DNA of 64,000 nt from Actinomycetaceae bacterium (GTDB lineage: Bacteria > Actinomycetota > Actinomycetes > Actinomycetales > Actinomycetaceae). A program made the translations under genes and the position numbers. This document shows, piece by piece, positions 1-64,000 of this stretch. The stretch spans positions 1 to 64,000 of the forward strand of contig JAUNLF010000008.1 in the NCBI GenBank assembly GCA_030532405.1, given 5' to 3'. Below the pieces are notes generated by a model. That model saw nothing but the letters and a program-made list of their open reading frames with translations, searched no databases and was not told the DNA's origin. Every line of letters starts with the position of its first letter. Position 1 is the first letter of the stretch.

Positions 1-1
1 G

Positions 2-370
2 TAGTGGAGATGCCGGGAATTGAACCCGGGTCCAACGATCCACCCTGGTGGCTTCTCCGGGCGCAGTTTGCTTTAAAATTTCTCAGCCACTAGCAACATG
101 CAAACCTGCAACTAAATGGCTCAGTTGAGTAAGTGTCGGTCACCATCCCCCAACATGGTGGCAACCCAGTGGCTCATAAAACGACGCCAGTATCCAGGCT
201 CAGAGCATTACCTGGGCTGACGGACTTGCTCGCTAGCTTAGGCTGCGAGGGCAAAGTCGGTGCGGTTTTGTTCAGCACCTATTGGTTTGAATACATGGTT
301 AACGAGTGCAGTAGACATCCTCGGCCCGCTTCACATCAGCTGAAGATCGCTGTCGAAACCGATCATCCCC
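2..370 (-). ncRNA. ssrA: tmRNA (transfer-messenger RNA)
   Basis: This RNA rescues stalled ribosomes and tags the unfinished protein for proteolysis. Read on the minus strand, it begins at 370 with GGGGATG followed by the conserved GGTTTCGAC. It ends with a tRNA-like T arm (GGGTTCAATTCCC) and CATCTCC, which pairs with the 5' end to form a 7-bp acceptor stem with one G-U pair. The tag frame opens after TAGGT at GCT (274-276) and encodes AEQNRTDFALAA, stopping at TAA (238-240). The ALAA ending is the usual protease-recognition end. The terminal CCA appears not to be encoded, because the genome reads CTA at that place. A forward open frame across this region is only an antisense shadow. The roughly 210 bases between this gene and the next one hold no other gene that I can see. 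Confidence 0.97.
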
Positions 371-582
371 CTATTGAGTTTTCCTCAACCACCAATATCA
401 ACACCGCGCTCGCGCAGACTATTCCACGGCGCTTTCGTATGCCGAAAACTAGGAATGTTTCAATCAGTGGACACATCAGTATATGAGGGCGGCGCTGTAA
501 AATCAACAAGCTGAATGGTGGTTCCTGCTCTAACAGTGGTGAATTGTTGGCATTTCACGGTAGGAACGGTCTAGAGTAATGG

Positions 583-1647
583 GTGATGCAGGACACTTCC
601 AATAACTCAAATCCGAACTCTACTGCTGACCTCTATCGCAAGATTCTGGTTGGCGGTGAGCCCACGTTGACGGCTGCTGATGTTGCGGCGCGCACGGAAA
701 CCCCCGTTACCCGAGTGAACTCTTACTGGGTGGCGATGGGGTTCGCTCCTGCTGTCGAAGGTCAGGTCGTGTTCACCACGCAGGATTTGAAGGCGTATCA
801 ACGGTGGTCAGACTTGATCGACTCAGGAAAAATCGACCTGCAAACCGGTTTGTCCCTGGTTCGCGCGCAAGCGCACATTACCGACCGGCTCGTCCTGTGG
901 CAGATGGAAGCCCTGGTTGACGACGTGGCCCGCAGGCACACTCTTGACGACACGTCTGCGCGTTTAGTGACCCTCGATAGGATCCGAGAGTTTTTACCGT
1001 TCTTTGAAGAAGAACTCATCTACTCGTGGAAACGTCAACTCGAATGGATCATCTCTCGAGTCGACTCCGAAGTTTCGCACCGCGGTATGGAACGCGAAAC
1101 AAACAGCTTCCCACTGATCAGAACCCTCGGCTTTGTGGACATGGTGTCGTACACTTCTCGATCAAACGACCTGCCCGAACAAGACCTCGTAGATCTGATC
1201 GACCAGTTTGAAACAGTGTGCCGCATCGCCGTTCCGTCAGCCGGTGGGCGAGTAGTCAAAATGATTGGCGATGCTGTTTTCTACATTGCTGACGACTTGC
1301 CGACGGGTCTGCGTGTAGTTACCGAACTCATGGAGCGCCTCAACAACATGCCCGGCATGCTTCCCGTCCGCGCATCCGTAGTGCAAGGCTCGGTATTCTC
1401 CCGATCCGGCGACGTTTTCGGCCCGCCCGTAAACCTGGCCTCCCGTCTGGTTGACGTCGCCCCCGTCGGCCAGATCCTGACCGACGCCGACACCGCCCAG
1501 CACATCGCCCGCGGTGAAGCCGGCCCCTGGTACCGCGTCTCCGCAGCCAAGGAAGCGGACCTTCGCGGCGTGGGACGCGTCGTCCCATTCAGAGTCTCTT
1601 TCGAAGATCGTCCACGTACTGAACACTTGCCTTTAGAGGACATTTAA
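583..1647 (+). CDS. Class III adenylate cyclase with N-terminal regulatory domain
   Basis: Predicted to make cyclic AMP from ATP. The C-terminal catalytic domain (about residues 175-340) has all the key residues of an active class III cyclase: metal-binding Asp186 (in FVDMVSYT) and Asp230 (in KMIGDA), adenine-selecting Lys226, and the transition-state pair Asn284 and Arg288 (in PPVNLASRL). The first 170 residues have no membrane segment. They resemble the regulatory domain in front of the catalytic domain in mycobacterial Rv1264, where that domain senses pH and inhibits the enzyme. The start is GTG at 583, with ATG at 586 as an alternative; no strong ribosome binding site is visible. The protein is cytosolic and the gene appears to stand alone. 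The catalytic assignment is strong; the pH-sensing role is only by analogy. Confidence 0.92.
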   Translation: MMQDTSNNSNPNSTADLYRKILVGGEPTLTAADVAARTETPVTRVNSYWVAMGFAPAVEGQVVFTTQDLKAYQRWSDLIDSGKIDLQTGLSLVRAQAHITDRLVLWQMEALVDDVARRHTLDDTSARLVTLDRIREFLPFFEEELIYSWKRQLEWIISRVDSEVSHRGMERETNSFPLIRTLGFVDMVSYTSRSNDLPEQDLVDLIDQFETVCRIAVPSAGGRVVKMIGDAVFYIADDLPTGLRVVTELMERLNNMPGMLPVRASVVQGSVFSRSGDVFGPPVNLASRLVDVAPVGQILTDADTAQHIARGEAGPWYRVSAAKEADLRGVGRVVPFRVSFEDRPRTEHLPLEDI

Positions 1648-1652
1648 TTTTT

Positions 1653-1675
1653 GAGGGCGAGCCCGGCCCGCCCTC
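1653..1675. repeat. Hairpin downstream of the adenylate cyclase
   Basis: GAGGGCG and CGCCCTC face each other across nine bases just after the cyclase stop codon. No run of T follows on either strand, so it is not a standard intrinsic terminator. Its arms are two copies of a 7-mer that is strongly over-represented in this window. The rest of the interval to the next gene (1676-1784) shows no open frame. Confidence 0.5.
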
Positions 1676-1784
1676 GTGGGAAAAAGTCCCCTGTAAACCG
1701 CAAATGCGGGAATATCTCGACGTCGTGACACTCTTTACATTGCAAAGAAATGTACAAACCTAGGTTTTGGCTTAATATGGGTAT

Positions 1785-2465
1785 GTGACTACAGTACTTT
1801 TGGTTGAAGACGACCCAGCAATTGCAGAGCCGTTGACCCGCGCGCTTGGACGCGAGGGCTACGAAGTCAGAGCTCATGGCACTGGACGTGGAGCTCTAAA
1901 CGAGGTCGATACCGCAGACCTCATAGTTCTTGACCTTGGACTTCCGGACATGGACGGGCTTGATGTGGCTCGCCAGGTGCGCAAGTCTGGCTACTCGACG
2001 CCAATCCTGATCCTCACCGCTCGCGCGGACGAAGTGGACATGGTTGTAGGCCTTGACGCGGGTGCCGATGACTACGTGACGAAGCCTTTCCGCCTTGCGG
2101 AACTTCTGGCACGCGTGCGCGCCCTGCTACGCCGCACCGGTTCGGAAGAAACCGAAGGTGAGCTTAACGCGCAAGACGTTCGAGTTGACGTTGGCGCACA
2201 CCGCGCGTTTGTCGGCGAACGCGAGCTTCAGCTGACAGCCAAGGAATTCGACCTCCTAAAGGTCTTGGTACGCGAGGTCGGAAACGTTGTTGAACGTGAC
2301 GTCCTAATGCGCGAGGTCTGGGGATCTGACCCGACGGGCTCCACCAAGACTTTGGACATGCACGTGTCGTGGCTACGCCGCAAACTTGGCGACGACGCCG
2401 CAGACCCGCACTACATTACGACCGTTCGCGGCATGGGATTCAGGTTCGAAAAAGAACGGATCTAA
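1785..2465 (+). CDS. OmpR/PhoB-family response regulator
   Basis: DNA-binding response regulator of a two-component system. The receiver domain (about 1-115) has the acidic pair in VEDD, the phospho-acceptor Asp50 in VLDLGLP, the conserved Thr in LTARA, and Lys in TKPF. The C-terminal winged-helix domain (about 130-224) ends in the usual TVRGMGFRF. It starts at GTG 1785 with no clear ribosome binding site, so it may be translated from a leaderless or nearly leaderless message. The partner kinase gene begins three bases after its stop, so the two are surely co-transcribed. The regulon cannot be told from the sequence. It is distinct from the MtrA regulator at 45.6 kb. Confidence 0.95.
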   Translation: MTTVLLVEDDPAIAEPLTRALGREGYEVRAHGTGRGALNEVDTADLIVLDLGLPDMDGLDVARQVRKSGYSTPILILTARADEVDMVVGLDAGADDYVTKPFRLAELLARVRALLRRTGSEETEGELNAQDVRVDVGAHRAFVGERELQLTAKEFDLLKVLVREVGNVVERDVLMREVWGSDPTGSTKTLDMHVSWLRRKLGDDAADPHYITTVRGMGFRFEKERI

Positions 2466-2468
2466 CCG

Positions 2469-3788
2469 ATGCGCGCACGCGTAGTTAAAATGATCGCCAC
2501 GGCTGTGACCGTGGCGGTCCTAATTCTGGGCGTCCCCTCAGTTGTGCTGGGGGGCGTCTTAGTTTGGCAGGCCGAACAACACAACCTGCAATCCCAAGCC
2601 CAAGCCCTTGGCAACGCCGTCGAGCGGCGCGTACAAGAAGGCGAGCCCGTAACTCAGGAAATGCTCAAATCCTGGGTTCGAAGCGACCTGGCTTCAGGGG
2701 GATACGCAAGGGTCAGCATCCCGCCAGACTCAGTCATAATCCTTGGGGAGCACCAGAGCGCGCCGCGCCTAACCGCGTCCGTAATGCTTCCGTCCGGGTC
2801 AACCGTGCGCACGGAGATCTCGGCGTGGAACGCTATTTGGCGAGTCATCCGACTAACGCTCGTCTTGATTGCCGGCATGATCGCTTCGCTGATCGTGGGA
2901 TGGTGGCTGGCCCTGCGCGGGTCCCGCCAGATTTCGGCGCCGCTGATCTATCTGGCAGCACAGGCTGAGCAGGTGGGGTCAGGTCAGGTACAAGCCCGAG
3001 TCAAACCATCGGGGATTGAGGAAATCGACCTCGTACAAGAAGAATTAGTTCGCACTGGCGAACGCATGGCCGGCCGCCTAGCAGCAGAACGGCAATTCGC
3101 GTCGAACGCTTCGCACCAGCTACGAACGCCTTTGACAGCGCTGTCGATGCGCCTGGAAGAAATTGAGCTCCTTTCCGACAACCCGGATGTCCAAGAAGAA
3201 GCGCGCGTGTGTCTTGAACAGGTTGAGCGCCTGACCGGCGTCATCAACGACCTGCTGAACGCCACAAAGCAAAGCGGCGGCACAGCCGAAGCGATCCACG
3301 TCCTCGAAATATTCAATCAGCAGCGCGAAGAATGGGAAGAAGCGTTCGCCGCGGAAGGCCGCGAACTAATTTTCACAGACGAGGCCGCGCAGCCGGTACT
3401 TGCCGATCAGTCAGTTCTGGCACAGGTTTTGGCGACCTTGATCGAAAACTCGCTCCGTTACGGGGCGGGCACCACCCGCGTGGTGTGTCGAAAGGGAACC
3501 TCATCTCGCGGGGTGTTCATCGACGTGGCAGATGAAGGTAAGGGAGTCTCGGAAGAGATGACCGAACTGATCTTCGAAAAAGGCGTGTCCGCGCACGGCT
3601 CGACCGGTATCGGGTTGCCGCTTGCCCGCGACCTGATTAAGGGCACGGGAGGGCGCCTGGAACTGTCGCAAAACCACCCGCCCATTTTCACGATTTCTCT
3701 GCCCGCTGTGCCCGCAAGCCTCGACCCGGACACCGTGATGCCAAAGGGCGCGCTCGTCTCGGTAGGGCGCAGGCGGAGGCGGTTCTAG
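2469..3788 (+). CDS. Two-component sensor histidine kinase
   Basis: Membrane sensor kinase partnered with the regulator just upstream. It has two membrane segments (about residues 10-33 and 127-149) around a small extracytoplasmic domain of about 95 residues. A HAMP-like linker follows, then a dimerisation/phospho-acceptor domain with His216 in ASHQLRTP, then the ATP-binding domain with IENSLRYG (N box), DEGKG (G1) and GSTGIGLPLA (G2). A basic tail (GRRRRRF) closes the protein. No stimulus can be inferred from the sensor domain. The 164 bases after it hold a weak GC-rich hairpin (3892-3921, arms GGCGCGG and CCGCGCC) and no gene. Confidence 0.94.
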   Translation: MRARVVKMIATAVTVAVLILGVPSVVLGGVLVWQAEQHNLQSQAQALGNAVERRVQEGEPVTQEMLKSWVRSDLASGGYARVSIPPDSVIILGEHQSAPRLTASVMLPSGSTVRTEISAWNAIWRVIRLTLVLIAGMIASLIVGWWLALRGSRQISAPLIYLAAQAEQVGSGQVQARVKPSGIEEIDLVQEELVRTGERMAGRLAAERQFASNASHQLRTPLTALSMRLEEIELLSDNPDVQEEARVCLEQVERLTGVINDLLNATKQSGGTAEAIHVLEIFNQQREEWEEAFAAEGRELIFTDEAAQPVLADQSVLAQVLATLIENSLRYGAGTTRVVCRKGTSSRGVFIDVADEGKGVSEEMTELIFEKGVSAHGSTGIGLPLARDLIKGTGGRLELSQNHPPIFTISLPAVPASLDPDTVMPKGALVSVGRRRRRF

Positions 3789-3952
3789 AACGCGCGGGCG
3801 GAACGCGGAAGCTTCTGCCTATGCGCGCATGGGTGCGGCTTCAAGTTCACACGTGCGGCGTCGCTCTAGCCAGCCCACAAAGTTTTGAAACGGCGCGGGT
3901 TATCTTGCGAGACACCGCGCCCGCCAGGTTGGAATCAAGATAGGTTATCGGT

Positions 3953-5089
3953 GTGAGTCGAACAGTAGCAGTTGTGGGCGGCGGTCAGCTTGCCCGAATG
4001 ATGGTGCCCCCGGCTAGCGAGCTAGCCATAACTTTGAAGACTTTGGTTGAAGCCGCCGACACGTCGGCCGCCCAGGTCACGGTCCAATCTCCGGTTGGAT
4101 CGCCGAAGAACCTGGACGAAATGCGCAACCTAATCCAAGGGGCCGACGTCCTCACTTTTGAACACGAACACATTCCGCAAGAAATCCTTGCAAACCTGGA
4201 GGGCGTCTCGATTCAACCGCCCGCTTCGGCCCTGCTGTATGCGCAAAACAAGTTGAAAATGCGTGAAAAGATGCAGCAGATTGGGGCTCCCGTGCCGCGT
4301 TGGGCACGCGCCGAATCCGCGCAGGATGTTGCCCGCTTCGGTGAAGAAGTTGGCTGGCCCATCATCGCGAAAACCCCTACGGGAGGCTACGACGGCAAGG
4401 GTGTACGAGTAGTCAGCAGTGGCGACGGCGTAAACGACTGGCTTGAAGCTGGGCCCGTCCTCGTGGAAGAAAAAGTACCTTTTACGCGTGAACTCGCCGT
4501 CCTGCTTGCAAGGCGTCCATCGGGGGAAATCAAGCACTGGCCCGTTTCGCAGTCGATTCAAGCCGGCGGAGTTTGCTCCGAGGTCATCGCCCCCGCTCCG
4601 AACCTGCCCGACGAACTGGCCCGCACAGCGCAAGAAGTTGGCACGCTCATTGCCACCGAGCTGGGGGTCACCGGCGTCCTCGCTGTTGAAATGTTCATTG
4701 TCGAGGGCGATGAGCCGCGCCTGAGCGTGAACGAACTCGCGATGCGGCCGCACAACACCGGGCACTGGACGATTGACGGCGCGAACACTTCGCAGTTTGA
4801 GCAGCACCTGCGCGCGGTCTTGGACCTACCGCTGGGTGACACGACGCCCGTGCCGGGTGTTTGGGTTATGAAGAATCTGCTGGGATCGAACTATGAGGAC
4901 GCGGCCCATGCCCTGCCTCAAGTACTGGCAGAGCACCCTGAAGTTCACGTGAACCTTTACGGCAAGAGCGTGCGCCCAGGCCGCAAACTCGGCCACGTGA
5001 CCGTGCATTCAGACAGCGTAGAAGATGCGCGCGCGTGTGCTGGCGCAGCTGTTGACATTCTTTTTGGCCAGCCAGAATCTAAGGAGTAA
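3953..5089 (+). CDS. purK: N5-carboxyaminoimidazole ribonucleotide synthase
   Basis: Uses ATP and bicarbonate to convert AIR to N5-CAIR in de novo purine synthesis. It is an ATP-grasp enzyme of normal length (378 aa). The N-terminal domain opens with [11 protein letters not shown], the central ATP-grasp region carries [11 protein letters not shown] and [12 protein letters not shown], and the C-terminal part has [15 protein letters not shown], all typical of PurK. It starts at GTG 3953. Its stop is two bases before the purE start, so the two enzymes, which act in sequence, form an operon. The motif FEHEHIPQE is also typical of the family. Confidence 0.97.
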
Positions 5090-5091
5090 TC

Positions 5092-5598
5092 ATGGCTGTA
5101 GTTGGCATTGTTATGGGGTCCGATTCGGACTGGAACGTGATGAAAGAGGCCGCCGCTGTACTCGACGAGTTCGGCGTAGAGTATGAGGCCGACGTGGTCT
5201 CCGCACACCGCATGCCCGAAGACATGTTGCAGTACGGCCGCGACGCCGCCGGGCGCGGCTTGCGCGTGATTATTGCGGGAGCCGGGGGAGCAGCCCACCT
5301 GCCGGGAATGCTCGCATCCGTTACGACCCTGCCAGTAGTTGGCGTGCCCGTGCCGCTAAAGTACTTGGATGGCATGGACTCCCTGCTGTCGATTGTTCAG
5401 ATGCCCGCGGGCGTGCCGGTCGCAACCGTCTCCATTGGCGGCGCGCGTAACGCCGGCCTACTTGCCGTTCGAATGCTCGCGGCCGCAAACACCGAAGAGG
5501 GGGCCGCTTTGCGCGAAAAAATGGAGCAGTTCCAAGCGGATCTTCGCCAGCAATCCATCGAAAAAGGCCGCCGCCTGCAGGCCTCCCGAGGTGAGTAA
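5092..5598 (+). CDS. purE: N5-carboxyaminoimidazole ribonucleotide mutase
   Basis: Moves the carboxyl group of N5-CAIR, the product of PurK next door, to give CAIR. This is the usual class I PurE of bacteria that also have PurK. The protein is 168 aa and shows MGSDSDW at the N terminus, the catalytic SAHRMPE motif, [11 protein letters not shown], and [17 protein letters not shown]. The start is ATG with AAGGAG a few bases upstream inside the purK stop region. It is cytosolic and the family forms octamers. After the stop, 71 bases without a clear terminator lead to galE, so read-through is possible. Confidence 0.98.
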
Positions 5599-5669
5599 AA
5601 GTCACGTGACAATGTGCGAACATTTAAACGCGGCGTTACATATCTAAAACAGCGTTGTAGGCTTGATAT

Positions 5670-6683
5670 ATGAGCATTATGGTGATTGGCGGCGCCGGTT
5701 ACATCGGCGCGCATGTAGTTCGTTTGTTACAAGAGCGCGGCGACAAAGTCGTCGTAGTTGATGATTTGTCCTATGGGACGCCAGACCGTATCGGAGACTC
5801 CAAGCTAGTCCAGTTGGACGTTGCCGATACCGCGTCCAGGGACGTCCTCGTAAATACGATGGTCGATGAGGACGTAACGGCAGTCATCCACTTTGCGGCG
5901 CGCAAACAGGTCGGCGAATCCGTGCAAAGGCCAGCTTGGTACTTCCAGCAAAACGTGGGCGGAATGGCTAACGTGATGCTCGCAATGCGTGACGCTGCGG
6001 TGACGCAAATGATTTTCTCCTCCTCTGCGGCCGTGTACGGTATGCCTCCGGTTGAGGTTGTGGAAGAAGACATCGAGAAGCACCCCATCAACCCGTACGG
6101 TGAAACAAAGCTCATTGGCGAGTGGATGATGGCTGACTGCGAACGCGCGTGGGGCTTGCGCTGGGTGGGCCTACGCTACTTCAACGTTGCTGGCTCGGGT
6201 TGGGATGACCTGGGGGATCCCGCAACCTTGAACCTGATTCCCATGATCTTTGACCGCCTTGCACGCGGTGAAAACCCGAAGATTTTTGGCACCGACTACC
6301 CGACGCCCGACGGCACGTGTATTCGCGACTACATCCACGTAAAGGACCTCGCTCGTGCACACATCGACGCATTGGACGCCCTCGCATCCGAAGCTGAACT
6401 AAAGCACAACGTGTACAACGTCGGCACGGGCAAGGGCACTTCGGTTCGACAGATCGTGGACGCTTGCCGCGATGTATCCGGAATCAAGTTCACGGCCGAT
6501 GAGGAAGGCCGCCGCGCCGGCGACCCGCCGCAGCTAATCGGCAACGCGACTCGCATTACCGAGGACCTGGACTGGCACGCAGAATACGACGTTAAAGAGA
6601 TCGTCGAATCAGCCTGGAGCGCATGGCAAGCGGGCCCGCGCAAGATCGACGTTGAGGACGCAAACAGAAAACTCGCGAACTAA
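5670..6683 (+). CDS. galE: UDP-glucose 4-epimerase
   Basis: Interconverts UDP-glucose and UDP-galactose with bound NAD. It is a short-chain dehydrogenase-type enzyme of 337 aa. It has the Rossmann motif GGAGYIG (7-13), Ser119 in FSSSAAVYG, and the catalytic YxxxK pair Tyr143/Lys147 in NPYGETK. LRYFNVAGS and the C-terminal VYNVGTGKGTSVRQIV follow the family pattern. There is no clear ribosome binding site before ATG 5670. It probably feeds UDP-galactose to the Glf mutase at 33.3 kb and hence to galactofuranose glycan synthesis. A strong hairpin terminator lies between it and the convergent LCP operon. Confidence 0.96.
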   Translation: MSIMVIGGAGYIGAHVVRLLQERGDKVVVVDDLSYGTPDRIGDSKLVQLDVADTASRDVLVNTMVDEDVTAVIHFAARKQVGESVQRPAWYFQQNVGGMANVMLAMRDAAVTQMIFSSSAAVYGMPPVEVVEEDIEKHPINPYGETKLIGEWMMADCERAWGLRWVGLRYFNVAGSGWDDLGDPATLNLIPMIFDRLARGENPKIFGTDYPTPDGTCIRDYIHVKDLARAHIDALDALASEAELKHNVYNVGTGKGTSVRQIVDACRDVSGIKFTADEEGRRAGDPPQLIGNATRITEDLDWHAEYDVKEIVESAWSAWQAGPRKIDVEDANRKLAN

Positions 6684-6756
6684 AACACGCCTAAGGGCGC
6701 GCGCTGAAAGCTAGCTAGCTAGCAACGCAAGGCACTGATTCGCGGGCTATAAACTT

Positions 6757-6782
6757 GGCGGCTACCCAGTCGGGTAGCCGCC
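6757..6782. terminator. Bidirectional hairpin terminator
   Basis: A perfect 11-bp stem (GGCGGCTACCC with GGGTAGCCGCC) around a four-base loop sits between the convergent ends of galE and the LCP operon. An A-rich tract precedes it and AAAATCTT follows it. It probably serves both directions. Confidence 0.8.
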
Positions 6783-6794
6783 AAAATCTTACCT

Positions 6795-8270
6795 TCACAG
6801 CGTTGCGTTGAAGTCTTCGGATGTTAGCTCGCCGGTTGCTAGCTTGTTAAAGAACTGCGGTGCAAGTTGCTCATCCAACAGCACAGCGCTGCCTTGTGAC
6901 GTTTCGAAGTTTATGCTGGCGATCGGGGGAGCTCCCGAATTCCCCGCTGACGTTGCCTGCTTGAAGTGCCACGCCATCATGCCAAGCTCAAGTGCCGACG
7001 TGTTCGGGTCGGTAACCACTGATCCTGCGGCCGCGCCAGACATGGATGTCTGGCGAAGTGGATTCAAAGCGTTTTGCGGCTTGGCAGCGGTTTTAACAAT
7101 AGAGCTGACAACTTGACGTTGACGTTCTGCGCGGCCAATATCTCCGTTGGGATCTGCGTATCGCATGCGCGCGAACGCAAGCGCCGTGGGGCCATCAGCA
7201 ACGTGGCATCCGGCTTGCCACACAAGTTCCGACTTGGGGTCGTTCACGTCGTAGTCCAAGCACAGCTCGACGCCGCCCATGGAATCAACTACGTCCACAA
7301 CGCCACTCATCCCAATTTCGACGAAGTGGTCGACGGTCAGTCCCGTTAGTTCTTCCACCGTCTGAACTAGGCTGGGTTCGCCGCCAAAAGCGTAGGAAGC
7401 ATTGATTTTTGCCTGTCCGTATCCGGGCACGTCCACCCAGGTGTCACGCGGAATTGAAACCAGGTAGCTGTTTCCGTTTGGCGCTTTGTGGAGCACCATG
7501 ATCGTGTCGGCTCGCCGGCCCTCAGTGTCGTCCAGGATCTGCGTTCCGTCGCGCGCGTCAGATCCTGCCAGCAGGTAGGTTGTTCCGGGCGTATCCGCAG
7601 CGCCAGAGAGAGCTTCGACGTGCTGAATCTTTGAAGATGCCCACATTAGCAGCCCCAATGGCCATGCAACTAGGAAGACGAGCACTAGTAGTGTGACTAC
7701 GAGGCCCTTTTGAGATCGCCGCCTTCGGCGCGGGGTAGTGGGGCGAGGCGCGGCCTCCCAGTTTTGCGGCCTCGATGTTTGCGTGGGGCGCTGGTTCCAG
7801 TTGGGTTGCCTCGTTTGTTGACGGGGTCCCGCATTAAAAGTTTGTCCGCTTTGGCGAGCGCGCGTAGCCTCGTGGGATTGTCTACTTTGCGGGTTTTGCC
7901 ACGCGGGTCGACCCTGATTTACCTGTTTGCGTGGTTCAAACGTTGGTGCATTTCGTTTTGGCACGAATGAGGGCGGTGCTTGGCGCGGCTGCTGGGTCTG
8001 CTGTTGATGCCGGGGTGACTGCGCTTGCGACTGCGCATTCCTAGATGAATGCTCTCCGCGCGGGGTTCTCTTTTCGTGGGAACGCGCGGGCCGCCCTGTA
8101 TTGGACCGCTGGGAAGCCCCGTCCCGTGCGGGACGCTCTGATGGCTGACGATTTTGAACCGAGCGTCGTTTAGGGACGGCTTTAGCATCACCCGAAGTGG
8201 GACGCCGGCGCCTGGAGCTGGGCGGAATACTGGGCGGAATGCTCGGCGGATTTCCGGTGCCGTCAGCCAT
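6795..8270 (-). CDS. LytR-CpsA-Psr family glycan ligase with long disordered N terminus
   Basis: Predicted membrane-anchored phosphotransferase that attaches lipid-linked glycans to peptidoglycan. The first 180 or so residues are cytoplasmic, basic and rich in Gln, Pro, Arg and Ser, probably disordered. A membrane segment follows (GLVVTLLVLVFLVAWPLG, about 189-210), then an extracytoplasmic LCP domain. That domain shows LLAGSDARDG, RADTIMVLHK, VSIPRDTWV, INASYAFGG and, later, the Arg-rich ALAFARMRY...GDIGRAERQRQ, the phosphate-binding signature of the family. It is the last gene of a four-gene operon. It overlaps the upstream LCP gene by 8 bases (ATGGCTGA), with a GGGGG ribosome binding site. 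Family is sure; the glycan substrate is inferred. Confidence 0.92.
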   Translation of the reverse strand: MADGTGNPPSIPPSIPPSSRRRRPTSGDAKAVPKRRSVQNRQPSERPARDGASQRSNTGRPARSHEKRTPRGEHSSRNAQSQAQSPRHQQQTQQPRQAPPSFVPKRNAPTFEPRKQVNQGRPAWQNPQSRQSHEATRARQSGQTFNAGPRQQTRQPNWNQRPTQTSRPQNWEAAPRPTTPRRRRRSQKGLVVTLLVLVFLVAWPLGLLMWASSKIQHVEALSGAADTPGTTYLLAGSDARDGTQILDDTEGRRADTIMVLHKAPNGNSYLVSIPRDTWVDVPGYGQAKINASYAFGGEPSLVQTVEELTGLTVDHFVEIGMSGVVDVVDSMGGVELCLDYDVNDPKSELVWQAGCHVADGPTALAFARMRYADPNGDIGRAERQRQVVSSIVKTAAKPQNALNPLRQTSMSGAAAGSVVTDPNTSALELGMMAWHFKQATSAGNSGAPPIASINFETSQGSAVLLDEQLAPQFFNKLATGELTSEDFNATL

Positions 8271-9633
8271 TGGAACCCCCGTTTACTTGACCGCTCGTAG
8301 ACACGGGATTGCCAAACTGATCGGTTTCTTCCGTTACAGGGTTGCCAAACTGGTCGGTAGGCTGAGGAATCGGGTTGCCAAACTCATCCGTCTCGGACGG
8401 CTTTTCTTCGACTACATTTTCGTTGCCGCGCGAATCGGTGACCAGGATTCCAGGTGGGATTGGTTCATCGTTGGCTAGTGCTTCCCATACCTGTTCAGCT
8501 TGCCAACTGGGAACCACGCGGTTTGGATCCCACGGTGCTTCCGCAAACGGCATCGTCACAAACTGCAGTCCGTCACCAGATAGGCCAGACAGTGAGTAGG
8601 CCAGGCCCATCGAAGTGTTAATCCGTGCAAGATTCGAAGATGTCGTAATCGACGCGAGGGTTTGTGACAGGAAGTCGTACAGTTTCGGGAAGTCTGTAAA
8701 AATATTCTTTGACTTCGCGGTGTGGAAGATCCGGCCCATCAGCTCTTGTTGGCGTCCGATCCGCGAAATGTCAGACCCATCGCCAACGGCCTTGCGGGCG
8801 CGCGCATACGCTAACGCGTCGTGTCCATTCAGGGTTTGGCAACCGGCCTTAACATCAAGTTCCGCTTGTTCGTCGTAGAGGTCTTCTTCAAAGCACATTT
8901 TTACGCCGCCGAGGGCGTCGATCATTTTCTCAAAACCGGCAAAGTCAAACATCACGTATTCGTCAATGTCGAGCCCGGTTAGTGCCTCGGTCGTCCTCCA
9001 TAAACACGCAATTCCGGCGTCAAGGTTAGCCGCCTCATCTTCAGATCCCACAGACATTGCCCAGTTGAATTGGCCCTGTTGAGGATAGGTTTCCCCGCCA
9101 CTCTTCAGCTTGCAAGAGGGAATGGTTGTGATCGTGTCACGGGGGATAGAAATCAGCTCAACGCGAGAGCGATCCGCAGAAATGTGGGCGACGATTGTGA
9201 CGTCGGAGCGCATGCTCTCATCACCTTCAACCGCACCATAGCGGTCGTTGCCTTCGCCGTAACGCGAATCCGTACCTATGATCGCAATGTTAACCGCGCG
9301 CCCAGAATAGTCATCGATAGGGTCTTGCGGTTCGTCCTCCACGAACTCTTCGACTGCTAACTCTGCTTTCGCAACTCGGTTGCTGAGGTCGTAGTACATA
9401 AAGCCCATGCCCGACAAAACGAACACGAGCACCGCGAATAGTGCTGTACTCGCTATGCGCAGTGGACGGCTGGAATGCTTTACCTCGGCGTGTAGCGGTT
9501 GCGAGCCGTAATCGGACCGGCGGCGTGGGCCCAACCCCAAGTTCGAAGTCTTTAGCGAGTGGCGCCCTCGTTTACGGACGAAGGATCGCACATTCTTTGT
9601 GGTGAGTTCAGGTTTTTCACGAAAATCAGGCAC
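8263..9633 (-). CDS. LytR-CpsA-Psr family glycan ligase with C-terminal octapeptide repeats
   Basis: Second LCP enzyme of the operon. It has a basic cytoplasmic N terminus of about 60 residues, one membrane segment (IASTALFAVLVFVLSGMGF), and an LCP domain with IIGTDSRYG, RSDVTIVAHIS, ISIPRDTITT, and ALAYARARKA...DISRIGRQQEL. The C terminus (about 410-456) is low in complexity and carries three copies of a TDQFGNPV-like octapeptide. It starts at GTG 9633 with GAGGA upstream, two bases after the stop of the DUF2304 gene. It is extracytoplasmic and membrane-tethered. The two LCP genes differ a lot in their tails, so they may act on different glycans or at different sites. Confidence 0.92.
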   Translation of the reverse strand: MPDFREKPELTTKNVRSFVRKRGRHSLKTSNLGLGPRRRSDYGSQPLHAEVKHSSRPLRIASTALFAVLVFVLSGMGFMYYDLSNRVAKAELAVEEFVEDEPQDPIDDYSGRAVNIAIIGTDSRYGEGNDRYGAVEGDESMRSDVTIVAHISADRSRVELISIPRDTITTIPSCKLKSGGETYPQQGQFNWAMSVGSEDEAANLDAGIACLWRTTEALTGLDIDEYVMFDFAGFEKMIDALGGVKMCFEEDLYDEQAELDVKAGCQTLNGHDALAYARARKAVGDGSDISRIGRQQELMGRIFHTAKSKNIFTDFPKLYDFLSQTLASITTSSNLARINTSMGLAYSLSGLSGDGLQFVTMPFAEAPWDPNRVVPSWQAEQVWEALANDEPIPPGILVTDSRGNENVVEEKPSETDEFGNPIPQPTDQFGNPVTEETDQFGNPVSTSGQVNGGSNG

Positions 9634-9635
9634 AG

Positions 9636-10019
9636 TTAATCCTCGTCTGCGGTCCTCTCAAGGTCGCCGTTGCGAACTGAGTTAAGCGCAACCGTTCGTG
9701 AAAGCTGCGTGAGCTTTTTTTCGTTTGCGGAATCGCGCCGGTACGCGGTTACAACCGAAGAGAAGAATGCGAGCGTGAGGCCGTACAGCAAAAGGTCGGT
9801 ACCGCGACCAACGCCAAGCCATGTGGCAACGCGAGACAAAAGTGACGGGAAAAGAGCTGCGACTACCGCGAAGGCAATGAAGATCATCATTGAGAGGCGC
9901 CGCATTGCAAGGTGCTGGGCTGACTTCACGGGTTTGAGCATGAAGTAGGCAGCAATGAATAGCACGACGATGATCAGGGCCTTAATGAACCACTGTGATC
10001 CTAGAATCGATGTGAGCAT
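9636..10019 (-). CDS. DUF2304 small membrane protein
   Basis: A 127-aa protein with three or four predicted membrane segments (about residues 9-27, 40-60 and 70-92) and a charged C-terminal tail. The pattern matches DUF2304 proteins, which commonly sit next to DPM1-like glycosyltransferases in actinobacterial envelope loci, as here. The family has no established activity. A role as a membrane partner of the neighbouring glycosyltransferase is my inference from gene order. It starts at ATG 10019 with AGGAAC upstream and lies eight bases after the glycosyltransferase stop. Confidence 0.85.
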   Translation of the reverse strand: MLTSILGSQWFIKALIIVVLFIAAYFMLKPVKSAQHLAMRRLSMMIFIAFAVVAALFPSLLSRVATWLGVGRGTDLLLYGLTLAFFSSVVTAYRRDSANEKKLTQLSRTVALNSVRNGDLERTADED

Positions 10020-10027
10020 GCTTGTTC

Positions 10028-10702
10028 CTATTTCATAATCAGCTCGACCAAAATGTTGATCGAGTTCAAGAGCGACTGGCCCTTTGATCGGGAGTAATCA
10101 GTGTAAATAATATGTACCGGCATTTCGCGCCACTTTAGTCCGGTGGCGAAGAGTTGGTAGACGATCTCGGACGCGTGCGCCATTCGGTTCTGTGTGATCT
10201 GCACGTTTTCAAGTGCATCGCGTCGGATTGTTCGCAGACCATTGTGTGCGTCCGTTAGCCGCTCGCCCGTGCGCATGCGGGTTACGAATGCGGCAGTTTT
10301 TAAAACAATCTTTTTAAATGTGCCGGTTTCAGCTTTGCCTTCCAGGAAGCGAGATCCGAAAACAAACCCCAGGTCATCGCGTTCGGCCGTATCGAGCATA
10401 GCCAGGGCGTCCTCAACGCGGTGCTGTCCATCCGCATCGAAAGTGACCACGTATTTTGCGTCCGTGTTTTTGAGGACGTAGTCGAACCCGGTCTGTAGGG
10501 CCGCACCCTGACCGAGGTTAATGGGGTGGACTGCAACGTGAACGCCGGCGGCAAGAGCTTCTTGCGCAGAGTTGTCGCTCGAGCCATCGTCCACACAAAT
10601 AATATTGGGGAACGTCTTGCGCACGTCGGTTAGGACTTCGCGCACAACTTTGCCCTCGTTGTACAGCGGAATTACAAGCCACGTCTGGTCGGTCAGTTGC
10701 AT
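10028..10702 (-). CDS. GT2 glycosyltransferase, dolichol-phosphate-mannose-synthase-like
   Basis: Predicted to move a sugar from a nucleotide donor to a polyprenyl phosphate on the inner membrane face. It is a single GT-A domain of 224 aa with VIPLYNEGKVV at the N terminus, CVDDGSSDNS, NLGQGAALQTG, and the metal-binding DAD (89-91, in FDADGQH). No membrane segment is visible, so the adjacent DUF2304 protein may tether it. It is the first gene of the operon with DUF2304 and two LCP genes. Its ATG follows a CATAAT promoter-like hexamer by only about six bases, so the message may be leaderless. The donor sugar is not known. Confidence 0.88.
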   Translation of the reverse strand: MQLTDQTWLVIPLYNEGKVVREVLTDVRKTFPNIICVDDGSSDNSAQEALAAGVHVAVHPINLGQGAALQTGFDYVLKNTDAKYVVTFDADGQHRVEDALAMLDTAERDDLGFVFGSRFLEGKAETGTFKKIVLKTAAFVTRMRTGERLTDAHNGLRTIRRDALENVQITQNRMAHASEIVYQLFATGLKWREMPVHIIYTDYSRSKGQSLLNSINILVELIMK

Positions 10703-10814
10703 ACGCTTATTATGTCATCATTCTGTTGGAACTTCGGTAGACGTCCCTCACTTTACAAGCTTTGGAACTTAAATCACCGCCGGCGTTTGATAGTGGTCTG
10801 TCACAATAAGCGTA
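10702..10814. promoter_or_regulatory. Divergent promoter region with inverted AATAAGCGTA copies
   Basis: The 144 bases between the minus-strand glycosyltransferase operon and the plus-strand sugar operon carry the same 10-mer, AATAAGCGTA, in opposite orientations. One copy is at 10702-10711 on the minus strand and the other at 10805-10814 on the plus strand. Each is preceded by a -10-like hexamer end (CATAAT and CACAAT). This suggests matching promoter or operator elements that co-control the two operons. The function is inferred. Confidence 0.45.
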
Positions 10815-10846
10815 GAATGGCGGCAAAGACTCGAAATGGAGGGCTC

Positions 10847-11446
10847 ATGGCGAAGATCGTCGACAGTGCTGACGTATCACCAGAAGCAAACATTGGCGAA
10901 GGCACATCCGTGTGGCACCTGGCGCAGGTTCGCGAGGACGCGCAGGTAGGAAAACAGTGCATCATCGGACGCGGTGCCTACATCGGTACTGGCGTGAAGA
11001 TGGGCGATAACTGCAAGGTGCAAAACTATGCGCTTGTCTACGAGCCGGCCGAGCTCGAAGACGGGGTTTTCATTGGCCCCGCCGCCGTTTTGACCAATGA
11101 CCTATATCCGCGTGCGATTAACGCGGACGGCTCTTTGAAGTCCGCTTCGGATTGGGAGCACGTCGGCGTGACGCTTAAGAAGGGCTCCTCCGTGGGTGCT
11201 CGCGCGGTGTGTGTCGCTCCCGTAACTATCGGTGAGTGGGCAACGATCGCAGCCGGTGCTGTAGTGACTAAAGATGTTCCTAACTTCGCCCTCATGGCTG
11301 GAGTTCCGGCACGCCGAATTGGCTGGGTTGGTCAATCTGGTGTGAAGCTAGAACAGGTTGAAGGCACCAACCGCTTTAAGTGCCCCCAAACTGGAAACAT
11401 ATTCGAACAGGTCAGCGAGAACGAACTGAGAGAGGTTAACGACTAA
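10847..11446 (+). CDS. WbpD-like UDP-amino-uronate N-acetyltransferase
   Basis: A left-handed beta-helix acyltransferase of 199 aa built of hexapeptide repeats. Examples are SPEANIGEGTSVWHL, IGRGAYIGTGVKMGDN and VTIGEWATIAAGAVVTKDV. It closely matches the WbpD/WlbB type, which acetylates the 3-amino group of UDP-2-acetamido-3-amino-glucuronate. The true start is ATG 10847, placed by the GGAGGG site four bases upstream; the longer open frame upstream is not needed. It overlaps the following aminotransferase in TAATG, and a matching oxidoreductase follows, as in wbp/wlb loci. These neighbours support the assignment. Confidence 0.88.
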   Translation: MAKIVDSADVSPEANIGEGTSVWHLAQVREDAQVGKQCIIGRGAYIGTGVKMGDNCKVQNYALVYEPAELEDGVFIGPAAVLTNDLYPRAINADGSLKSASDWEHVGVTLKKGSSVGARAVCVAPVTIGEWATIAAGAVVTKDVPNFALMAGVPARRIGWVGQSGVKLEQVEGTNRFKCPQTGNIFEQVSENELREVND

Positions 11447-12549
11447 TGACCCAAGAAATGATCCCCGCCGCAAAGCCTTTGATCGGAGAGGAAGAGGTCG
11501 AAGCAGTAACTGCCGTCCTCCGCTCCGGAATGGTTGCGCAGGGCCCGCAGGTCGCGGCCTTCGAGGAAGAGTTCACCGCGCAGATGACGCCGGGCGCCGA
11601 ATCTGTGGCTGTTAACTCCGGTACTTCTGCACTTCACCTGGGCCTGCTGGCGTCGGGCGTTGGTGCTGGCGACGAGGTCATCGTCCCCTCGTTCACTTTC
11701 GCGGCAACTGGAAACTCGGTTGCAATCACGGGCGCTACGCCGGTCTTTGCCGATATCGATCTGGAGCACTTCTGCCTAGACCCGAAGTCTGTCGAGGCCG
11801 CTATTACGGACAAGACGAAGGCAATCATGCCCGTGCACCTTTACGGCCATCCGGCGCCGATGAAGGAGCTTCGCGAGATTGCGGACAAGCACGATTTGAT
11901 GATTTTTGAGGACGCCGCGCAGGCGCACGGTGCGTCCTTGGATGGTGAGAAGGTCGGCACGTTTGGTACGTTCGCGGCTTTCTCGTTCTATCCGACCAAG
12001 AACATGACCGCCGGTGAGGGCGGCATGATCACCACGAAGGACGCCGAGGTTGCTCGTAACGCTCGCTTGCTTCGTAACCAGGGTATGGAGCGCCGCTACG
12101 CTAATGAGCTTGTCGGCCTGAACAACCGTATGACTGATATTCACGCAGCCATTGGCCGCGTGCAGCTGAAGAAGGTTGAGGCCTGGACGAAGCAGCGTCA
12201 AGAGAACGCGAAGTTCCTGTCGGAGAATCTTGAGGGCGTTGTCGTTCCCGCCGTTGCTGAGGGGGCCGAGCACGTTTACCACCAGTACACGATCCGCGTG
12301 GTTGATACGGACCGTGACCGCTTCATGGAGGCGCTTCGCGAGGAGTACCAGGTTGGCTCCGGCGTTTACTACCCGATTCCGAACCACCGTCTGCCTTCGC
12401 TGGCTCCGTACGCTCCGGGCCTAGATCTGCCGGTTACTGAAGAGGCTGCGAAGACCGTGGTTTCGCTTCCGGTGCACCCGTCGCTGTCGCAGGCTGATCT
12501 GGACCGCATTGTCCAGGCAGTGAACGCCCTTGCTAAGGCAGGTGCGTAG
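11446..12549 (+). CDS. DegT/DnrJ/EryC1/StrS aminotransferase, WbpE-like
   Basis: A PLP-dependent sugar aminotransferase of 367 aa. The catalytic Lys185 lies in FYPTKNMTAGEGGM and Asp156 in EDAAQAHG. SGTSALHLGL and PSFTFAATGN are the usual cofactor-site motifs. Between an acetyltransferase and a Gfo/Idh/MocA oxidoreductase, it should aminate the 3-keto group made by the oxidoreductase, as WbpE does on the route to UDP-GlcNAc3NAcA. It overlaps the previous gene by one base and the next gene by one base, so translation is coupled. Family is sure; the substrate rests on context. Confidence 0.9.
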   Translation: MTQEMIPAAKPLIGEEEVEAVTAVLRSGMVAQGPQVAAFEEEFTAQMTPGAESVAVNSGTSALHLGLLASGVGAGDEVIVPSFTFAATGNSVAITGATPVFADIDLEHFCLDPKSVEAAITDKTKAIMPVHLYGHPAPMKELREIADKHDLMIFEDAAQAHGASLDGEKVGTFGTFAAFSFYPTKNMTAGEGGMITTKDAEVARNARLLRNQGMERRYANELVGLNNRMTDIHAAIGRVQLKKVEAWTKQRQENAKFLSENLEGVVVPAVAEGAEHVYHQYTIRVVDTDRDRFMEALREEYQVGSGVYYPIPNHRLPSLAPYAPGLDLPVTEEAAKTVVSLPVHPSLSQADLDRIVQAVNALAKAGA

Positions 12550-13535
12550 TGTCTGATATTCGCGTAGGCGTACTTGGCCTGGGCTCGATGGGCCGCCACC
12601 ACGTGCGCAATGCTCGTGAAACTGACGGTTTCGAACTTGTTGCCCTGGCTGACCCGAACGGTGACCGTTTTGAAGTTGCCCGCGGCATGGACGTCCTCCC
12701 GGACGTTGAATCGATGCTTGAGGTCGGAATTGACGCGGCTATTGTGGCTGTGCCGACGGCATTCCACTTTGACGCGGTTATGAAGCTTGCGGAGGCGGGC
12801 GTTCACACCATGGTTGAAAAGCCGCTGGCATCGACCCTGCAAGAGGGCGAAGCCATGGTGGAGGCGTTTGAAAAGGCCGGACTGGTAGGCGCGGTTGGCT
12901 ACGTTGAGCGTTGCAACCCGGCACTGCTGGAAATGCGCCGCCTGGTTTCGGAAGGCTACCTGGGTGACGTATACCAGATCGCTACGCGCCGCCAGTCGCC
13001 GTTCCCGGCCCGTATTTCTGATGTTGGTGTAGTTAAGGACTTGGCAACCCACGATGTGGATTTGGCCGCGTGGGTGGCTGGCTCCGAGTACGAGACCGTG
13101 TTTGCGCAAACCGCGTTCCGTTCTGGCCGTGAGTTTGAGGACATGGTTTCCGCGTCGGGCCGTTTCAAGAATGGCGTGCTGGTGAACCACTTGGTGAACT
13201 GGCTGACCCCGTTTAAGGACCGCATCACGGTCGTAACGGGCGAGCGCGGCGCCCTCGTCGCTGACACCGCAATGTCGGACCTCACGTTCTACGAGAACGG
13301 TCGATTCCCGATCCAGTGGGATCAGATTGCCGCGTTCCGTGGTGTTTCGGAGGGCGAGGTCACCAGGTTTGCACTGATCAAGCGTGAGCCTCTACGCGTT
13401 GAACACGAGCACTTCCGCGACGCCATCCTTGGTACCGGAACCGAGCACGTGACCATGCGTGAGGGCCTGCAAACCATGAAGGTCATTCAGGCACTGCTAG
13501 ATTCCGCAGAATCAGGCGAGTCTGTGCGCCTGTAG
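12549..13535 (+). CDS. Gfo/Idh/MocA oxidoreductase, WbpB-like
   Basis: An NAD(P)-dependent oxidoreductase of 328 aa. It has the Rossmann motif GLGSMG (10-15), the family EKPLA (90-94), and a DLATHDVDLAAW helix with the conserved Asp and His. In wbp/wlb pathways this family oxidises C3 of UDP-N-acetylglucosaminuronate, giving the substrate of the aminotransferase encoded just before. It starts at GTG 12549, sharing its first base with the previous stop codon. It is the last gene of the three-gene operon and is followed by a strong terminator. The exact sugar is inferred from the trio. Confidence 0.9.
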   Translation: MSDIRVGVLGLGSMGRHHVRNARETDGFELVALADPNGDRFEVARGMDVLPDVESMLEVGIDAAIVAVPTAFHFDAVMKLAEAGVHTMVEKPLASTLQEGEAMVEAFEKAGLVGAVGYVERCNPALLEMRRLVSEGYLGDVYQIATRRQSPFPARISDVGVVKDLATHDVDLAAWVAGSEYETVFAQTAFRSGREFEDMVSASGRFKNGVLVNHLVNWLTPFKDRITVVTGERGALVADTAMSDLTFYENGRFPIQWDQIAAFRGVSEGEVTRFALIKREPLRVEHEHFRDAILGTGTEHVTMREGLQTMKVIQALLDSAESGESVRL

Positions 13536-13547
13536 CGTGATAACGTA

Positions 13548-13592
13548 AAAGTTCGGGGTGGGTCAGCTTTACACTGGCCCACCCCGAACTTT
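13548..13592. terminator. Strong hairpin terminator between convergent genes
   Basis: A perfect 15-bp stem (AAAGTTCGGGGTGGG with its complement) extends by TCAG/CTGG with one wobble around a seven-base loop. A-rich sequence precedes it and TTT ends it. It separates the sugar operon from the convergent lipoprotein gene and probably works in both directions. Confidence 0.88.
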
Positions 13593-13621
13593 GTATTCCT
13601 GTTTACCGCATAGTCGAGAAT

Positions 13622-14944
13622 CTATTTCTTGACATCCCACTGAACTGTAGGATTCGTCGAGTTTTCGGGGAAGTTTGGCACCGCGACGGATGTTCCGGTA
13701 GTGAAGGGAACTGCAAAACCGAGCGTGGAGCCAAGCGTCGTGACCTCACCGGATTCTAAGTCCCACCTGTACATTTCCCCGCCGGAGTTGCCCGACCCGT
13801 TACCCCACACGTACGTATTGCCATTCAACGAGGCTGCTACACCATCGTTTATCGAGTAGACCCAATTAGTGAACGCCTCGGTTTCGCGGTCAAATTGCGC
13901 GGTCCAGGTCCGCGCAGAGCATCGATCTTGGATCGTTACGATCAAGTCTGATTCGCTAGCGGCTAGCCACTGAACTTTGAAGTAGTCCGCGAGTTCGATG
14001 GTGATCGGGTCGTACGCATCGTTTTCCCAACGGATTGTGAACGTGTCGAGCTCGGCTTCAATACCGTTGTTAGTGGTGTCTTCAACCCAGCCAGCGCTTT
14101 CGCCGACAGCCACCGGGAGCCTTGCCTGCGTAGTCACAGTCGGCTCAGTATTTGGGTCGGATAGATCCACATGAACGAGGGCTTGAACCCACTGGCCCGT
14201 ATCGTCTTGCACGTACGCTTCGCTCAGAACTTTCGACCCTGTAGTTGCGGGTGGAAACCACGGGGTGGGTGCTGGAGTTACCTCCTGCTGAGTGAGTGCC
14301 CACGAAGACAGCACTTCGGTTGCTTCCCCGCCTTCTTCTGGGGCCACGAGGACGCGCCATGCCATCTCACCCGCATTTGGCGGTTGCTTGGTATCGAGAA
14401 GTTGCTCAGTCCAAACTGCTTGGCCTTGGTTCATGGATCCTGCGAGAGCAGCCGGAGTATGGGACCCTTCGAGTTGGTCGGGTAGTAGGGTAGGCCCGGT
14501 GAAAGCGGTGAAAACGCCCTCGCGCCATAAACCAACTGAGGTTGGGGGATTGACGGACTCGGGTGGGAGGATCTGGCCGCCGGCAAGGAATGCATTATTG
14601 CTTGCTCCGATTAATTGGAGTCGGTCACCGTCCGCGCTGGTAGCACTTGTGGTGCCGTTCCACTGCTCGACTGGCTCGCTAGATAAGTCGCGCACGTTTC
14701 CGCTGGGCGCCTCACCGTTGACTGCTTTAACAGCTTCGGTGAGGTTGGCGGGTTTACTAGAGAACGCGGCGCACTGATTCGGCTGGCGGAACTCTCCGGG
14801 GCCGGTCAGTTCAACGATTTGCTCAGTGGGTTGTTCCGTTGGGGTAGGGGAGGGCGCTGGTTCGCCCTCATTCGGCGACGATGGTGTACACGCTGACAGT
14901 GATAGTGCAGCTAACGCGAGAAACGCTATGGGCTTCTTGGTCAT
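13622..14944 (-). CDS. Secreted lipoprotein of unknown function
   Basis: A 440-aa lipoprotein. It has a short basic start, a hydrophobic stretch and the lipobox LSAC with lipidated Cys19. A Pro/Glu/Thr-rich linker follows, then a globular part of about 380 residues. Repeated aromatic and acidic motifs late in the protein (NGNTYVWGNGSG, MYRWDLESGEVTTLG) hint at a beta-propeller-like fold, but I do not recognise a family. The ATG at 14944 shares a base with the stop of the upstream C39-like gene (TAATG), so the two are translationally coupled. A longer frame reaching 15262 is only a shadow of that gene. The protein is presumably anchored outside the membrane and works with its partner. Confidence 0.8.
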   Translation of the reverse strand: MTKKPIAFLALAALSLSACTPSSPNEGEPAPSPTPTEQPTEQIVELTGPGEFRQPNQCAAFSSKPANLTEAVKAVNGEAPSGNVRDLSSEPVEQWNGTTSATSADGDRLQLIGASNNAFLAGGQILPPESVNPPTSVGLWREGVFTAFTGPTLLPDQLEGSHTPAALAGSMNQGQAVWTEQLLDTKQPPNAGEMAWRVLVAPEEGGEATEVLSSWALTQQEVTPAPTPWFPPATTGSKVLSEAYVQDDTGQWVQALVHVDLSDPNTEPTVTTQARLPVAVGESAGWVEDTTNNGIEAELDTFTIRWENDAYDPITIELADYFKVQWLAASESDLIVTIQDRCSARTWTAQFDRETEAFTNWVYSINDGVAASLNGNTYVWGNGSGNSGGEMYRWDLESGEVTTLGSTLGFAVPFTTGTSVAVPNFPENSTNPTVQWDVKK

Positions 14945-17553
14945 TAGTACGCCATTCCGTGTCCGCCACCACCGTAGTTGCCAAGGAAGTTGTTGCCGAA
15001 CCTGACAGCGTTGTTGTAATCGAAGTACCGCTGTGCAGAGTAGCCGGTGATCGCGGAGCCGGGGCCGCCCGGATCCACGAAGCCGACGGTACCGGTAGCC
15101 GTGTTGTACCTGTAGGCAACTACGATGTGTGAACTCCAGCCTGCGTGTCCGTTGTAGTGTGGGCCACCGTAAGTTTCGATGGTGTCTACCAGAACGGGGC
15201 GCCCGGTGTAGAAGGAGTTCCTCACCTTGGAGTCGAACGCGGATCCTGATGGGAATGCCCACTGTTTGTAGTCGGAATTACCACGCCAACGGTTGATGCC
15301 TAGCGAGATGCGGCTTTGCTCCCACGAGGTGCCGCCGGAGTAGCCCGAGCCCACGTTCGCGTAGGTGGGGCCGGCGAGGTTCCACACGGTGAGGGGCTTA
15401 CCGTCATAGCGTGAGTTTCCAGCCCCCAGGTAGCGAAGCACCATGTACATGGAGGTCGGGCCACATGTCACGGAGTTAGGCTGTCCGGTCCAGGCGATCG
15501 GGTGGGTCAGCCAAGAACCACTGACCTGTACCTTGCTGGCGTAACGACTTTTCGCTCCCGCGACGTTTGAGAACGCTCCAGCACCACCGCTGTACTTGGC
15601 CGTGTACGTGTAGAGGTCTCCGTTGCTTCGCACGCCGTGGATACGCTTATAGGTTGCGGTAAAGTTCCCGATGTGGAGGCTCTTGAAATTGTTCCATCCG
15701 TTTCCAATTCGGCGAGGAGTGCCGAAGCCACCGTTTAGATTCTGGGGTAGTACGAACAGGTATCCATCTTTGTCGATGGAAAGCAAATCAGCGCGACCGT
15801 TATTATCCCAGTCGTCAGATGCGAATGTCCTGCTCGACGGCGGAAGCATGCTGGCTGGCGCACTGCTCGGTTTCACACTGTAGAAAGTTCCGCGTCCGTT
15901 TGATGTAGAGATGCCCAGTCGTCCATCTGGATACGTTACGTAGATGGCTGGGTTACCATTAGGCCCATCTCGAAGGAGCCACATATTGGTGAAACCTTGC
16001 CAGGAGTAACCGATAACTCGACTGGGAGAGAACCTGCCCGACCCATTACCTGGATATAAAACCAGGTTACCCGTAGCGTTGCGAGCAACAACATCGGGAG
16101 TGCCATCGCCGGTTACATCACTGCCGGACAAGATCGTGAAGCCATTCCAGCCGCTACCGATCTGGCGTCCGGAAACAAATCCGCCATCGGCCGACTTACC
16201 GGCATAGAACAAGAACCTTCCGTCGGCCTTCACAAGAGCCATATCGGCGACGCCGTCGCGGTTGAAATCCCCCATAGAATAGACACCGGCGGCGGGCCAG
16301 CCGTTACCGGACCTTCGCGGTGATGCAAAGGAGATGGCATTCCACTTGGCAGGGACCTCTTCGGGGATGGGCAGGGCGGTTCCGGCATCTTTCCTTACGA
16401 GCGGATAGCGCACTAGGGTGCCCGACTTATCGACGACATCAAGTGATCCTGACGTGCCACTTTCGAATCCTGTAGTTGCCCCGAAAACAACCGGACCTTC
16501 GGGGAGTGAAATCGGATCCGTCTCTTCGAAAACGCGACCGTCTGCAGTCTGCAGTACTTCTAGGTCACCGGTATCAGCGGAGCGCACGAGTGTTTCGTAA
16601 CCAGTGCCGCCAAGGTTGCCAGCCGCAAACGTTGTCGCAGTCAGTCCGCCGGGGATGCTGGCCGTCAAGATGGGCTGCCACCTGCCCGCTCCGTTGGTTG
16701 GGTAGATTAGGACGGAGGTACCTCTTTGTGCTAGAAGTGCGGGCTTCTGGCCTGGACCATACTCAACCATTACGACCTGGTCAAAGTTGTGCCAGCCGTT
16801 TCCGATCTTGCGAGTGGATTTGAATCCGCCAATTCCGTTACCACTGTACAGGAACAGGTCACCGTCATAACGCAGGCCTAGAACATCATAGTTGTGGTCT
16901 CCATCAAAGTCAGCCCCGGTGAGGACGAACTTCATGCCTCCCCACCCTGTGCCAATCCTTCTGGAGCTCAAAAGCTGACCCGACATCCCGCGCGTATGTA
17001 GCCAAAGCTCACCGTTGGCTCGGACGGTCATCAGGTCAGTTCCGTTGGCTCTGTCAAAGTTGCTGGCATGTAAGACATTGTAAGAGTCCCAGCCACTCGC
17101 GTTGACCTGCGGCGAGCCGAGCGACCACCTAGTCTCGGTATCGGTGCTACGCGTTTCTAGAAGGGGAGTGGGGGCGGACGGTTCAGAGACCTCTGGGGCT
17201 TCGAGGGGGCCAGGATTTGTTGGATCCGATACCGGCGTTTCGCTAGCGTCATCGCCCTTAGGATCCACTGTGTTAAAGTCTGGGGCGACTTCGGGTTGCG
17301 GGTCTCCTGCGGGTACGTCTGTTTGACTTTGATCCGCGTCTTCATTCGGATCTAGTGTGCCTGTACCGAGGTTTTCTGCAGCTGGATTTTCCTGTAGCGG
17401 ATCCGAATTATCGGCGCTAACAAGAGTAGCCGCACTGGGCCTCACGCCGGTGTCAACACTTAAGGTAGTTGTCGCCCCCGCAGGCACAGTGCCTATGGCA
17501 AGAGAGCTAAAAACTACAACCGTAGATAACAAACCTTTAAACTTCACGTTCAT
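14944..17553 (-). CDS. Secreted FG-GAP/VCBS-like repeat protein with C39-like peptidase domain
   Basis: An 869-aa exported protein. After a signal peptide (VVVFSSLAIGTVPAGA) comes an acidic Pro/Asp-rich linker (to about 110). Then comes a long run of FG-GAP-like blades with recurring phrases such as RxIGxGWxxF and DxxxDGxxD/DVTGDGTPD, some of them calcium-loop-like. The last 190 residues look like a papain-type C39-like peptidase: Cys in VTCGPTSMYMVL, His in SSHIVVAYRY and Asp in FVDPGG. The start is set at ATG 17553, in front of the signal peptide; upstream codons in frame encode no plausible signal. It overlaps the lipoprotein gene downstream. Substrate unknown. It lies beside the C5-epimerase fusion gene, which is transcribed divergently. 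Confidence 0.82.
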   Translation of the reverse strand: MNVKFKGLLSTVVVFSSLAIGTVPAGATTTLSVDTGVRPSAATLVSADNSDPLQENPAAENLGTGTLDPNEDADQSQTDVPAGDPQPEVAPDFNTVDPKGDDASETPVSDPTNPGPLEAPEVSEPSAPTPLLETRSTDTETRWSLGSPQVNASGWDSYNVLHASNFDRANGTDLMTVRANGELWLHTRGMSGQLLSSRRIGTGWGGMKFVLTGADFDGDHNYDVLGLRYDGDLFLYSGNGIGGFKSTRKIGNGWHNFDQVVMVEYGPGQKPALLAQRGTSVLIYPTNGAGRWQPILTASIPGGLTATTFAAGNLGGTGYETLVRSADTGDLEVLQTADGRVFEETDPISLPEGPVVFGATTGFESGTSGSLDVVDKSGTLVRYPLVRKDAGTALPIPEEVPAKWNAISFASPRRSGNGWPAAGVYSMGDFNRDGVADMALVKADGRFLFYAGKSADGGFVSGRQIGSGWNGFTILSGSDVTGDGTPDVVARNATGNLVLYPGNGSGRFSPSRVIGYSWQGFTNMWLLRDGPNGNPAIYVTYPDGRLGISTSNGRGTFYSVKPSSAPASMLPPSSRTFASDDWDNNGRADLLSIDKDGYLFVLPQNLNGGFGTPRRIGNGWNNFKSLHIGNFTATYKRIHGVRSNGDLYTYTAKYSGGAGAFSNVAGAKSRYASKVQVSGSWLTHPIAWTGQPNSVTCGPTSMYMVLRYLGAGNSRYDGKPLTVWNLAGPTYANVGSGYSGGTSWEQSRISLGINRWRGNSDYKQWAFPSGSAFDSKVRNSFYTGRPVLVDTIETYGGPHYNGHAGWSSHIVVAYRYNTATGTVGFVDPGGPGSAITGYSAQRYFDYNNAVRFGNNFLGNYGGGGHGMAY

Positions 17554-17696
17554 TACGGACCTGCTGTGATGGGGGATGGGTTTACCTAAAAGTATCGATC
17601 TAAATGGGATTGAAAGTTTGGTGATCGATGCTTTTTCAGGGATGCTTACATATATTGGAAGTCTACTGGCTAAAACGGACTGGGACGAGTGGATAA
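17554..17696. promoter_or_regulatory. Divergent promoter region with ATCGATC/GATCGAT inverted repeat
   Basis: This 143-base gap serves two genes for secreted proteins that point away from each other. It holds an inverted pair, ATCGATC at 17594-17600 and GATCGAT at 17623-17629, 22 bases apart, and an AT-rich stretch (TTACATATATTGG) before the plus-strand gene that could be a -10 region. A regulator binding site is possible but unproven. Confidence 0.35.
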
Positions 17697-19568
17697 ATGA
17701 TCGTGTTGCGTAAAGCTCTCGCCGTATCGGGAGCACTTGCCCTACTGGGTGGATTCATCTTCTCAAACGGTGCGGTGGCAAGCGAAACTTCATCGCAGCT
17801 CTCGGACAAACGCCTGTCCGGAGAGCGGCCATCCCAAACCGCTGTGGCAGTAGCTGAGAGCACATTCGTTAAGCCCGAAACCGTATACCTTGCCCCCGAA
17901 AAGAGTGTAGTCAACGCTTATGCGGCTGCGAGCCAACAGGATGGACCAATTTTCGCGGTTCCGAAAAAGCGTTTGCCCGAAGCGGTGGGTACCTATATTC
18001 AACAGGTAACCCCCGAACGAGTGGTGCTGCTTGGGCAGGCTGATCAGTTCTCTGAAACGCTCGTGGATGAGTTAGCCGCTAATTCAAAAGTTGTGCGTGT
18101 AGAGGGCCAGTCGCAAACGGAAATTTCCCTGGAACTTGCAAAGACTACCTACCCGAGTCCGGACAGGGTGTACCTCGTGGACGGATACCTAACCTCCGCG
18201 GTGCCTTCTCCCGACGCGGTTGCGGCAGGCGCGCGCCAAGATGGTCCTGTCATCCTATTGCCCGCACACCAAGACATGCCCACAGACGTTGCGAAGTACA
18301 TCAGCGGCGCCAAAGAGGTAATTCAAGTTGGTGCAAAGCCCTTTGGAAACCAGGAGGTTAGCGACCTCAGGGCGGGGCGCGATCGTATTACAACCGCCAC
18401 CGAAGTTCAAAGTGGTGAAGTTGGGGGCAAAATCTACCTGGCTAAAGCGAATTCCGTAGCGGGCTTTAACGCCGCCCTCAATGTGAACGACGGATCGGTT
18501 CTCTTGGCTAGAGATCAGCTTCCAGCCGAGGTTTGCGCGCATATCTACTTCAGGCAACCCGAAGAGATCGTGGCAATTGGTAACACTGATGAGCTGAAAG
18601 ACTCTGTTCTTGAACAGGCAAACGAGTGCCTTACAAAGGGCTGGGAAACCAGCGGCTACGAAATGCGTGAGATTAGCGAAGACTTCTACGACTCTGAACT
18701 CATGTCGTACACGACCCACGAAGATCGGGCAGTATGCGACAAAATGATGACCCTCGATGGTGTGCACATGTGTGCTCCCGATGGGGTAAGGATTATTCGC
18801 GTTGATGGTGAAGAAGCATACAACTACACGAGTATCTCCCAACTAGCTCTGTACAACATCTCGCAGTACAAGAAGACGGGTACGGAGCGATTCTTGCAAC
18901 GCGCGGTTACGCAAGCGGAGGCAATTATTGACCTGAGCGAGATGCGTGGTGAAGAAATGTGGTTGCCCTACGATTACAACTTCGCCCTCAACGGTGAGAA
19001 GGCTTTTACCATCAAGGCGCCCTGGTTCTCCGGCATGGCTCAGGGGCAGGCACTTTCGGTGTTCTCCAGACTCGCAATGTTGCAACCCGATGTCACAAAA
19101 TGGGCAGAAACGAGAGACGCGCTGTTCGCAACTTTCAAGCAGATTGATCGTTACCCCGAACCGTTCTCGCTATCGTTTTCCAACGACTATTACATGTGGT
19201 TTGAAGAATTTGCGGGCTCAACCCCGCCCCTGATGGTGCCGAACGGGCACATGTTTGCAATCTTCGGACTCTACGATTACTGGGAGTCAACCAAGGATTC
19301 GCAAGCCCAAGAACTATTAGACGCGGGGCTAACTACGATTCGTGACGCGTATGGGATCTATCGAAATCCTGGTGAGATGTCTTCATACTGCACGTACATG
19401 CCGCGTTGTCGTCCGATTCAGCACGTGAAGTATCATGCGATTCACGCGATGCAGCTACACTTCCTGTACCTAATGACTGGCGATGAAGAGTTTGAGAGGC
19501 AGTCCGAGGAACTGTTCGCGGACTTCCACGAGATCGATGAGGAGTCTGGCTGGGGGCTCGTTTGGTAG
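17697..19568 (+). CDS. Secreted CWB2-repeat / D-glucuronyl C5-epimerase-like fusion
   Basis: A 623-aa exported protein with two parts. After a signal peptide (ALAVSGALALLGGFIFSNGAVA), residues about 35-315 form three cell-wall-binding repeat 2 (CWB2)-like units. The first opens with KRLSGERPSQTAVAVAE, and later ones contain DGPxxxxP and VxxxG turns. Residues about 330-623 match the C-terminal domain of D-glucuronyl C5-epimerase. Key phrases are WFSGMAQGQALSVFSRL, NGHMFAIFGLYDYW and KYHAIHAMQLHFLYLMTGD. Such enzymes flip glucuronate to iduronate in a finished polymer. CWB2 repeats usually hold proteins on secondary wall polymers. Together they suggest modification of a uronate-containing glycan on the cell surface. 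Four cysteines in the second half might form disulfides. Confidence 0.82.
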   Translation: MIVLRKALAVSGALALLGGFIFSNGAVASETSSQLSDKRLSGERPSQTAVAVAESTFVKPETVYLAPEKSVVNAYAAASQQDGPIFAVPKKRLPEAVGTYIQQVTPERVVLLGQADQFSETLVDELAANSKVVRVEGQSQTEISLELAKTTYPSPDRVYLVDGYLTSAVPSPDAVAAGARQDGPVILLPAHQDMPTDVAKYISGAKEVIQVGAKPFGNQEVSDLRAGRDRITTATEVQSGEVGGKIYLAKANSVAGFNAALNVNDGSVLLARDQLPAEVCAHIYFRQPEEIVAIGNTDELKDSVLEQANECLTKGWETSGYEMREISEDFYDSELMSYTTHEDRAVCDKMMTLDGVHMCAPDGVRIIRVDGEEAYNYTSISQLALYNISQYKKTGTERFLQRAVTQAEAIIDLSEMRGEEMWLPYDYNFALNGEKAFTIKAPWFSGMAQGQALSVFSRLAMLQPDVTKWAETRDALFATFKQIDRYPEPFSLSFSNDYYMWFEEFAGSTPPLMVPNGHMFAIFGLYDYWESTKDSQAQELLDAGLTTIRDAYGIYRNPGEMSSYCTYMPRCRPIQHVKYHAIHAMQLHFLYLMTGDEEFERQSEELFADFHEIDEESGWGLVW

Positions 19569-19570
19569 CC

Positions 19571-20863
19571 CTACTCTGTGTCCGCCTGGGAATCGTATAG
19601 GCGACATGCCCTCAAAGTTAAAAAAACAAGACCGATAAGAGCTACAGACATGAGTGACGCAAGAAGCCAGGTGGTGCTAACTACATCCAGCCCAAAATGT
19701 GAGCCGGTAAGAACAGCACCCAACCCTGTCACCATGTAAAGAACTGCGAAAGCCAACATCTCGTGTTGCCTTTGAGTTACCACAAACACCGTGGAAATTG
19801 GGGAGGTCACGATATTCATATAAAGCCAGGGCACAAGGGCGCGTGCGATCTCGCCGGACATATCCCAGCGGCTTCCGAGGTAAATTGGGAACAGCCAGGG
19901 GGCTATCAGGAAAATAATCAGGAATGGACCAAACCCAAACGCCAGTGATACCTTGACCGATTTCTTCGCCAAAGGTAACAGCCCGCCTCTTGGGGTGTCT
20001 GCAAAACGCTGAAAGAAAACCTGGGAAATTGCACCGTTAATCAGCGTGACTGGAGCCTGCATTAGAAGCCATGCCTTGGTAAACTGACCGACCGCATTCG
20101 CGGAAAAAAGCGCTGCAATCAAAAGGTTTATTCCCTGTAAGCGGATAGCGTCAACCAAAGCGTTGGGGCCGTTTAACAAAGGCATTCGACGAAATCGTTT
20201 AAGAAGTTCAATTGAGGTCGCTGTTGCTTCACCCTCGTTCTTGACGCGTCTGCGCCCCTTCCACATCAGAGTTGCGGCCGCGCCGGCCTGACCTACTATC
20301 TGGCCGACTACCAATCCCACGATCCCGCCGATTGAGAATAGCGCCAGTATGATCTGAAAGATCTGCACTGAGCTACGCATTTGTACGCGGTTAATAGAGA
20401 TAACTTTGAACTGCTGGGTTTTTGTAAACCAAAAGCTGAAGGAGTTTACCTGAGCTAGTGTGAACACAAGCAGACCCGTCACCGTCATCCAGGGGCCCAA
20501 GTGTGGATATCCTACGGCGCTTGCGACCGTATCTCCTAATGGAATCATCAACAGGGTGGTCAAGACGGAAACGATCGTGATAATCCCCGTCACCGCCCCG
20601 CGGAGGCGACGGGCGTTCGCGAAAGTATCGGTAATGACGATCGCCATATCGTACCTGAGACCCGCGATTGTAGTAATCGTGGTTGCAACCGCCAAGATTA
20701 CGGCAAACTCGCCGGTTTCTTCGGGTGAGTAAAGTCTGGAAATGATGGGCTCGAGCATCATTACAATAATCTGCGCCAGCACCGTACCCGTCAGCAATGT
20801 GGAGATATTACGAGCCGAAGGGTATTTCAGGGTAAATTTCTTCCATCGCTCATTGAGAGACAT
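19571..20863 (-). CDS. Wzx-type polysaccharide flippase
   Basis: An integral membrane protein of 430 aa with about twelve hydrophobic segments. The N-terminal region (LLTGTVLAQIIVMMLEPIISRLYSPEETGEFAV in part) is typical of the O-antigen/teichoic-acid flippase group of the MOP superfamily. It should move undecaprenyl-linked repeat units across the membrane. It lies 18 bases upstream of nothing else on its strand but follows a GT4 gene, so the two likely form an operon. Its stop codon comes two bases after the convergent C5-epimerase stop with no room for a terminator. Confidence 0.88.
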   Translation of the reverse strand: MSLNERWKKFTLKYPSARNISTLLTGTVLAQIIVMMLEPIISRLYSPEETGEFAVILAVATTITTIAGLRYDMAIVITDTFANARRLRGAVTGIITIVSVLTTLLMIPLGDTVASAVGYPHLGPWMTVTGLLVFTLAQVNSFSFWFTKTQQFKVISINRVQMRSSVQIFQIILALFSIGGIVGLVVGQIVGQAGAAATLMWKGRRRVKNEGEATATSIELLKRFRRMPLLNGPNALVDAIRLQGINLLIAALFSANAVGQFTKAWLLMQAPVTLINGAISQVFFQRFADTPRGGLLPLAKKSVKVSLAFGFGPFLIIFLIAPWLFPIYLGSRWDMSGEIARALVPWLYMNIVTSPISTVFVVTQRQHEMLAFAVLYMVTGLGAVLTGSHFGLDVVSTTWLLASLMSVALIGLVFLTLRACRLYDSQADTE

Positions 20864-20881
20864 TTTAAGTTTCCCCCGGTC

Positions 20882-21988
20882 TTATCGGATCAAGTCCGTG
20901 TAAAGCTGTGCCAGTTGATCCGCGCCAACCCTGGCAGCACGGTTGTGTATAACCCACTCGCGGGAAGCCTCACTTATAGCTTGAAGATCAGCGTTAGACA
21001 TGGCGATGACCTCTGCCATTGTCCGTATCAGCGCCTCTGGATCGTACTCGCTAATCAACCATCCTAGGCCAGGCGCAACCATCTCGGGGGTGCCGCCGAC
21101 CGCGTTTGCTATAACGGGCGTGCCACACGCCTGGGCCTCGAGTAGTACGAGCCCCGCCGCCTCCTGGCGGCCGTGCCAGGTCTTAGTAGGTAACACGAGC
21201 ACGTCCGCCATACGCAGGTGATCGCGAACTTGCGCCCTAGACAACGAGCCTAGAACGCGGATGTGAGGGTATCGGTCGGCCTCGCGTAATAGACGTGGTA
21301 GGTGAGGTCCGGTGCCAATCACCTTCAACGTGTGAGGGGCCTTCTCGTACAGACTCCGAGACGCTTCAGTTAAGTCCAAGATTCCTTTTTGATCGCTGAG
21401 AGCACCGACGAAAACGAAGTTACGAAGTTCTTCGTATTTGTCTACTTTCTTGCCAGGGCTAAAGAATTCGGTGTCGACGCCCTGGTAGATAACTTCCAGC
21501 TTGGATTCGTCAACGCCGCGAGTGCGCGCCTGATTCGCAAGATATTCAGATACGGCTACGATCCTGTCGGATCCTTGTAGAGCCGATTGTGTGTTGAATC
21601 GGTTCCACAGGGCAAGAGGCGCTACGTCCTCGGAATCGATTGTAAAAAGGTCGGTTCCGTGAACGGTTGTAATCATCGGAACGCCTAGATTCTTTGACGC
21701 ATTCAGTGCGGGTAAGCTCCAGGTTGAGGCGTGCTGATGTATGATATCCGGTTTCGCCTGCTCGATTTGGCGTCGCATTTTTCCAAGCCGAAGGTACTTT
21801 AGTTTTTCACGATTTGAAAAGCTCAGTTTAGACGCGGTCGCTTCGTGAATGTGAAGGTTTATTTCGGGGGAGACGTCGGCGGCTAAGGTGAAAAACTCCC
21901 AGTCGATGCTTGGAAGTGCGAGGGCGTGTTCAACCGCGAAGTAGGTGGGCGGAATCCGAAGTGTTCCCTTTGTGAGTGCGACCCGCAT
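20882..21988 (-). CDS. GT4 glycosyltransferase
   Basis: A 368-aa GT-B fold enzyme. The N-terminal half has HQHASTWSLPAL and VHGTDLF. The C-terminal donor domain has FVGALSDQKGILDL, VIGTGPHL and the GT4 EX7E-type site in QEAAGLVLLEAQACGTPVIANAVGGTPE. The start is ATG 21988, just after GGAGGG; earlier in-frame codons are not supported. No signal or membrane segment is present, so it acts at the cytoplasmic face on a lipid-linked intermediate. It is 18 bases upstream of the flippase gene. The sugar donor is unknown. Confidence 0.9.
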   Translation of the reverse strand: MRVALTKGTLRIPPTYFAVEHALALPSIDWEFFTLAADVSPEINLHIHEATASKLSFSNREKLKYLRLGKMRRQIEQAKPDIIHQHASTWSLPALNASKNLGVPMITTVHGTDLFTIDSEDVAPLALWNRFNTQSALQGSDRIVAVSEYLANQARTRGVDESKLEVIYQGVDTEFFSPGKKVDKYEELRNFVFVGALSDQKGILDLTEASRSLYEKAPHTLKVIGTGPHLPRLLREADRYPHIRVLGSLSRAQVRDHLRMADVLVLPTKTWHGRQEAAGLVLLEAQACGTPVIANAVGGTPEMVAPGLGWLISEYDPEALIRTMAEVIAMSNADLQAISEASREWVIHNRAARVGADQLAQLYTDLIR

Positions 21989-22250
21989 GCATCCCTCCAT
22001 GTCAGTAGGCGTGGCCTTTCGTTTGTTCCAATCCTGACATTCACCCGGCTCTTGTGTACCGGGAGAACCTGATAGTCGTAAAGATTTTGACCGTGCGCGG
22101 TGCTCCATATGATATCGCGTTACCAATCTCGCTCTTGCGCACCGGTGCAACATGATCGGACCGCTGGTTTTGACATGTAGCATGTTAAGGCACAGCGAAG
22201 CAAGATGGCAGATGAATTAGCAAATGCCGGGGTGTCAGGGAGGAATACAA
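21989..22250. promoter_or_regulatory. Divergent intergenic region
   Basis: This 262-base gap separates the minus-strand GT4/flippase pair from the plus-strand DUF6541 gene. It holds a small dyad, ACATG-TAG-CATGT (22173-22185), overlapping a TTGACA hexamer (22170-22175), and a GGGAGG site at 22238-22243 for the next gene. I see no open frame or RNA in it. Confidence 0.35.
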
Positions 22251-24308
22251 ATGTGGTTGCAGGCGGTGCCTCAATTTATAGGGCTACTTGCACTGTTGTA
22301 TATCCCGGGATATTTCGTTCTTAGGGCTTTTTGGTTCTCTAAGAGGCAGTCCCTGGCGGGTGCCCCTGTCACCTTCTCTGCGATTATAGCCCTGCAGGGA
22401 ATCTTGTGGGACATGGCGGGGATCGCGTGGCGCCCGCTGACAGTTTTGCCTGTGTATGCCTTGATTGGGGCTGCTAGCATTTTCATTTTGGTGGAGCGCG
22501 GCGGCTCGTGGCAACGCCTGTTCGTCTTTACCGCGCCCTTAGATAATTTCTTTCGCACTGGTGACGCGGGCACTGTTGGCAGCGATGATTTTTGGCGTGG
22601 CTGGGGCAATCAGCCAAGGCCGTCCGTTTCCAAATCCACGGCTGTGCTACTGGCCCTAATGATGCTGGTTGCAGTTGCTACGATATCTGGGCCGATGCTC
22701 GTTATAAACCCGCAGATTCCGCTTCAAGGATGGGACCCGGTCTTCCACGCAAATGGAATCGCAGTGGTGGAGCAGACTCAGTCGGCGTCATACTTCGGGT
22801 CTTTGACCGCTCTTTACGGCTTGGATACAACTCCAACGAACTATGCAGTTGCATGGCATGCAATAGCTAGTTTGGTTGCAACTGCACAAAATGTGATCGT
22901 CTCCATGAACGCGTTCATCGTGGTTATTAGCGTACTTTGGATAACCGGAGTGTGGGGGCTAATAAGGTCACTGGGACTGGATAACCGCTACGTATTGGCA
23001 GGTCTTGCAACTATTGCTGCAATGCTGGTTTTTCCGACTTACCTAACATCAACCTACCCGCCCATTCCGAATGCTTTTGCGGTAGCACTATTGCCCGGGT
23101 TTTTAGCTCTTGTTGCGATAACTGTTCGCGAAGGGGTCCGGGACCAGTCGGTTAAGGTATTTGGTATTCGAGTTTTGGCACTGTTATTGCTTGCCGTGGG
23201 GTCACTGTTTGTACATCCGTCCATGATCACATCTTTGGCACTACTGCTTGTAGTGCCATTTACCGGATTGCTTGTAAAGTTCTTTATGAGGGCACCCAGG
23301 CGTCATAAGCTTGTAGCTCTGGTGTTTTCCATAGCCCTAATACTGGCAACTGTGCTAACCCTCATTCTGGTGCCGAGTTTCCAAGAACGGTTGCGTGCGC
23401 AACTGACCTACGATACTACGCCGGGAGTGCTCGATTCGGCACTGCTTAAGACCGTCACGGCCTGGCCGATGCTCGGGGCCGAAATGGGAAGAAACAATGC
23501 CACTGCACTACTGCTGTTACAGGCGGGACTCTTCGTACTGCTGGTTTTTGGAGTGGGCACCCTAATAGTGAAGAAATCGCGACGTTGGCTCATCTTGGTG
23601 TGGCTAGTCACCGCGGTTCTCACATTCACAACAATGGCGAGGCAAGGCCCATTCGTAGCCATTGCGGGGTTGTGGTATATGAGCCCGCATCGGGCTATGT
23701 CACTGCAACAAATACCGATGGCAGTACTGATTTCAATCGGTCTAGTAACGTTTATTCAGTTGGCACGTAAACTAATCGTGAGTGCACGCGCCAGGCGCTA
23801 CTTTACAGCTGGCTTCCTGATCATAGTCCAGCTCGTTGTTGCAGGACTCTCGCTGGGCCCACGTAGCTACATGATTAAGGATGCGTGGGGCTACAGGCGC
23901 CCCGCGTTTGCAATGGTGTCCGAAGACGAAACAGCTATGCTTTACAGACTTCGTGATCAGCTCCCGACGGACGCAATTGTGCTGGGTGACCCGAGCACAG
24001 GGGCTGGATTTGTAAAGGCAATCACAGGTAGAGATGTAGTATTTGCGCAACTATACGTTCGTGAATCAAATGAGAGGGAGTGGTATCTGGCACGCCACTT
24101 GTCAGATATTAATACAGATCCGCAGGTTTGCCAGTTCGTGAACGAGCTGGGTATCACGCACTATTATGCGGATTCGAATTATTTCAACCTGGGTGCATCT
24201 ATGCGAGAGCGCATGCCGGGGCTCTATCATGTGCCGGTTTACGATGGGTTTGAACTCGTTGATTCTGGAGGAACCGCGGACGTGTACGAGATTACTGCGT
24301 GCAGGTAA
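22251..24308 (+). CDS. DUF6541-like polytopic membrane protein
   Basis: A 685-aa protein with about a dozen membrane segments and an extracytoplasmic-looking C-terminal domain of about 150 residues. That domain has IVLGDPSTGAGFVKAITG and VCQFVNELGITHYYAD. It is a distant paralogue of the protein at 29.4-31.4 kb, which has GDPRTGLPLVYALTG and VCEYLADVNAKYFYTD at the same places. The pattern fits actinobacterial DUF6541 proteins found in polysaccharide loci and resembles GT-C glycosyltransferases or polymerases. The start at ATG 22251 is chosen for its GGGAGG site eight bases upstream. As no Wzy-like polymerase is otherwise visible, this is a candidate for that role (inference). Base composition is lower in G+C than flanking core genes. 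Confidence 0.75.
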   Translation: MWLQAVPQFIGLLALLYIPGYFVLRAFWFSKRQSLAGAPVTFSAIIALQGILWDMAGIAWRPLTVLPVYALIGAASIFILVERGGSWQRLFVFTAPLDNFFRTGDAGTVGSDDFWRGWGNQPRPSVSKSTAVLLALMMLVAVATISGPMLVINPQIPLQGWDPVFHANGIAVVEQTQSASYFGSLTALYGLDTTPTNYAVAWHAIASLVATAQNVIVSMNAFIVVISVLWITGVWGLIRSLGLDNRYVLAGLATIAAMLVFPTYLTSTYPPIPNAFAVALLPGFLALVAITVREGVRDQSVKVFGIRVLALLLLAVGSLFVHPSMITSLALLLVVPFTGLLVKFFMRAPRRHKLVALVFSIALILATVLTLILVPSFQERLRAQLTYDTTPGVLDSALLKTVTAWPMLGAEMGRNNATALLLLQAGLFVLLVFGVGTLIVKKSRRWLILVWLVTAVLTFTTMARQGPFVAIAGLWYMSPHRAMSLQQIPMAVLISIGLVTFIQLARKLIVSARARRYFTAGFLIIVQLVVAGLSLGPRSYMIKDAWGYRRPAFAMVSEDETAMLYRLRDQLPTDAIVLGDPSTGAGFVKAITGRDVVFAQLYVRESNEREWYLARHLSDINTDPQVCQFVNELGITHYYADSNYFNLGASMRERMPGLYHVPVYDGFELVDSGGTADVYEITACR

Positions 24309-24328
24309 AGGTGTCGTAGACTCGCTGT

Positions 24329-25483
24329 ATGGCGAACAGAGCAGAAATACTACTGATCTCATTCTCGAACATTCAGAAGGACGCAAGGGTCTTACGCCAG
24401 CTGTCGGTTGTTAAAGAGTTTGGCGATGTTACGACGGTTGGTTACGGTGAAAAGCCGGAGGGCGCGACCCATCACATTTCGATTCCGGACAGTAAGCCTT
24501 CGCTTCCGCAGACTCCTTTTGGGGTCCTAGCCCTAGGTTTCAGGGCACACGAGATTGCTGAACTCCAAGCCCCGGGAGCGAAATATGCGCGCGCAAAGCT
24601 GACTGGTCGCCAGTACAACGCTGTTATCGCAAATGACGCACGCGCGTTGCCGCTGGCTTTTGCCGTTAATAACGGTGCTCCGGTTTGGGCTGACCTCCAC
24701 GAGTGGGCTCCAGAAGAACGTACGCATGTCACCTCTTGGCGACTGCTGGTAGCTCCTTTGATGGAACACATTTGCAAAAAATACCTACCCAAAACAACAG
24801 CAGCAACAACTGTTGGAAGCGAAATCGCCAAACTTTACGAGAAGCATTTTGGGGTCTTACCAGAGCTCATGCGGAACACGCCAAACTTTGTTGAGCTGGA
24901 GCCATCCGAAACTCCGGATGACCGGATCCGTATGGTTCATTCCGGAGGCGCAGTATTCGGGCGCAATCTTGAGGCAACTATAGACGTGGCGAAGAGCCTG
25001 CAAGATAGGTTTTCGCTTGACCTTTACCTAATTCCCGCCAACGATGGGGGAAAATACTTAAAGGAGCTTAGAGAACGAGCGGAGGGCGCGCCTAACGTGA
25101 CGTTCCATGATCCGGTAAGCCCAGACCAGTTGCCGGTTACTCTGAACCAGTATGATTTGGGAGTATTTTGGATTCCTCCGTTTAATACAAATGCAAGACT
25201 GACCTTGCCCAACAAACTTTTTGACTTTATCCAAGCTCGCTTGGCACTTGCTGTTGGCCCCACCATCGAAATGGTCAGAGTTCTAAACGAGTATGAAACC
25301 GGAATAGTTGCTGACAGTTTCGAGCATGAAGACATCGTGGAATCCCTCAAGAATCTCACTTCTGAGGACATCCGTAGGATGAAGCAAAACTCTGTGAAAG
25401 CAGCACGGGATTTGAATTTTCAAAAGGAATCGGAAGTCGCTCGCGGAATCATGCGCCGACTACTGAAGATCGAGGAGAACTAG
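24329..25483 (+). CDS. Glycosyltransferase, GT4-like
   Basis: A 384-aa protein of the GT-B type. The N-terminal half has SNIQKDARVLRQL, common in this group, and DLHEWAPEERTHV. The C-terminal half has MVHSGGAVFGRNLEATIDV and LPNKLFDFIQARLALAVGPT, a donor-site segment like that of GT4 enzymes. No signal or membrane segment. It sits 20 bases after the DUF6541 gene and eight bases before the next glycosyltransferase, so the three are one transcription unit. The sugar specificity is unknown. Low G+C compared with the core genes. Confidence 0.82.
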   Translation: MANRAEILLISFSNIQKDARVLRQLSVVKEFGDVTTVGYGEKPEGATHHISIPDSKPSLPQTPFGVLALGFRAHEIAELQAPGAKYARAKLTGRQYNAVIANDARALPLAFAVNNGAPVWADLHEWAPEERTHVTSWRLLVAPLMEHICKKYLPKTTAATTVGSEIAKLYEKHFGVLPELMRNTPNFVELEPSETPDDRIRMVHSGGAVFGRNLEATIDVAKSLQDRFSLDLYLIPANDGGKYLKELRERAEGAPNVTFHDPVSPDQLPVTLNQYDLGVFWIPPFNTNARLTLPNKLFDFIQARLALAVGPTIEMVRVLNEYETGIVADSFEHEDIVESLKNLTSEDIRRMKQNSVKAARDLNFQKESEVARGIMRRLLKIEEN

Positions 25484-25491
25484 GAGACCGC

Positions 25492-26688
25492 ATGCTTCTT
25501 ACAGGGCTGATGGTCAGCCGCATATTTGCGCCGGAACCCTCCGCTGCTTCCCTCAGGCTCAATGCCGTGAAGGCCGGGCTTGAGAATGCTGGCGCGAAAA
25601 TGCGAGTGGTTACCACCGCTCCGCCTCCTGGAATCATTGCAGAGCCTGACAGCTCAATAACGCGAGTGCCCGTTTTGCGTGATTCTGAAGGGTACGTAAA
25701 GGGGTACATCTCCTACGCATCTTTCGATATCCAGGCGTTTTTTAAGATCCTGACTATGCCGAAAACTGATTTCGTGCTGGTGGAGCCTCCGCCAACCACG
25801 GGGGCTGTTGCACGGGTCGCGAGTGCGCTTAGAGGTACACCGTACTTTTGGTATGCCGCAGACGTTTGGTCGGATGCTACCGAGAGCATGGACGTGCCCC
25901 AGGTTGTTAAGACCGTTGTGCGAGGGTTGGAACAGTTCGCGGTAAGTGGTGCTCGCGGTTGTATTGCTGTTTCGGACGATGTTGCGAAGCGTGCCCGGGA
26001 GCTTGGGGCAAAGTCAGTGAAGGTTGTGCCAAATGGTGCTGATACAGACCTGTTCAACCCGCACGTGGGTGCTCCTTCAGAGTCGCAAAAGAACGGTATG
26101 GGGATCACTAAGCCGTACTTTATTTATGCGGGAACTGCCTCCGGGTGGCAGGGCGCGGAGCTGTTCGCCCACGCATTTGAAAAGTTCTGGTCACCGGAAA
26201 GTGAGGTCCAGTTCCTCTACCTAACTAGGGGAGACGCTGTACCTCAGCTCGAGGAGATTGCTACCAGAATGAAGGTTCGAGCACAGGAGTTGGGCGTAGA
26301 TTACACTCCACTGGTTGTGCATAAGACTGTACCTTCGCAGGAAGCCGCTCAGTGGCAACATGAGGCTCTTGCGAGCTGCGTTTCTATTCAGCCTGGTATC
26401 GGCTACGACCTCGCGTACCCGACCAAGGTACTAACCTCACTTGCCTGTGGTACTCCGGTTATTTACGCAGGTGCTGGCCCGGCTGCAACCGACGTAACTG
26501 CGGACGACCTCGGCCTTGCAGTGCCCTACGATGAAAAGTCGGTCCAAGAAGCCATGAAAACCCTCAAAGAGGCTGACCAAGAACGTTGGGATGAGACGCG
26601 CCTATTTAGCTGGGTAGAGAAGAATCGATCCATGAAAGCGGTAGGCGAAGCTGTGGCACTCTACATCGAAGATAGAACTGAGCTCTAA
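25492..26688 (+). CDS. GT4 glycosyltransferase
   Basis: A 398-aa GT-B enzyme, probably adding one sugar to the growing lipid-linked repeat unit. It begins LLTGLMVSRIFAPEPSAAS, with VVPNGADTDLF in the linker region and donor-site features FIYAGTASGWQGAELF and YDLAYPTKVLTSLACGTPVIYAG. A GGAG site lies just before ATG 25492. It is the last gene of the DUF6541-GT-GT unit and is followed by a strong terminator. It is soluble or peripheral on the inner membrane face. Specificity is unknown. Confidence 0.87.
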   Translation: MLLTGLMVSRIFAPEPSAASLRLNAVKAGLENAGAKMRVVTTAPPPGIIAEPDSSITRVPVLRDSEGYVKGYISYASFDIQAFFKILTMPKTDFVLVEPPPTTGAVARVASALRGTPYFWYAADVWSDATESMDVPQVVKTVVRGLEQFAVSGARGCIAVSDDVAKRARELGAKSVKVVPNGADTDLFNPHVGAPSESQKNGMGITKPYFIYAGTASGWQGAELFAHAFEKFWSPESEVQFLYLTRGDAVPQLEEIATRMKVRAQELGVDYTPLVVHKTVPSQEAAQWQHEALASCVSIQPGIGYDLAYPTKVLTSLACGTPVIYAGAGPAATDVTADDLGLAVPYDEKSVQEAMKTLKEADQERWDETRLFSWVEKNRSMKAVGEAVALYIEDRTEL

Positions 26689-26719
26689 TTCTGCATAGTG
26701 CGTGACAGCAGTTACTAAC

Positions 26720-26769
26720 AATTATTGAAGGGGCAACCGGTGTGGAAACCGGCTGCCCCTTCAATAATT
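26720..26769. terminator. Hairpin terminator between convergent genes
   Basis: A 16-bp perfect stem (AATTATTGAAGGGGCA and its complement), with an inner CCGG pairing, lies between the GT4 stop and the convergent 2-epimerase stop. AT-rich arms on both sides give a run of T in either direction. Confidence 0.88.
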
Positions 26770-26784
26770 CTTCTAGGAATGGGC

Positions 26785-27885
26785 CTACTGCATTTGCTTA
26801 CCCGTTCGTGCCAAGGTTTGGCGTTTGTACTGCTGGAGAACCTCGACAACACGATCGGACGCACGGCCGTCACCGTAAGGTGCGATCTTAGTATCGGCTG
26901 GGCGAGGCCTCGACGCGGCTGCAACAAGCTGATCGCCAGCATCTACCAGTACGTTCCAGCCTGCCTCAACCGTCTCAACCCACTCAGTTTGTGGCCTCAC
27001 CGTGGTGCAAGGGGTACGCAGGAGGAAGGCCTCCTTCTGCAAACCACCGGAGTCAGTGATTACGCCGCGTGCATGTAGAGCGGAGGCAACCAGGTCAGGG
27101 TAGGCAAGGGGCGCGTGAACCCTCAGGTTGCCGCGCTCAATCGTTATACCGTGCTCCTTTGCCTTAGCGACAAGGCGCGGGTGAGCGAGGATAACGACCG
27201 GGTGGTCGACCTTTCCGAGAGACTCGAGTACAGCGTCGAGCTGTTCCTTCGTATCCGTGTTTGCCGGACGGTGGATCGTAGCGAGCGAGTACTCGCTCTC
27301 GGCGAAACCAAACTCCTCCATAATCGGGCTCGGCTTATCAGCTACTGCCGCGCGAGTCTGCATCAAAACATCGGTCATCACATCGCCGACAACTACGGTG
27401 CGGTTTGCAAGGCCCTCATCCTTCAAGTGGTCGGCACCAACCTGCGTGGGGGCGAGGAGGAGGTCAGCTGCGTGGTCTGTTAGCACGCGGTTAATCTCCT
27501 CGGGCATTTCGCGGTTAAACGAGCGAAGGCCCGCCTCCAAGTGCGCGATGGGGAAGTGGAGCTTTACTGCGGAGAGAGCGGCTGCGAGGGTCGAATTCGT
27601 GTCGCCGTAGACGAGAACCCAGTCGGGCTTGTGCTTCAAAATCACTTCGTCCATTGCGGCGAGCATCGCACCCGTTTGAACGCCGTGCGAGCCCGAGCCA
27701 ACACCCAGGTGCTCGTCTGGAGCGGGGATGTCCAATTCCTCAAAGAAAACGTCCGAGAGCATCGGATCGTAGTGCTGACCGGTGTGAACGATGATGTGCT
27801 CGACGCCAGCACGCTCACAAGCGTGAGCGATTGGAGCGAGCTTTACAAACTGGGGGCGTGCGCCAACAACAGACATGATTCTCAT
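26785..27885 (-). CDS. wecB: Non-hydrolysing UDP-GlcNAc-type 2-epimerase
   Basis: A 366-aa UDP-sugar 2-epimerase. Its opening VVGARPQFVKLAP is closer to WbpI-type enzymes, which act on UDP-GlcNAc3NAcA, than to classic WecB (GTRPE). Other family marks are HTGQHYDPMLSDVFF, VYGDTNSTLAA, HLEAGLRSFNREMPEE, NRVLTDHAADLLLAPT, and TDSGGLQKEAFLLRTPC. I set the start at ATG 27885 (MRIMSVV). An upstream ATG at 27897 is possible, since no clear ribosome binding site decides it. It is transcribed away from the UDP-sugar dehydrogenase. With the WbpB/E/D-like trio and that dehydrogenase, it would complete a route to UDP-ManNAc3NAcA. Confidence 0.9.
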   Translation of the reverse strand: MRIMSVVGARPQFVKLAPIAHACERAGVEHIIVHTGQHYDPMLSDVFFEELDIPAPDEHLGVGSGSHGVQTGAMLAAMDEVILKHKPDWVLVYGDTNSTLAAALSAVKLHFPIAHLEAGLRSFNREMPEEINRVLTDHAADLLLAPTQVGADHLKDEGLANRTVVVGDVMTDVLMQTRAAVADKPSPIMEEFGFAESEYSLATIHRPANTDTKEQLDAVLESLGKVDHPVVILAHPRLVAKAKEHGITIERGNLRVHAPLAYPDLVASALHARGVITDSGGLQKEAFLLRTPCTTVRPQTEWVETVEAGWNVLVDAGDQLVAAASRPRPADTKIAPYGDGRASDRVVEVLQQYKRQTLARTGKQMQ

Positions 27886-28007
27886 AACTTCAATCATAGC
27901 GAGAGCCACCGTAGATGATCCCTGCCTTCTCGTGACCTCGATCGCGTGACAACGCCAAAACGAGCCCAAAAAAGAGTGCTGGCTAATAGCGTTGTTTCTC
28001 TATGAAA

Positions 28008-28019
28008 ACTAGGCCTAGT
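28008..28019. promoter_or_regulatory. 12-bp palindrome beside an extended -10
   Basis: ACTAGGCCTAGT is a perfect palindrome, and two flanking A/T pairs continue the symmetry beyond one mismatch. It lies immediately upstream of TGTTAAACT (28019-28027), which reads as an extended -10 element for the UDP-sugar dehydrogenase gene. It falls in the divergent gap with the 2-epimerase. That placement suits a repressor operator, but no regulator is identified. Confidence 0.4.
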
Positions 28020-28069
28020 GTTAAACTAAGGGCGATTCTAAGCAACAAATTGTTGAAATGGAGAAGCGC

Positions 28070-29368
28070 ATGCGTATCGCCGTAGTCGCTATGGGAAAGA
28101 TCGGTTTGCCGCTGGCCGTACAGTTTGCAGACTCTGGTCACGAAGTAATCGGTGTCGACGTCAACGAGAACACCGTCAACATGATTAACGACGCGAAGGA
28201 GCCATTCCCAGGTGAAGCTCACCTGCAGGAAAAGCTCAGCAAACTAGTACCCGCCGGCGCCCTGCGGGCCACCACCGACTACTCCGAAGCAATCCCGAAC
28301 GCGGATGCCGTAGTAATCGTGGTACCCCTATTCGTAAACGACGAAACCTGGGAGCCCGACTTCGGCTGGATGGACTCCGCAACCAAGTCGCTCGCAGAAA
28401 ACCTAACCCCCGGAACCCTCATCTCATACGAGACCACCCTCCCTGTCGGCACCACCCGCGACCGCTGGAAGCCGATGATCGAAGAAATCTCCGGCCTCAA
28501 AGAAGGCGAAGACTTCCACCTCGTCTTCTCACCCGAACGCGTACTAACCGGCCGTGTTTTCGAAGACCTCCGCCGCTACCCCAAACTCGTCGGCGGCCTC
28601 ACCGAAGCAGGTACGAAGGCAGCTATCGAGTTCTACGAAGCCGTCCTCCAATTCGATGAACGCCCCGACCTCACGCGCGAAAACGGTGTCTGGGACATGG
28701 GTTCCGCCGAAGCCGCCGAAATGGCGAAACTCGCTGAAACCACGTACCGCGACGTCAACATTGGCCTCGCCAACCAGTTCGCAGTATTCGCAGACCAGCG
28801 CGGAATCGACGTGCAACGCGTCATCGACGCGTCCAACTCGCAGCCATACTCGCACATCCACCGCCCCGGCATCGCCGTCGGCGGACACTGCATCCCCGTC
28901 TACCCGCGCCTCTACCTATCCACTGACCCCGACGCCTCCATCGTCCGCACGGCCCGCACCTTCAACGCCGCAATGCCGGAATACTCCGTAAAGCGTGTCG
29001 AGGGCGTACTTGGCGACCTAAAGGACCTGAAAGTCGTAATCCTGGGTGCCTCCTACCGCGGCAAGGTCAAAGAAACCGCATTCTCCGGCGTCTTTGCGAC
29101 CGTTGACGAGCTACGCAAGCGCGGCGCTAAAGTATTCGTCCACGACCCGATGTACACCGACGAAGAACTCGCAAGTTTCGGATGGGACGCGTACCACTTC
29201 GGTGAAGAAACCGACGCAATCATCGTTCAGGCAGACCACCCCGAATACAAGACAGTCAAACCGTCAGACTTCCCCGGCGTGAAGCTCCTGTTCGACGGTC
29301 GCCGCGTAACCGACCCAGAACTATGGAAAGGCACGCCCCGCTTCGTGATCGGCGACGCCCAAGGCTAA
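28070..29368 (+). CDS. UDP-sugar 6-dehydrogenase (WbpA/WecC-like)
   Basis: A 432-aa NAD-dependent UDP-sugar dehydrogenase that oxidises C6 to a uronic acid. The nucleotide-binding start is VVAMGKIGLPLA, an unusual variant of the common GLGYVGLP. The catalytic Cys274 lies in GGHCIPVYPRLYL. VSPERVLTGRV-type (FSPERVLTGR) and LAETTYRDVNIGLANQFA segments are also diagnostic. The start at ATG 28070 follows GGAGAAG; an ATG 12 bases earlier is in frame but less well placed. The neighbouring 2-epimerase and the 3-amino sugar trio point to UDP-GlcNAc as substrate. UDP-glucose or UDP-ManNAc cannot be excluded. Confidence 0.88.
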   Translation: MRIAVVAMGKIGLPLAVQFADSGHEVIGVDVNENTVNMINDAKEPFPGEAHLQEKLSKLVPAGALRATTDYSEAIPNADAVVIVVPLFVNDETWEPDFGWMDSATKSLAENLTPGTLISYETTLPVGTTRDRWKPMIEEISGLKEGEDFHLVFSPERVLTGRVFEDLRRYPKLVGGLTEAGTKAAIEFYEAVLQFDERPDLTRENGVWDMGSAEAAEMAKLAETTYRDVNIGLANQFAVFADQRGIDVQRVIDASNSQPYSHIHRPGIAVGGHCIPVYPRLYLSTDPDASIVRTARTFNAAMPEYSVKRVEGVLGDLKDLKVVILGASYRGKVKETAFSGVFATVDELRKRGAKVFVHDPMYTDEELASFGWDAYHFGEETDAIIVQADHPEYKTVKPSDFPGVKLLFDGRRVTDPELWKGTPRFVIGDAQG

Positions 29369-29371
29369 ACC

Positions 29372-31402
29372 GTGAACCTATCAGACTGGACGCCAGCTCT
29401 GCTCCCGGCCCTCCTTGCGATCTTCGCACTGTGGGGGCCGGGATTGTTAGTCACATTCGCGCTCGGACTAACCAGGTGGCGCCACATAGCATTCGCGCCG
29501 TTAGCCTCCGCGGGCGTCATGGGACTAGGCGCGGTAGTCGGCCCCTTTGTTGGCATCGACTGGGGCTGGGGACTCTACCTAGCTACAACCGCGGGAACCG
29601 CTGCGCTAGCACTCGCGTTCAACTACCTCATAAAACAGGTACGCCAACTATCGGCAGACAAAAGCGAGGGCCCCAAGACCAATCAACAGATTCCCGCCGA
29701 CCCGAAAATCTGGCCAGCGTTAGTTGGCACCCTAATCTCGATTCCTTTTACTGCAGGGGCTTTCATCAAAGCTATCGGCCTGCCGCAATATCCAACACAA
29801 ACCTGGGATGGCGTACACCACCTGTCAGCAATCAGGTGGATCCTAGAAACAGGTAACGGCTCGACCTTGAACCTAGGGGCAGTGGCCAGCAACCTCACCG
29901 AAGCGGAAGCTACCACCGGATGGTTCTATCCCGCGGGCTTCCACGATCTCGTATCCCTTACGGTCACGGACAACGTAATCGTCGCGACCAACGCCGTTGT
30001 AATCGTTATCGCCACAGTACTTTGGCCACTTGCGGCAGGGCTTTTCGGATCTATTTTTGCGCCTAAGAGCTACACGATCCCAATCTTTACAGCGCTACTT
30101 GCGGCAGCGTTCACATCTTTCCCGGAGCGCCCGTCCTCATACGGTGTCTTATGGCCAATAGTGTATTCGTACGCGCTGGTGCCCCTACTGGTCATCGCAA
30201 TGGCCGACTGGTTTGGACGCACAAACCAAAGGGCCATGGACGCGCGCATAACCGCAATAGCGGTCCTAGGTGCGGCAGGCGTCGGCATAGCCCACCCGAC
30301 GGGTATCTTCGTCACGTTGATTGCGGTGGTCATGCTGCTGATCGACTTGATCGTACGTTTGATCTTCCGCACAATGCGCCTATCAAAAGTCCAGGTAGGC
30401 GTTCTCCTAATTGCGGTTGCTGCACTTGTCGGTGGCATATGGGTAGTACTTCAAACCAATGCCTGGTCAACTGTGTCTAGCTGGCAACGCCAACCGATTG
30501 GAAGCTTCCTTCGCGAGTCATTCGGCGTCATTTTTGAATCGCAACTCCCGTACATGGGGTACGGCGATGCGGGAATCGACTGGCTCATCGGCGGTCTAAC
30601 CTTGTTTGGCGCGATCGGAGCTCTATCAATCGCGCGAACCCGCTGGCTCCTGTTTGCCTACGGCCTGGGCAGCTACTTGTTCGTAGCCACCGCGGTTGTG
30701 GACATTCCGGGATACCAGCTGGCTGCCCCGTGGTATTTCGACCCGGTGCGCCTGGGCGCAATAGTGCCCATATTCGGAGCTCCCATCGCCGCGCTTGGCG
30801 CATGGGCGGTGCTGGAAATGGTCACCAAAATATTCGACGGCACAAGAGCAAAGAAGGTCATCCAGCCAATCGCGGCTGCTGTGGCAATTGTCGGCATAGT
30901 GGTCGGCACCAATAACCTGGGTTTCCAAACGGCGACCCATCAGCTCCACATCAACTATTTCTTTTCCGGCAAATCAGACCTAAACGGCCTCGTCAGCCCC
31001 GAAGAACTCGAGTTCATCCAAACCCTGCCGCAATACGTGGAGAAGGGCGAATACATCACCGGCGACCCTCGCACCGGCCTGCCGCTCGTGTACGCCCTCA
31101 CGGGTCTTGACGTCACGCACAGGCACATCGATGGCATCTGGGACGTAGAGGAACTAAGGCTCGGCAGGGTATTCGATCAGATTCTGACCAACCCGGCGGT
31201 ATGTGAATACCTAGCGGATGTGAACGCTAAATACTTCTACACGGACGAAATCGTGTATTGGCCGGAGAACGGAATTAGTGCCGATTATGCCGGATTTGAG
31301 GCCGCTCGCGACATCGTGGGCGCGTTTAAGCCCGTAGCATCCGGCGGAGGTGCGACACTGTATGAAATAACGCCGTGTCCGCACGTGCAAGACGCTAACT
31401 AG
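29372..31402 (+). CDS. DUF6541-like polytopic membrane protein (second copy)
   Basis: A 676-aa membrane protein with a dozen or more hydrophobic segments and a soluble C-terminal domain. It is a diverged paralogue of the protein at 22.3-24.3 kb, with the same GDPxTG and VCxxxxxxxxxxYxxD signatures near the C terminus. An extracytoplasmic aromatic motif, NTWDGVHHLSAIRWI-like (TWDGVHHLSAIRW), resembles GWDPVFHANGI in the other copy. It starts at GTG 29372, three bases after the dehydrogenase stop. Family function is unknown; a GT-C transferase or polymerase role is inferred. A fused GT2 gene follows 58 bases later. Confidence 0.75.
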   Translation: MNLSDWTPALLPALLAIFALWGPGLLVTFALGLTRWRHIAFAPLASAGVMGLGAVVGPFVGIDWGWGLYLATTAGTAALALAFNYLIKQVRQLSADKSEGPKTNQQIPADPKIWPALVGTLISIPFTAGAFIKAIGLPQYPTQTWDGVHHLSAIRWILETGNGSTLNLGAVASNLTEAEATTGWFYPAGFHDLVSLTVTDNVIVATNAVVIVIATVLWPLAAGLFGSIFAPKSYTIPIFTALLAAAFTSFPERPSSYGVLWPIVYSYALVPLLVIAMADWFGRTNQRAMDARITAIAVLGAAGVGIAHPTGIFVTLIAVVMLLIDLIVRLIFRTMRLSKVQVGVLLIAVAALVGGIWVVLQTNAWSTVSSWQRQPIGSFLRESFGVIFESQLPYMGYGDAGIDWLIGGLTLFGAIGALSIARTRWLLFAYGLGSYLFVATAVVDIPGYQLAAPWYFDPVRLGAIVPIFGAPIAALGAWAVLEMVTKIFDGTRAKKVIQPIAAAVAIVGIVVGTNNLGFQTATHQLHINYFFSGKSDLNGLVSPEELEFIQTLPQYVEKGEYITGDPRTGLPLVYALTGLDVTHRHIDGIWDVEELRLGRVFDQILTNPAVCEYLADVNAKYFYTDEIVYWPENGISADYAGFEAARDIVGAFKPVASGGGATLYEITPCPHVQDAN

Positions 31403-31460
31403 CCGGGAAGTTACTAGACTCGCTAGTTAACGAACCGAGCACCTGTACCGAAGGAGTCCC

Positions 31461-33254
31461 GTGACTGTCACCCGTCAACGAGTTGTCGCCGTCGTTGTTG
31501 CGTGGAACCGCCAGGACCTGATGGTGCAAACCCTCGATGGACTCGCCTCCCAAAGTCGCCTCCCCGACGCGGTCATCGTCATCGACAATGCGTCCACCGA
31601 TGATTCCGCGCGGATTGCAAACGACCATGAGGGCGTGACCGAAGTTTTAACCATGCCGCGCAACCTGGGCGGTGCTGGCGGCTTCGCGGCCGGCATTGCG
31701 CGCGCCGTCAACCACTGGGGTGCGGACTACGTGTGGATCATGGACGATGACACGGTACCCACGCCCGGCGCGCTCGCGGGCCTACTTAGAGCCGCACGCG
31801 CCTACCCTGGCCAACCCGCAGTCCTGGCGTCCAAGGCAGTTTGGACCGACGGCCGTGAACATCCGATGAACCGGCCTCGCCCTCGTCCACTTTTAGACCC
31901 TGAAATCGCACGACACGCGGAAATCATTGGAACAATCCCGATTCGTACGGCGTCTTTCGTGTCCATCATGATTGACGCGCGTGCAATCTTGGAGGATGGG
32001 CTGCCCAACGCGGACTACTTCTTGTGGAACGACGATTTTGAGTACACCGCGCGCCTGCTGCGAAACAGGGTAGGTTTGTATGTGCCGTACTCCGAGGTTG
32101 TACATAAGACGAAGAAGTTTGGTGACTCGTCCGCGGACCCGGGCGCTCGGTTTGTCAACGAGGTTCGCAACAAGCTGTGGATGTATACGCGCTCGTCGTC
32201 CCTGAATCCCGTGGAAAAGGTGCTTTACGGCGGAAAGTCCGTACTGCGATGGGCGCAGACGGTTAGGGGATCGCAGGACCCGCGCGCCCTGATTGGGTAT
32301 GCGCAAGAGGGCTTCAAGCAAGCCCTGCTACGGCCGCGTTCCACGGTGAGCGTTTTGGCGGACACGCCGGTCGGCGCGGACGTTGAAGCAGTGGAAACCG
32401 GATCGCCGTTTAAGGAGGGCGCATTAGAGCCCTTCACGGTACTCACATCTGTTTACGCCGGTGACGACGCGGGGCAGTTTGAGCGGGCGCTAGCCTCGAT
32501 TACACGTGACCAAACGTTGAAACCGGACCAGGTGGTGTTGGTTCAAGACGGGCCGGTGTCGTGCGAGCTTCAAGACAGTATCGCGGCGGCCGACGAAATC
32601 GCTGGGCAGCCCATCGACGTGGTGGTTTTAGACCAAAACGTGGGGCTAGCCAGTGCGCTTGAAGCGGGCTTAAAGGTCGCGCGCCATGACATTATCGCTC
32701 GCGCGGATTCCGACGATGTGTCGCTTCCGGCCCGGTTTGAAAAGCAAATCCCACTGATGGTGGGCCGCGACCTGATCGGGTCCGCCGTCGCCGAGTTTGA
32801 GCACGACGAAACCGACTGGGGCATGATCCGCGTACTGCCCCAAACCCACCGCGAAATCGTCAAGGTTGCGAAATTCCGCGACCCCTTTAACCACCCAACC
32901 GTAGTCATGCGTAAGAGCGCTCTGCGCGCCGCGGGCGGATACCAGCACCTGGAACGCATGGAGGACTACTGGCTTTTTGTCCGCATGATTGAGGCCGGAG
33001 CGCGCACGGCGAACCTACCCGAACCCCTCGTGGCATACCGCGTGGGTGCGGGCGCTTACACGCGTCGCGGCGGCATGGACCTGTTGAAGTCCGAACTCAA
33101 ACTGCAGCGCGCAATGCGCGCGAGCGGATTCACTTCCGGATCCGAATACGTGCGCAACGTCGCCGTGCGGGCCGGCTACCGACTTATACCGACCCCACTG
33201 CGCAAAGCCCTGTACACCACGGTGGGGACACTGTCCTGGTTTAAGCGCGACTAA
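31461..33254 (+). CDS. Fused double GT2 glycosyltransferase
   Basis: A 597-aa protein with two GT-A domains. The first (about 5-310) is GlfT/rhamnosyltransferase-like: VAWNRQDL, VIDNASTDDSA, NLGGAGGFAAGI, and the metal-binding DDD (95-97) followed by TVP. The acidic NDDFEYTARL may hold the catalytic base. The second (about 325-560) is a separate GT2 domain opening FTVLTSVYAGDDAGQFERALAS, with VLVQDGP, ADSDDVSLP, and MEDYWLFVRMI. The GTG start at 31461 has AAGGAG eight bases upstream. The glf gene follows, so at least one domain probably uses UDP-galactofuranose; the other may add a different sugar. No membrane segment is visible. Confidence 0.87.
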   Translation: MTVTRQRVVAVVVAWNRQDLMVQTLDGLASQSRLPDAVIVIDNASTDDSARIANDHEGVTEVLTMPRNLGGAGGFAAGIARAVNHWGADYVWIMDDDTVPTPGALAGLLRAARAYPGQPAVLASKAVWTDGREHPMNRPRPRPLLDPEIARHAEIIGTIPIRTASFVSIMIDARAILEDGLPNADYFLWNDDFEYTARLLRNRVGLYVPYSEVVHKTKKFGDSSADPGARFVNEVRNKLWMYTRSSSLNPVEKVLYGGKSVLRWAQTVRGSQDPRALIGYAQEGFKQALLRPRSTVSVLADTPVGADVEAVETGSPFKEGALEPFTVLTSVYAGDDAGQFERALASITRDQTLKPDQVVLVQDGPVSCELQDSIAAADEIAGQPIDVVVLDQNVGLASALEAGLKVARHDIIARADSDDVSLPARFEKQIPLMVGRDLIGSAVAEFEHDETDWGMIRVLPQTHREIVKVAKFRDPFNHPTVVMRKSALRAAGGYQHLERMEDYWLFVRMIEAGARTANLPEPLVAYRVGAGAYTRRGGMDLLKSELKLQRAMRASGFTSGSEYVRNVAVRAGYRLIPTPLRKALYTTVGTLSWFKRD

Positions 33255-33269
33255 AATGGACGTTGCTAA

Positions 33270-34472
<1,203 letters not shown>

Positions 34473-34484
34473 CCGGGGGTTAGA

Positions 34485-35348
34485 TTGGTAAAGTCCACCG
34501 ACGAGTTTGTAAGACCTGGACGATCGAAGGGTCTGCTAGAAGTCTTCGACAAGCGCTTTCTAGCTTCACTGCTCGTACACAAAGAGCTTCGGGTGCGTTA
34601 CCGCGGCTCGGTGCTCGGCATGCTTTGGAGCTATGCGAAGCCTGCGGTGCAGTTCCTGGTCTTCTACTTGGCAATCGGTAAGTTCATGGGTATGGATCGC
34701 GCGATTGAGAACTACGTGATCTACATGTTTGCCGGTGTCGTTGCGATCAACTACTTCACGGAGATTTTTAACAACGACACGCGTTCGGTGGTGTGGAATA
34801 CTCCGCTGGTGAAGAAGATTTACTTGCCGCGCGAGTTGTTTCCGGTGGCGTCCACGTGGGTGGCTTTCATCCACTTCTTCCCGCAGCTCGTGATTTTGGC
34901 GGTCGGCGCGCTCGTGTTTGGGTGGCGGCCGGGCCTGGTGGAACTCGGCGTGTTCCTGTACGCCTTTGTTGTGCTGACCCTTTTCGGTTTGGGTGTTGGC
35001 CTGTTCATGGGGGCGCTGAACGTGTTCTTCCGCGACGCGGAGAACTTCGTTGAACTGCTCTTGATGGTTGCCACGTGGGTGTCGCCCGTGCTGTACAAGT
35101 GGGAAATGGTGCACTCGGTGCTGGGGGACGGCTGGCTGTGGAAGCTGTACCAACTGAACCCGCTGACTCCGGTGGTGGAAATGTTCCACATCGTCTTTTG
35201 GGAGCCGACTAACCTGGAGTCCGCTGTGTCGAGGCCACCGGACATGTTTATGTGGGGCCTGATTGCCGGGATTACGGCGATTATCACCCTCATAATTGGT
35301 GAGATGACGTTTAGGAAACTCGACCCGCGTTTCGCCCAGGAGCTTTAA
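34485..35348 (+). CDS. wzm: ABC-2 type polysaccharide exporter permease
   Basis: A 287-aa inner-membrane permease with six predicted membrane segments and the ABC-2/Wzm N-terminal signature ELRVRYRGSVLGMLWSYAKPAVQFLVF (shown here only as its parts RYRGSVLG and LWSYAKP). With the ATPase encoded right after its stop codon, it should export a lipid-linked polysaccharide, most likely a galactan given glf and GlfT-like neighbours. Mycobacterial Rv3783/Rv3781 are the known counterparts. The only sensible start is TTG 34485, after GGGGGT, an uncommon start codon. ATG codons further in would cut off the amphipathic N terminus. Confidence 0.9.
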   Translation: MVKSTDEFVRPGRSKGLLEVFDKRFLASLLVHKELRVRYRGSVLGMLWSYAKPAVQFLVFYLAIGKFMGMDRAIENYVIYMFAGVVAINYFTEIFNNDTRSVVWNTPLVKKIYLPRELFPVASTWVAFIHFFPQLVILAVGALVFGWRPGLVELGVFLYAFVVLTLFGLGVGLFMGALNVFFRDAENFVELLLMVATWVSPVLYKWEMVHSVLGDGWLWKLYQLNPLTPVVEMFHIVFWEPTNLESAVSRPPDMFMWGLIAGITAIITLIIGEMTFRKLDPRFAQEL

Positions 35349-36092
35349 ATGAGTAACAACACTGGCCGCAGCGTTATTCGCGTCGAAAACGTAACCAAAG
35401 AGTTCACGATCCGCCGCACGCACACGCTCAAAGAGAGTATCGTGTGGTCGCTTACCGGGCGTCGTTCTGAAATTTCCGAACAGTTCCGCGCGTTGAACGA
35501 CGTGTCGTTTACCGTGAACGAGGGCGATACTGTCGCCCTGCTGGGCTATAACGGTTCGGGCAAGTCTACGTGTTTGAAGCTGATCTCTGGCGTTATGCGT
35601 GAGGACTCGGGATACGTTGGGGTGCGCGGAAAAGTTGCGGGCCTAATCGAAGTGGGTGCGGGGTTCCACCCGGACCTGACGGGGCGCGAAAACGTGTATC
35701 TTAACGGTGCGATTCTGGGCATGTCGAAGGCCGAGATTGAGGCCGCCTTTGATGACATTGTCGCGTTTTCCGAGATTGAGAAGTTTATCGACACCGAGGT
35801 GAAGTTTTACTCTTCGGGCATGTTCTTGCGCCTGGCATTTTCGGTTGCCGTGCACACGAGTCCTGACATTTTCCTAGTTGACGAGATCCTCGCGGTTGGC
35901 GATGAGCCGTTCCAACGCAAATGCATCGCGCGTATCAAAGAAATGAAGGCTGCGGGCACAACCTTGGTGATTGTCAGTCACGACCTCGATATGGTTGCGG
36001 ATATTTGCGACCGCGGAATCCTGCTTGAAAAAGGCAAACTGGTGGTTGACGGTACTGCTGCCGAAGCGATTGAAAGGATGCGTCGTGACTAA
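35349..36092 (+). CDS. wzt: ABC polysaccharide exporter ATPase
   Basis: The 247-aa ATP-binding subunit that powers the Wzm permease. Walker A is GYNGSGKST (66-74), the signature is SSGMFLRL (155-162), Walker B is DIFLVDE (173-179), and the switch His is in VSHDL. It is short and lacks the C-terminal carbohydrate-binding domain that some Wzt proteins use to read a terminal modification. Export here should therefore not need such a cap, as for mycobacterial galactan. The ATG follows the wzm stop with no spacing. The next gene begins inside its last codons (GTG 36085). Confidence 0.93.
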   Translation: MSNNTGRSVIRVENVTKEFTIRRTHTLKESIVWSLTGRRSEISEQFRALNDVSFTVNEGDTVALLGYNGSGKSTCLKLISGVMREDSGYVGVRGKVAGLIEVGAGFHPDLTGRENVYLNGAILGMSKAEIEAAFDDIVAFSEIEKFIDTEVKFYSSGMFLRLAFSVAVHTSPDIFLVDEILAVGDEPFQRKCIARIKEMKAAGTTLVIVSHDLDMVADICDRGILLEKGKLVVDGTAAEAIERMRRD

Positions 36093-37731
36093 AAATAAGT
36101 TCGACTTAGCGGCCCGGCTCGCCAAGGTTTTCCCCGACGTTAAATTCACAGTCATGCTAAGCGCGGCGGGGGAGCGAATCGTGGAGCGCCTTGATGACGC
36201 TTGGATTGAAAGCGCGCTCCGCCCGATTCTGCTACTGAACGACCGCGTGGAAGTTATGCTTTCGACGCGTAGCGAAGAACCCATGGTCAACGCTATGAAC
36301 TTCGCAAAGCCTTTCGAACATGTTTACGAGGACGGGCTTGAGGTCGGTACGATTACGGCGCAAAGGCGCACCGACGTGCCGCTTGTGCGCGTAATGGTTG
36401 TGGTACCGACCCTCGATTTGATTGAGCATCCCTCAAACTTCAAGATTGAGTTGCACTCCTCGAAGCTGGCATCCCTGGTTGCTAAGACCTACACGCGGGC
36501 ATACCACATGGTTCCGCTCACGCTGGACGTTTACCGCCAGCACCGCAACACCAGGGGCAAGGGCCGCGCTACGCAGCGTCCCCCCGCGATGGTCAGAAGT
36601 GGGGAGCCCGGCGGGGACCTGAACTCGAAAACCATGTGGATCGCAATGCACTGGGCCGAGTCCGGTGGCGCAGAATCCTGGGCTTGGGAGCAGGCACGAA
36701 TCGCTCGCGAAGCCGGGTTCACCCTGGTCTTCACGTTTGACCGTTGCGCCCCGCAACGCCAACTGCATCTGGCTTCGCAAATGTCAGACTTCGTGTACCT
36801 AATCGATCACGGTGTCTCAGGCCAACGGTGGCCCGCCCTCGTCGCAGAAATTATGGACGCACACAGGCCGGGGTTCATCCACATTCACCACTCGAAGTTC
36901 GTCTACGCGATGCTGCCCCTCATTCGTTCGCTTTATCCCGATGTTCACGTGGAGGACTCCACGCACATCGCGGAACACCGCGGCGGTGGCTTCGTATCCG
37001 ACACGATCGGGAATAAAGAGTTTTTAGACCTACACCACGTGATTTCCCCGCAATTGCAGCGCCTGCTAGATGAGGGCGGCGTGCTTCGCTCCAAGGTGGT
37101 TTTCCGCCCTCTAACATCATTCACATCCGACCAGGCGAGCCCAAAACCGGTAGAACTTCCGGTGAATCGTCCGATACGACTCGGATTCTTAGGCCGCTTA
37201 TCAGCGCAAAAACGCCCCGTATTGTTCCTTGCCCTCGCCGCGTTCTTGAACAAACGCTATCCGGGACGCTTTGAGTTCATCATGCAGGGCTCCGGCGAAC
37301 TCGAAGCCGTCGTGCAACAGCAAATGAAACGCCTGCGCCTAAACGGCGTAGTGCAGCGGCGCGGTTGGGGGCCGACATCGGATTTCTTCGAAGACGTGGA
37401 CGTGCTCGTCATAACGTCGGAAAACGAGGGGCTGACCCTCACCACGATTGAGGCCGATGCGGCCGGCGTGCTTGTCGTGTCAACCAACGTCGGATCCCAA
37501 GAAACAGTGATTGCCCCCGGCGCGCTTTTGCCGCGCGAACCAATCCCGTTTTTTAAGTCCGCAAACGCATTGTTTGACAGGCTCAGTTCCGACCCTAAGT
37601 TCGTGTCGGATTTGGCGCGCGAACAACGCAAGCGTTTGGACTTCTTACACGACTTGGAATCAGCATCAGACTTTTTCAAACGCCACTACGAGCAGATCAT
37701 GGCCGAAACCAGCGCAAAGGAGCGGGAATGA
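36085..37731 (+). CDS. Large GT4 glycosyltransferase
   Basis: A 548-aa protein that starts at GTG 36085, overlapping wzt by eight bases; the longer frame into wzt is a shadow. Residues about 1-170 are an extra N-terminal domain of unknown role. A GT-B fold follows, with WIAMHWAESGGAESWAWEQA, IHIHHSKFVYAML, GFLGRLSAQKRPVLFL, IMQGSGELEAVV and the GT4 donor-site segment TSENEGLTLTTIEADAAGVLVV. It lies between an exporter and a GlfT1-like gene, so it probably builds the exported polymer's linker or side chain. The donor is unknown. Confidence 0.85.
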   Translation: MTKNKFDLAARLAKVFPDVKFTVMLSAAGERIVERLDDAWIESALRPILLLNDRVEVMLSTRSEEPMVNAMNFAKPFEHVYEDGLEVGTITAQRRTDVPLVRVMVVVPTLDLIEHPSNFKIELHSSKLASLVAKTYTRAYHMVPLTLDVYRQHRNTRGKGRATQRPPAMVRSGEPGGDLNSKTMWIAMHWAESGGAESWAWEQARIAREAGFTLVFTFDRCAPQRQLHLASQMSDFVYLIDHGVSGQRWPALVAEIMDAHRPGFIHIHHSKFVYAMLPLIRSLYPDVHVEDSTHIAEHRGGGFVSDTIGNKEFLDLHHVISPQLQRLLDEGGVLRSKVVFRPLTSFTSDQASPKPVELPVNRPIRLGFLGRLSAQKRPVLFLALAAFLNKRYPGRFEFIMQGSGELEAVVQQQMKRLRLNGVVQRRGWGPTSDFFEDVDVLVITSENEGLTLTTIEADAAGVLVVSTNVGSQETVIAPGALLPREPIPFFKSANALFDRLSSDPKFVSDLAREQRKRLDFLHDLESASDFFKRHYEQIMAETSAKERE

Positions 37732-38624
37732 AAGTCGCAGCAGTAGTAGTAACCTTCAACCGACGCGAGCTACTAGAACAGACACTTAGTGCGCTTGAAG
37801 CGCAAACTCGGCGGGTAGATCGCCTCATCGTGGTTAACAACGCGTCCACCGATGACACTCGCGAGTACTTGAAGAACCGCGAGTGGTCAGCCGCAGCAAC
37901 CGTTCTCACCTCCGCTACGAACACGGGTGGAGCCGGCGGCTTTACGCTCGGCATTGAGGAAGCGTACAAGCGCGGATACGACGCGTTCTGGCTGATGGAC
38001 GACGACACCGTGCCGCACGCGGATGCACTCGCCGAACTGCTACGGGGTATGGAAGAGGCCCGCGAATACCGCGGCGGCGTCCTACCCTCATTTGCCTGCT
38101 CTTCCGTCTTGTGGACAGACGGCAATATGTGCGAAATGAACACGCCGGAAACAGTATGGGACTGGGTGCGACCCCTCGCCGCAGACAAAGACTGGGCCGA
38201 CGTGAAGTCGTGCTCCTTCGTCTCTTGCCTAGTCACCCGCGAAAGCGTTGAAGAATCCGGCTTGCCTTACCGCGAATACTTCATCTGGTACGACGACGCG
38301 GAATACACCACCCGCCTGGCCAAACGCACGCCCGGAATCTACGTTCCAAGCTCCAAGGTGGATCACCTGCTAAAGGAGAACAAGGGCGTTAACTACGGCG
38401 AAGTAAACGAAAGTAACATCTGGAAGTTCGAGTACGGCGTACGCAACCAAGTGTCCGCGGCGTGGTCACTGCGAAACCCCGCCATGGTTGCCCAAATCGG
38501 GGAGTCCATGCTTAAGCAAATGCGCGGGCGGGCAGTGCCAACCGACCTGAAGCTTCGCCTGGTTAAAGCCGGTTTGCGCGGCCTTGTATTCCACCCGCGT
38601 AAGCGGACGGTAGAGGACATCTAA
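37728..38624 (+). CDS. GT2 glycosyltransferase, galactofuranosyltransferase GlfT1-like
   Basis: A 298-aa GT-A enzyme with VVTFNRRELLEQTL, VVNNASTDD, NTGGAGGFTLGI, and DDD (91-93) followed by TVP. It closely parallels mycobacterial GlfT1 (Rv3782), which sits with Wzm/Wzt and starts galactan on the lipid linker. WYDDAEYTTRL may supply the catalytic base. The ATG overlaps the previous stop (ATGA), so translation is coupled. Its 3' end overlaps the convergent TIGR03089 gene by four bases. Galactofuranose as donor is inferred from neighbours and motif style. Confidence 0.87.
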   Translation: MKVAAVVVTFNRRELLEQTLSALEAQTRRVDRLIVVNNASTDDTREYLKNREWSAAATVLTSATNTGGAGGFTLGIEEAYKRGYDAFWLMDDDTVPHADALAELLRGMEEAREYRGGVLPSFACSSVLWTDGNMCEMNTPETVWDWVRPLAADKDWADVKSCSFVSCLVTRESVEESGLPYREYFIWYDDAEYTTRLAKRTPGIYVPSSKVDHLLKENKGVNYGEVNESNIWKFEYGVRNQVSAAWSLRNPAMVAQIGESMLKQMRGRAVPTDLKLRLVKAGLRGLVFHPRKRTVEDI

Positions 38625-39277
38625 GCCAGGCGCTCCTGGCGCAAAATGTGCTGCGTATCAAGCCCGGGATCTATCCAGAGGGCGGGACGCTGCGACGCCC
38701 AGGCCGCCCACGTGCGCGCAATGTAGTCCCCGGGCGCGTCAGCCATGACCACCACGGGACCGTCCGCGGCGACGTCCTGCGAAACCGGCATGCCGCTCGG
38801 AGCGTTCGCATCGTGGACACTGGCGAAAGTCAGTGCGTCCGGCTGACCGTTTAGTTCCTCGATCGCATCATCCACACCGTCCGGCAAATCTCCCTGCCAG
38901 GAAGTCGCCAAGAGCCCCAGATCCTGGAGCATAACAATCAGACCCGGCTCTGAATCTGCGGTTTCGCCAGCCACGCCCTCATCGGTGGTTACAAAAATAT
39001 CCGCATCCGAAAGGTCCGCGGAATCGGAAACGGTAACACGCCCACCCGCCATACCGACACCCGTGGCCCACACCAAAGTGCGCCAAGAGTCCGGTAAATC
39101 AAGGATTACCGAGGGTTCCTCATCTTCCCCAAACGTCTCGACAATGTAGTTCGCCACCTTCGCGATCCAACGAGACAGGACGGGACCGGTGAACTCCAGG
39201 CGCCCCTCGGGGGAATACCACGTGAGCACGGCACCCGGATTTTCTTGCATCCAATCAAAAACTGAGGTCTTAAACAT
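38621..39277 (-). CDS. TIGR03089 family protein
   Basis: A 218-aa protein that looks like a truncated relative of AMP-forming acyl ligases. It has WYSPEGRLEFTGPVLSRWIAKVANY and ILDLPDSWRTLVWATGVGMAGGRV, but lacks the ligase P-loop and C-terminal lid. TIGR03089 proteins are known only from actinobacteria and usually sit near LCP and envelope-glycan genes; their function is not established. The start is ATG 39277 (MFKTSVFDWM); the longer frame is not supported. It is the only minus-strand gene in this stretch, and its stop overlaps the convergent GT2 gene by four bases. Confidence 0.82.
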   Translation of the reverse strand: MFKTSVFDWMQENPGAVLTWYSPEGRLEFTGPVLSRWIAKVANYIVETFGEDEEPSVILDLPDSWRTLVWATGVGMAGGRVTVSDSADLSDADIFVTTDEGVAGETADSEPGLIVMLQDLGLLATSWQGDLPDGVDDAIEELNGQPDALTFASVHDANAPSGMPVSQDVAADGPVVVMADAPGDYIARTWAAWASQRPALWIDPGLDTQHILRQERLA

Positions 39278-39481
39278 ACAGTCAGCTTCCCATGCCTTTA
39301 CACCCCGCGCGAGTGCGCCCACACCTCCGGTTGCGTCACAAACTTAGCTGGCATAGCTTACGTGAGAGTGTCCGGGCGCGTGGAAAAGTTCTCAAAAACT
39401 TCCTTACCTCATCCAGCTTGACTATCCTGGATAACACGCGTGTAATTCTAAAAGACAAGTTACCTAGTGAGGGGAAAGACC

Positions 39482-39766
39482 GTGTGGAATATTCTCGGTA
39501 AAGGTCCGCTTTCGTTTAACGACGAGGGCGTGTTCCTTGACGACGGCCCCCTCGCGTGGCAAGAACACGCGCTTTGCGCCCAGACAGACCCGGAAGCGTT
39601 CTTTCCGGAAAAGGGCGGGTCAACTAGGGAAGCCAAGGCCGTGTGCGCATCCTGTGAAGTACGGGCCGAATGCTTAGAGTACGCGCTCGAAAATGACGAG
39701 CGCTTCGGAATTTGGGGCGGCATGTCTGAACGGGAGCGGCGTCGGTTCAAGCGGCGTGCCGTGTGA
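39482..39766 (+). CDS. whiB2: WhiB-family iron-sulfur transcription factor
   Basis: A 94-aa WhiB protein. Four cysteines (Cys32, Cys55, Cys58, Cys64; C-x22-C-x2-C-x5-C) can bind a [4Fe-4S] cluster. The GIWGG turn (76-80) and the basic ERERRRFKRRAV tail are the DNA-binding elements. WhiB proteins act with the principal sigma factor. GTG 39482 is chosen because AGGGGAAAG lies just upstream. Gene order (zincin and DUF3499 nearby, mtrA further on) matches whiB2, which controls cell division and septation in related bacteria; the subgroup call rests on that order. The 204-base gap before it holds no other gene. Confidence 0.9.
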   Translation: MWNILGKGPLSFNDEGVFLDDGPLAWQEHALCAQTDPEAFFPEKGGSTREAKAVCASCEVRAECLEYALENDERFGIWGGMSERERRRFKRRAV

Positions 39767-39774
39767 GGTTCTAA

Positions 39775-42700
39775 GTGGCTGAACCAACCGTTACAGCACT
39801 TGTCGTCACCACTGGCCAAACCCCCTTTCTCTCCAGGACCCTAAGCGGCCTGCGGGCGCAGTCAAGGCTCCCGAATCGTGTCGTCATCGTAAACGTAAGC
39901 AAACGTCCCCTTGATGTTGACGACTTTGAAACCGTACTCATGCCGGCCGCAAGAAACTTTGGGGACGCAATCCGCCAGGCAATCAAGCTTGACCCCACTA
40001 TTTTGGAGTCGGACTGGCTGTGGACACTGCACGACGATTCCGCGCCGTATCGCAAGTGCCTAGATGAACTTATTCAAACGGGGGAGGCCGGCGTAACGAT
40101 CGGCCTGGTTGGCCCCAAACAGTTAGCGTGGTCAAACCCCGACCGGCTACTCGAAGTCGGGATCCGCGCGAGCCGTGCGGGCAGGCGCATGGACTACCTG
40201 CTACCCGGCGAGATTGACCAGGGCCAACACGACAACGTTTCCGACGTCCTCGCGGTAGGCACCGCGGGCATGCTGATCCGCTCTGAAATATGGCGTGAAA
40301 CAAAGGGACCCGACCCCGCCCTCGGCCCGTTTGGAGACGGCCTGGAGCTGTCGCGCCGCGTCCACCTGATGGGCTACCGCACCGCGGTGGCACCCCGAGC
40401 GAGGATCGCGCACGCGCGCGCAAGCTACCGTGACGTTCGCGACGAGGACGAGCCGGACATCGCCAGGTCTTTCGACCGCCGCCGCGGCGCGCAGCTCTAC
40501 AACGCGATGCTCGCCCAGTCGAGCGTGCTGTTCGTCCTCATGCTGCTTACACTGCCGTTCTTAACGCTCGGACGCATCCTGGTTCGCCTGCTCACAAAAC
40601 GACTTGACTTAGCGCTCGCGGAACTTTCCGGCATGGGCCGCGCATACCTGCACCTGCCCGATGCTATTCGAGGGCGTGCTCGCATCCGGGCGGGGCAAAA
40701 GGTTCCCGGATCGGTGCTTTTCGGCCTGGAGGAATCCAACTACCGGATCACCAAAGCTAAACGCACCATGAGCCGGCGCGAACGCGAACCCAAACCCGTC
40801 GACACTATCGAACCCGTTGCCGCACGCCTGCTGCGCGCACACCGCATGAGGTCCGCGGTGGCGGGCGTGATTGGAATCGGCCTCACGATAGTTATGACCG
40901 TGTTCGCAACGCGATCACTATCGGTTGGAATCACGGGCGCCGCCTGGGTGAACCTGCCCGACGAGTTCTCCGCACTGTGGCACGAAGCCTGGTCCGGATG
41001 GGTAGTTGGCGGGGCGGGCGCCCCGGGACCGGCCGACCCGCTACTGATGGTGTGGGCGCTGGTTAGTGCCCCGTTCGCCCTCGTCGGCATATCTCCGCGC
41101 ACAATCTTGACCGCATTTTGGGTAATTGCACCCGTGCTGGCGTGGGCATTCATGTATCGCGCGGCCGTCACGCTCACGCATCGCGTGCCGTGGCGGTTCA
41201 CGCTTGCAACCGTGTGGGTCGCGCTACCGGCATTCCTCACGGCGTGGTCGCAAGGCCGCCTAGCCGGAGTCATCGTACACGTCGCCCTGCCGCTACTGTT
41301 GCTGGGCTTCATGCGCACCGTCCACCACGCGCGTCCACTTCGAATCAGGGGAGCACAATACGCCGAGGTCAAAGTTGAAGACCGCACGCTAACCGCGAGC
41401 TACGCGGCGCTCGCGGCCGCCATGTCGGTGGTTGTCGTGGCCGCAGTGCCCTGGACAGGGCTGGCACTGATCCTGATGGGCGTGGTCCTGATCGCGAGCC
41501 GCCCGAAGGTTTGGAAGACGAGCCTAGCGGTCATCTTGCCCGCGCTGGTCATGATGCTACCCACCTGGATCGCCGCCCTACAGCTACCCGGCACGCGCAA
41601 ACTGCGTTTCTTGCTGGCCGAATCGGGCTCCACAATGCAGTTCCCGGTCGCCCCCACGTGGCAAACCATGCTGGGCCTACCGCAAGACCTGACCGCCTAC
41701 CCGGCGTTAGGCAACGAGTGGCTCCAACTAGCGTGGCTGATCCCCGGCGCTCTGATCGCTTTGGGCGCCACGATCGCCCTGTTTAACTTCTCTGCAACGT
41801 GGCTGCGCACGCGGTTGGTTTACATGATTGCCGTTGCCGCATTCGTAATCGCAATCGTCGCCGCGCGCACCGCCGTCGCGTTCGAGGGCGTACTGGTTGG
41901 CGCATGGCCCGGTCCCGCACTGTCGATCGCCGCAATCTGTTTGATGGTTGCCTGGGCGGGCTTGCTGTCCCCGCTGATTCTTGAAGAAGAAGCTCGTAGC
42001 TACCGCGCCCGCAAACGCCTGGCCGCCCTGGAGCGTCGCCGTCGCAAGCGTGCTAAAGACGCCGAAGCGCAAGACGGTGACAAGCCCGAGAAACTGGTTA
42101 AGACCTCCGAGCGGATCCTGCGTCCGATTACCGCGATTGGTTTAGCGGCCAGTTTCGTGTTGCCGATCGTGACCCTCGCGATGTGGATACCCCATTCGAA
42201 CTCGGTGAACTATCAGGCCACCACGGGGCAAGCGGTGCAGGATGTGATTGGCCCGGCCCCGCTGTACCAAACTCCGGCGGCCGTCCTAGAAGCGCAAGAA
42301 TACCCGCGCCACGCCCGCTTCCTAGTCCTAAACGTCACCGAGGACGGCGTGCACGCTTCACTGCTACGCGGAAATGGCCGACAACTAGCGGATTCAGCTT
42401 CCAGGCCACGGCTAGAAAGCGCGGTTGACATCCAGTACGCCCAGGTTGAAGGTCGCGTTGACGCCCTCGTCGCCACGGATAAAGCGAGCATCGCATTCGC
42501 GGAACTGGTTGGACAACTACTAACCAGCCCGGAGCAGTCAAAGGGGCTCACAAACTTCGCCGTCGACCAGGTCGCATTAACGTTCGGATCCGGCGCAGCA
42601 CACGCCGCCGCCCAAACCGCGCTGGACCAAAACCCGTCGCTCGAGCGCGCGGGCGAAACCGAGATCGGCGCCCTGTGGCGCGCCCGCCCCGCCGGCGTAG

Positions 42701-43050
42701 AACCTGCGCGAGCCTACATCGACGACCAGGGCACCATCACGCCCATCCCATCGGGGCTGATCGGCGGTAGCTTAAACCTTGACGAATACGAGTTCAGCCC
42801 CGAAGCCGTCCTCGTACTATCAGAACGCGCAGACGAAAACTGGCGCGCCACTATCGAGGCAACCGCGTTGGAACCGGCGGACTACGGGTGGCAACAAGCG
42901 TTCCACCTGGACCAGTCCACCGGCACCGTCAAGATCGCGCACCACAACGACTGGATGCCCCTGTGGTGGGTCACGAGCGCGGTGTCGGTGATTGGAATCG
43001 CCATAGCAGCCCTGCCGATACGACGGAGGATCCGCACCCATGATGCCTAA
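39775..43050 (+). CDS. Giant GT2 glycosyltransferase with polytopic C terminus
   Basis: A 1091-aa protein. Residues 1-300 form a GT-A domain with VTTGQTPFLSRTLSGL and the acidic HDDS (86-89). Then come a membrane segment and a basic cytoplasmic stretch. Next is a large membrane part with about a dozen segments (340-800), interrupted by a Lys/Arg-rich loop (RKRLAALERRRRKRAK). An extracytoplasmic region of about 220 residues and a last anchor follow. Such proteins sit downstream of whiB2-type genes in many actinobacteria, but no exact reaction is established. A cell-wall glycan role is likely. It starts at GTG 39775, eight bases after whiB, and overlaps the next gene by 11 bases. Confidence 0.85.
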   Translation: MAEPTVTALVVTTGQTPFLSRTLSGLRAQSRLPNRVVIVNVSKRPLDVDDFETVLMPAARNFGDAIRQAIKLDPTILESDWLWTLHDDSAPYRKCLDELIQTGEAGVTIGLVGPKQLAWSNPDRLLEVGIRASRAGRRMDYLLPGEIDQGQHDNVSDVLAVGTAGMLIRSEIWRETKGPDPALGPFGDGLELSRRVHLMGYRTAVAPRARIAHARASYRDVRDEDEPDIARSFDRRRGAQLYNAMLAQSSVLFVLMLLTLPFLTLGRILVRLLTKRLDLALAELSGMGRAYLHLPDAIRGRARIRAGQKVPGSVLFGLEESNYRITKAKRTMSRREREPKPVDTIEPVAARLLRAHRMRSAVAGVIGIGLTIVMTVFATRSLSVGITGAAWVNLPDEFSALWHEAWSGWVVGGAGAPGPADPLLMVWALVSAPFALVGISPRTILTAFWVIAPVLAWAFMYRAAVTLTHRVPWRFTLATVWVALPAFLTAWSQGRLAGVIVHVALPLLLLGFMRTVHHARPLRIRGAQYAEVKVEDRTLTASYAALAAAMSVVVVAAVPWTGLALILMGVVLIASRPKVWKTSLAVILPALVMMLPTWIAALQLPGTRKLRFLLAESGSTMQFPVAPTWQTMLGLPQDLTAYPALGNEWLQLAWLIPGALIALGATIALFNFSATWLRTRLVYMIAVAAFVIAIVAARTAVAFEGVLVGAWPGPALSIAAICLMVAWAGLLSPLILEEEARSYRARKRLAALERRRRKRAKDAEAQDGDKPEKLVKTSERILRPITAIGLAASFVLPIVTLAMWIPHSNSVNYQATTGQAVQDVIGPAPLYQTPAAVLEAQEYPRHARFLVLNVTEDGVHASLLRGNGRQLADSASRPRLESAVDIQYAQVEGRVDALVATDKASIAFAELVGQLLTSPEQSKGLTNFAVDQVALTFGSGAAHAAAQTALDQNPSLERAGETEIGALWRARPAGVEPARAYIDDQGTITPIPSGLIGGSLNLDEYEFSPEAVLVLSERADENWRATIEATALEPADYGWQQAFHLDQSTGTVKIAHHNDWMPLWWVTSAVSVIGIAIAALPIRRRIRTHDA

Positions 43051-44455
43051 ATGGTCCGTCAAAACTGCCGCCCGCATAACAGGCGCGGGCCTCACCTCAC
43101 TGCTTGCAATAGCGGCCTTTGGGGTGGTTGGCATGTCGGGGGACAGCCTCGAAATCGGTCAAGACCTGAACCGGCCGATCGATCAGATCGTGAACCTTCC
43201 GAACCAAGTTTTCGAAGTCGCGTGCATGCCCGGAATCATTGCGGAATCCGGTCCGATAAAGGCCGGCAGTACTTTCATAATTGAGGGCGAAGGCATCGAG
43301 GTTTTGCAGGCCGTCGACCTTGAGGGCGGAAGTGAAATCCAGGGAAAACAATCCGGTGAGGCTACGACGTTTGCGTCGAAGTCTGCAGTTGGACTCACGC
43401 TGCAAGCCCAGTCGGGTGCGAAACTTCAAGCGATCACGCGCGGTGAAGCCAGCGAGGACGACCTGCGCGGCCTGATAGTTGGCAAATGCCAGGCGCCGCG
43501 CGCACTCAGCTGGTTCACGGTTGGTGCTACGACGGTTGGGGAGTCGGCCATGCTTACCGTGGCCAACCCGACGCAGCAGGCAACAAAGGTGAGCGTGAAA
43601 GGCTGGTCGGCCTCCGGGCCCCTGTCGGACAATCCCACGTTTACCGTCGGCCCGCGGTCGTCCCAGACGGTGAACCTGGCGGCCTACTTCCCAGAAAATG
43701 AAAGGCTCGGAGTTTCAGTCGAGGCCTCGGGGCCGGGAGCGGTCGCCAGCATCCACACCGTGGGCATGGACGGCCTGGCACCCCAGGGCACCGACGCGGT
43801 GACGGGGTCGGAAGAACCGTCCAAAACCGTTGCGCTCGTAGGCTTGCAAGAGGGGTTGCAAGACCCGAAACTGCGCCTGATGAATCCCGGGACCGAGCCC
43901 GTCAACGCCGAAGTCACGCTACTCACCGAGAATGGACTCGTCGGCCTATCCGGCAGCGAAACCATTGAAATCGATCCCGAGGCCGTATTCCAACTGTCCC
44001 TAGACGGACTGGCCACCAAAGTGGCAACCGTAATGATCGCCGCCTCCGAACCCATCTTGGCATCCATGTCCGCAACCGCGGTGGGCGAGCCCAACCAGGA
44101 CAAACAGCGCGTCGCCGACCGCGTCGTTTGGATGCCCGCGCAAACCGCCACGCAGTTCGCCACCGTAGTGCCACCAACCGGCGGTAAGGGAGAAGCCAAG
44201 AACGCCCTCCACGTTGCAAACCCCACTGAAACACCAGTTTCGGTGACCATCAACGGGAAGGACAAAACGGTGGAGCCCTTCTCGACGCTCACGCAACCCG
44301 TGGATGCGGGTGCGTTAACTGTCGAGGCAAAGCAACCCGTCTACGCTTCGCTAACCATCAGCGTTGACCGCGAGGACGGCAAAGTTATCTCAAACATTGC
44401 GCTCGACGACCTGACGGCCACGGTTCCGACAACAAAACTCGTCGTCGACCGCTAG
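43040..44455 (+). CDS. DUF5719 family secreted protein
   Basis: A 471-aa exported protein with an N-terminal hydrophobic segment (ITGAGLTSLLAIAAFGVVG) that may be an uncleaved anchor. The rest is beta-rich with repeated patterns such as LTVANPTQQATKVSVKGW, LRLMNPGTEPVNAEVTLL, and LHVANPTETPVSVTING. These look like three tandem immunoglobulin-like or bacterial NEAT-unlike sandwich modules. DUF5719 proteins accompany the whiB2/GT2 locus in actinobacteria and have no known activity. It begins inside the end of the giant GT2 gene, so the two are co-translated and may form an envelope complex (inference). Confidence 0.82.
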   Translation: MMPKWSVKTAARITGAGLTSLLAIAAFGVVGMSGDSLEIGQDLNRPIDQIVNLPNQVFEVACMPGIIAESGPIKAGSTFIIEGEGIEVLQAVDLEGGSEIQGKQSGEATTFASKSAVGLTLQAQSGAKLQAITRGEASEDDLRGLIVGKCQAPRALSWFTVGATTVGESAMLTVANPTQQATKVSVKGWSASGPLSDNPTFTVGPRSSQTVNLAAYFPENERLGVSVEASGPGAVASIHTVGMDGLAPQGTDAVTGSEEPSKTVALVGLQEGLQDPKLRLMNPGTEPVNAEVTLLTENGLVGLSGSETIEIDPEAVFQLSLDGLATKVATVMIAASEPILASMSATAVGEPNQDKQRVADRVVWMPAQTATQFATVVPPTGGKGEAKNALHVANPTETPVSVTINGKDKTVEPFSTLTQPVDAGALTVEAKQPVYASLTISVDREDGKVISNIALDDLTATVPTTKLVVDR

Positions 44456-44493
44456 GCCCGGGTGCGGCTAGCGCGGCGCGAGTCTCGCGCTTA

Positions 44494-44536
44494 CGGGGCT
44501 CGCACTGTACAGGGCTCGTTTGCGGGGCTCGCACTG
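44494..44536. repeat. Short direct repeat, 14 bp with 29-bp period
   Basis: CGGGGCTCGCACTG occurs at 44494-44507 and again at 44523-44536. A partial copy, AGGGCTCG, lies between them at 44511-44518. The repeats fill much of the 128-base gap between the convergent DUF5719 and zincin genes. No hairpin terminator with a T run is seen here. Confidence 0.7.
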
Positions 44537-44583
44537 CGCGGCTTTTGAAGCGTGAATCGTATTTTGCCCTTGTAACTGGGCGG

Positions 44584-45033
44584 TTACGGGTGTAGCGGGC
44601 CGATTGGACCGCCGTGGATTTCTTCGGGGGAGAGTCCTGAAAGTTGCGATAAGTTTTCCACTAAAAGTGTGCGAATGAGGGCGTGCATCGGCGAGCGCAG
44701 GTCACGAATAGAGGCGCGGCCGGCGCGCGCCTGAATGGGAAGCCGATACAAAACCAGGCGAGGCGCTAGGCGGGCCAAGCGGTTCTCGGGAAACACGCGA
44801 CACATGACGGCGTCGTGAGACTCCCACGACGCGGGATTAGTGTGCGGAACCTCGTCGATGCCGATCTCGATGCGGGCCAGTTCTGGCAGGCGGCCAACAA
44901 TTTCTTGCACATTGGACGCAACAAGCTGCTCAAAGGACTGCCGATACGTCAGCCGCGCGGGCACCTCCGGGTGAAACAGGGGGCCGCGAAGGCCCCGCCC
45001 GTGACGGTCACGACGACGAGTTACTGGATACAT
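44584..45033 (-). CDS. Zincin-like (metallopeptidase family) protein lacking HExxH
   Basis: A 149-aa protein of the small zincin family (Pfam Zincin_1, as in Rv3259). Features are a Arg-rich start, then SFEQLVASNVQEIVGRLPEL, IGIDEVP, LVLYRLPI, and C-terminal LVENLSQLSGLSPEEI. At the place where active relatives read HExxH, this protein has VENLS. The Glu is kept and both metal-binding His are lost, so it is probably not a peptidase. It stands alone on the minus strand between DUF5719 and DUF3499, an order seen around whiB2 in other actinobacteria. Confidence 0.82.
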   Translation of the reverse strand: MYPVTRRRDRHGRGLRGPLFHPEVPARLTYRQSFEQLVASNVQEIVGRLPELARIEIGIDEVPHTNPASWESHDAVMCRVFPENRLARLAPRLVLYRLPIQARAGRASIRDLRSPMHALIRTLLVENLSQLSGLSPEEIHGGPIGPLHP

Positions 45034-45110
45034 AGCTCATACTCTACTAACCGCGGCGCGGACAAGTAGTGTGAGTCTGACCGGCGGCCTATCCTAGGGG
45101 AGTGAACACC

Positions 45111-45512
45111 ATGCGCGCCTGCTCTCGACCAACCTGCAACCAGCCTGCCGTAGCCTCACTTACCTACGATTACGAAGAAGCTACCGCGGTTCTGGGCCCC
45201 CTGCCCGCGCAGCGCGAGCCGCACGCATTCGAACTTTGTGACAAGCACGCCACTAGTTTCACGGCGCCGAGAGGTTGGCAGGTGATCAGGCTCGCCACGA
45301 ACTTTGAGCCAGCCCCGCCCTCCCCGGACGACCTACTGGCACTTGCGGAGGCTGTCCGCGAAGTCGGCCGAGCACCCCGCCAACCGGCTCCGCGCCCCAC
45401 GACGAAACGTCCGGAGCAGGGCGCGACCCCTCCGGAGGGGTTTGAGAAGCCACAATCTCAACGCGTTTTGAATCGCCGCGCGAACTTCCGCGTGGTCGAG
45501 GGCGGAAATTAG
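45111..45512 (+). CDS. DUF3499 family protein
   Basis: A 133-aa protein with a small Cys-rich N-terminal domain. Cys4 and Cys9 (MRACSRPTCNQPA) and a later LCDKHA could bind zinc. A Pro/Arg-rich, probably disordered tail follows. DUF3499 is conserved in actinobacteria next to mtrA or manA; its function is unknown. ATG 45111 is preferred over GTG 45102, because AGGGGAG then lies eight bases upstream and the family typically begins MRxCSR. mtrA follows after 54 bases. Confidence 0.85.
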   Translation: MRACSRPTCNQPAVASLTYDYEEATAVLGPLPAQREPHAFELCDKHATSFTAPRGWQVIRLATNFEPAPPSPDDLLALAEAVREVGRAPRQPAPRPTTKRPEQGATPPEGFEKPQSQRVLNRRANFRVVEGGN

Positions 45513-45566
45513 GCGCTCTCGGCGAAATAACATGAAAAATTTCGCACATCGTGACAATATCGTTAT

Positions 45567-46250
45567 ATGACTGCGCGACTATTAGTGGTAGATGACGACG
45601 TTGCCCTAGCTGAAATGATCGGGCTCGTTTTGTCGTCTGAAGGCTACGAGGTTTCCTACGTTCACGACGGATCAGCAGCCCTCGACACTTTCCACCAGGT
45701 TGACCCTGATTTGGTACTTCTTGACGTTATGCTACCCGGCAAGGATGGCATTCAGATTTGCAAGGAGATCCGCCAGCACTCCGACGTTCCAGTCGTCATG
45801 CTGACCGCGCGTTCAGATACCGCCGACGTGGTTGCCGGCCTTGAAGCCGGCGCTGATGACTATGTTCCGAAGCCGTTCAAGCCGAAGGAACTTGTCGCGC
45901 GCGTTAAAGCCCGTTTACGAGGGCGTGAGGATCAGGCGGAAGAAAACATTGAGCTAGGCGACCTCGAAATCGACGTTTCTGGCCACCAGGTAACCCGGGG
46001 CGGTAAAGAAATCGCGCTCACACCGCTGGAGTTTGACCTGCTGGTAGCGCTTGGCCGCGCACCGTGGAAGGTGTTCTCTAGGGAAGAGCTCCTGGAGAAG
46101 GTGTGGGGCTACCGTCACGCGGCGGACACGCGTTTGGTGAACGTGCACGTGCAGCGTTTGCGCGCCAAGATTGAACGCGACCCCGAGCATCCCGAAATCG
46201 TAATCACCGTCCGCGGCGTCGGTTACCGCGCCGGTGGAGTTTCCGCGTAA
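45567..46250 (+). CDS. mtrA: Response regulator MtrA
   Basis: OmpR-type regulator of the MtrAB system, which controls cell division and envelope genes in actinobacteria. It is 227 aa. The receiver has Asp53 in LLDVMLPGKDG, LTARSD, and Lys in PKPFKP. The winged helix has TPLEFDLLVALGRAPWKVFSREELLEKVWGYR in part and ends VRGVGYRAG. There is no ribosome binding site before ATG 45567 and TATCGTTAT runs into it, so the message may be leaderless. mtrB begins four bases after its stop. The assignment rests on near-identity of motifs and on the mtrB-lpqB context. Confidence 0.97.
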   Translation: MTARLLVVDDDVALAEMIGLVLSSEGYEVSYVHDGSAALDTFHQVDPDLVLLDVMLPGKDGIQICKEIRQHSDVPVVMLTARSDTADVVAGLEAGADDYVPKPFKPKELVARVKARLRGREDQAEENIELGDLEIDVSGHQVTRGGKEIALTPLEFDLLVALGRAPWKVFSREELLEKVWGYRHAADTRLVNVHVQRLRAKIERDPEHPEIVITVRGVGYRAGGVSA

Positions 46251-46254
46251 GGTC

Positions 46255-47838
46255 ATGTCGAATACGACCCTGGCGGGCTTTTCCGAGCGTGTTCGAAACA
46301 GCAAGCCGGTCCTTTTCATCCGCAAGTCGCTGTTCTTGCAAGTGGCGGCCGGCATGACCGCCATGATGTTCGTCGTCCTGTCCCTACTGTTCATTGCCGT
46401 CACGTTCCAGGTGCGCGAAAACATTTTCGACCAGCGGCGCGAACAAATCCTAGACGACGCGTCCGTGCGCATCGCGCAAGCCCAGTCCACGTTCGACCAG
46501 TCCACCGCAACAACGCCGGACCAGGTGCAGGACCTGGCAAATCAACTCGTGTCCTCGCTACGCTCATCAGCCACGGGTGCCGGCGCGGTTGGAACCATGC
46601 TTATGCGCTCACCCAGCGCGTCGACAACCTTTGCGATCAACGACCTCATTGATCAAAATCTGCTGCAATCACTGTCGGCCGAAATGCGGGCGCGAACATC
46701 GTCAGGGGCGGGCCCGTACTACCAGTCAATTGCGATTCAAAATGATGAGGGCGATCCTGACCCCGGCATTATTGTGGGCGGTCTGGTGACTTTGCCGCTC
46801 GCGGGGGAGTACGAACTTTACACGGTGTACACGTTGCGTGACGATCAAGAGACAATCTGGATGCTTTCGCGCACGCTTGCCGTCGGGTCGATTCCGGTGA
46901 TCATGATTTTGGCGCTGGGAACAGTGTGGGTCGTCTTTAGGTTGCTTCGCCCCGTCCGCACTACCGCGGAGGCGGCGATCCAGCTGGCCGACGGTGATTT
47001 GAGTGTTCGCGTGCAGGCCGATGGCATCGACGAAATGTCGCAACTTGCGCGCGCGTTCAACACGATGGCGGAGTCACTGTCGGACAAGATCACGGAGTAC
47101 GACGAACTATCCAGGTTGGAGCAACGCTTCGTTTCGGACGTTTCCCACGAACTGCGAACACCGATGACGACGATCCGGATGGCCGAAGAGCTCCTGTACG
47201 ACAACCGCGAGGACTTCTCGCCGGTAGCCGCCCGATCCGCGGAACTGCTACATCAGCAGGTGGACCGGTTCGAGAAGATGCTGGCGGACCTTCTAGAGAT
47301 TTCACGCTACGACTCTAAATCCGCGTCCCTAGAGATCGACGAGGTTAACTTTAACGAGCTTGTCGCCAAAGTTGTGGATGCGAATCAGCCGCTGGTGTCC
47401 AGCCTGGGCGTGGAGGTTCGCGTGATTGCCTCCGACCCGCGTTGCGTTGCCGAAGCTGATTCCAGGCGAATGGAACGCGTGCTTCGAAACTTCCTTGTGA
47501 ACGCTGTCGAACACGCGGAACAGGGCCCGGTTGAGATTGAGATTGCCGCGAACGCGGACGCCACGTCGGTGCGCGTGCGCGACTACGGTATCGGCATGGA
47601 TGAAGAGACCAGCGCGCACGTGTTTGAGCGCTTCTTCCGCGCCGACCCCGCCCGCACCAGGACGACCGGCGGCACGGGGCTCGGCCTGTCCATCGCGCGT
47701 GAGGACGTCTTCTTGCACGGCGGACGGATTGAGGCCTACGGAGAACTGGGCAAGGGCGCCGCATTCATGGTCACAATCCCGCGCAGGCAGGGAACCGAAC
47801 TGGCGGAGGCTCCGCTAGAGCTTTGGGAGGAAAAGTGA
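46255..47838 (+). CDS. mtrB: Sensor histidine kinase MtrB
   Basis: Membrane kinase for MtrA. It has 527 aa with membrane segments at about 29-51 and 208-230 and a long extracytoplasmic sensor domain between. A HAMP domain follows, then His298 in SDVSHELRTPMTT, then an ATP-binding domain with LVNAVEHAE (N box), DYGIGM (G1) and TGGTGLGLSIA (G2). ATG 46255 is preferred over GTG 46234, which lies inside mtrA without a ribosome binding site. lpqB overlaps its stop by four bases, the usual order mtrA-mtrB-lpqB. LpqB is known to interact with the MtrB sensor domain. Confidence 0.97.
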   Translation: MSNTTLAGFSERVRNSKPVLFIRKSLFLQVAAGMTAMMFVVLSLLFIAVTFQVRENIFDQRREQILDDASVRIAQAQSTFDQSTATTPDQVQDLANQLVSSLRSSATGAGAVGTMLMRSPSASTTFAINDLIDQNLLQSLSAEMRARTSSGAGPYYQSIAIQNDEGDPDPGIIVGGLVTLPLAGEYELYTVYTLRDDQETIWMLSRTLAVGSIPVIMILALGTVWVVFRLLRPVRTTAEAAIQLADGDLSVRVQADGIDEMSQLARAFNTMAESLSDKITEYDELSRLEQRFVSDVSHELRTPMTTIRMAEELLYDNREDFSPVAARSAELLHQQVDRFEKMLADLLEISRYDSKSASLEIDEVNFNELVAKVVDANQPLVSSLGVEVRVIASDPRCVAEADSRRMERVLRNFLVNAVEHAEQGPVEIEIAANADATSVRVRDYGIGMDEETSAHVFERFFRADPARTRTTGGTGLGLSIAREDVFLHGGRIEAYGELGKGAAFMVTIPRRQGTELAEAPLELWEEK

Positions 47839-49475
47839 AACAGCTTCGCTTCGCACTCGTCCTAATGCTCGCCCTGGTTTTAACGGCGTGTCAGGCGCTG
47901 CCGACCGCCGGGCCGGTTACGGGTTTTGAGCGCGATATTCCAAACTCCGAATCGCTCGTACTAAAGGGCTTTGGGCCTGTTGAGGACGCGCCTCCGGACG
48001 TGATTGTGCGCGACTTTTTGCGCGCCTCCGCAGCCGGCTGGTCCGACGACTTCCAAGTGGCCCGCGCGTACCTTACCGAAGACGCGAAGGCCGCGTGGCG
48101 TCCGGAAACCCAGGTTCAGATCTATTCGGATGATCAAACTCCAAACATGATTTCCGAGGACGGGAAGGTCCAGGTCAGTGTCGCTGTTGGCGGAGTTGTA
48201 ACCCCGGACGGCAAGTACGCCATGCAGGCTAAGCCGTCTAATGTGCACCTTGACTACAACCTCGTGCAAAATGCGGATGGGCAGTGGCGTATCGACCGCC
48301 TGCCCGACGGCGTGCTGATTTCGCAGTCGTCATTCCACGCCGTTTACACCCTGGCGTCCGTATACTTCCTGTCGCCCGACATGACGGCTCTGGTGCCCGA
48401 CCCGCGCTGGTATCCGGGGCGGCGCCTCGCGTCCTACCTGATGCAGGGGCTTATCGAGGGCCCGTCCCCGCAGATTGCCACCGCCGTGGTGTCGGCCGTT
48501 CCCGCGGGCGCGCGCTTGCCTTTGCAACAAGTTGAAGTGTTCGGAGGACGCGCCGAAGTGCGACTGGAGGGTGAAGACCTGAGCACCCCCGAACAGCAAT
48601 CTGCATTTAAGTGGCAGGTTAACGCGACCTTAATGCAGGTTCCGTCGGTGTCCGAGGTCAGCATTCGCAACAACGAGACCAGCCTTGACGACGTGTCCGT
48701 TCCGGCGGGCCCGGCATGGGCGATGGATTCGCGGGCGGGCATCAGCAAAGACGGCCTCGTTTTGAATGATGGATCCGAACCCGTGCTTATGGCGCCGATC
48801 GACGAGATGGGCAAGTCGCCTCGCGACCCGAGTGTTGGGCCGGTGGATTCAAGCCCACTCGCGTTTATAAGCGGCGACCAGCTTTACGGCGTTCACCAAG
48901 CCATGGAGCCGCGCGCAATCTATACGGCCGACAACCTGTCGCGCCCATCTGTTGACCGCCTGGGGTGGATCTGGACCACAACCGGCAACAAGGTAGTTGT
49001 TGCGAGCTTGTACACGAACACGCCGATTGCACTGCCCAGCCCGTGGACTAGCGGCGACCCGCTGCGGGCCATTGCAATCACTCCCGATGGGGCGCGCGCA
49101 CTGCTACTTCGCGGTGGCCCCGACGGTAGTGTTTGGTACGCCGGCGTGAAACGCTCCGCGGACGGTACCCCAATCGGACTTGACTCACCCAGCCGCATCG
49201 AAGTTGAAAAGGGCAAGATCCTCGACGCGTCCTGGGCGGGCAATACTTCCGCACTCATATTGCAAGAGGGCGCCGAGCAACGTCAGGTCACCATCTCGAC
49301 GCTCGCATCCCTACCCGAAACCCTGCGCGCACCGGCCGACGCGGTTCGAATCTCGGGCGGCGCAACCCCGCAGTCGATCCTGCTCGGCAACGGTGAAGGC
49401 GCCGTCTACTCGCGCTCGGGCGCGTCCTGGCGTAACGAAACCAGCGTCCTGCAAGGCGAAACCTACCCGCACTAA
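47835..49475 (+). CDS. lpqB: Lipoprotein LpqB
   Basis: Lipoprotein that modulates MtrB signalling. It has 546 aa with a lipobox LTAC giving lipidated Cys19. A GerMN-like domain follows (about 100-280, with VTPDGKYAMQAKPSNVHLDYN-type beta strands). The C-terminal half is propeller-like, with motifs such as RLGWIWTTTGNKVVV and IAITPDGARALLLRGG. GTG 47835 is chosen for its GGAGG site four bases upstream; it overlaps mtrB by four bases. It acts at the outer face of the membrane. The 196 bases to the next gene have no clear terminator; see the rejected items for an open frame there. Confidence 0.95.
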   Translation: MKQLRFALVLMLALVLTACQALPTAGPVTGFERDIPNSESLVLKGFGPVEDAPPDVIVRDFLRASAAGWSDDFQVARAYLTEDAKAAWRPETQVQIYSDDQTPNMISEDGKVQVSVAVGGVVTPDGKYAMQAKPSNVHLDYNLVQNADGQWRIDRLPDGVLISQSSFHAVYTLASVYFLSPDMTALVPDPRWYPGRRLASYLMQGLIEGPSPQIATAVVSAVPAGARLPLQQVEVFGGRAEVRLEGEDLSTPEQQSAFKWQVNATLMQVPSVSEVSIRNNETSLDDVSVPAGPAWAMDSRAGISKDGLVLNDGSEPVLMAPIDEMGKSPRDPSVGPVDSSPLAFISGDQLYGVHQAMEPRAIYTADNLSRPSVDRLGWIWTTTGNKVVVASLYTNTPIALPSPWTSGDPLRAIAITPDGARALLLRGGPDGSVWYAGVKRSADGTPIGLDSPSRIEVEKGKILDASWAGNTSALILQEGAEQRQVTISTLASLPETLRAPADAVRISGGATPQSILLGNGEGAVYSRSGASWRNETSVLQGETYPH

Positions 49476-49671
49476 ATCGGGCCGCAAAGCATCCTGCCGT
49501 GCGAAACCCGGCTGGACGGTCCGCAGAGCCTATCGCTGCGCGAACCCTGACTGTACTTGGGCGGGCCGCAAGGCCCAGGCGGTAGTTTTGCACAGGCTCG
49601 CCCTCCTAGACGAAATCACAGCCGTTTATTACACGAGGACGCATTCGCGGCAAACTTGGCACGCTGAACGC

Positions 49672-50370
49672 ATGAAAGCAAAGCAACTGCTGCAAGAACT
49701 AGTCAACGTCGTGGCGCCAACAGCGTGCGCGGGATGTCGAAAATGGGACACGCCGCTTTGCGCAGAATGCCGCCAACTCGCGCGAACCACCGCGGAAGCC
49801 GGAATCATCGACGACCCGAAGGCACCCATGCGGTCAGTTACACTCGGACGCTACGCGGGCAGCTTGCGAAACCTGATCCTTGCCGCCAAACACGACACTT
49901 CGCGCGACCTATCCGACTGGCTGTGGGACGCGGGATACGCGCTGGGTGCGGGGTGGTTAGAACACCGCAGCATAGTTGACGTACCCACCGGGAACAAGCC
50001 AATACACGTGGTTCCAGCACCTTCACAGTGGACGAGGGCGTGGCGCGGAATGCTCATCACCCCAACCATCGCCGACGGGGTTGCGCAGGCCCTGCGAAGC
50101 GCCGAAGTACCGGCCTGCGTTGTACCCGCACTGCACCAAAAGTGGGGATCATCCCAAGCCGGACTCAGCGGAGACCAAAGACGCCAAGGCCGCGGCGAGT
50201 CAATCAGCGCCCTCATAAACGTAGAGGGCGCAAACTGCGTCCTCGTAGACGACGTCATAACGACGGGGGCAACAATGCTAGCCGGACGCGACGCGCTAGA
50301 AGCGGCCGGCGGAAACTGTTTTGTTGCGCTTAGTTTGGCGGTTGTGCACAATGAAAACTCGCATAAGTGA
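49672..50370 (+). CDS. ComF family phosphoribosyltransferase-like protein
   Basis: A 232-aa protein. The N terminus has a zinc-finger-like pair, CAGC (19-22) and CAEC (30-33), and the C terminus has the PRPP loop VLVDDVITTGAT. In naturally competent bacteria ComF helps DNA uptake; in actinobacteria (as Rv3242c between lpqB and hpf) its role is unclear. Start at ATG 49672 is chosen because the family begins close to the first cysteine pair. The frame is open far upstream, but that stretch overlaps lpqB in another frame. It is followed by hpf after a 175-base leader. Confidence 0.87.
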   Translation: MKAKQLLQELVNVVAPTACAGCRKWDTPLCAECRQLARTTAEAGIIDDPKAPMRSVTLGRYAGSLRNLILAAKHDTSRDLSDWLWDAGYALGAGWLEHRSIVDVPTGNKPIHVVPAPSQWTRAWRGMLITPTIADGVAQALRSAEVPACVVPALHQKWGSSQAGLSGDQRRQGRGESISALINVEGANCVLVDDVITTGATMLAGRDALEAAGGNCFVALSLAVVHNENSHK

Positions 50371-50411
50371 TGCTAATCACCAAAATCGAGTAAGATTGAG
50401 GATATCAATTC

Positions 50412-50430
50412 ACTAGAAGTTACTTCTGGT
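50412..50430. promoter_or_regulatory. Palindrome in the hpf leader
   Basis: A 19-base dyad with 9-base arms (one wobble) has the core AGAAGT-T-ACTTCT. It lies 116 bases before the hpf start and about 15 bases after a TAAGAT hexamer that could be a -10. It may be an operator for hpf, which often responds to stress or stationary phase. The rest of the leader holds GGAGG and GGAGGG stretches but no open frame. Confidence 0.35.
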
Positions 50431-50545
50431 TAGTTGATGTTTACATGGTGTTCGGGAGGTGGTAACTAAACGCACGGCCAGACGCAACGAGTGCCTGGCA
50501 ATTCATCTCGGAGGGTCAAACCCCCAATATTTTCCTGGAGGAACC

Positions 50546-51214
50546 ATGGATATCACAGTTGTCGGACGCAATGCCGAAATCCACCCCAACTTCCGCGAAT
50601 ACGTCGAAGAAAAAGTGTCGAAGGTGACGCTCTTTTACCCACGGGCTCAACGAATCGATGTTGAACTAACCCACGAACCTAATCCGCGCCAAGCTGAAAC
50701 TGCCGAGCGGATCGAACTTACAGTCTTTGGCAAGGGCCCAATCATTCGAGCGGAAGCATCAAGTTCGGACCGCTACGCCGCGGTCGACATTGCATCTGGA
50801 AAACTGTTTGAGCGCTTACGTCGCGCTCGCGACCGCGCGAAGGACCACCGCCGGCGCTACAACAAGCCGATTGCTGATGAACTAGGAGGTCTTCTAGACG
50901 GCGTTGACGAACCCGTTGGAGCTGCCGCTGACGTCGAAGAAGCGAAGGTAAACGACACGCTCCGCTCCGCATCCGACCTGAAGCTAGGCGAAGAACGCGA
51001 AGAACAACTCGGCGATTCGCCAGTCATTGTTCGTCAAAAACTCCACGAAGCCGAACCCATGACCGTCGATCAGGCGCTGTACCAAATGGAACTGGTCGGA
51101 CACCCGTGGTTCCTATTCATCGACGCCGAAACCGGTCAGCCGTGCGTGGTCTACCACCGCGAAGGCTGGACGTACGGTGTCATTCGACTCAACACCAAAG
51201 TTGAAGGTGTCTGA
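50546..51214 (+). CDS. hpf: Ribosome hibernation promoting factor, long form
   Basis: A 222-aa protein that binds idle 70S ribosomes and pairs them as 100S dimers. The N-terminal S30AE domain (about 1-100) reads MDITVVGRNAEIHPNFREYVEEKV and continues with the RARDRAKDHRRRY basic end. The C-terminal dimerisation domain (about 165-222) has EAEPMTVDQALYQMELVGHPWFLFIDAETG, here given only as its parts PMTVDQALYQMEL and HPWFLF. GGAGGA lies four bases before ATG 50546 and decides the start. It sits between comF and secA as in mycobacteria (Rv3241c). A terminator follows. Confidence 0.96.
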   Translation: MDITVVGRNAEIHPNFREYVEEKVSKVTLFYPRAQRIDVELTHEPNPRQAETAERIELTVFGKGPIIRAEASSSDRYAAVDIASGKLFERLRRARDRAKDHRRRYNKPIADELGGLLDGVDEPVGAAADVEEAKVNDTLRSASDLKLGEEREEQLGDSPVIVRQKLHEAEPMTVDQALYQMELVGHPWFLFIDAETGQPCVVYHREGWTYGVIRLNTKVEGV

Positions 51215-51261
51215 AAACAAGACCGCCAAACCATAGGCGTCAAAACACTCTGACAATAGTT

Positions 51262-51302
51262 CGCTGGAGGGCCGGGCTAATCCCGCCCTCCAGCGTTTTG
51301 TT
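51262..51302 (+). terminator. Intrinsic terminator after hpf
   Basis: An 11-bp GC-rich stem (CGCTGGAGGGC with GCCCTCCAGCG) has an inner CGGG/CCC extension and is followed by TTTTGTTT. This is a textbook intrinsic terminator. It lies 48 bases after the hpf stop and 92 bases before secA. Confidence 0.95.
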
Positions 51303-51393
51303 TAATCAAATACGACAGCGGTTTGCCGAGCGGGTTACAATAACGAAGGTTAAACATTTGAATTTCCGCTGATTTCGACGATTTTGGAGCACC

Positions 51394-54303
<2,910 letters not shown>

Positions 54304-54346
54304 CCACAACCCGCACTCGGCATGGGCGTGAGCCCCGGCCGGGTTG

Positions 54347-54943
54347 CTAGATGATTTCAAGCGCCGTCGCCATCCATTGGCGGCGGCGCGCTTCTAGCCG
54401 GATAGACACGGCGTGAACACGCTCGCCCTGCGTTAGGATGTGGACGGTTTCAGCAACCTGCTCGTTAACCCGGCAGGTGCGCGATGATAGTAACTGTGCC
54501 CGGGGGCTGCGATGTGCGGGCCCATCCAAGCGTTCCGCAAGGTTCACCCGGCGTTCTATCGCCTCGTACAGGTCCGGTGTTATCCACCGCTCCAACTGGG
54601 TGGGGTAGCGCTGGCCGGTCAGGGTTTCAACAATCGACAGGGCGAGTGACTTGCCCCAGTTCGTCGGGTCCGGCAACTTATCCACAGTCGTAATCGGTGG
54701 AGTGCGGGTAGTGACCTCTTCGGAGTAATCCCAGGAGCCATCAATCATCGACCAGTGCCTCTGCACCTTCGCGGGGCGCGGCATCGCCTGACTGAGCGTG
54801 ACCCGAGGATGTCGTTTTAGCCGAACCTTCAAGGGCTGCGCGACTTGGCGTGTATCGACCTTGGAAATCATCTTTGGAGCCGCGGTCGGTTTGGTCGGGA
54901 ACTTACTGCGCGCGGGCGCGGGAGGGGCAATGGCTATGGACAT
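54347..54943 (-). CDS. Rv3235 family (DUF6459-like) protein
   Basis: A 198-aa protein with a Pro/Lys-rich, likely disordered first 90 residues. A conserved C-terminal domain follows, with ALSIVETLTGQRYPTQLERWITPDLYEAI in parts (LTGQRYPTQLERW) and VHAVSIRLEARRRQWMATAL. This pattern is that of the actinobacterial Rv3235 family, whose role is unknown; in M. tuberculosis it also lies beside secA1. ATG 54943 shares a base with the stop of the LysM gene (TAATG), so the two are co-translated. A weak hairpin (54307-54346) lies between it and convergent secA. Confidence 0.82.
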   Translation of the reverse strand: MSIAIAPPAPARSKFPTKPTAAPKMISKVDTRQVAQPLKVRLKRHPRVTLSQAMPRPAKVQRHWSMIDGSWDYSEEVTTRTPPITTVDKLPDPTNWGKSLALSIVETLTGQRYPTQLERWITPDLYEAIERRVNLAERLDGPAHRSPRAQLLSSRTCRVNEQVAETVHILTQGERVHAVSIRLEARRRQWMATALEII

Positions 54944-55857
54944 TACATTTCCTCTTTGTCGGGTAGGTTCAAGATCGTGCCCGGATGGATCAGATTCGGA
55001 GAGTCGCCAATAGCATCGCGATTGCGCTCGTAAATCTTCACCCACCCGTCACTAATCACGGAAGGGTCCGCAGACCCTAAATGTCGGGCAGTTATCGACC
55101 ACAGCGAGTCACCGGGTTTGACCTCGTACTGGTTCCCGGACTGCTCGAAATTCTGCGAGCTGTGAGAAGCTCGCTGATCAGTCTGAGCCTTTGAACTTTC
55201 CGAGGCCCCTGACCGCTCTGGTTCTTGCGATTGTTCTGTGTCTTGTGACTGTTCTGTAGCTGGTGGCTGCTCTGTGGCTGGCGAATGCTCGAGTTCGCCA
55301 TCCGAAGCGCCGGAGTTGGCATCCTCCGTGATACTCGCCCCGCTTGCCTCAACCTGTTCTACTGCCGGAATCGAACTCCAACCCAGGTCGTTTGGAATAT
55401 CAGCGGGGGTGGAGGCAAATGCGGGCACGGAACCACCCGCGATTGCCGTGGTTAACGCGAGCGTTGCAAGCCTTCTTCGCACGATTGGCTTTACCAACGG
55501 ACTTGCGAATTTGAGGGCGCCAGCGCGAAGCTGTGTTGAAACACCTCTTCGCTGGCCAAACTTCAAGGCGACCTCTACGAACAGCAGTGAACCAAGACTC
55601 CAAACTGAAACTAGAGCAACGATTAGGCCCAGTGTGGCCGCGCCGACCGCGATTAGCGGGGAGTTCAAACTCATCGAGTTTTGCAACATCGCCTGCGGGG
55701 TCGCGATCAAAGCGGATACAGTGGGCCATGTTTCAGCCAGTAGAGCCAGCGACGCGACGGTCGTGGCCGAGAAGCCAGCTAGAGCCAGTAGGACCATGCG
55801 AAGGTCTGAGCTGCGAGTTGTGTCAGAACTAATTCTCTTCGTCGAGTCGTTAAGCAT
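54943..55857 (-). CDS. Membrane protein with C-terminal LysM domain
   Basis: A 304-aa protein. It has two or three membrane segments (about 22-45, 70-100 and 135-155), then a Ser/Glu/Gln-rich low-complexity linker with TEQ-type repeats (PPATEQSQDTEQSQEPE). A LysM domain at about 250-300 begins YEVKPGDSLWSITARHLG and ends HPGTILNLP. LysM binds peptidoglycan, so the C terminus should lie outside the membrane. It is the first gene of a pair with the Rv3235-like gene. Its start at ATG 55857 is the only good one. The exact role is unknown. Confidence 0.88.
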   Translation of the reverse strand: MLNDSTKRISSDTTRSSDLRMVLLALAGFSATTVASLALLAETWPTVSALIATPQAMLQNSMSLNSPLIAVGAATLGLIVALVSVWSLGSLLFVEVALKFGQRRGVSTQLRAGALKFASPLVKPIVRRRLATLALTTAIAGGSVPAFASTPADIPNDLGWSSIPAVEQVEASGASITEDANSGASDGELEHSPATEQPPATEQSQDTEQSQEPERSGASESSKAQTDQRASHSSQNFEQSGNQYEVKPGDSLWSITARHLGSADPSVISDGWVKIYERNRDAIGDSPNLIHPGTILNLPDKEEM

Positions 55858-55868
55858 TTGACTTGATC

Positions 55869-55888
55869 CGTTTCAGTTCGTTTCAGTT
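55869..55888. repeat. Tandem 10-bp repeat in a divergent promoter region
   Basis: CGTTTCAGTT occurs twice in direct tandem, one helical turn apart, followed by CGTGCACG. It lies 12 bases upstream of the minus-strand LysM gene and about 100 bases before the plus-strand gene at 55990. A related CTGTTTCAAT sits at about 55974-55983. A helical-turn spacing suits a DNA-binding protein site. Confidence 0.55.
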
Positions 55889-55989
55889 CGTGCACGTTGA
55901 TAGTTGCAGGTTGTGGATGCGGTGTCAAGAGTTTTCCAAAAAACCGTGGATATCTAGATTGAGCCCGTCGAATCTGTTTCAATCAAAGC

Positions 55990-56514
55990 GTGGAATTCGA
56001 AGAAATTATCGCCGACTTGGTGCGCGAACAGGCCGCGGCAAATGAGCGTGAAGTCAACGAAGAAGTAGCCTCGTTAGCGGAGGCCGAACTAGTCTCCGTT
56101 CAACTTTCCGACCGCCTGGCAGCACTTGAAGGCAAGCGAGTGTCACTGAGCTCCGCCTTCAACTATTCCGTGTCCGGTGAAGTTGTTCGAGCAAACCCCG
56201 CGTGGCTGCTCATTAAAGATAGGGAGGGCGAAGAGCTGGTCTCCGTGCCGGCCATTGCGCTGGCGAAAGGGCTGCAAAGGGTAGGCCCCGCGCCCTCGTT
56301 CATGGAAACGCGAATGGGACTGACGCACATTTTGCGCAAAATAATGCGGGAGCGCAGGCGAGTCCGCGTGATAGTGGGCTCGCACGCTCCCGTAGGTTTT
56401 ATTGGCGCGGTCTACGCCGACCATATGGACATGATCGGACTGGACACCGGAGAGCCGTCCATTTCGGTGTCCCTAAAATCAGTATTCAGCGTGCGCATAG
56501 TCCGCGGATTCTAA
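55990..56514 (+). CDS. Conserved actinobacterial protein of unknown function
   Basis: A 174-aa soluble protein I do not recognise with certainty. The first 55 residues are helical and acidic (EEIIADLVREQAAANEREVNEEVASLAEAEL in parts such as LVREQAAANER). The rest looks beta-rich, with VSLSSAFNYSVSGEVVRANPAWLLIKD-type strands and a basic IMRERRRVRVIVG turn. Proteins like it sit next to bldC-type genes in actinobacteria, though no role is known to me. It starts at GTG 55990 with no strong ribosome binding site. It ends 135 bases before the convergent BldC-like gene, a gap with no clear feature. Confidence 0.72.
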   Translation: MEFEEIIADLVREQAAANEREVNEEVASLAEAELVSVQLSDRLAALEGKRVSLSSAFNYSVSGEVVRANPAWLLIKDREGEELVSVPAIALAKGLQRVGPAPSFMETRMGLTHILRKIMRERRRVRVIVGSHAPVGFIGAVYADHMDMIGLDTGEPSISVSLKSVFSVRIVRGF

Positions 56515-56648
56515 CGCTGTAGCGCGAATCCGTGCTGTCGCAAAGCGCGCTCCGGGGCGGCACTAAGCCGCGTAGCCGAAAGTGCGCGATGCGCAGCGGC
56601 GCAAAAATTGCACGGTCGAAAACGCGAACCGCGCCGCTTGTTTGGGTG

Positions 56649-56858
56649 TTAGGAGTTTCCTTGGGCGATGCGCTCGCGGGTGATCTCATATTGGCGTTCA
56701 ATGTAGCGTTCCAGTTCGGACTGCTCGATGCGCCAGGTGCGTTTGCCGCCGACTTGAATCGCGGGTAGTTCACCGGACGTAAGTAGTGCGCGGGTTGCTG
56801 ACTGGGACAGATTCAAGATCTCCGCAACGTCAGCCATTGTTAAAAATCGTGGAGTCAT
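56649..56858 (-). CDS. BldC-like small MerR-type DNA-binding protein
   Basis: A 69-aa helix-turn-helix protein. FLTMADVAEILNLSQSATRALLTSGELPAIQVGGKRTWRIEQSELERYI, seen in parts (LTMADVAEILNLS and GKRTWRIEQSELERYI), is the excisionase/BldC fold: a single MerR-like winged helix without an effector domain. In streptomycetes BldC delays development by binding cooperatively to direct repeats. ATG 56858 starts the conserved domain; a longer frame is not supported. It converges with the gene at 55990. The 234-base gap on its other side has no gene that I can find. Confidence 0.88.
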   Translation of the reverse strand: MTPRFLTMADVAEILNLSQSATRALLTSGELPAIQVGGKRTWRIEQSELERYIERQYEITRERIAQGNS

Positions 56859-57092
56859 GGCTACATTGTGCCACTTCATATCAGTTCGCAACAGTACTAT
56901 GCATAACTTGTGGAAAACATTTTTTCTTGAAAATCCACTCCAAGCATTGCCCGGCCGCAAGATCAGGATCGAAACGGCAATTGTGTCGATCGCGTGAACG
57001 ATTGGTAACCGCCAGAAAAGCAGTCGGAAAAACCTTGCCCCCAACCTGTGGAAAACCTTCAAATTGGCCAGATTTATGGGCAATATGAGGGC

Positions 57093-57707
57093 GTGTCCAA
57101 ATCTTTACCCAGAGCAAAACGCTCATCCGTGATCCGCGACCCGCGCTTCATTGCGGGTGTCTTGCTGATCATCGTGTCGATCCTACTGACCACTTGGATC
57201 ATCCAGAGGGCGCGCGGTGGCGAAGATGTCTACCAGTTAACCGCGCCCGTAGCGCAAGGCCAGCCAATCGAACTGTCATCGGTTTCCGTGGTGTCCGCCC
57301 GCACCGGATCCAACGCTTACCTGCCCGTGGGTGAAATCCCCGAAGGCGCGATAGCTACCCGCTCGATGAGCGCAGGTGAACTGTTACCGCGCGACGCCGT
57401 GTCCACCGCTGCGGAGCAAGACCGGCGTCAGGTTGTAATCAACGTTGCGACGCGGATCCCGTCCTCCGTCGGTGTAGGTTCACAAGTCGAAGTGTGGTCG
57501 ATCGATAAGCCGACGGTCGTGGAAGACCGGCAGGCCGAGCCCACCGTTATCGCAACCTCGGCGATCATCCTTGCGGTTTCCGAACCCGACGCAACCATGA
57601 TCGAACACGCGCAGGCGGTGGAAGTCTCCGTCACCGAAGCCGACCTGGCTAAGGTCCTGGCCGCGACCGGCGGTAAGGGCTCCCTGGTCGTAGTTCCGGC
57701 GGGGTAA
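57093..57707 (+). CDS. SAF-domain membrane protein (CpaB-like)
   Basis: A 204-aa protein with one N-terminal membrane segment (FIAGVLLIIVSILLTTWII) and an SAF-type domain outside (QGQPIELSSVSVVSART, GAIATRSMSAGELLPRDAV). SAF proteins of this kind resemble CpaB/RcpC of Flp/Tad pilus systems. GTG 57093 (MSKSLPRA) is the most family-like start, though its GAGGG is unusually close; GTG 57048 is the alternative. It sits two bases before a CpaE-like ATPase. No pilin, secretin or TadA gene is nearby, so a pilus role is unproven. Confidence 0.78.
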   Translation: MSKSLPRAKRSSVIRDPRFIAGVLLIIVSILLTTWIIQRARGGEDVYQLTAPVAQGQPIELSSVSVVSARTGSNAYLPVGEIPEGAIATRSMSAGELLPRDAVSTAAEQDRRQVVINVATRIPSSVGVGSQVEVWSIDKPTVVEDRQAEPTVIATSAIILAVSEPDATMIEHAQAVEVSVTEADLAKVLAATGGKGSLVVVPAG

Positions 57708-57709
57708 CG

Positions 57710-58984
57710 ATGGCCGCCGAAGGAGTAATCGTCTGGCTTTCCGAGCCCTTCGAAACCGAAGTCATCCAAGAGCTCAACGCCCAGTCCGCAAAGTTCACCG
57801 TCCAGCGACGCTGCGCCGACCTCACTGAAACGCGCGCGTGCGTGAGGGCCGGCTTAGGATCCGTCGTCATTGCCGAGGGCGGTGCTGGCGGGCTCGACGC
57901 TTCAGTGGTTGACGAATTCCACGATGCCGGTATCTTCGTCCTCCTGGTATTTGACGACCCGGTAACCGCGCCTTCGCTGGGGGAGGACGCGCGTGTCGAC
58001 CACTCGAGTGCCGGATTCGTGGTGGAAACCCTGACGCTCGGCATTCGCAACCGGATGCTTGGCGATGTGCCGCCGCCCCCGCCGATGCCCGTCGAGCAGC
58101 CGGAAGTTGAAACTGATTACGCGGGCCGGATGATCGCGGTTTGGGGCACGCCGGGAGCTCCCGGACGCTCAACGATCGCGGTGAACCTGGCGCACGCACT
58201 AGCCGCGGCAGGCCGGCAGGTAACTGTCGTTGACGCGGACGCGCACGCCCCTTCGCTGGCGCACATGCTGGGTTTTGACGCGCCAGAATCCGGGCTGTTG
58301 AGCGCTTCGGCCCTGCGGAACCAAGGCGAGTTATCCGCCTCCCACCTTGATGATGAACGTATTTTTGTTGAGGACGGCCTTCACCTGCTGTCGGGTTTGA
58401 CTCGCGCTGACCGTTGGCGGAGCCTGCGCCCCGAAGCTATCAATGAGGTTTTGCGAGAGCTTCGCAAACTTGGTGACGTCGTTGTGGACCTGTCCGATGG
58501 GCTGTCAGATGATGACCCTTCGCAGCTCACTTTTGTGCCGACCCCGCAAGACATTAATCGCGACATCCTCGAGCGTGCCGACCAGTTCATAATCGTCGCC
58601 CGCGCGGACGCTGTGGGGCTCACCCGCCTGGCGCATACTCTTTACGACGCCGAAGAAAACGGTCTGCGCCCCAACCTGTTGGTTATTAATAAGGCGCGTC
58701 GCGCCAGTACCGGCGGGTCGATTGAGCGTCCCATCGATTCGGTCCTCGCGTCCATTGCCCCGGAGATTCCGCGCGTAATCATTGAGGACGCGGTTGAGGT
58801 TGACCGCGCGACTTTGGATGCGACGACTGTGGTGGGGCAATCTCCGTTGTCCGATTTTGCTGGGCAAATCCAGCAAGTTGCCGCCCTTTTGAACTTGATT
58901 GCGCCTGAAAATAGTCGGGGAGGGCGGGCTAAGCGGCGCCGTAAACGAGGCGGGGCCGCGCGTAAGTGGGGGCGCAGCGCGTAA
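57710..58984 (+). CDS. CpaE/MinD-like ATPase with deviant Walker A
   Basis: A 424-aa protein. Residues 1-125 may be a degenerate receiver-like domain, followed by a proline-rich linker (PPPPPMP). The MinD/ParA-like ATPase region (about 140-400) has WGTPGAPGRSTIAVNLAHAL, where the signature lysine of the P loop is replaced by Arg, then VDADAHAPSLAHMLG and VVDLSDGL. This form (GAPGRST/GAPGRTT) is common in actinobacterial TadZ/CpaE relatives. A strongly basic C-terminal tail (RAKRRRKRGGAARKWGR) could bind nucleic acid or acidic lipids. It forms an operon with the SAF protein. Function unproven. Confidence 0.8.
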   Translation: MAAEGVIVWLSEPFETEVIQELNAQSAKFTVQRRCADLTETRACVRAGLGSVVIAEGGAGGLDASVVDEFHDAGIFVLLVFDDPVTAPSLGEDARVDHSSAGFVVETLTLGIRNRMLGDVPPPPPMPVEQPEVETDYAGRMIAVWGTPGAPGRSTIAVNLAHALAAAGRQVTVVDADAHAPSLAHMLGFDAPESGLLSASALRNQGELSASHLDDERIFVEDGLHLLSGLTRADRWRSLRPEAINEVLRELRKLGDVVVDLSDGLSDDDPSQLTFVPTPQDINRDILERADQFIIVARADAVGLTRLAHTLYDAEENGLRPNLLVINKARRASTGGSIERPIDSVLASIAPEIPRVIIEDAVEVDRATLDATTVVGQSPLSDFAGQIQQVAALLNLIAPENSRGGRAKRRRKRGGAARKWGRSA

Positions 58985-59023
58985 AGGGTACGGGTTTTGG
59001 TTTGGGCGTGGCACACTTGGGAT

Positions 59024-59437
59024 ATGCGTTCTTTTCTGCCGGTAACTGCCACAGAGTTGTGTGGGGATCTGCCAAACCGTGAGCTCGTAGTTCCAAAACC
59101 TGCGGGTGGCTCTGGCGACGCCCTGGAGTGGGCTGAGTATGAGGCGACGGTTGATGCTTCACTTGCGTCGCTCGAGCTGGTTCGTGACACGGGGGAGCCG
59201 GTGCAGCGGCGCATCGTGCTTGCCCTGGACGGTGACACTATTGACTGGGAGCACGTTGTTGCCATTTTGATTGATGGCTCTGATGCGGAAGACTCTGTGC
59301 GCCGCGCGTGCGAGGCGACCACGCAGGACGAAGCCGATGAGGCCCTAGAAGAGCTGTTGGACTTCGCCCTGCAGTGGTATGACGCCTCGGAGCGTGCTGG
59401 ATTAGCCCGCGTCTTGAATGGATGCGTTGACTTGTAG
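59024..59437 (+). CDS. DUF6912-like small conserved protein
   Basis: A 137-aa acidic protein beginning MRSFLPVTATELCGDL, with EWAEYEATVDASLASL and LDFALQWYDASERAGLARVL later. The opening and length match actinobacterial DUF6912 proteins, whose function is unknown. The start at ATG 59024 is preferred to the longer frame from 58997, as the family begins with this methionine. Its last 36 bases overlap the end of the convergent sbcC gene, an unusual tail-to-tail arrangement. Confidence 0.75.
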   Translation: MRSFLPVTATELCGDLPNRELVVPKPAGGSGDALEWAEYEATVDASLASLELVRDTGEPVQRRIVLALDGDTIDWEHVVAILIDGSDAEDSVRRACEATTQDEADEALEELLDFALQWYDASERAGLARVLNGCVDL

Positions 59438-62400
59438 AGTCGAGCCTCCGTCCGCTTGTTTGGTAACGGAGATGCCGTCGCTGATCCGCCGTTGCATTTC
59501 TGAAACGTGAGAGACAACGCCGACAGTGCGCCCGGAATCGCGTAGACGTTCCAGGCCGATCATCACTTGGTCCAGGGTGTCGGAGTCAAGGGAGCCGAAC
59601 CCCTCGTCGATCAACATCGACTTTAGGTCGAGTCCGCCCGCTTCAGAAGAGATCACTTCCACGAGTCCAAGAGCCAGGGCCAGGGAGCTGTAGAAGGTCT
59701 CGCCACCCGATAGGGACGTGGGTGCTCGCTCATCATCGGTTTCGGCGTCGAATACGGCAAGCCCAAGTCCGCCTGCCTGCGTGCGAAGGCTCGGGTCCAG
59801 GGCAACGCGGTGGAGCTCGTAGCGTCCTGAAGAAAAGCGTGACAGGAACGGTTTTGATGCTTCCAGTACTCGTTGGAACTGGCGAATGATTACCCACGTG
59901 TCAAACGAGATGGGCGCACCCTGTTCGATGTTTGCTTTCTTGGCAAGCACTGACAGGTCAATCAGGGGGCCGGATTCTCTCTTTAGCTCTTCGAGCTGTT
60001 CGATGAAGTCTCGCAAAACGTTGAGCTTAGTGTTGTAGGCTTCGACCTTTTGCTGGGCGAGGGCGAAGTCTTGGTTGGCTTCGCTTTGCTGCCTGTCGAG
60101 CCGCGATATTGTGGCTTTTAATGACTGCGGGATGGTGGCGCGGATTAGTCCGGTTTGTTCAGCTTCATCCCGGTCGCGTTCAGCCATCTTGCGGTCAAAG
60201 TCGTAGCGTTTCACTTGGGCTTCAAGGTTTTCCATTGCGGCGGTGTCCATGACCGCATCTTGCGCGGCTTGAACCGTTTCGAATGGGCTCTTTTGAAGTG
60301 CGTTTTCGAGGGCGAGCTTAGCTTGCTGCGCCGCGCGGTACGCGCCCAGCCATTCGGTTAGGGCGTCCCGCAGGGCGCGAACACGCCCTTGACGCTTCGA
60401 CAAAAACTCGCTGCGCTGCTCAACTGTGTCGAAGTTACCGCGCGCGGCTTCGATGGACTCGTGAAGTTCTTGGATCTGTTCGCGCGCGTGGTTTTGGTCG
60501 CTGTTGATAACGGTGAGCCTGGTTTTACGATCCACCAGGTTTTTGTCCAGCGTGTCCGCTTCAGCGAGGGCCGCTTCGAGGTCCTTGCGAAGCTTCACCG
60601 CTTCGGCGTTGGCATTCTGCGCGTTTTGGGTGGCCTGCTTGGCTTCTTGCAGGGCGATCTCTAGGGACGCGGAATCTGCGCCCGCCTCTTTGTTGAGCTC
60701 CGTGATTTGCCCCGTGAGCTTGCGGTGATTTTCCTGTACCGATTTGAGTGCAACATCCGCGGCATTTTCTTTGTCTTGCGCCGCGCGCACTGCGTCGTGG
60801 TCGATGTCGGTGCGGTCCCCGGTGGCCGGCCGCGGGTGTTCGGTCGACCCGCACACGAGGCACGGCGCGCCCTCAACTAGCTCTGACGATAACGCTAACG
60901 CCGAATCGTTTAACCACCCGGCTAGGGCTTCAAGGGAAGCGGCTTTCGCGGAGGCAAGTTCGCGCACTTTCACACCGATCTGTTCGGCAGCTTCCACGAG
61001 CTGCGCGCGCAGTTCGTCACCTTTTCGAGCGGCTTTAAGCCGTGCTTCCAACGCGTTTTGCTCATTTTGGAGGTCGAAGCGCTTCTCACCGGCCTGCTCC
61101 AGGTTTGCAATCCGCTGCCTGAACTGGGCTTCCACGGGAGCAAAAACCTTGAGCTTCTTCTCATCTGCCAAAATCGAAGCCTGCAGTTGCTCGCGTTCAG
61201 CGTCCAGTGTCGACACCTTATTTTGCAGGTCCGTCAGCTGCTGGGCGCTTTTTTGCGCGGATTCGATAATGGTTTGCTCGCGGGTTAGCTCGTCCAGGCG
61301 CGCCTCAATCTGCGCCCGATCAGTGTCGGGGTCTTGCAGGACATCGCCCGCCAAAGTGGCCAGGTCTGCATCGGGATTTTCATAAGCGAGGGCGTCCTCA
61401 CTCGCGGCCGCATCAACGCCGGTTGAAACTGCACGGCTTAGTTCCTCGCGAGTGCTGTCTACATTTGCCTTGGCTTCGGCCAGGTCTTGCTGAGCGCGTT
61501 TTTGCCGGGTGACATCGGAAGCTACCTGCTGCGCGTGCCTGGCAAGCTCGAGCTGTTTAACGTCGCTTTCGTGTTGGTCGGCTTGCCGGTCTAGTTCTTC
61601 CAGTTTTGAAGTAGCCTCGCGCCACATTGTGGTCGTTTTTTCGATCTGCGCGCGTTCGGCCTCGGTGGCTTGCATTTCACGCACCATTGCTACGCGTTCG
61701 GCTAGTTCCGCCTGTTGCGTGTCGCGCGCGTGCTCAAGATCGGCAAGTGCGACAAGGCCGAGGCCGATAGCCTTTTCGTATTGCTGGCCCTGCACGCCCT
61801 CTTGAATTTCGGCAGACATTTCGGCGGCATGAATGGTGACGCGGTCTTGCAACTGCGACTGCGCTTCGCGAGCCTCTTTGGCTTGCGCTTCGAGAGATAC
61901 TCTGAAGTCTCGGAAGTGCTCCGTGGCAAAGATTTCTTCGAGGACCTCTTTGCGATCCTTCGGTTGGGAGTGAATAAAGCTTGCAAACTTCCCTTGGGGT
62001 AGGACCACGGTTTGCAGGAACTGTTGGGGGCCGAGACCTACAATTTCAACCACGTCATCGTTGACGTTTTTAATGCCTCTTGAGACGTTGTCTAACTCTA
62101 GTTTCCCGGGCTCGTTCAGGCTTGCAATCAGCTCTTCAGTGGATGTGGACGCGTCTGCAGATAACACCCGGTCTAAGGTCGCGGTCCCGGGCGTTTCAGT
62201 CTTGTTGCCTTCCTTTGTGTACTTCGGGCGACGCATTACCTGGAAGACACCGCGCGAGGTCGCGAAGGTGAGGCTCACGAAGGTGTCCGTGTCGCGCGCG
62301 GCGAAGTTGGAGCGCAGCCGCTCCTCGCTAGAAGTGGAGCCACCGGCAACTTGGCCGTACAACGCGAAGGTTATTGCGTCGATGAGCGTTGATTTGCCGG

Positions 62401-62515
62401 CGCCCGTCTGGCCTTTCAGAAGGTATAAGCCGGACGGTTCAAAAGCGGTGAAGTCGATCTTGTGGTGGCCGGGGAAGGGGCCGAGGGCTTGAAATTCTAG
62501 GGTAAGTAGTCGCAT
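59402..62515 (-). CDS. sbcC: Exonuclease subunit SbcC (Rad50-type ATPase)
   Basis: A 1037-aa structural-maintenance ATPase that works with SbcD to open hairpins and process double-strand ends. Walker A is GQTGAGKST (35-43). Long coiled-coil arms surround a zinc-hook CxxC (CLVC, in GAPCLVCGSTEHPRP). The C terminus has the signature LSGGETFYSSLALALGL and Walker B in MLIDEGFGSLD. ATG 62515 shares a base with the SbcD stop (TAATG), so they are co-translated. The start choice is fixed by MRLLTLEFQALGPF. Its 3' end overlaps the convergent DUF6912 gene by 36 bases. Confidence 0.97.
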   Translation of the reverse strand: MRLLTLEFQALGPFPGHHKIDFTAFEPSGLYLLKGQTGAGKSTLIDAITFALYGQVAGGSTSSEERLRSNFAARDTDTFVSLTFATSRGVFQVMRRPKYTKEGNKTETPGTATLDRVLSADASTSTEELIASLNEPGKLELDNVSRGIKNVNDDVVEIVGLGPQQFLQTVVLPQGKFASFIHSQPKDRKEVLEEIFATEHFRDFRVSLEAQAKEAREAQSQLQDRVTIHAAEMSAEIQEGVQGQQYEKAIGLGLVALADLEHARDTQQAELAERVAMVREMQATEAERAQIEKTTTMWREATSKLEELDRQADQHESDVKQLELARHAQQVASDVTRQKRAQQDLAEAKANVDSTREELSRAVSTGVDAAASEDALAYENPDADLATLAGDVLQDPDTDRAQIEARLDELTREQTIIESAQKSAQQLTDLQNKVSTLDAEREQLQASILADEKKLKVFAPVEAQFRQRIANLEQAGEKRFDLQNEQNALEARLKAARKGDELRAQLVEAAEQIGVKVRELASAKAASLEALAGWLNDSALALSSELVEGAPCLVCGSTEHPRPATGDRTDIDHDAVRAAQDKENAADVALKSVQENHRKLTGQITELNKEAGADSASLEIALQEAKQATQNAQNANAEAVKLRKDLEAALAEADTLDKNLVDRKTRLTVINSDQNHAREQIQELHESIEAARGNFDTVEQRSEFLSKRQGRVRALRDALTEWLGAYRAAQQAKLALENALQKSPFETVQAAQDAVMDTAAMENLEAQVKRYDFDRKMAERDRDEAEQTGLIRATIPQSLKATISRLDRQQSEANQDFALAQQKVEAYNTKLNVLRDFIEQLEELKRESGPLIDLSVLAKKANIEQGAPISFDTWVIIRQFQRVLEASKPFLSRFSSGRYELHRVALDPSLRTQAGGLGLAVFDAETDDERAPTSLSGGETFYSSLALALGLVEVISSEAGGLDLKSMLIDEGFGSLDSDTLDQVMIGLERLRDSGRTVGVVSHVSEMQRRISDGISVTKQADGGSTLQVNASIQDAG

Positions 62516-63705
62516 TAGTGGACCTCCTCGTCCAGGACTTGACTCCACGTTTTGTCGATAATGTCCGCTTCGATGTTGCTCACTTCGCGGCCCAGTGCCA
62601 GTTCAAAAAACTCGCGCGCCAGATCTTGGGGAGACTTGCGGTCAACCTGCGCGTACGTTGCCTGCTGGGTAGACGCCGGGGGCGTGTGCCTGATCAACAG
62701 CGCGTTTGGATACACGGCTTTGATGCGTTCATACATGTGCTCGGGTCGAACCGTGTCGGTGATTTCCAGGTGCGCGTACCCTGTTTTCGCCCAGTCGGGA
62801 ACGTCGGTTATCAGCTCGTCGATAGTGCCCGTGCGCTGATGCAGGGAGTACGGCTGAGGCACGTCCACAGTTTCAACAGACACGACCTCATTTTCGATAG
62901 TGAGGACGGTTGTGGACTTGTGGTCGGTGGCCTCTGAGAACGAGAACGGTTGCGGTGAGCCCGAATAGCGGATGATGGGGCCGTCTGTTTCGAACTGTTG
63001 CGGGCGGTGCAGGTGGCCGGCCGCGACGTAGGAGAGCCCGCGCGAGCGACGCTGCTCGGAGCCCATGGTGACGAATGTTTCGGTGGTGACGGACTGGGCG
63101 CCGCCAACTGAAATGTCGCGCTCTGAATCCGAAGTTGCCGACCCGGCGATAAACGCGTGGATCATTGCGATGGCGGGGCCTTTTCGATTCTGAAGGTCGG
63201 AGTCGATGCGCCTCAGTGCACCCTCCATCACGGCCTGGTGGGATCGCGTAAGCTTGGTCAACACGCCGTCGTCATCGACGGTATCTGCAAGCGTAAGACG
63301 CGCCGTGTCGGGCTCCAGGAAAGGAACCGGGTAAACGTTTAGCAACTCGGAATCCGTTTGCACGACGATCGGCTCACCAACGCGGCTGGTCTGCGAAAAA
63401 AACTGCAGATTGTCCCTAAACAACGCCGACCCGAATCCCAGGCGCGTTGCCGAATCATGGTTGCCGGGAATCACGATCACGCGGGTGAGTTCCGTGAGGC
63501 GCTGCAACACGTCCTCGAACATGCGAATCGACGTTGTTGGCGCGATCGCGCGGTCATAAACGTCCCCCGCAAGCAGTAGCGCGTCGGGCTCCTCAAAGCG
63601 CGTTAACTCGACAATATGGTCGAGGAAATCTTCTTGAAAGCGCTCCAAAGAAAGCTTGTGGAGCGTGCGTCCCAGGTGCCAATCGGCCGTGTGAATCAAC
63701 TTCAT
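62515..63705 (-). CDS. sbcD: Exonuclease subunit SbcD (Mre11-type nuclease)
   Basis: Manganese-dependent nuclease partner of SbcC. It is 396 aa and shows the calcineurin-like phosphoesterase motifs in order: DWH (8-10), GDVYD (47-51), GNHD (81-84) and later AAGHLHRPQ. The C-terminal half (from about 280) is the capping domain that contacts SbcC. It starts at ATG 63705 with no strong ribosome binding site visible in the 146 bases upstream, which also hold the hairpin that ends hisN. It is the first gene of the sbcDC operon. Confidence 0.97.
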   Translation of the reverse strand: MKLIHTADWHLGRTLHKLSLERFQEDFLDHIVELTRFEEPDALLLAGDVYDRAIAPTTSIRMFEDVLQRLTELTRVIVIPGNHDSATRLGFGSALFRDNLQFFSQTSRVGEPIVVQTDSELLNVYPVPFLEPDTARLTLADTVDDDGVLTKLTRSHQAVMEGALRRIDSDLQNRKGPAIAMIHAFIAGSATSDSERDISVGGAQSVTTETFVTMGSEQRRSRGLSYVAAGHLHRPQQFETDGPIIRYSGSPQPFSFSEATDHKSTTVLTIENEVVSVETVDVPQPYSLHQRTGTIDELITDVPDWAKTGYAHLEITDTVRPEHMYERIKAVYPNALLIRHTPPASTQQATYAQVDRKSPQDLAREFFELALGREVSNIEADIIDKTWSQVLDEEVH

Positions 63706-63813
63706 GTAACCAGGGTAACTAATGGGGCGGACAAAAAGTTTTTGGGCCCCTTACGTGCCCGTTCGCGGGCGTGGGAGGGCGAGCTTAGCGCGGCTCAGGT
63801 CATACCGTCACTC

Positions 63814-63843
63814 CGGGTGAAACCGCGGCAGCGGCTTCACCCG
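63814..63843 (-). terminator. Hairpin after hisN
   Basis: A 13-bp stem (CGGGTGAAGCCGC on the minus strand, one G-T pair) with a four-base loop lies nine bases after the hisN stop codon. No T run follows, so termination may be weak or need another factor. Confidence 0.55.
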
Positions 63844-63851
63844 CGCCCTCG

Positions 63852-64000
63852 TTACTCTTCTTCTTCGGGCCAGTCCAGGCGGTCCAGGACTTCTTCGTGA
63901 AGCAGGCCGTTGGTGGCTACAGCGTTGCCCGCCCACGGGCCGGGGTCGCCAAGTAGAGAGGAGAAGCGCCCTCCGGCTTCTTCCACAATGGGCACGAGGG
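63852..64000 (-). CDS. hisN: Histidinol-phosphatase HisN (inositol-monophosphatase family), partial
   Basis: Only the last 49 residues lie in the window. The frame reads [30 protein letters not shown] in parts ([12 protein letters not shown] and [15 protein letters not shown]) and ends DWPEEEE. VEEAGGxFS and GNAVATN are diagnostic C-terminal motifs of the IMPase family, and the [11 protein letters not shown] form is that of actinobacterial HisN, which dephosphorylates histidinol phosphate. The start lies beyond the window edge. The stop is TAA at 63852-63854. Another IMPase-family member cannot be wholly excluded. Confidence 0.85.

Follow-up and report, generated by a model that had tools for sequence, protein, structure and literature searches.

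At the polymer level, C5-epimerization is known from heparan sulfate and alginate, and L-gulo diamino-uronates occur in bacterial polysaccharides. In the human and zebrafish glucuronyl C5-epimerases (GLCE; 6HZZ and 4PW2), a C-terminal catalytic domain is combined with N-terminal beta-hairpin and beta-sandwich domains. Excerpts of the literature name Glu499 as the acid and Tyr578 as the base (PMC12834895) and list Tyr500 among the key residues (PMC13308652). The C5-epimerase of Bermanella marisrubri RED65 is bacterial and is reported to share the GLCE mechanism and to be active on O-desulfated heparin (PMC13308652). The same excerpts present Halobacterium Agl32 as another prokaryotic enzyme for uronate C5-epimerization of a surface glycan; its predicted fold is nearest to AGE-type epimerases, it lacks the GLCE catalytic residues, and it modifies the glycan prior to transfer across the membrane (PMC13308652). 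Among actinobacterial wall polymers, the teichuronic-acid-like polymer encoded by utrA-J in Streptomyces griseus contains ManNAc3NAcA made via a Pseudomonas-like route, and the portion of the source available names no C5-epimerase for it (PMC13274773). Cwp6 and Cwp8 of Clostridioides difficile (5J72 and 5J6Q) carry CWB2 repeats together with other effector domains.

The window analyzed here (the whole stretch of 64,000 nucleotides from an Actinomycetaceae bacterium) encodes a 623-aa protein that combines elements of these systems. It has the C-terminal catalytic domain of GLCE, including the counterparts of Glu499, Asn510, and Tyr578, whereas CWB2 repeats of the C. difficile type, recognized by sequence only, occupy the place of the N-terminal domains of GLCE. 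Unlike GLCE, it has Phe at the position of Tyr500, and no UDP-GlcA route was found in its genome by the PF00984 and PF03721 scans. The main new result is evidence that points to a diamino-uronate instead of glucuronate as the substrate, which would also set this protein apart from the Bermanella enzyme.

Domain composition of the 623-aa protein

The initial annotation described an exported protein in which three CWB2-like repeats are joined to a GLCE-type domain; these observations are confirmed, and the interpretation built on them is partly supported. For the C-terminal half, PF06662 (C5-epim_C) scored 93.2 bits (cut-off 23.3; E 1.8e-26; residues 425-601), and this half alone matched human GLCE 6HZZ (E 2.6e-10). 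A 16-row profile of the PF06662 family matched 6HZZ with E 1.3e-27, and its top three solved matches were all GLCE (E 1.3e-26 or lower). The significant GLCE match in sequence searches is confined to the C-terminal domain. For the N-terminal half, the whole-protein E value of PF04122 (CWB2) was 6.6e-11, over the cut-off, with two stretches passing; a local CWB2 profile derived from five relatives resolved three tandem repeats, the last of them weak (i-E 0.0097). When the whole genome was scanned with PF04122, there were no matches at E <= 0.001 and even the repeats of this ORF were missed, so the repeats are considered divergent. By analogy with the C. difficile modules, they may bind the cell wall. 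The reading frame is intact over 623 aa, the three motifs quoted earlier, including YHxxHxxQL, are present in the translation, and the protein is probably secreted. Because a GLCE domain, wall-binding repeats, and a signal-like start (read by eye) occur together in a diamino-uronate locus, action after export, as had been suggested, is probable.

Gene content of the locus

All five enzyme types of the ManNAc3NAcA pathway (WbpA, B, E, D, and I) were identified within the locus by Pfam and solved relatives (Table 1), in agreement with the earlier description of a diamino-uronate locus. The wbpD-, wbpE-, and wbpB-type genes lie at 10697-13535 and the wbpI- and wbpA-type genes at 26785-29368, where the UDP-HexNAc-type 6-dehydrogenase gene adjoins the UDP-GlcNAc3NAcA-type 2-epimerase gene. 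None of the WbpA-, WbpB-, WbpD-, and WbpE-type proteins reached a substrate-specific NCBIfam cut-off. Across four genomes of the same genus, differing forms of the PF06662 gene occupy one variable part of one locus. Over 17000-26999 the G+C content is 51-55%, compared with 56-60% over 11000-16999 and 27000-32999; values of 53-54% are also found over 9000-10999, so the variable part is not cleanly delimited by G+C.

Table 1. Features of the PF06662 gene, its product, and the surrounding locus (positions in the window).
Feature	Position	Strand	Basis
LCP (LytR-CpsA-Psr) family protein 1	6795..8270	-	PF03816
LCP family protein 2	8263..9633	-	PF03816
DUF2304 + glycosyltransferase 2, PpgS-like	9636..10702	-	256 bits, under NCBIfam cut-off 370
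WbpD-like hexapeptide N-acetyltransferase	10697..11446	+	PF00132; synteny
WbpE-like aminotransferase (DegT)	11446..12549	+	PF01041; WbpE structures match, others better
WbpB-like oxidoreductase (GFO/IDH/MocA)	12549..13535	+	Pfam; solved relatives
FG-GAP repeat + peptidase C39-like protein, divergent neighbor	14944..17553	-	Pfam; start read by eye
C5-epimerase/CWB2 protein, 623 aa, probably exported	17697..19568	+	ATG start; ORF list, Pfam, local CWB2 profile
Putative signal peptide, residues 1-28 (...GAVA)	17697..17780	+	Read by eye
CWB2 repeat 1, residues 39-121	17811..18059	+	Local CWB2 profile i-E 1.2e-11; PF04122
CWB2 repeat 2, residues 134-203	18096..18305	+	Local CWB2 profile i-E 3.3e-5; PF04122
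CWB2 repeat 3, weak, residues 227-298	18375..18590	+	Local CWB2 profile i-E 0.0097
C5-epim_C domain, residues 425-601	18969..19499	+	PF06662 E 1.8e-26
Glu504 (human GLCE Glu499)	19206..19208	+	Alignment to human GLCE
Phe505, replacing human GLCE Tyr500 (Tyr in 96/102 aligned ORFs)	19209..19211	+	Alignment
Asn516 (human GLCE Asn510)	19242..19244	+	Alignment
Tyr564, probable counterpart of human Tyr560 (placed 1-2 columns off)	19386..19388	+	Alignments
Tyr579 (human GLCE Tyr578; human number hand-counted on alignment)	19431..19433	+	Alignments
Wzx-type flippase	19571..20863	-	PF13440
Glycosyltransferase GT4	20882..22183	-	Pfam
DUF6541 protein	22224..24308	+	Pfam; part of stretch 22224..26688
Weak glycosyltransferase match, below cut-offs	24329..25483	+	Pfam
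Glycosyltransferase	25492..26688	+	Pfam
WbpI-like UDP-GlcNAc3NAcA 2-epimerase	26785..27969	-	375 bits to 8SXY; Tyr96 + Trp307
WbpA-like UDP-HexNAc 6-dehydrogenase	28058..29368	+	PF00984/PF03721; solved relatives
Second DUF6541 protein	29372..31402	+	Pfam
GT2 glycosyltransferase	31461..33254	+	Pfam
UDP-galactopyranose mutase (GLF)	33288..34472	+	PF03275
ABC-2 exporter, membrane + ATPase subunits	34485..36092	+	PF01061, PF00005

Proposed reaction

We propose, with roughly an even chance of being right, that the wall-held GLCE-type domain inverts C5 of ManNAc3NAcA residues, forming L-GulNAc3NAcA, in a teichuronic-acid-like wall polymer that has already been exported. The protein would be secreted and then held at the cell wall via its CWB2 repeats, and the substrate of the GLCE-type domain would be the uronate polymer that the surrounding locus produces, once this is complete and exported. 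This polymer would be a teichuronic-acid-like wall glycan that contains 2,3-diacetamido-2,3-dideoxy-D-mannuronate (ManNAc3NAcA). The C5 proton would be removed with Tyr579 as the base and another returned from the opposite face with Glu504 as the acid, such that some D-ManNAc3NAcA residues would become L-GulNAc3NAcA, much as GLCE converts GlcA to IdoA. The ORF, its domains and family membership, the catalytic pair, the locus, the negative search for a UDP-glucuronate route, and the cross-genome association with diamino-uronate genes are supported by computation; secretion, wall binding, the reaction with its precise substrate and product, and the role of the polymer are inferred. If true, this proposal would extend polymer-level C5-epimerization to diamino-uronates and to the Gram-positive wall, identify an enzyme that yields sugars of the L-GulNAc3NAcA type, assign a substrate to a bacterial branch of PF06662 that is widespread but little characterized, and account for part of the wall-glycan diversity read by lectins and toxins.

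Substrate and distribution among genomes

The comparison with glucuronyl C5-epimerases made in the initial annotation is sound at the level of the family but may fail for the substrate: the single nucleotide-sugar 6-dehydrogenase found in this genome is of the UDP-HexNAc type. Only one PF00984 dehydrogenase is present in the assembly (99.7% complete, 33 contigs), and a PF03721 scan was concordant, with one match over the cut-off and two below; no UDP-glucuronate route was found by these two scans. This genome context speaks against GlcA as the substrate of the 623-aa protein.

Among 213 Actinomycetaceae genomes, WbpI was present in all 18 PF06662 carriers versus 92 of the 195 non-carriers (Fisher 4e-6, kinship ignored). 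The PF06662 and WbpI genes are located within 10 kb of each other in nine of the 18 carriers (0.16 expected); in the nine unlinked carriers, WbpI is 33-692 kb away (four genomes) or on another contig (five). Four non-carriers of the same genus likewise have the WbpA type. For the dehydrogenases, 42 of 50 matches were fetched as loci and typed by BLAST against labeled ones, since the PF00984 bit score alone is too crude for this purpose (the high-scoring L134 and L178 are WecC). UDP-glucose types were called from relative NCBIfam scores, all under the cut-off, and one structure search. UDP-glucose dehydrogenase is present in 11 of the 18 carriers, and none was found in the other seven (this genome and six others, with G247 placed among them by BLAST typing). 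Eight matches had no locus; the second G078 match is the only one of these that affects the count, and it is of the WbpA type (L151). Because eight of the nine unlinked carriers have UDP-glucose dehydrogenase, the enzyme may act on glucuronate in those genomes. In a set of 79 named loci, a WbpI-like gene was found nearby in 13, of which 12 have Trp307 and Tyr96; none was found near the other 66, and 60 loci have none of the printed query genes nearby.

A genuine glucuronyl C5-epimerase, which like GLCE would convert GlcA to iduronate, here in a polymer of the wall or the environment, is disfavored by the dehydrogenase census across carriers. Membership in the GLCE family, the UDP-glucose dehydrogenases of the 11 carriers, and the activity of the sole bacterial member identified in the excerpted source, the Bermanella enzyme, on O-desulfated heparin (PMC13308652) all fit this explanation. 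However, the dehydrogenase was found neither in this genome and six other carriers nor near any of the 79 named loci, and the PF06662 gene is linked to diamino-uronate genes in half of the carriers. We consider this explanation unlikely.

The 2-epimerase provides more specific evidence on the sugar. It scored 375 bits to 8SXY, a UDP-GlcNAc3NAcA enzyme, versus 278 bits to the UDP-GlcNAc 2-epimerase 4NEQ, and it keeps Tyr96 and Trp307 of the Thermus thermophilus enzyme, which replace His/Gln and Arg. The WbpI-type Ala18 is absent, with Leu in its place here and in nine of 13 related loci. The substrate may alternatively be another N-acetylated uronate of the polymer (ManNAcA, GlcNAcA, or GlcNAc3NAcA), with L-GulNAcA, L-IdoNAcA, or L-IdoNAc3NAcA as the respective product. 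The 2-epimerase is also over the wecB NCBIfam cut-off, the other wbp-type proteins are under every specific NCBIfam cut-off, and UDP-GlcNAcA is given as the WbpA product in the excerpted source (PMC10622841). Nevertheless, the presence of all five wbp-type genes and the Trp307/Tyr96 signature point to ManNAc3NAcA, and a different N-acetylated uronate appears just as unlikely as glucuronate.

Conservation of the catalytic residues

The motif census covered 102 rows, namely 104 family ORFs minus L001 (a duplicate of the 623-aa protein) and L003 (a duplicate of L032). The 623-aa protein has the conserved residue at both proton-transfer positions: the Glu499 column is Glu in 98 of 102 aligned ORFs, and the Tyr578 column is Tyr in all 97 ungapped ones. 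The active-site tyrosines, whose absence would by the terms of the initial annotation count against its reading, are retained in part, so that this objection applies partly. Tyr578 is kept, Tyr500 is replaced by Phe (Tyr in 96 ORFs, Phe in three including this one, Cys in one, and a gap in two), and a Tyr is found at or near Tyr560 (column of Tyr564, 1-2 columns off the human residue: 96 Tyr, five gaps, and one Trp). The W-S-M-Q-G motif is kept and the YHP motif is altered. Three of the five key GLCE residues are certain in this domain; an Agl32-like enzyme was set aside, as Agl32 lacks the GLCE residues in the excerpted description (PMC13308652).

The Phe at position 500, together with a branch length of 0.9 versus 0.34 for the sister, makes reduced or altered activity of the 623-aa protein possible. 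This copy may even be drifting and now be a binding protein or a weakly active remnant, which would be compatible with other readings of the family. The altered YHP motif and weak CWB2 repeats are in line with drift, as are a shortened copy in G010, in which the reading frame stops ahead of the Tyr560 and Tyr578 motifs, and the precise absence of the PF06662 gene from its close relative G001. Given the intact frame, the retained proton-transfer pair, and the conserved W-S-M-Q-G motif, we regard drift as rather improbable. Another reading is that the domain cleaves the wall polymer, as a lyase or hydrolase, and trims or remodels it in this way. Lyases and C5-epimerases have the first step in common, the change of Tyr500 to Phe could alter the reaction outcome, and the family profile also matched the GH76 mannosidase 4C1S (E 2.6e-5). 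However, the epimerase acid-base pair is kept and GLCE accounts for the three best solved matches, which makes cleavage quite improbable. Finally, modification of animal glycosaminoglycans at the bacterial surface is very improbable: the protein is probably surface-bound and the GLCE family acts on heparosan in animals, but the gene sits within a polymer biosynthesis locus, its relatives are found in Streptomyces and Micromonospora, among other genera, and the heparinase II/III family had no match in this genome.

Architectures and phylogeny of the PF06662 family

A one-off fusion or an assembly chimera was set aside, since CWB2 repeats are also joined to an epimerase domain in Bowdeniella (L032; 39% identical over the whole protein and 48% in the C-terminal half), in Leifsonia, in G139, and in two Chloroflexi MAGs. 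The initial annotation had considered wall-anchoring fusions to be rare, whereas anchoring is recurrent in this family. Among 105 distinct family ORFs fetched, six have CWB2 repeats, at three places in the tree, and four have FG-GAP repeats. Tentatively, and with somewhat less than even confidence, we suggest that the exported GLCE-like proteins of Actinomycetota may for the most part be C5-epimerases of amino-uronates, which would convert ManNAc3NAcA to L-GulNAc3NAcA within wall teichuronic acids once these have been exported. Exchangeable anchors (CWB2, FG-GAP, or a lipid or membrane anchor) would position them at the surface, and surface-antigen chemistry would be switched as the gene is acquired, exchanged, or lost.

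Relatives were found with a 4-row alignment, as the 16-row alignment was too diverse as a query, and the tree includes the 101 of the 105 distinct ORFs that were long enough, with deep forks that are partly weakly supported. When every row is assigned to one of three states, the tree gives at least five changes; a group table that leaves out 91 unlabeled rows gives one change per label.

Domain architecture and active site

The complete open reading frame of the window epimerase carries both modules proposed in the initial annotation, namely three CWB2-like repeats and a GLCE-type domain. PF06662 (D-glucuronyl C5-epimerase C-terminus) is matched with an E-value of 1.8e-26 (Pfam), and the C-terminal half alone finds the human enzyme (GLCE, 6HZZ) at 2.6e-10. 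A 16-row family profile reaches 6HZZ at 1.3e-27, with a GH76 mannosidase far behind (2.6e-5). PF04122 (CWB2) is also matched (E 6.6e-11, Pfam), the N-terminal half matches the CWB2 proteins Cwp6 and Cwp8, and a local profile constructed out of five relatives gives three repeats, the last of which is weak. The N-terminus, read by eye, resembles a Sec signal. Control genomes are matched too: Methanocaldococcus jannaschii by both profiles, Bacteroides ihuae by PF06662, and Bacillus subtilis by PF04122; one of the two PF06662 matches exceeds the cut-off.

The key residues of GLCE are reported as E499, Y500, N510, Y560, and Y578 (PMC13308652, citing Debarnot 2019); the roles of base and acid are assigned to Tyr578 and Glu499, respectively (PMC12834895). 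The window protein has Glu504, Phe505, Asn516, Tyr564, and Tyr579 at or near these sites; manual counting along the alignment gave the human numbers Y560 and Y578, and those of E499, Y500, and N510 were checked separately. The proton-transfer pair, Glu504 and Tyr579, is thus retained, but one active-site tyrosine is replaced by phenylalanine (Phe505). The expectation of intact active-site tyrosines thus holds for the Tyr578 counterpart but not for Tyr500, and Tyr564 lies one or two columns from human Tyr560 in alignments to the human enzyme. Among 102 aligned family ORFs, including that of the window, E499 is conserved in 98, N510 in 99, and the Tyr560-like tyrosine in 96. The Y500 position holds Y in 96, F in three, C in one, and a gap in two, and the Y578 position holds Y in 97 and gaps in five.

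Features and their coordinates in the window, in the window protein (residues), or in fetched loci of other genomes or contigs
Feature	Location	Coordinates	Strand or length
Epimerase ORF	window	17697-19568	+, 623 aa
CWB2 repeats	window protein	39-121, 134-203, 227-298
PF06662 domain	window protein	425-601
FG-GAP/C39-like protein	window	14944-17553	divergent
DUF6541 proteins	window	22224-24308, 29372-31402
Adjacent epimerase-family paralogues	Streptomyces L099	9488-13864
Adjacent epimerase-family paralogues	Streptomyces L100	6130-10533
Multidomain epimerase	Alkalibaculum sporogenes L035	7511-10792	1094 aa
Shortened epimerase frame	G010, L145	15528-16677
Second CWB2-like-repeat protein	window genome, L187 (G000:C19)	1814-3613

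Locus and sugar pathway

The window lies on contig C5 of a 2.23-Mb genome that is 99.7% complete. Its family is taken as Actinomycetaceae, the label that the tree gives to the Bowdeniella nasicola locus L032; the relative G089 falls in the same family. Around the epimerase are genes for two LCP proteins, DUF2304, a PpgS-like glycosyltransferase, WbpD, WbpE, and WbpB types, and a protein with FG-GAP repeats and a C39-like peptidase; in sister species, FG-GAP is fused to the epimerase itself. Further genes encode a Wzx flippase, glycosyltransferases, two DUF6541 proteins, WbpI and WbpA types, UDP-galactopyranose mutase, and an ABC-2 exporter. The locus looks like one for a wall polymer. The DUF6541 proteins share it with the PpgS-like glycosyltransferase and DUF2304, a combination that may point to decoration of the polymer outside the membrane.

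The window 2-epimerase (WbpI type) scores 375 bits to the Thermus thermophilus UDP-GlcNAc3NAcA enzyme 8SXY versus 278 to the UDP-GlcNAc 2-epimerase 4NEQ. Of the reported marks of UDP-GlcNAc3NAcA specificity, Trp307, Tyr96, and Ala18 (PMC10622841), it keeps Trp and Tyr and has Leu rather than Ala at position 18. It also passes the wecB NCBIfam cut-off, and none of the WbpA, B, D, and E-type proteins of the window reaches a specific NCBIfam cut-off. A teichuronic-acid-like polymer of Streptomyces griseus contains ManNAc3NAcA; the consulted part of that paper names no C5-epimerase (PMC13274773).

A glucuronate route was not found in the window genome by PF00984 and PF03721 searches and typing of the sole dehydrogenase by structure matches. 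The same single protein matches both profiles, PF03721 giving two additional matches below the cut-off. This dehydrogenase is nearest to the UDP-ManNAcA dehydrogenase 4R16 (223 bits), followed by Cap5O (203) and CalS8 (127), and scores at most 107 bits to proteins named UDP-glucose dehydrogenase; in contrast, the second dehydrogenase of the congener G006 is nearest to UDP-glucose dehydrogenase (325 bits). On these results, the uronate made by the cell is probably of the N-acetylated kind.

Association across genomes

Of 213 genomes from the same bacterial family as the window genome, 18 carry PF06662 genes. WbpI, called at E <= 1e-110, is present in 110 of the 213, comprising all 18 carriers and 92 of 195 non-carriers (Fisher 4e-6; neither this value nor the other genome counts are adjusted for kinship). 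In 9/18 carriers, the PF06662 and WbpI genes are less than 10 kb from each other, versus 0.16 expected at random positions; in the other nine, they are 33-692 kb apart (four) or on different contigs (five). UDP-glucose dehydrogenase was not found in seven of the 18 carriers (G000, the window genome, and G010, G042, G078, G089, G276, and G247). Six of these seven are linked, and eight of the nine unlinked carriers have the enzyme (Fisher 0.05). This pattern leaves room for two substrate groups among the carriers.

The named loci were chosen as the best 80 of 92 for similarity to an alignment of four rows that includes the window, and so do not sample the family at random; one of them, L032, is also carrier G089. 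Among 79 such loci, 13 have a WbpI-like gene near the epimerase, 12 of these with Trp307 and Tyr96, and they include Streptomyces, Micromonospora, Microbacterium, and Alkalibaculum. UDP-glucose dehydrogenase was found near the epimerase in none of these 79, and 60 show none of the query genes listed. Several loci are much shorter than 20 kb. The paralogues in the two Streptomyces loci have Tat-like N-termini by eye, and both loci also contain WbpD, WbpI, and WbpA types. The A. sporogenes protein combines Y_Y_Y repeats, a sub-cut-off glucosaminidase match, and the C5-epimerase domain, and its gene is near WbpA- and WbpI-like genes.

Proposed function

The domains, the locus, and the association are supported by computation. 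The most likely reading, we infer, is that the protein is secreted, binds the wall, and edits an exported polymer there. Tyr579 would remove the C5 proton of ManNAc3NAcA, and Glu504 would return a proton from the opposite face, yielding L-GulNAc3NAcA. Polysaccharides of Vibrio and Pseudoalteromonas are known to contain L-GulNAcA, and a gulo-configured 2,3-diacetamido-hexuronic acid has been reported in V. anguillarum and V. ordalii (PMC7600630, PMC3210612). The V. anguillarum O2 genome paper describes several UDP-sugar routes, including that of ManNAc3NAcA, and the words gulo and epimerase are absent from its consulted part (PMC10059132). In a literature search with most subscription papers outside its reach, we found no report joining a C5-epimerase with teichuronic polymers or cell wall binding, or with heparosan in bacteria or actinobacteria, and no GulNAc3NAcA by name; the C5-epimerase in the consulted part of PMC7725333 is a C3/C5-epimerase. 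What appears new here is a GLCE-family enzyme whose wall anchor recurs and whose substrate is predicted to belong to a new class.

Exchange of anchors and probable gene decay or loss

Among 105 distinct family ORFs, six have CWB2 (three copies each) and four have FG-GAP repeats; Pfam confirmed CWB2 in L032, L007, L060, L069, and L088, and FG-GAP in L013 and L014. The CWB2 fusions fall at three places in the tree: the window with Bowdeniella (L032; support 96), Leifsonia with G139 (support 97; the repeat-less L034 is also inside), and two Chloroflexi (support 100). Deeper forks are weaker. In Leifsonia flava, one copy has the repeats (L060) and a near relative lacks them (L034).

Within the genus of the window, the locus holds a CWB2 form (window), an FG-GAP form (G006 and G009), or a shortened form (G010), and in G001 the gene is absent. 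Its position is between WbpB and WbpI/WbpA in three of these (window, G006, and G010); the G009 stretch starts past WbpB. Over 35 kb, G010 and its close relative G001 are 90-92% identical, apart from a 1,150-bp segment at the end of WbpI that contains the epimerase gene. The G010 frame stops before the Tyr560/Tyr578 motifs, and in G001 the gene is missing from the corresponding site, a pattern read as recent decay or loss. Window positions 13535-25491 gave no match at the DNA level to the G001 locus. We infer from the swaps of form and the absence that this gene behaves as an accessory antigen-modifying gene. CWB2-like repeats also occur in a second protein of the window genome (E 7e-5), whose terminal segment has, as read by eye, a HExxHxxGH metalloprotease-like motif.
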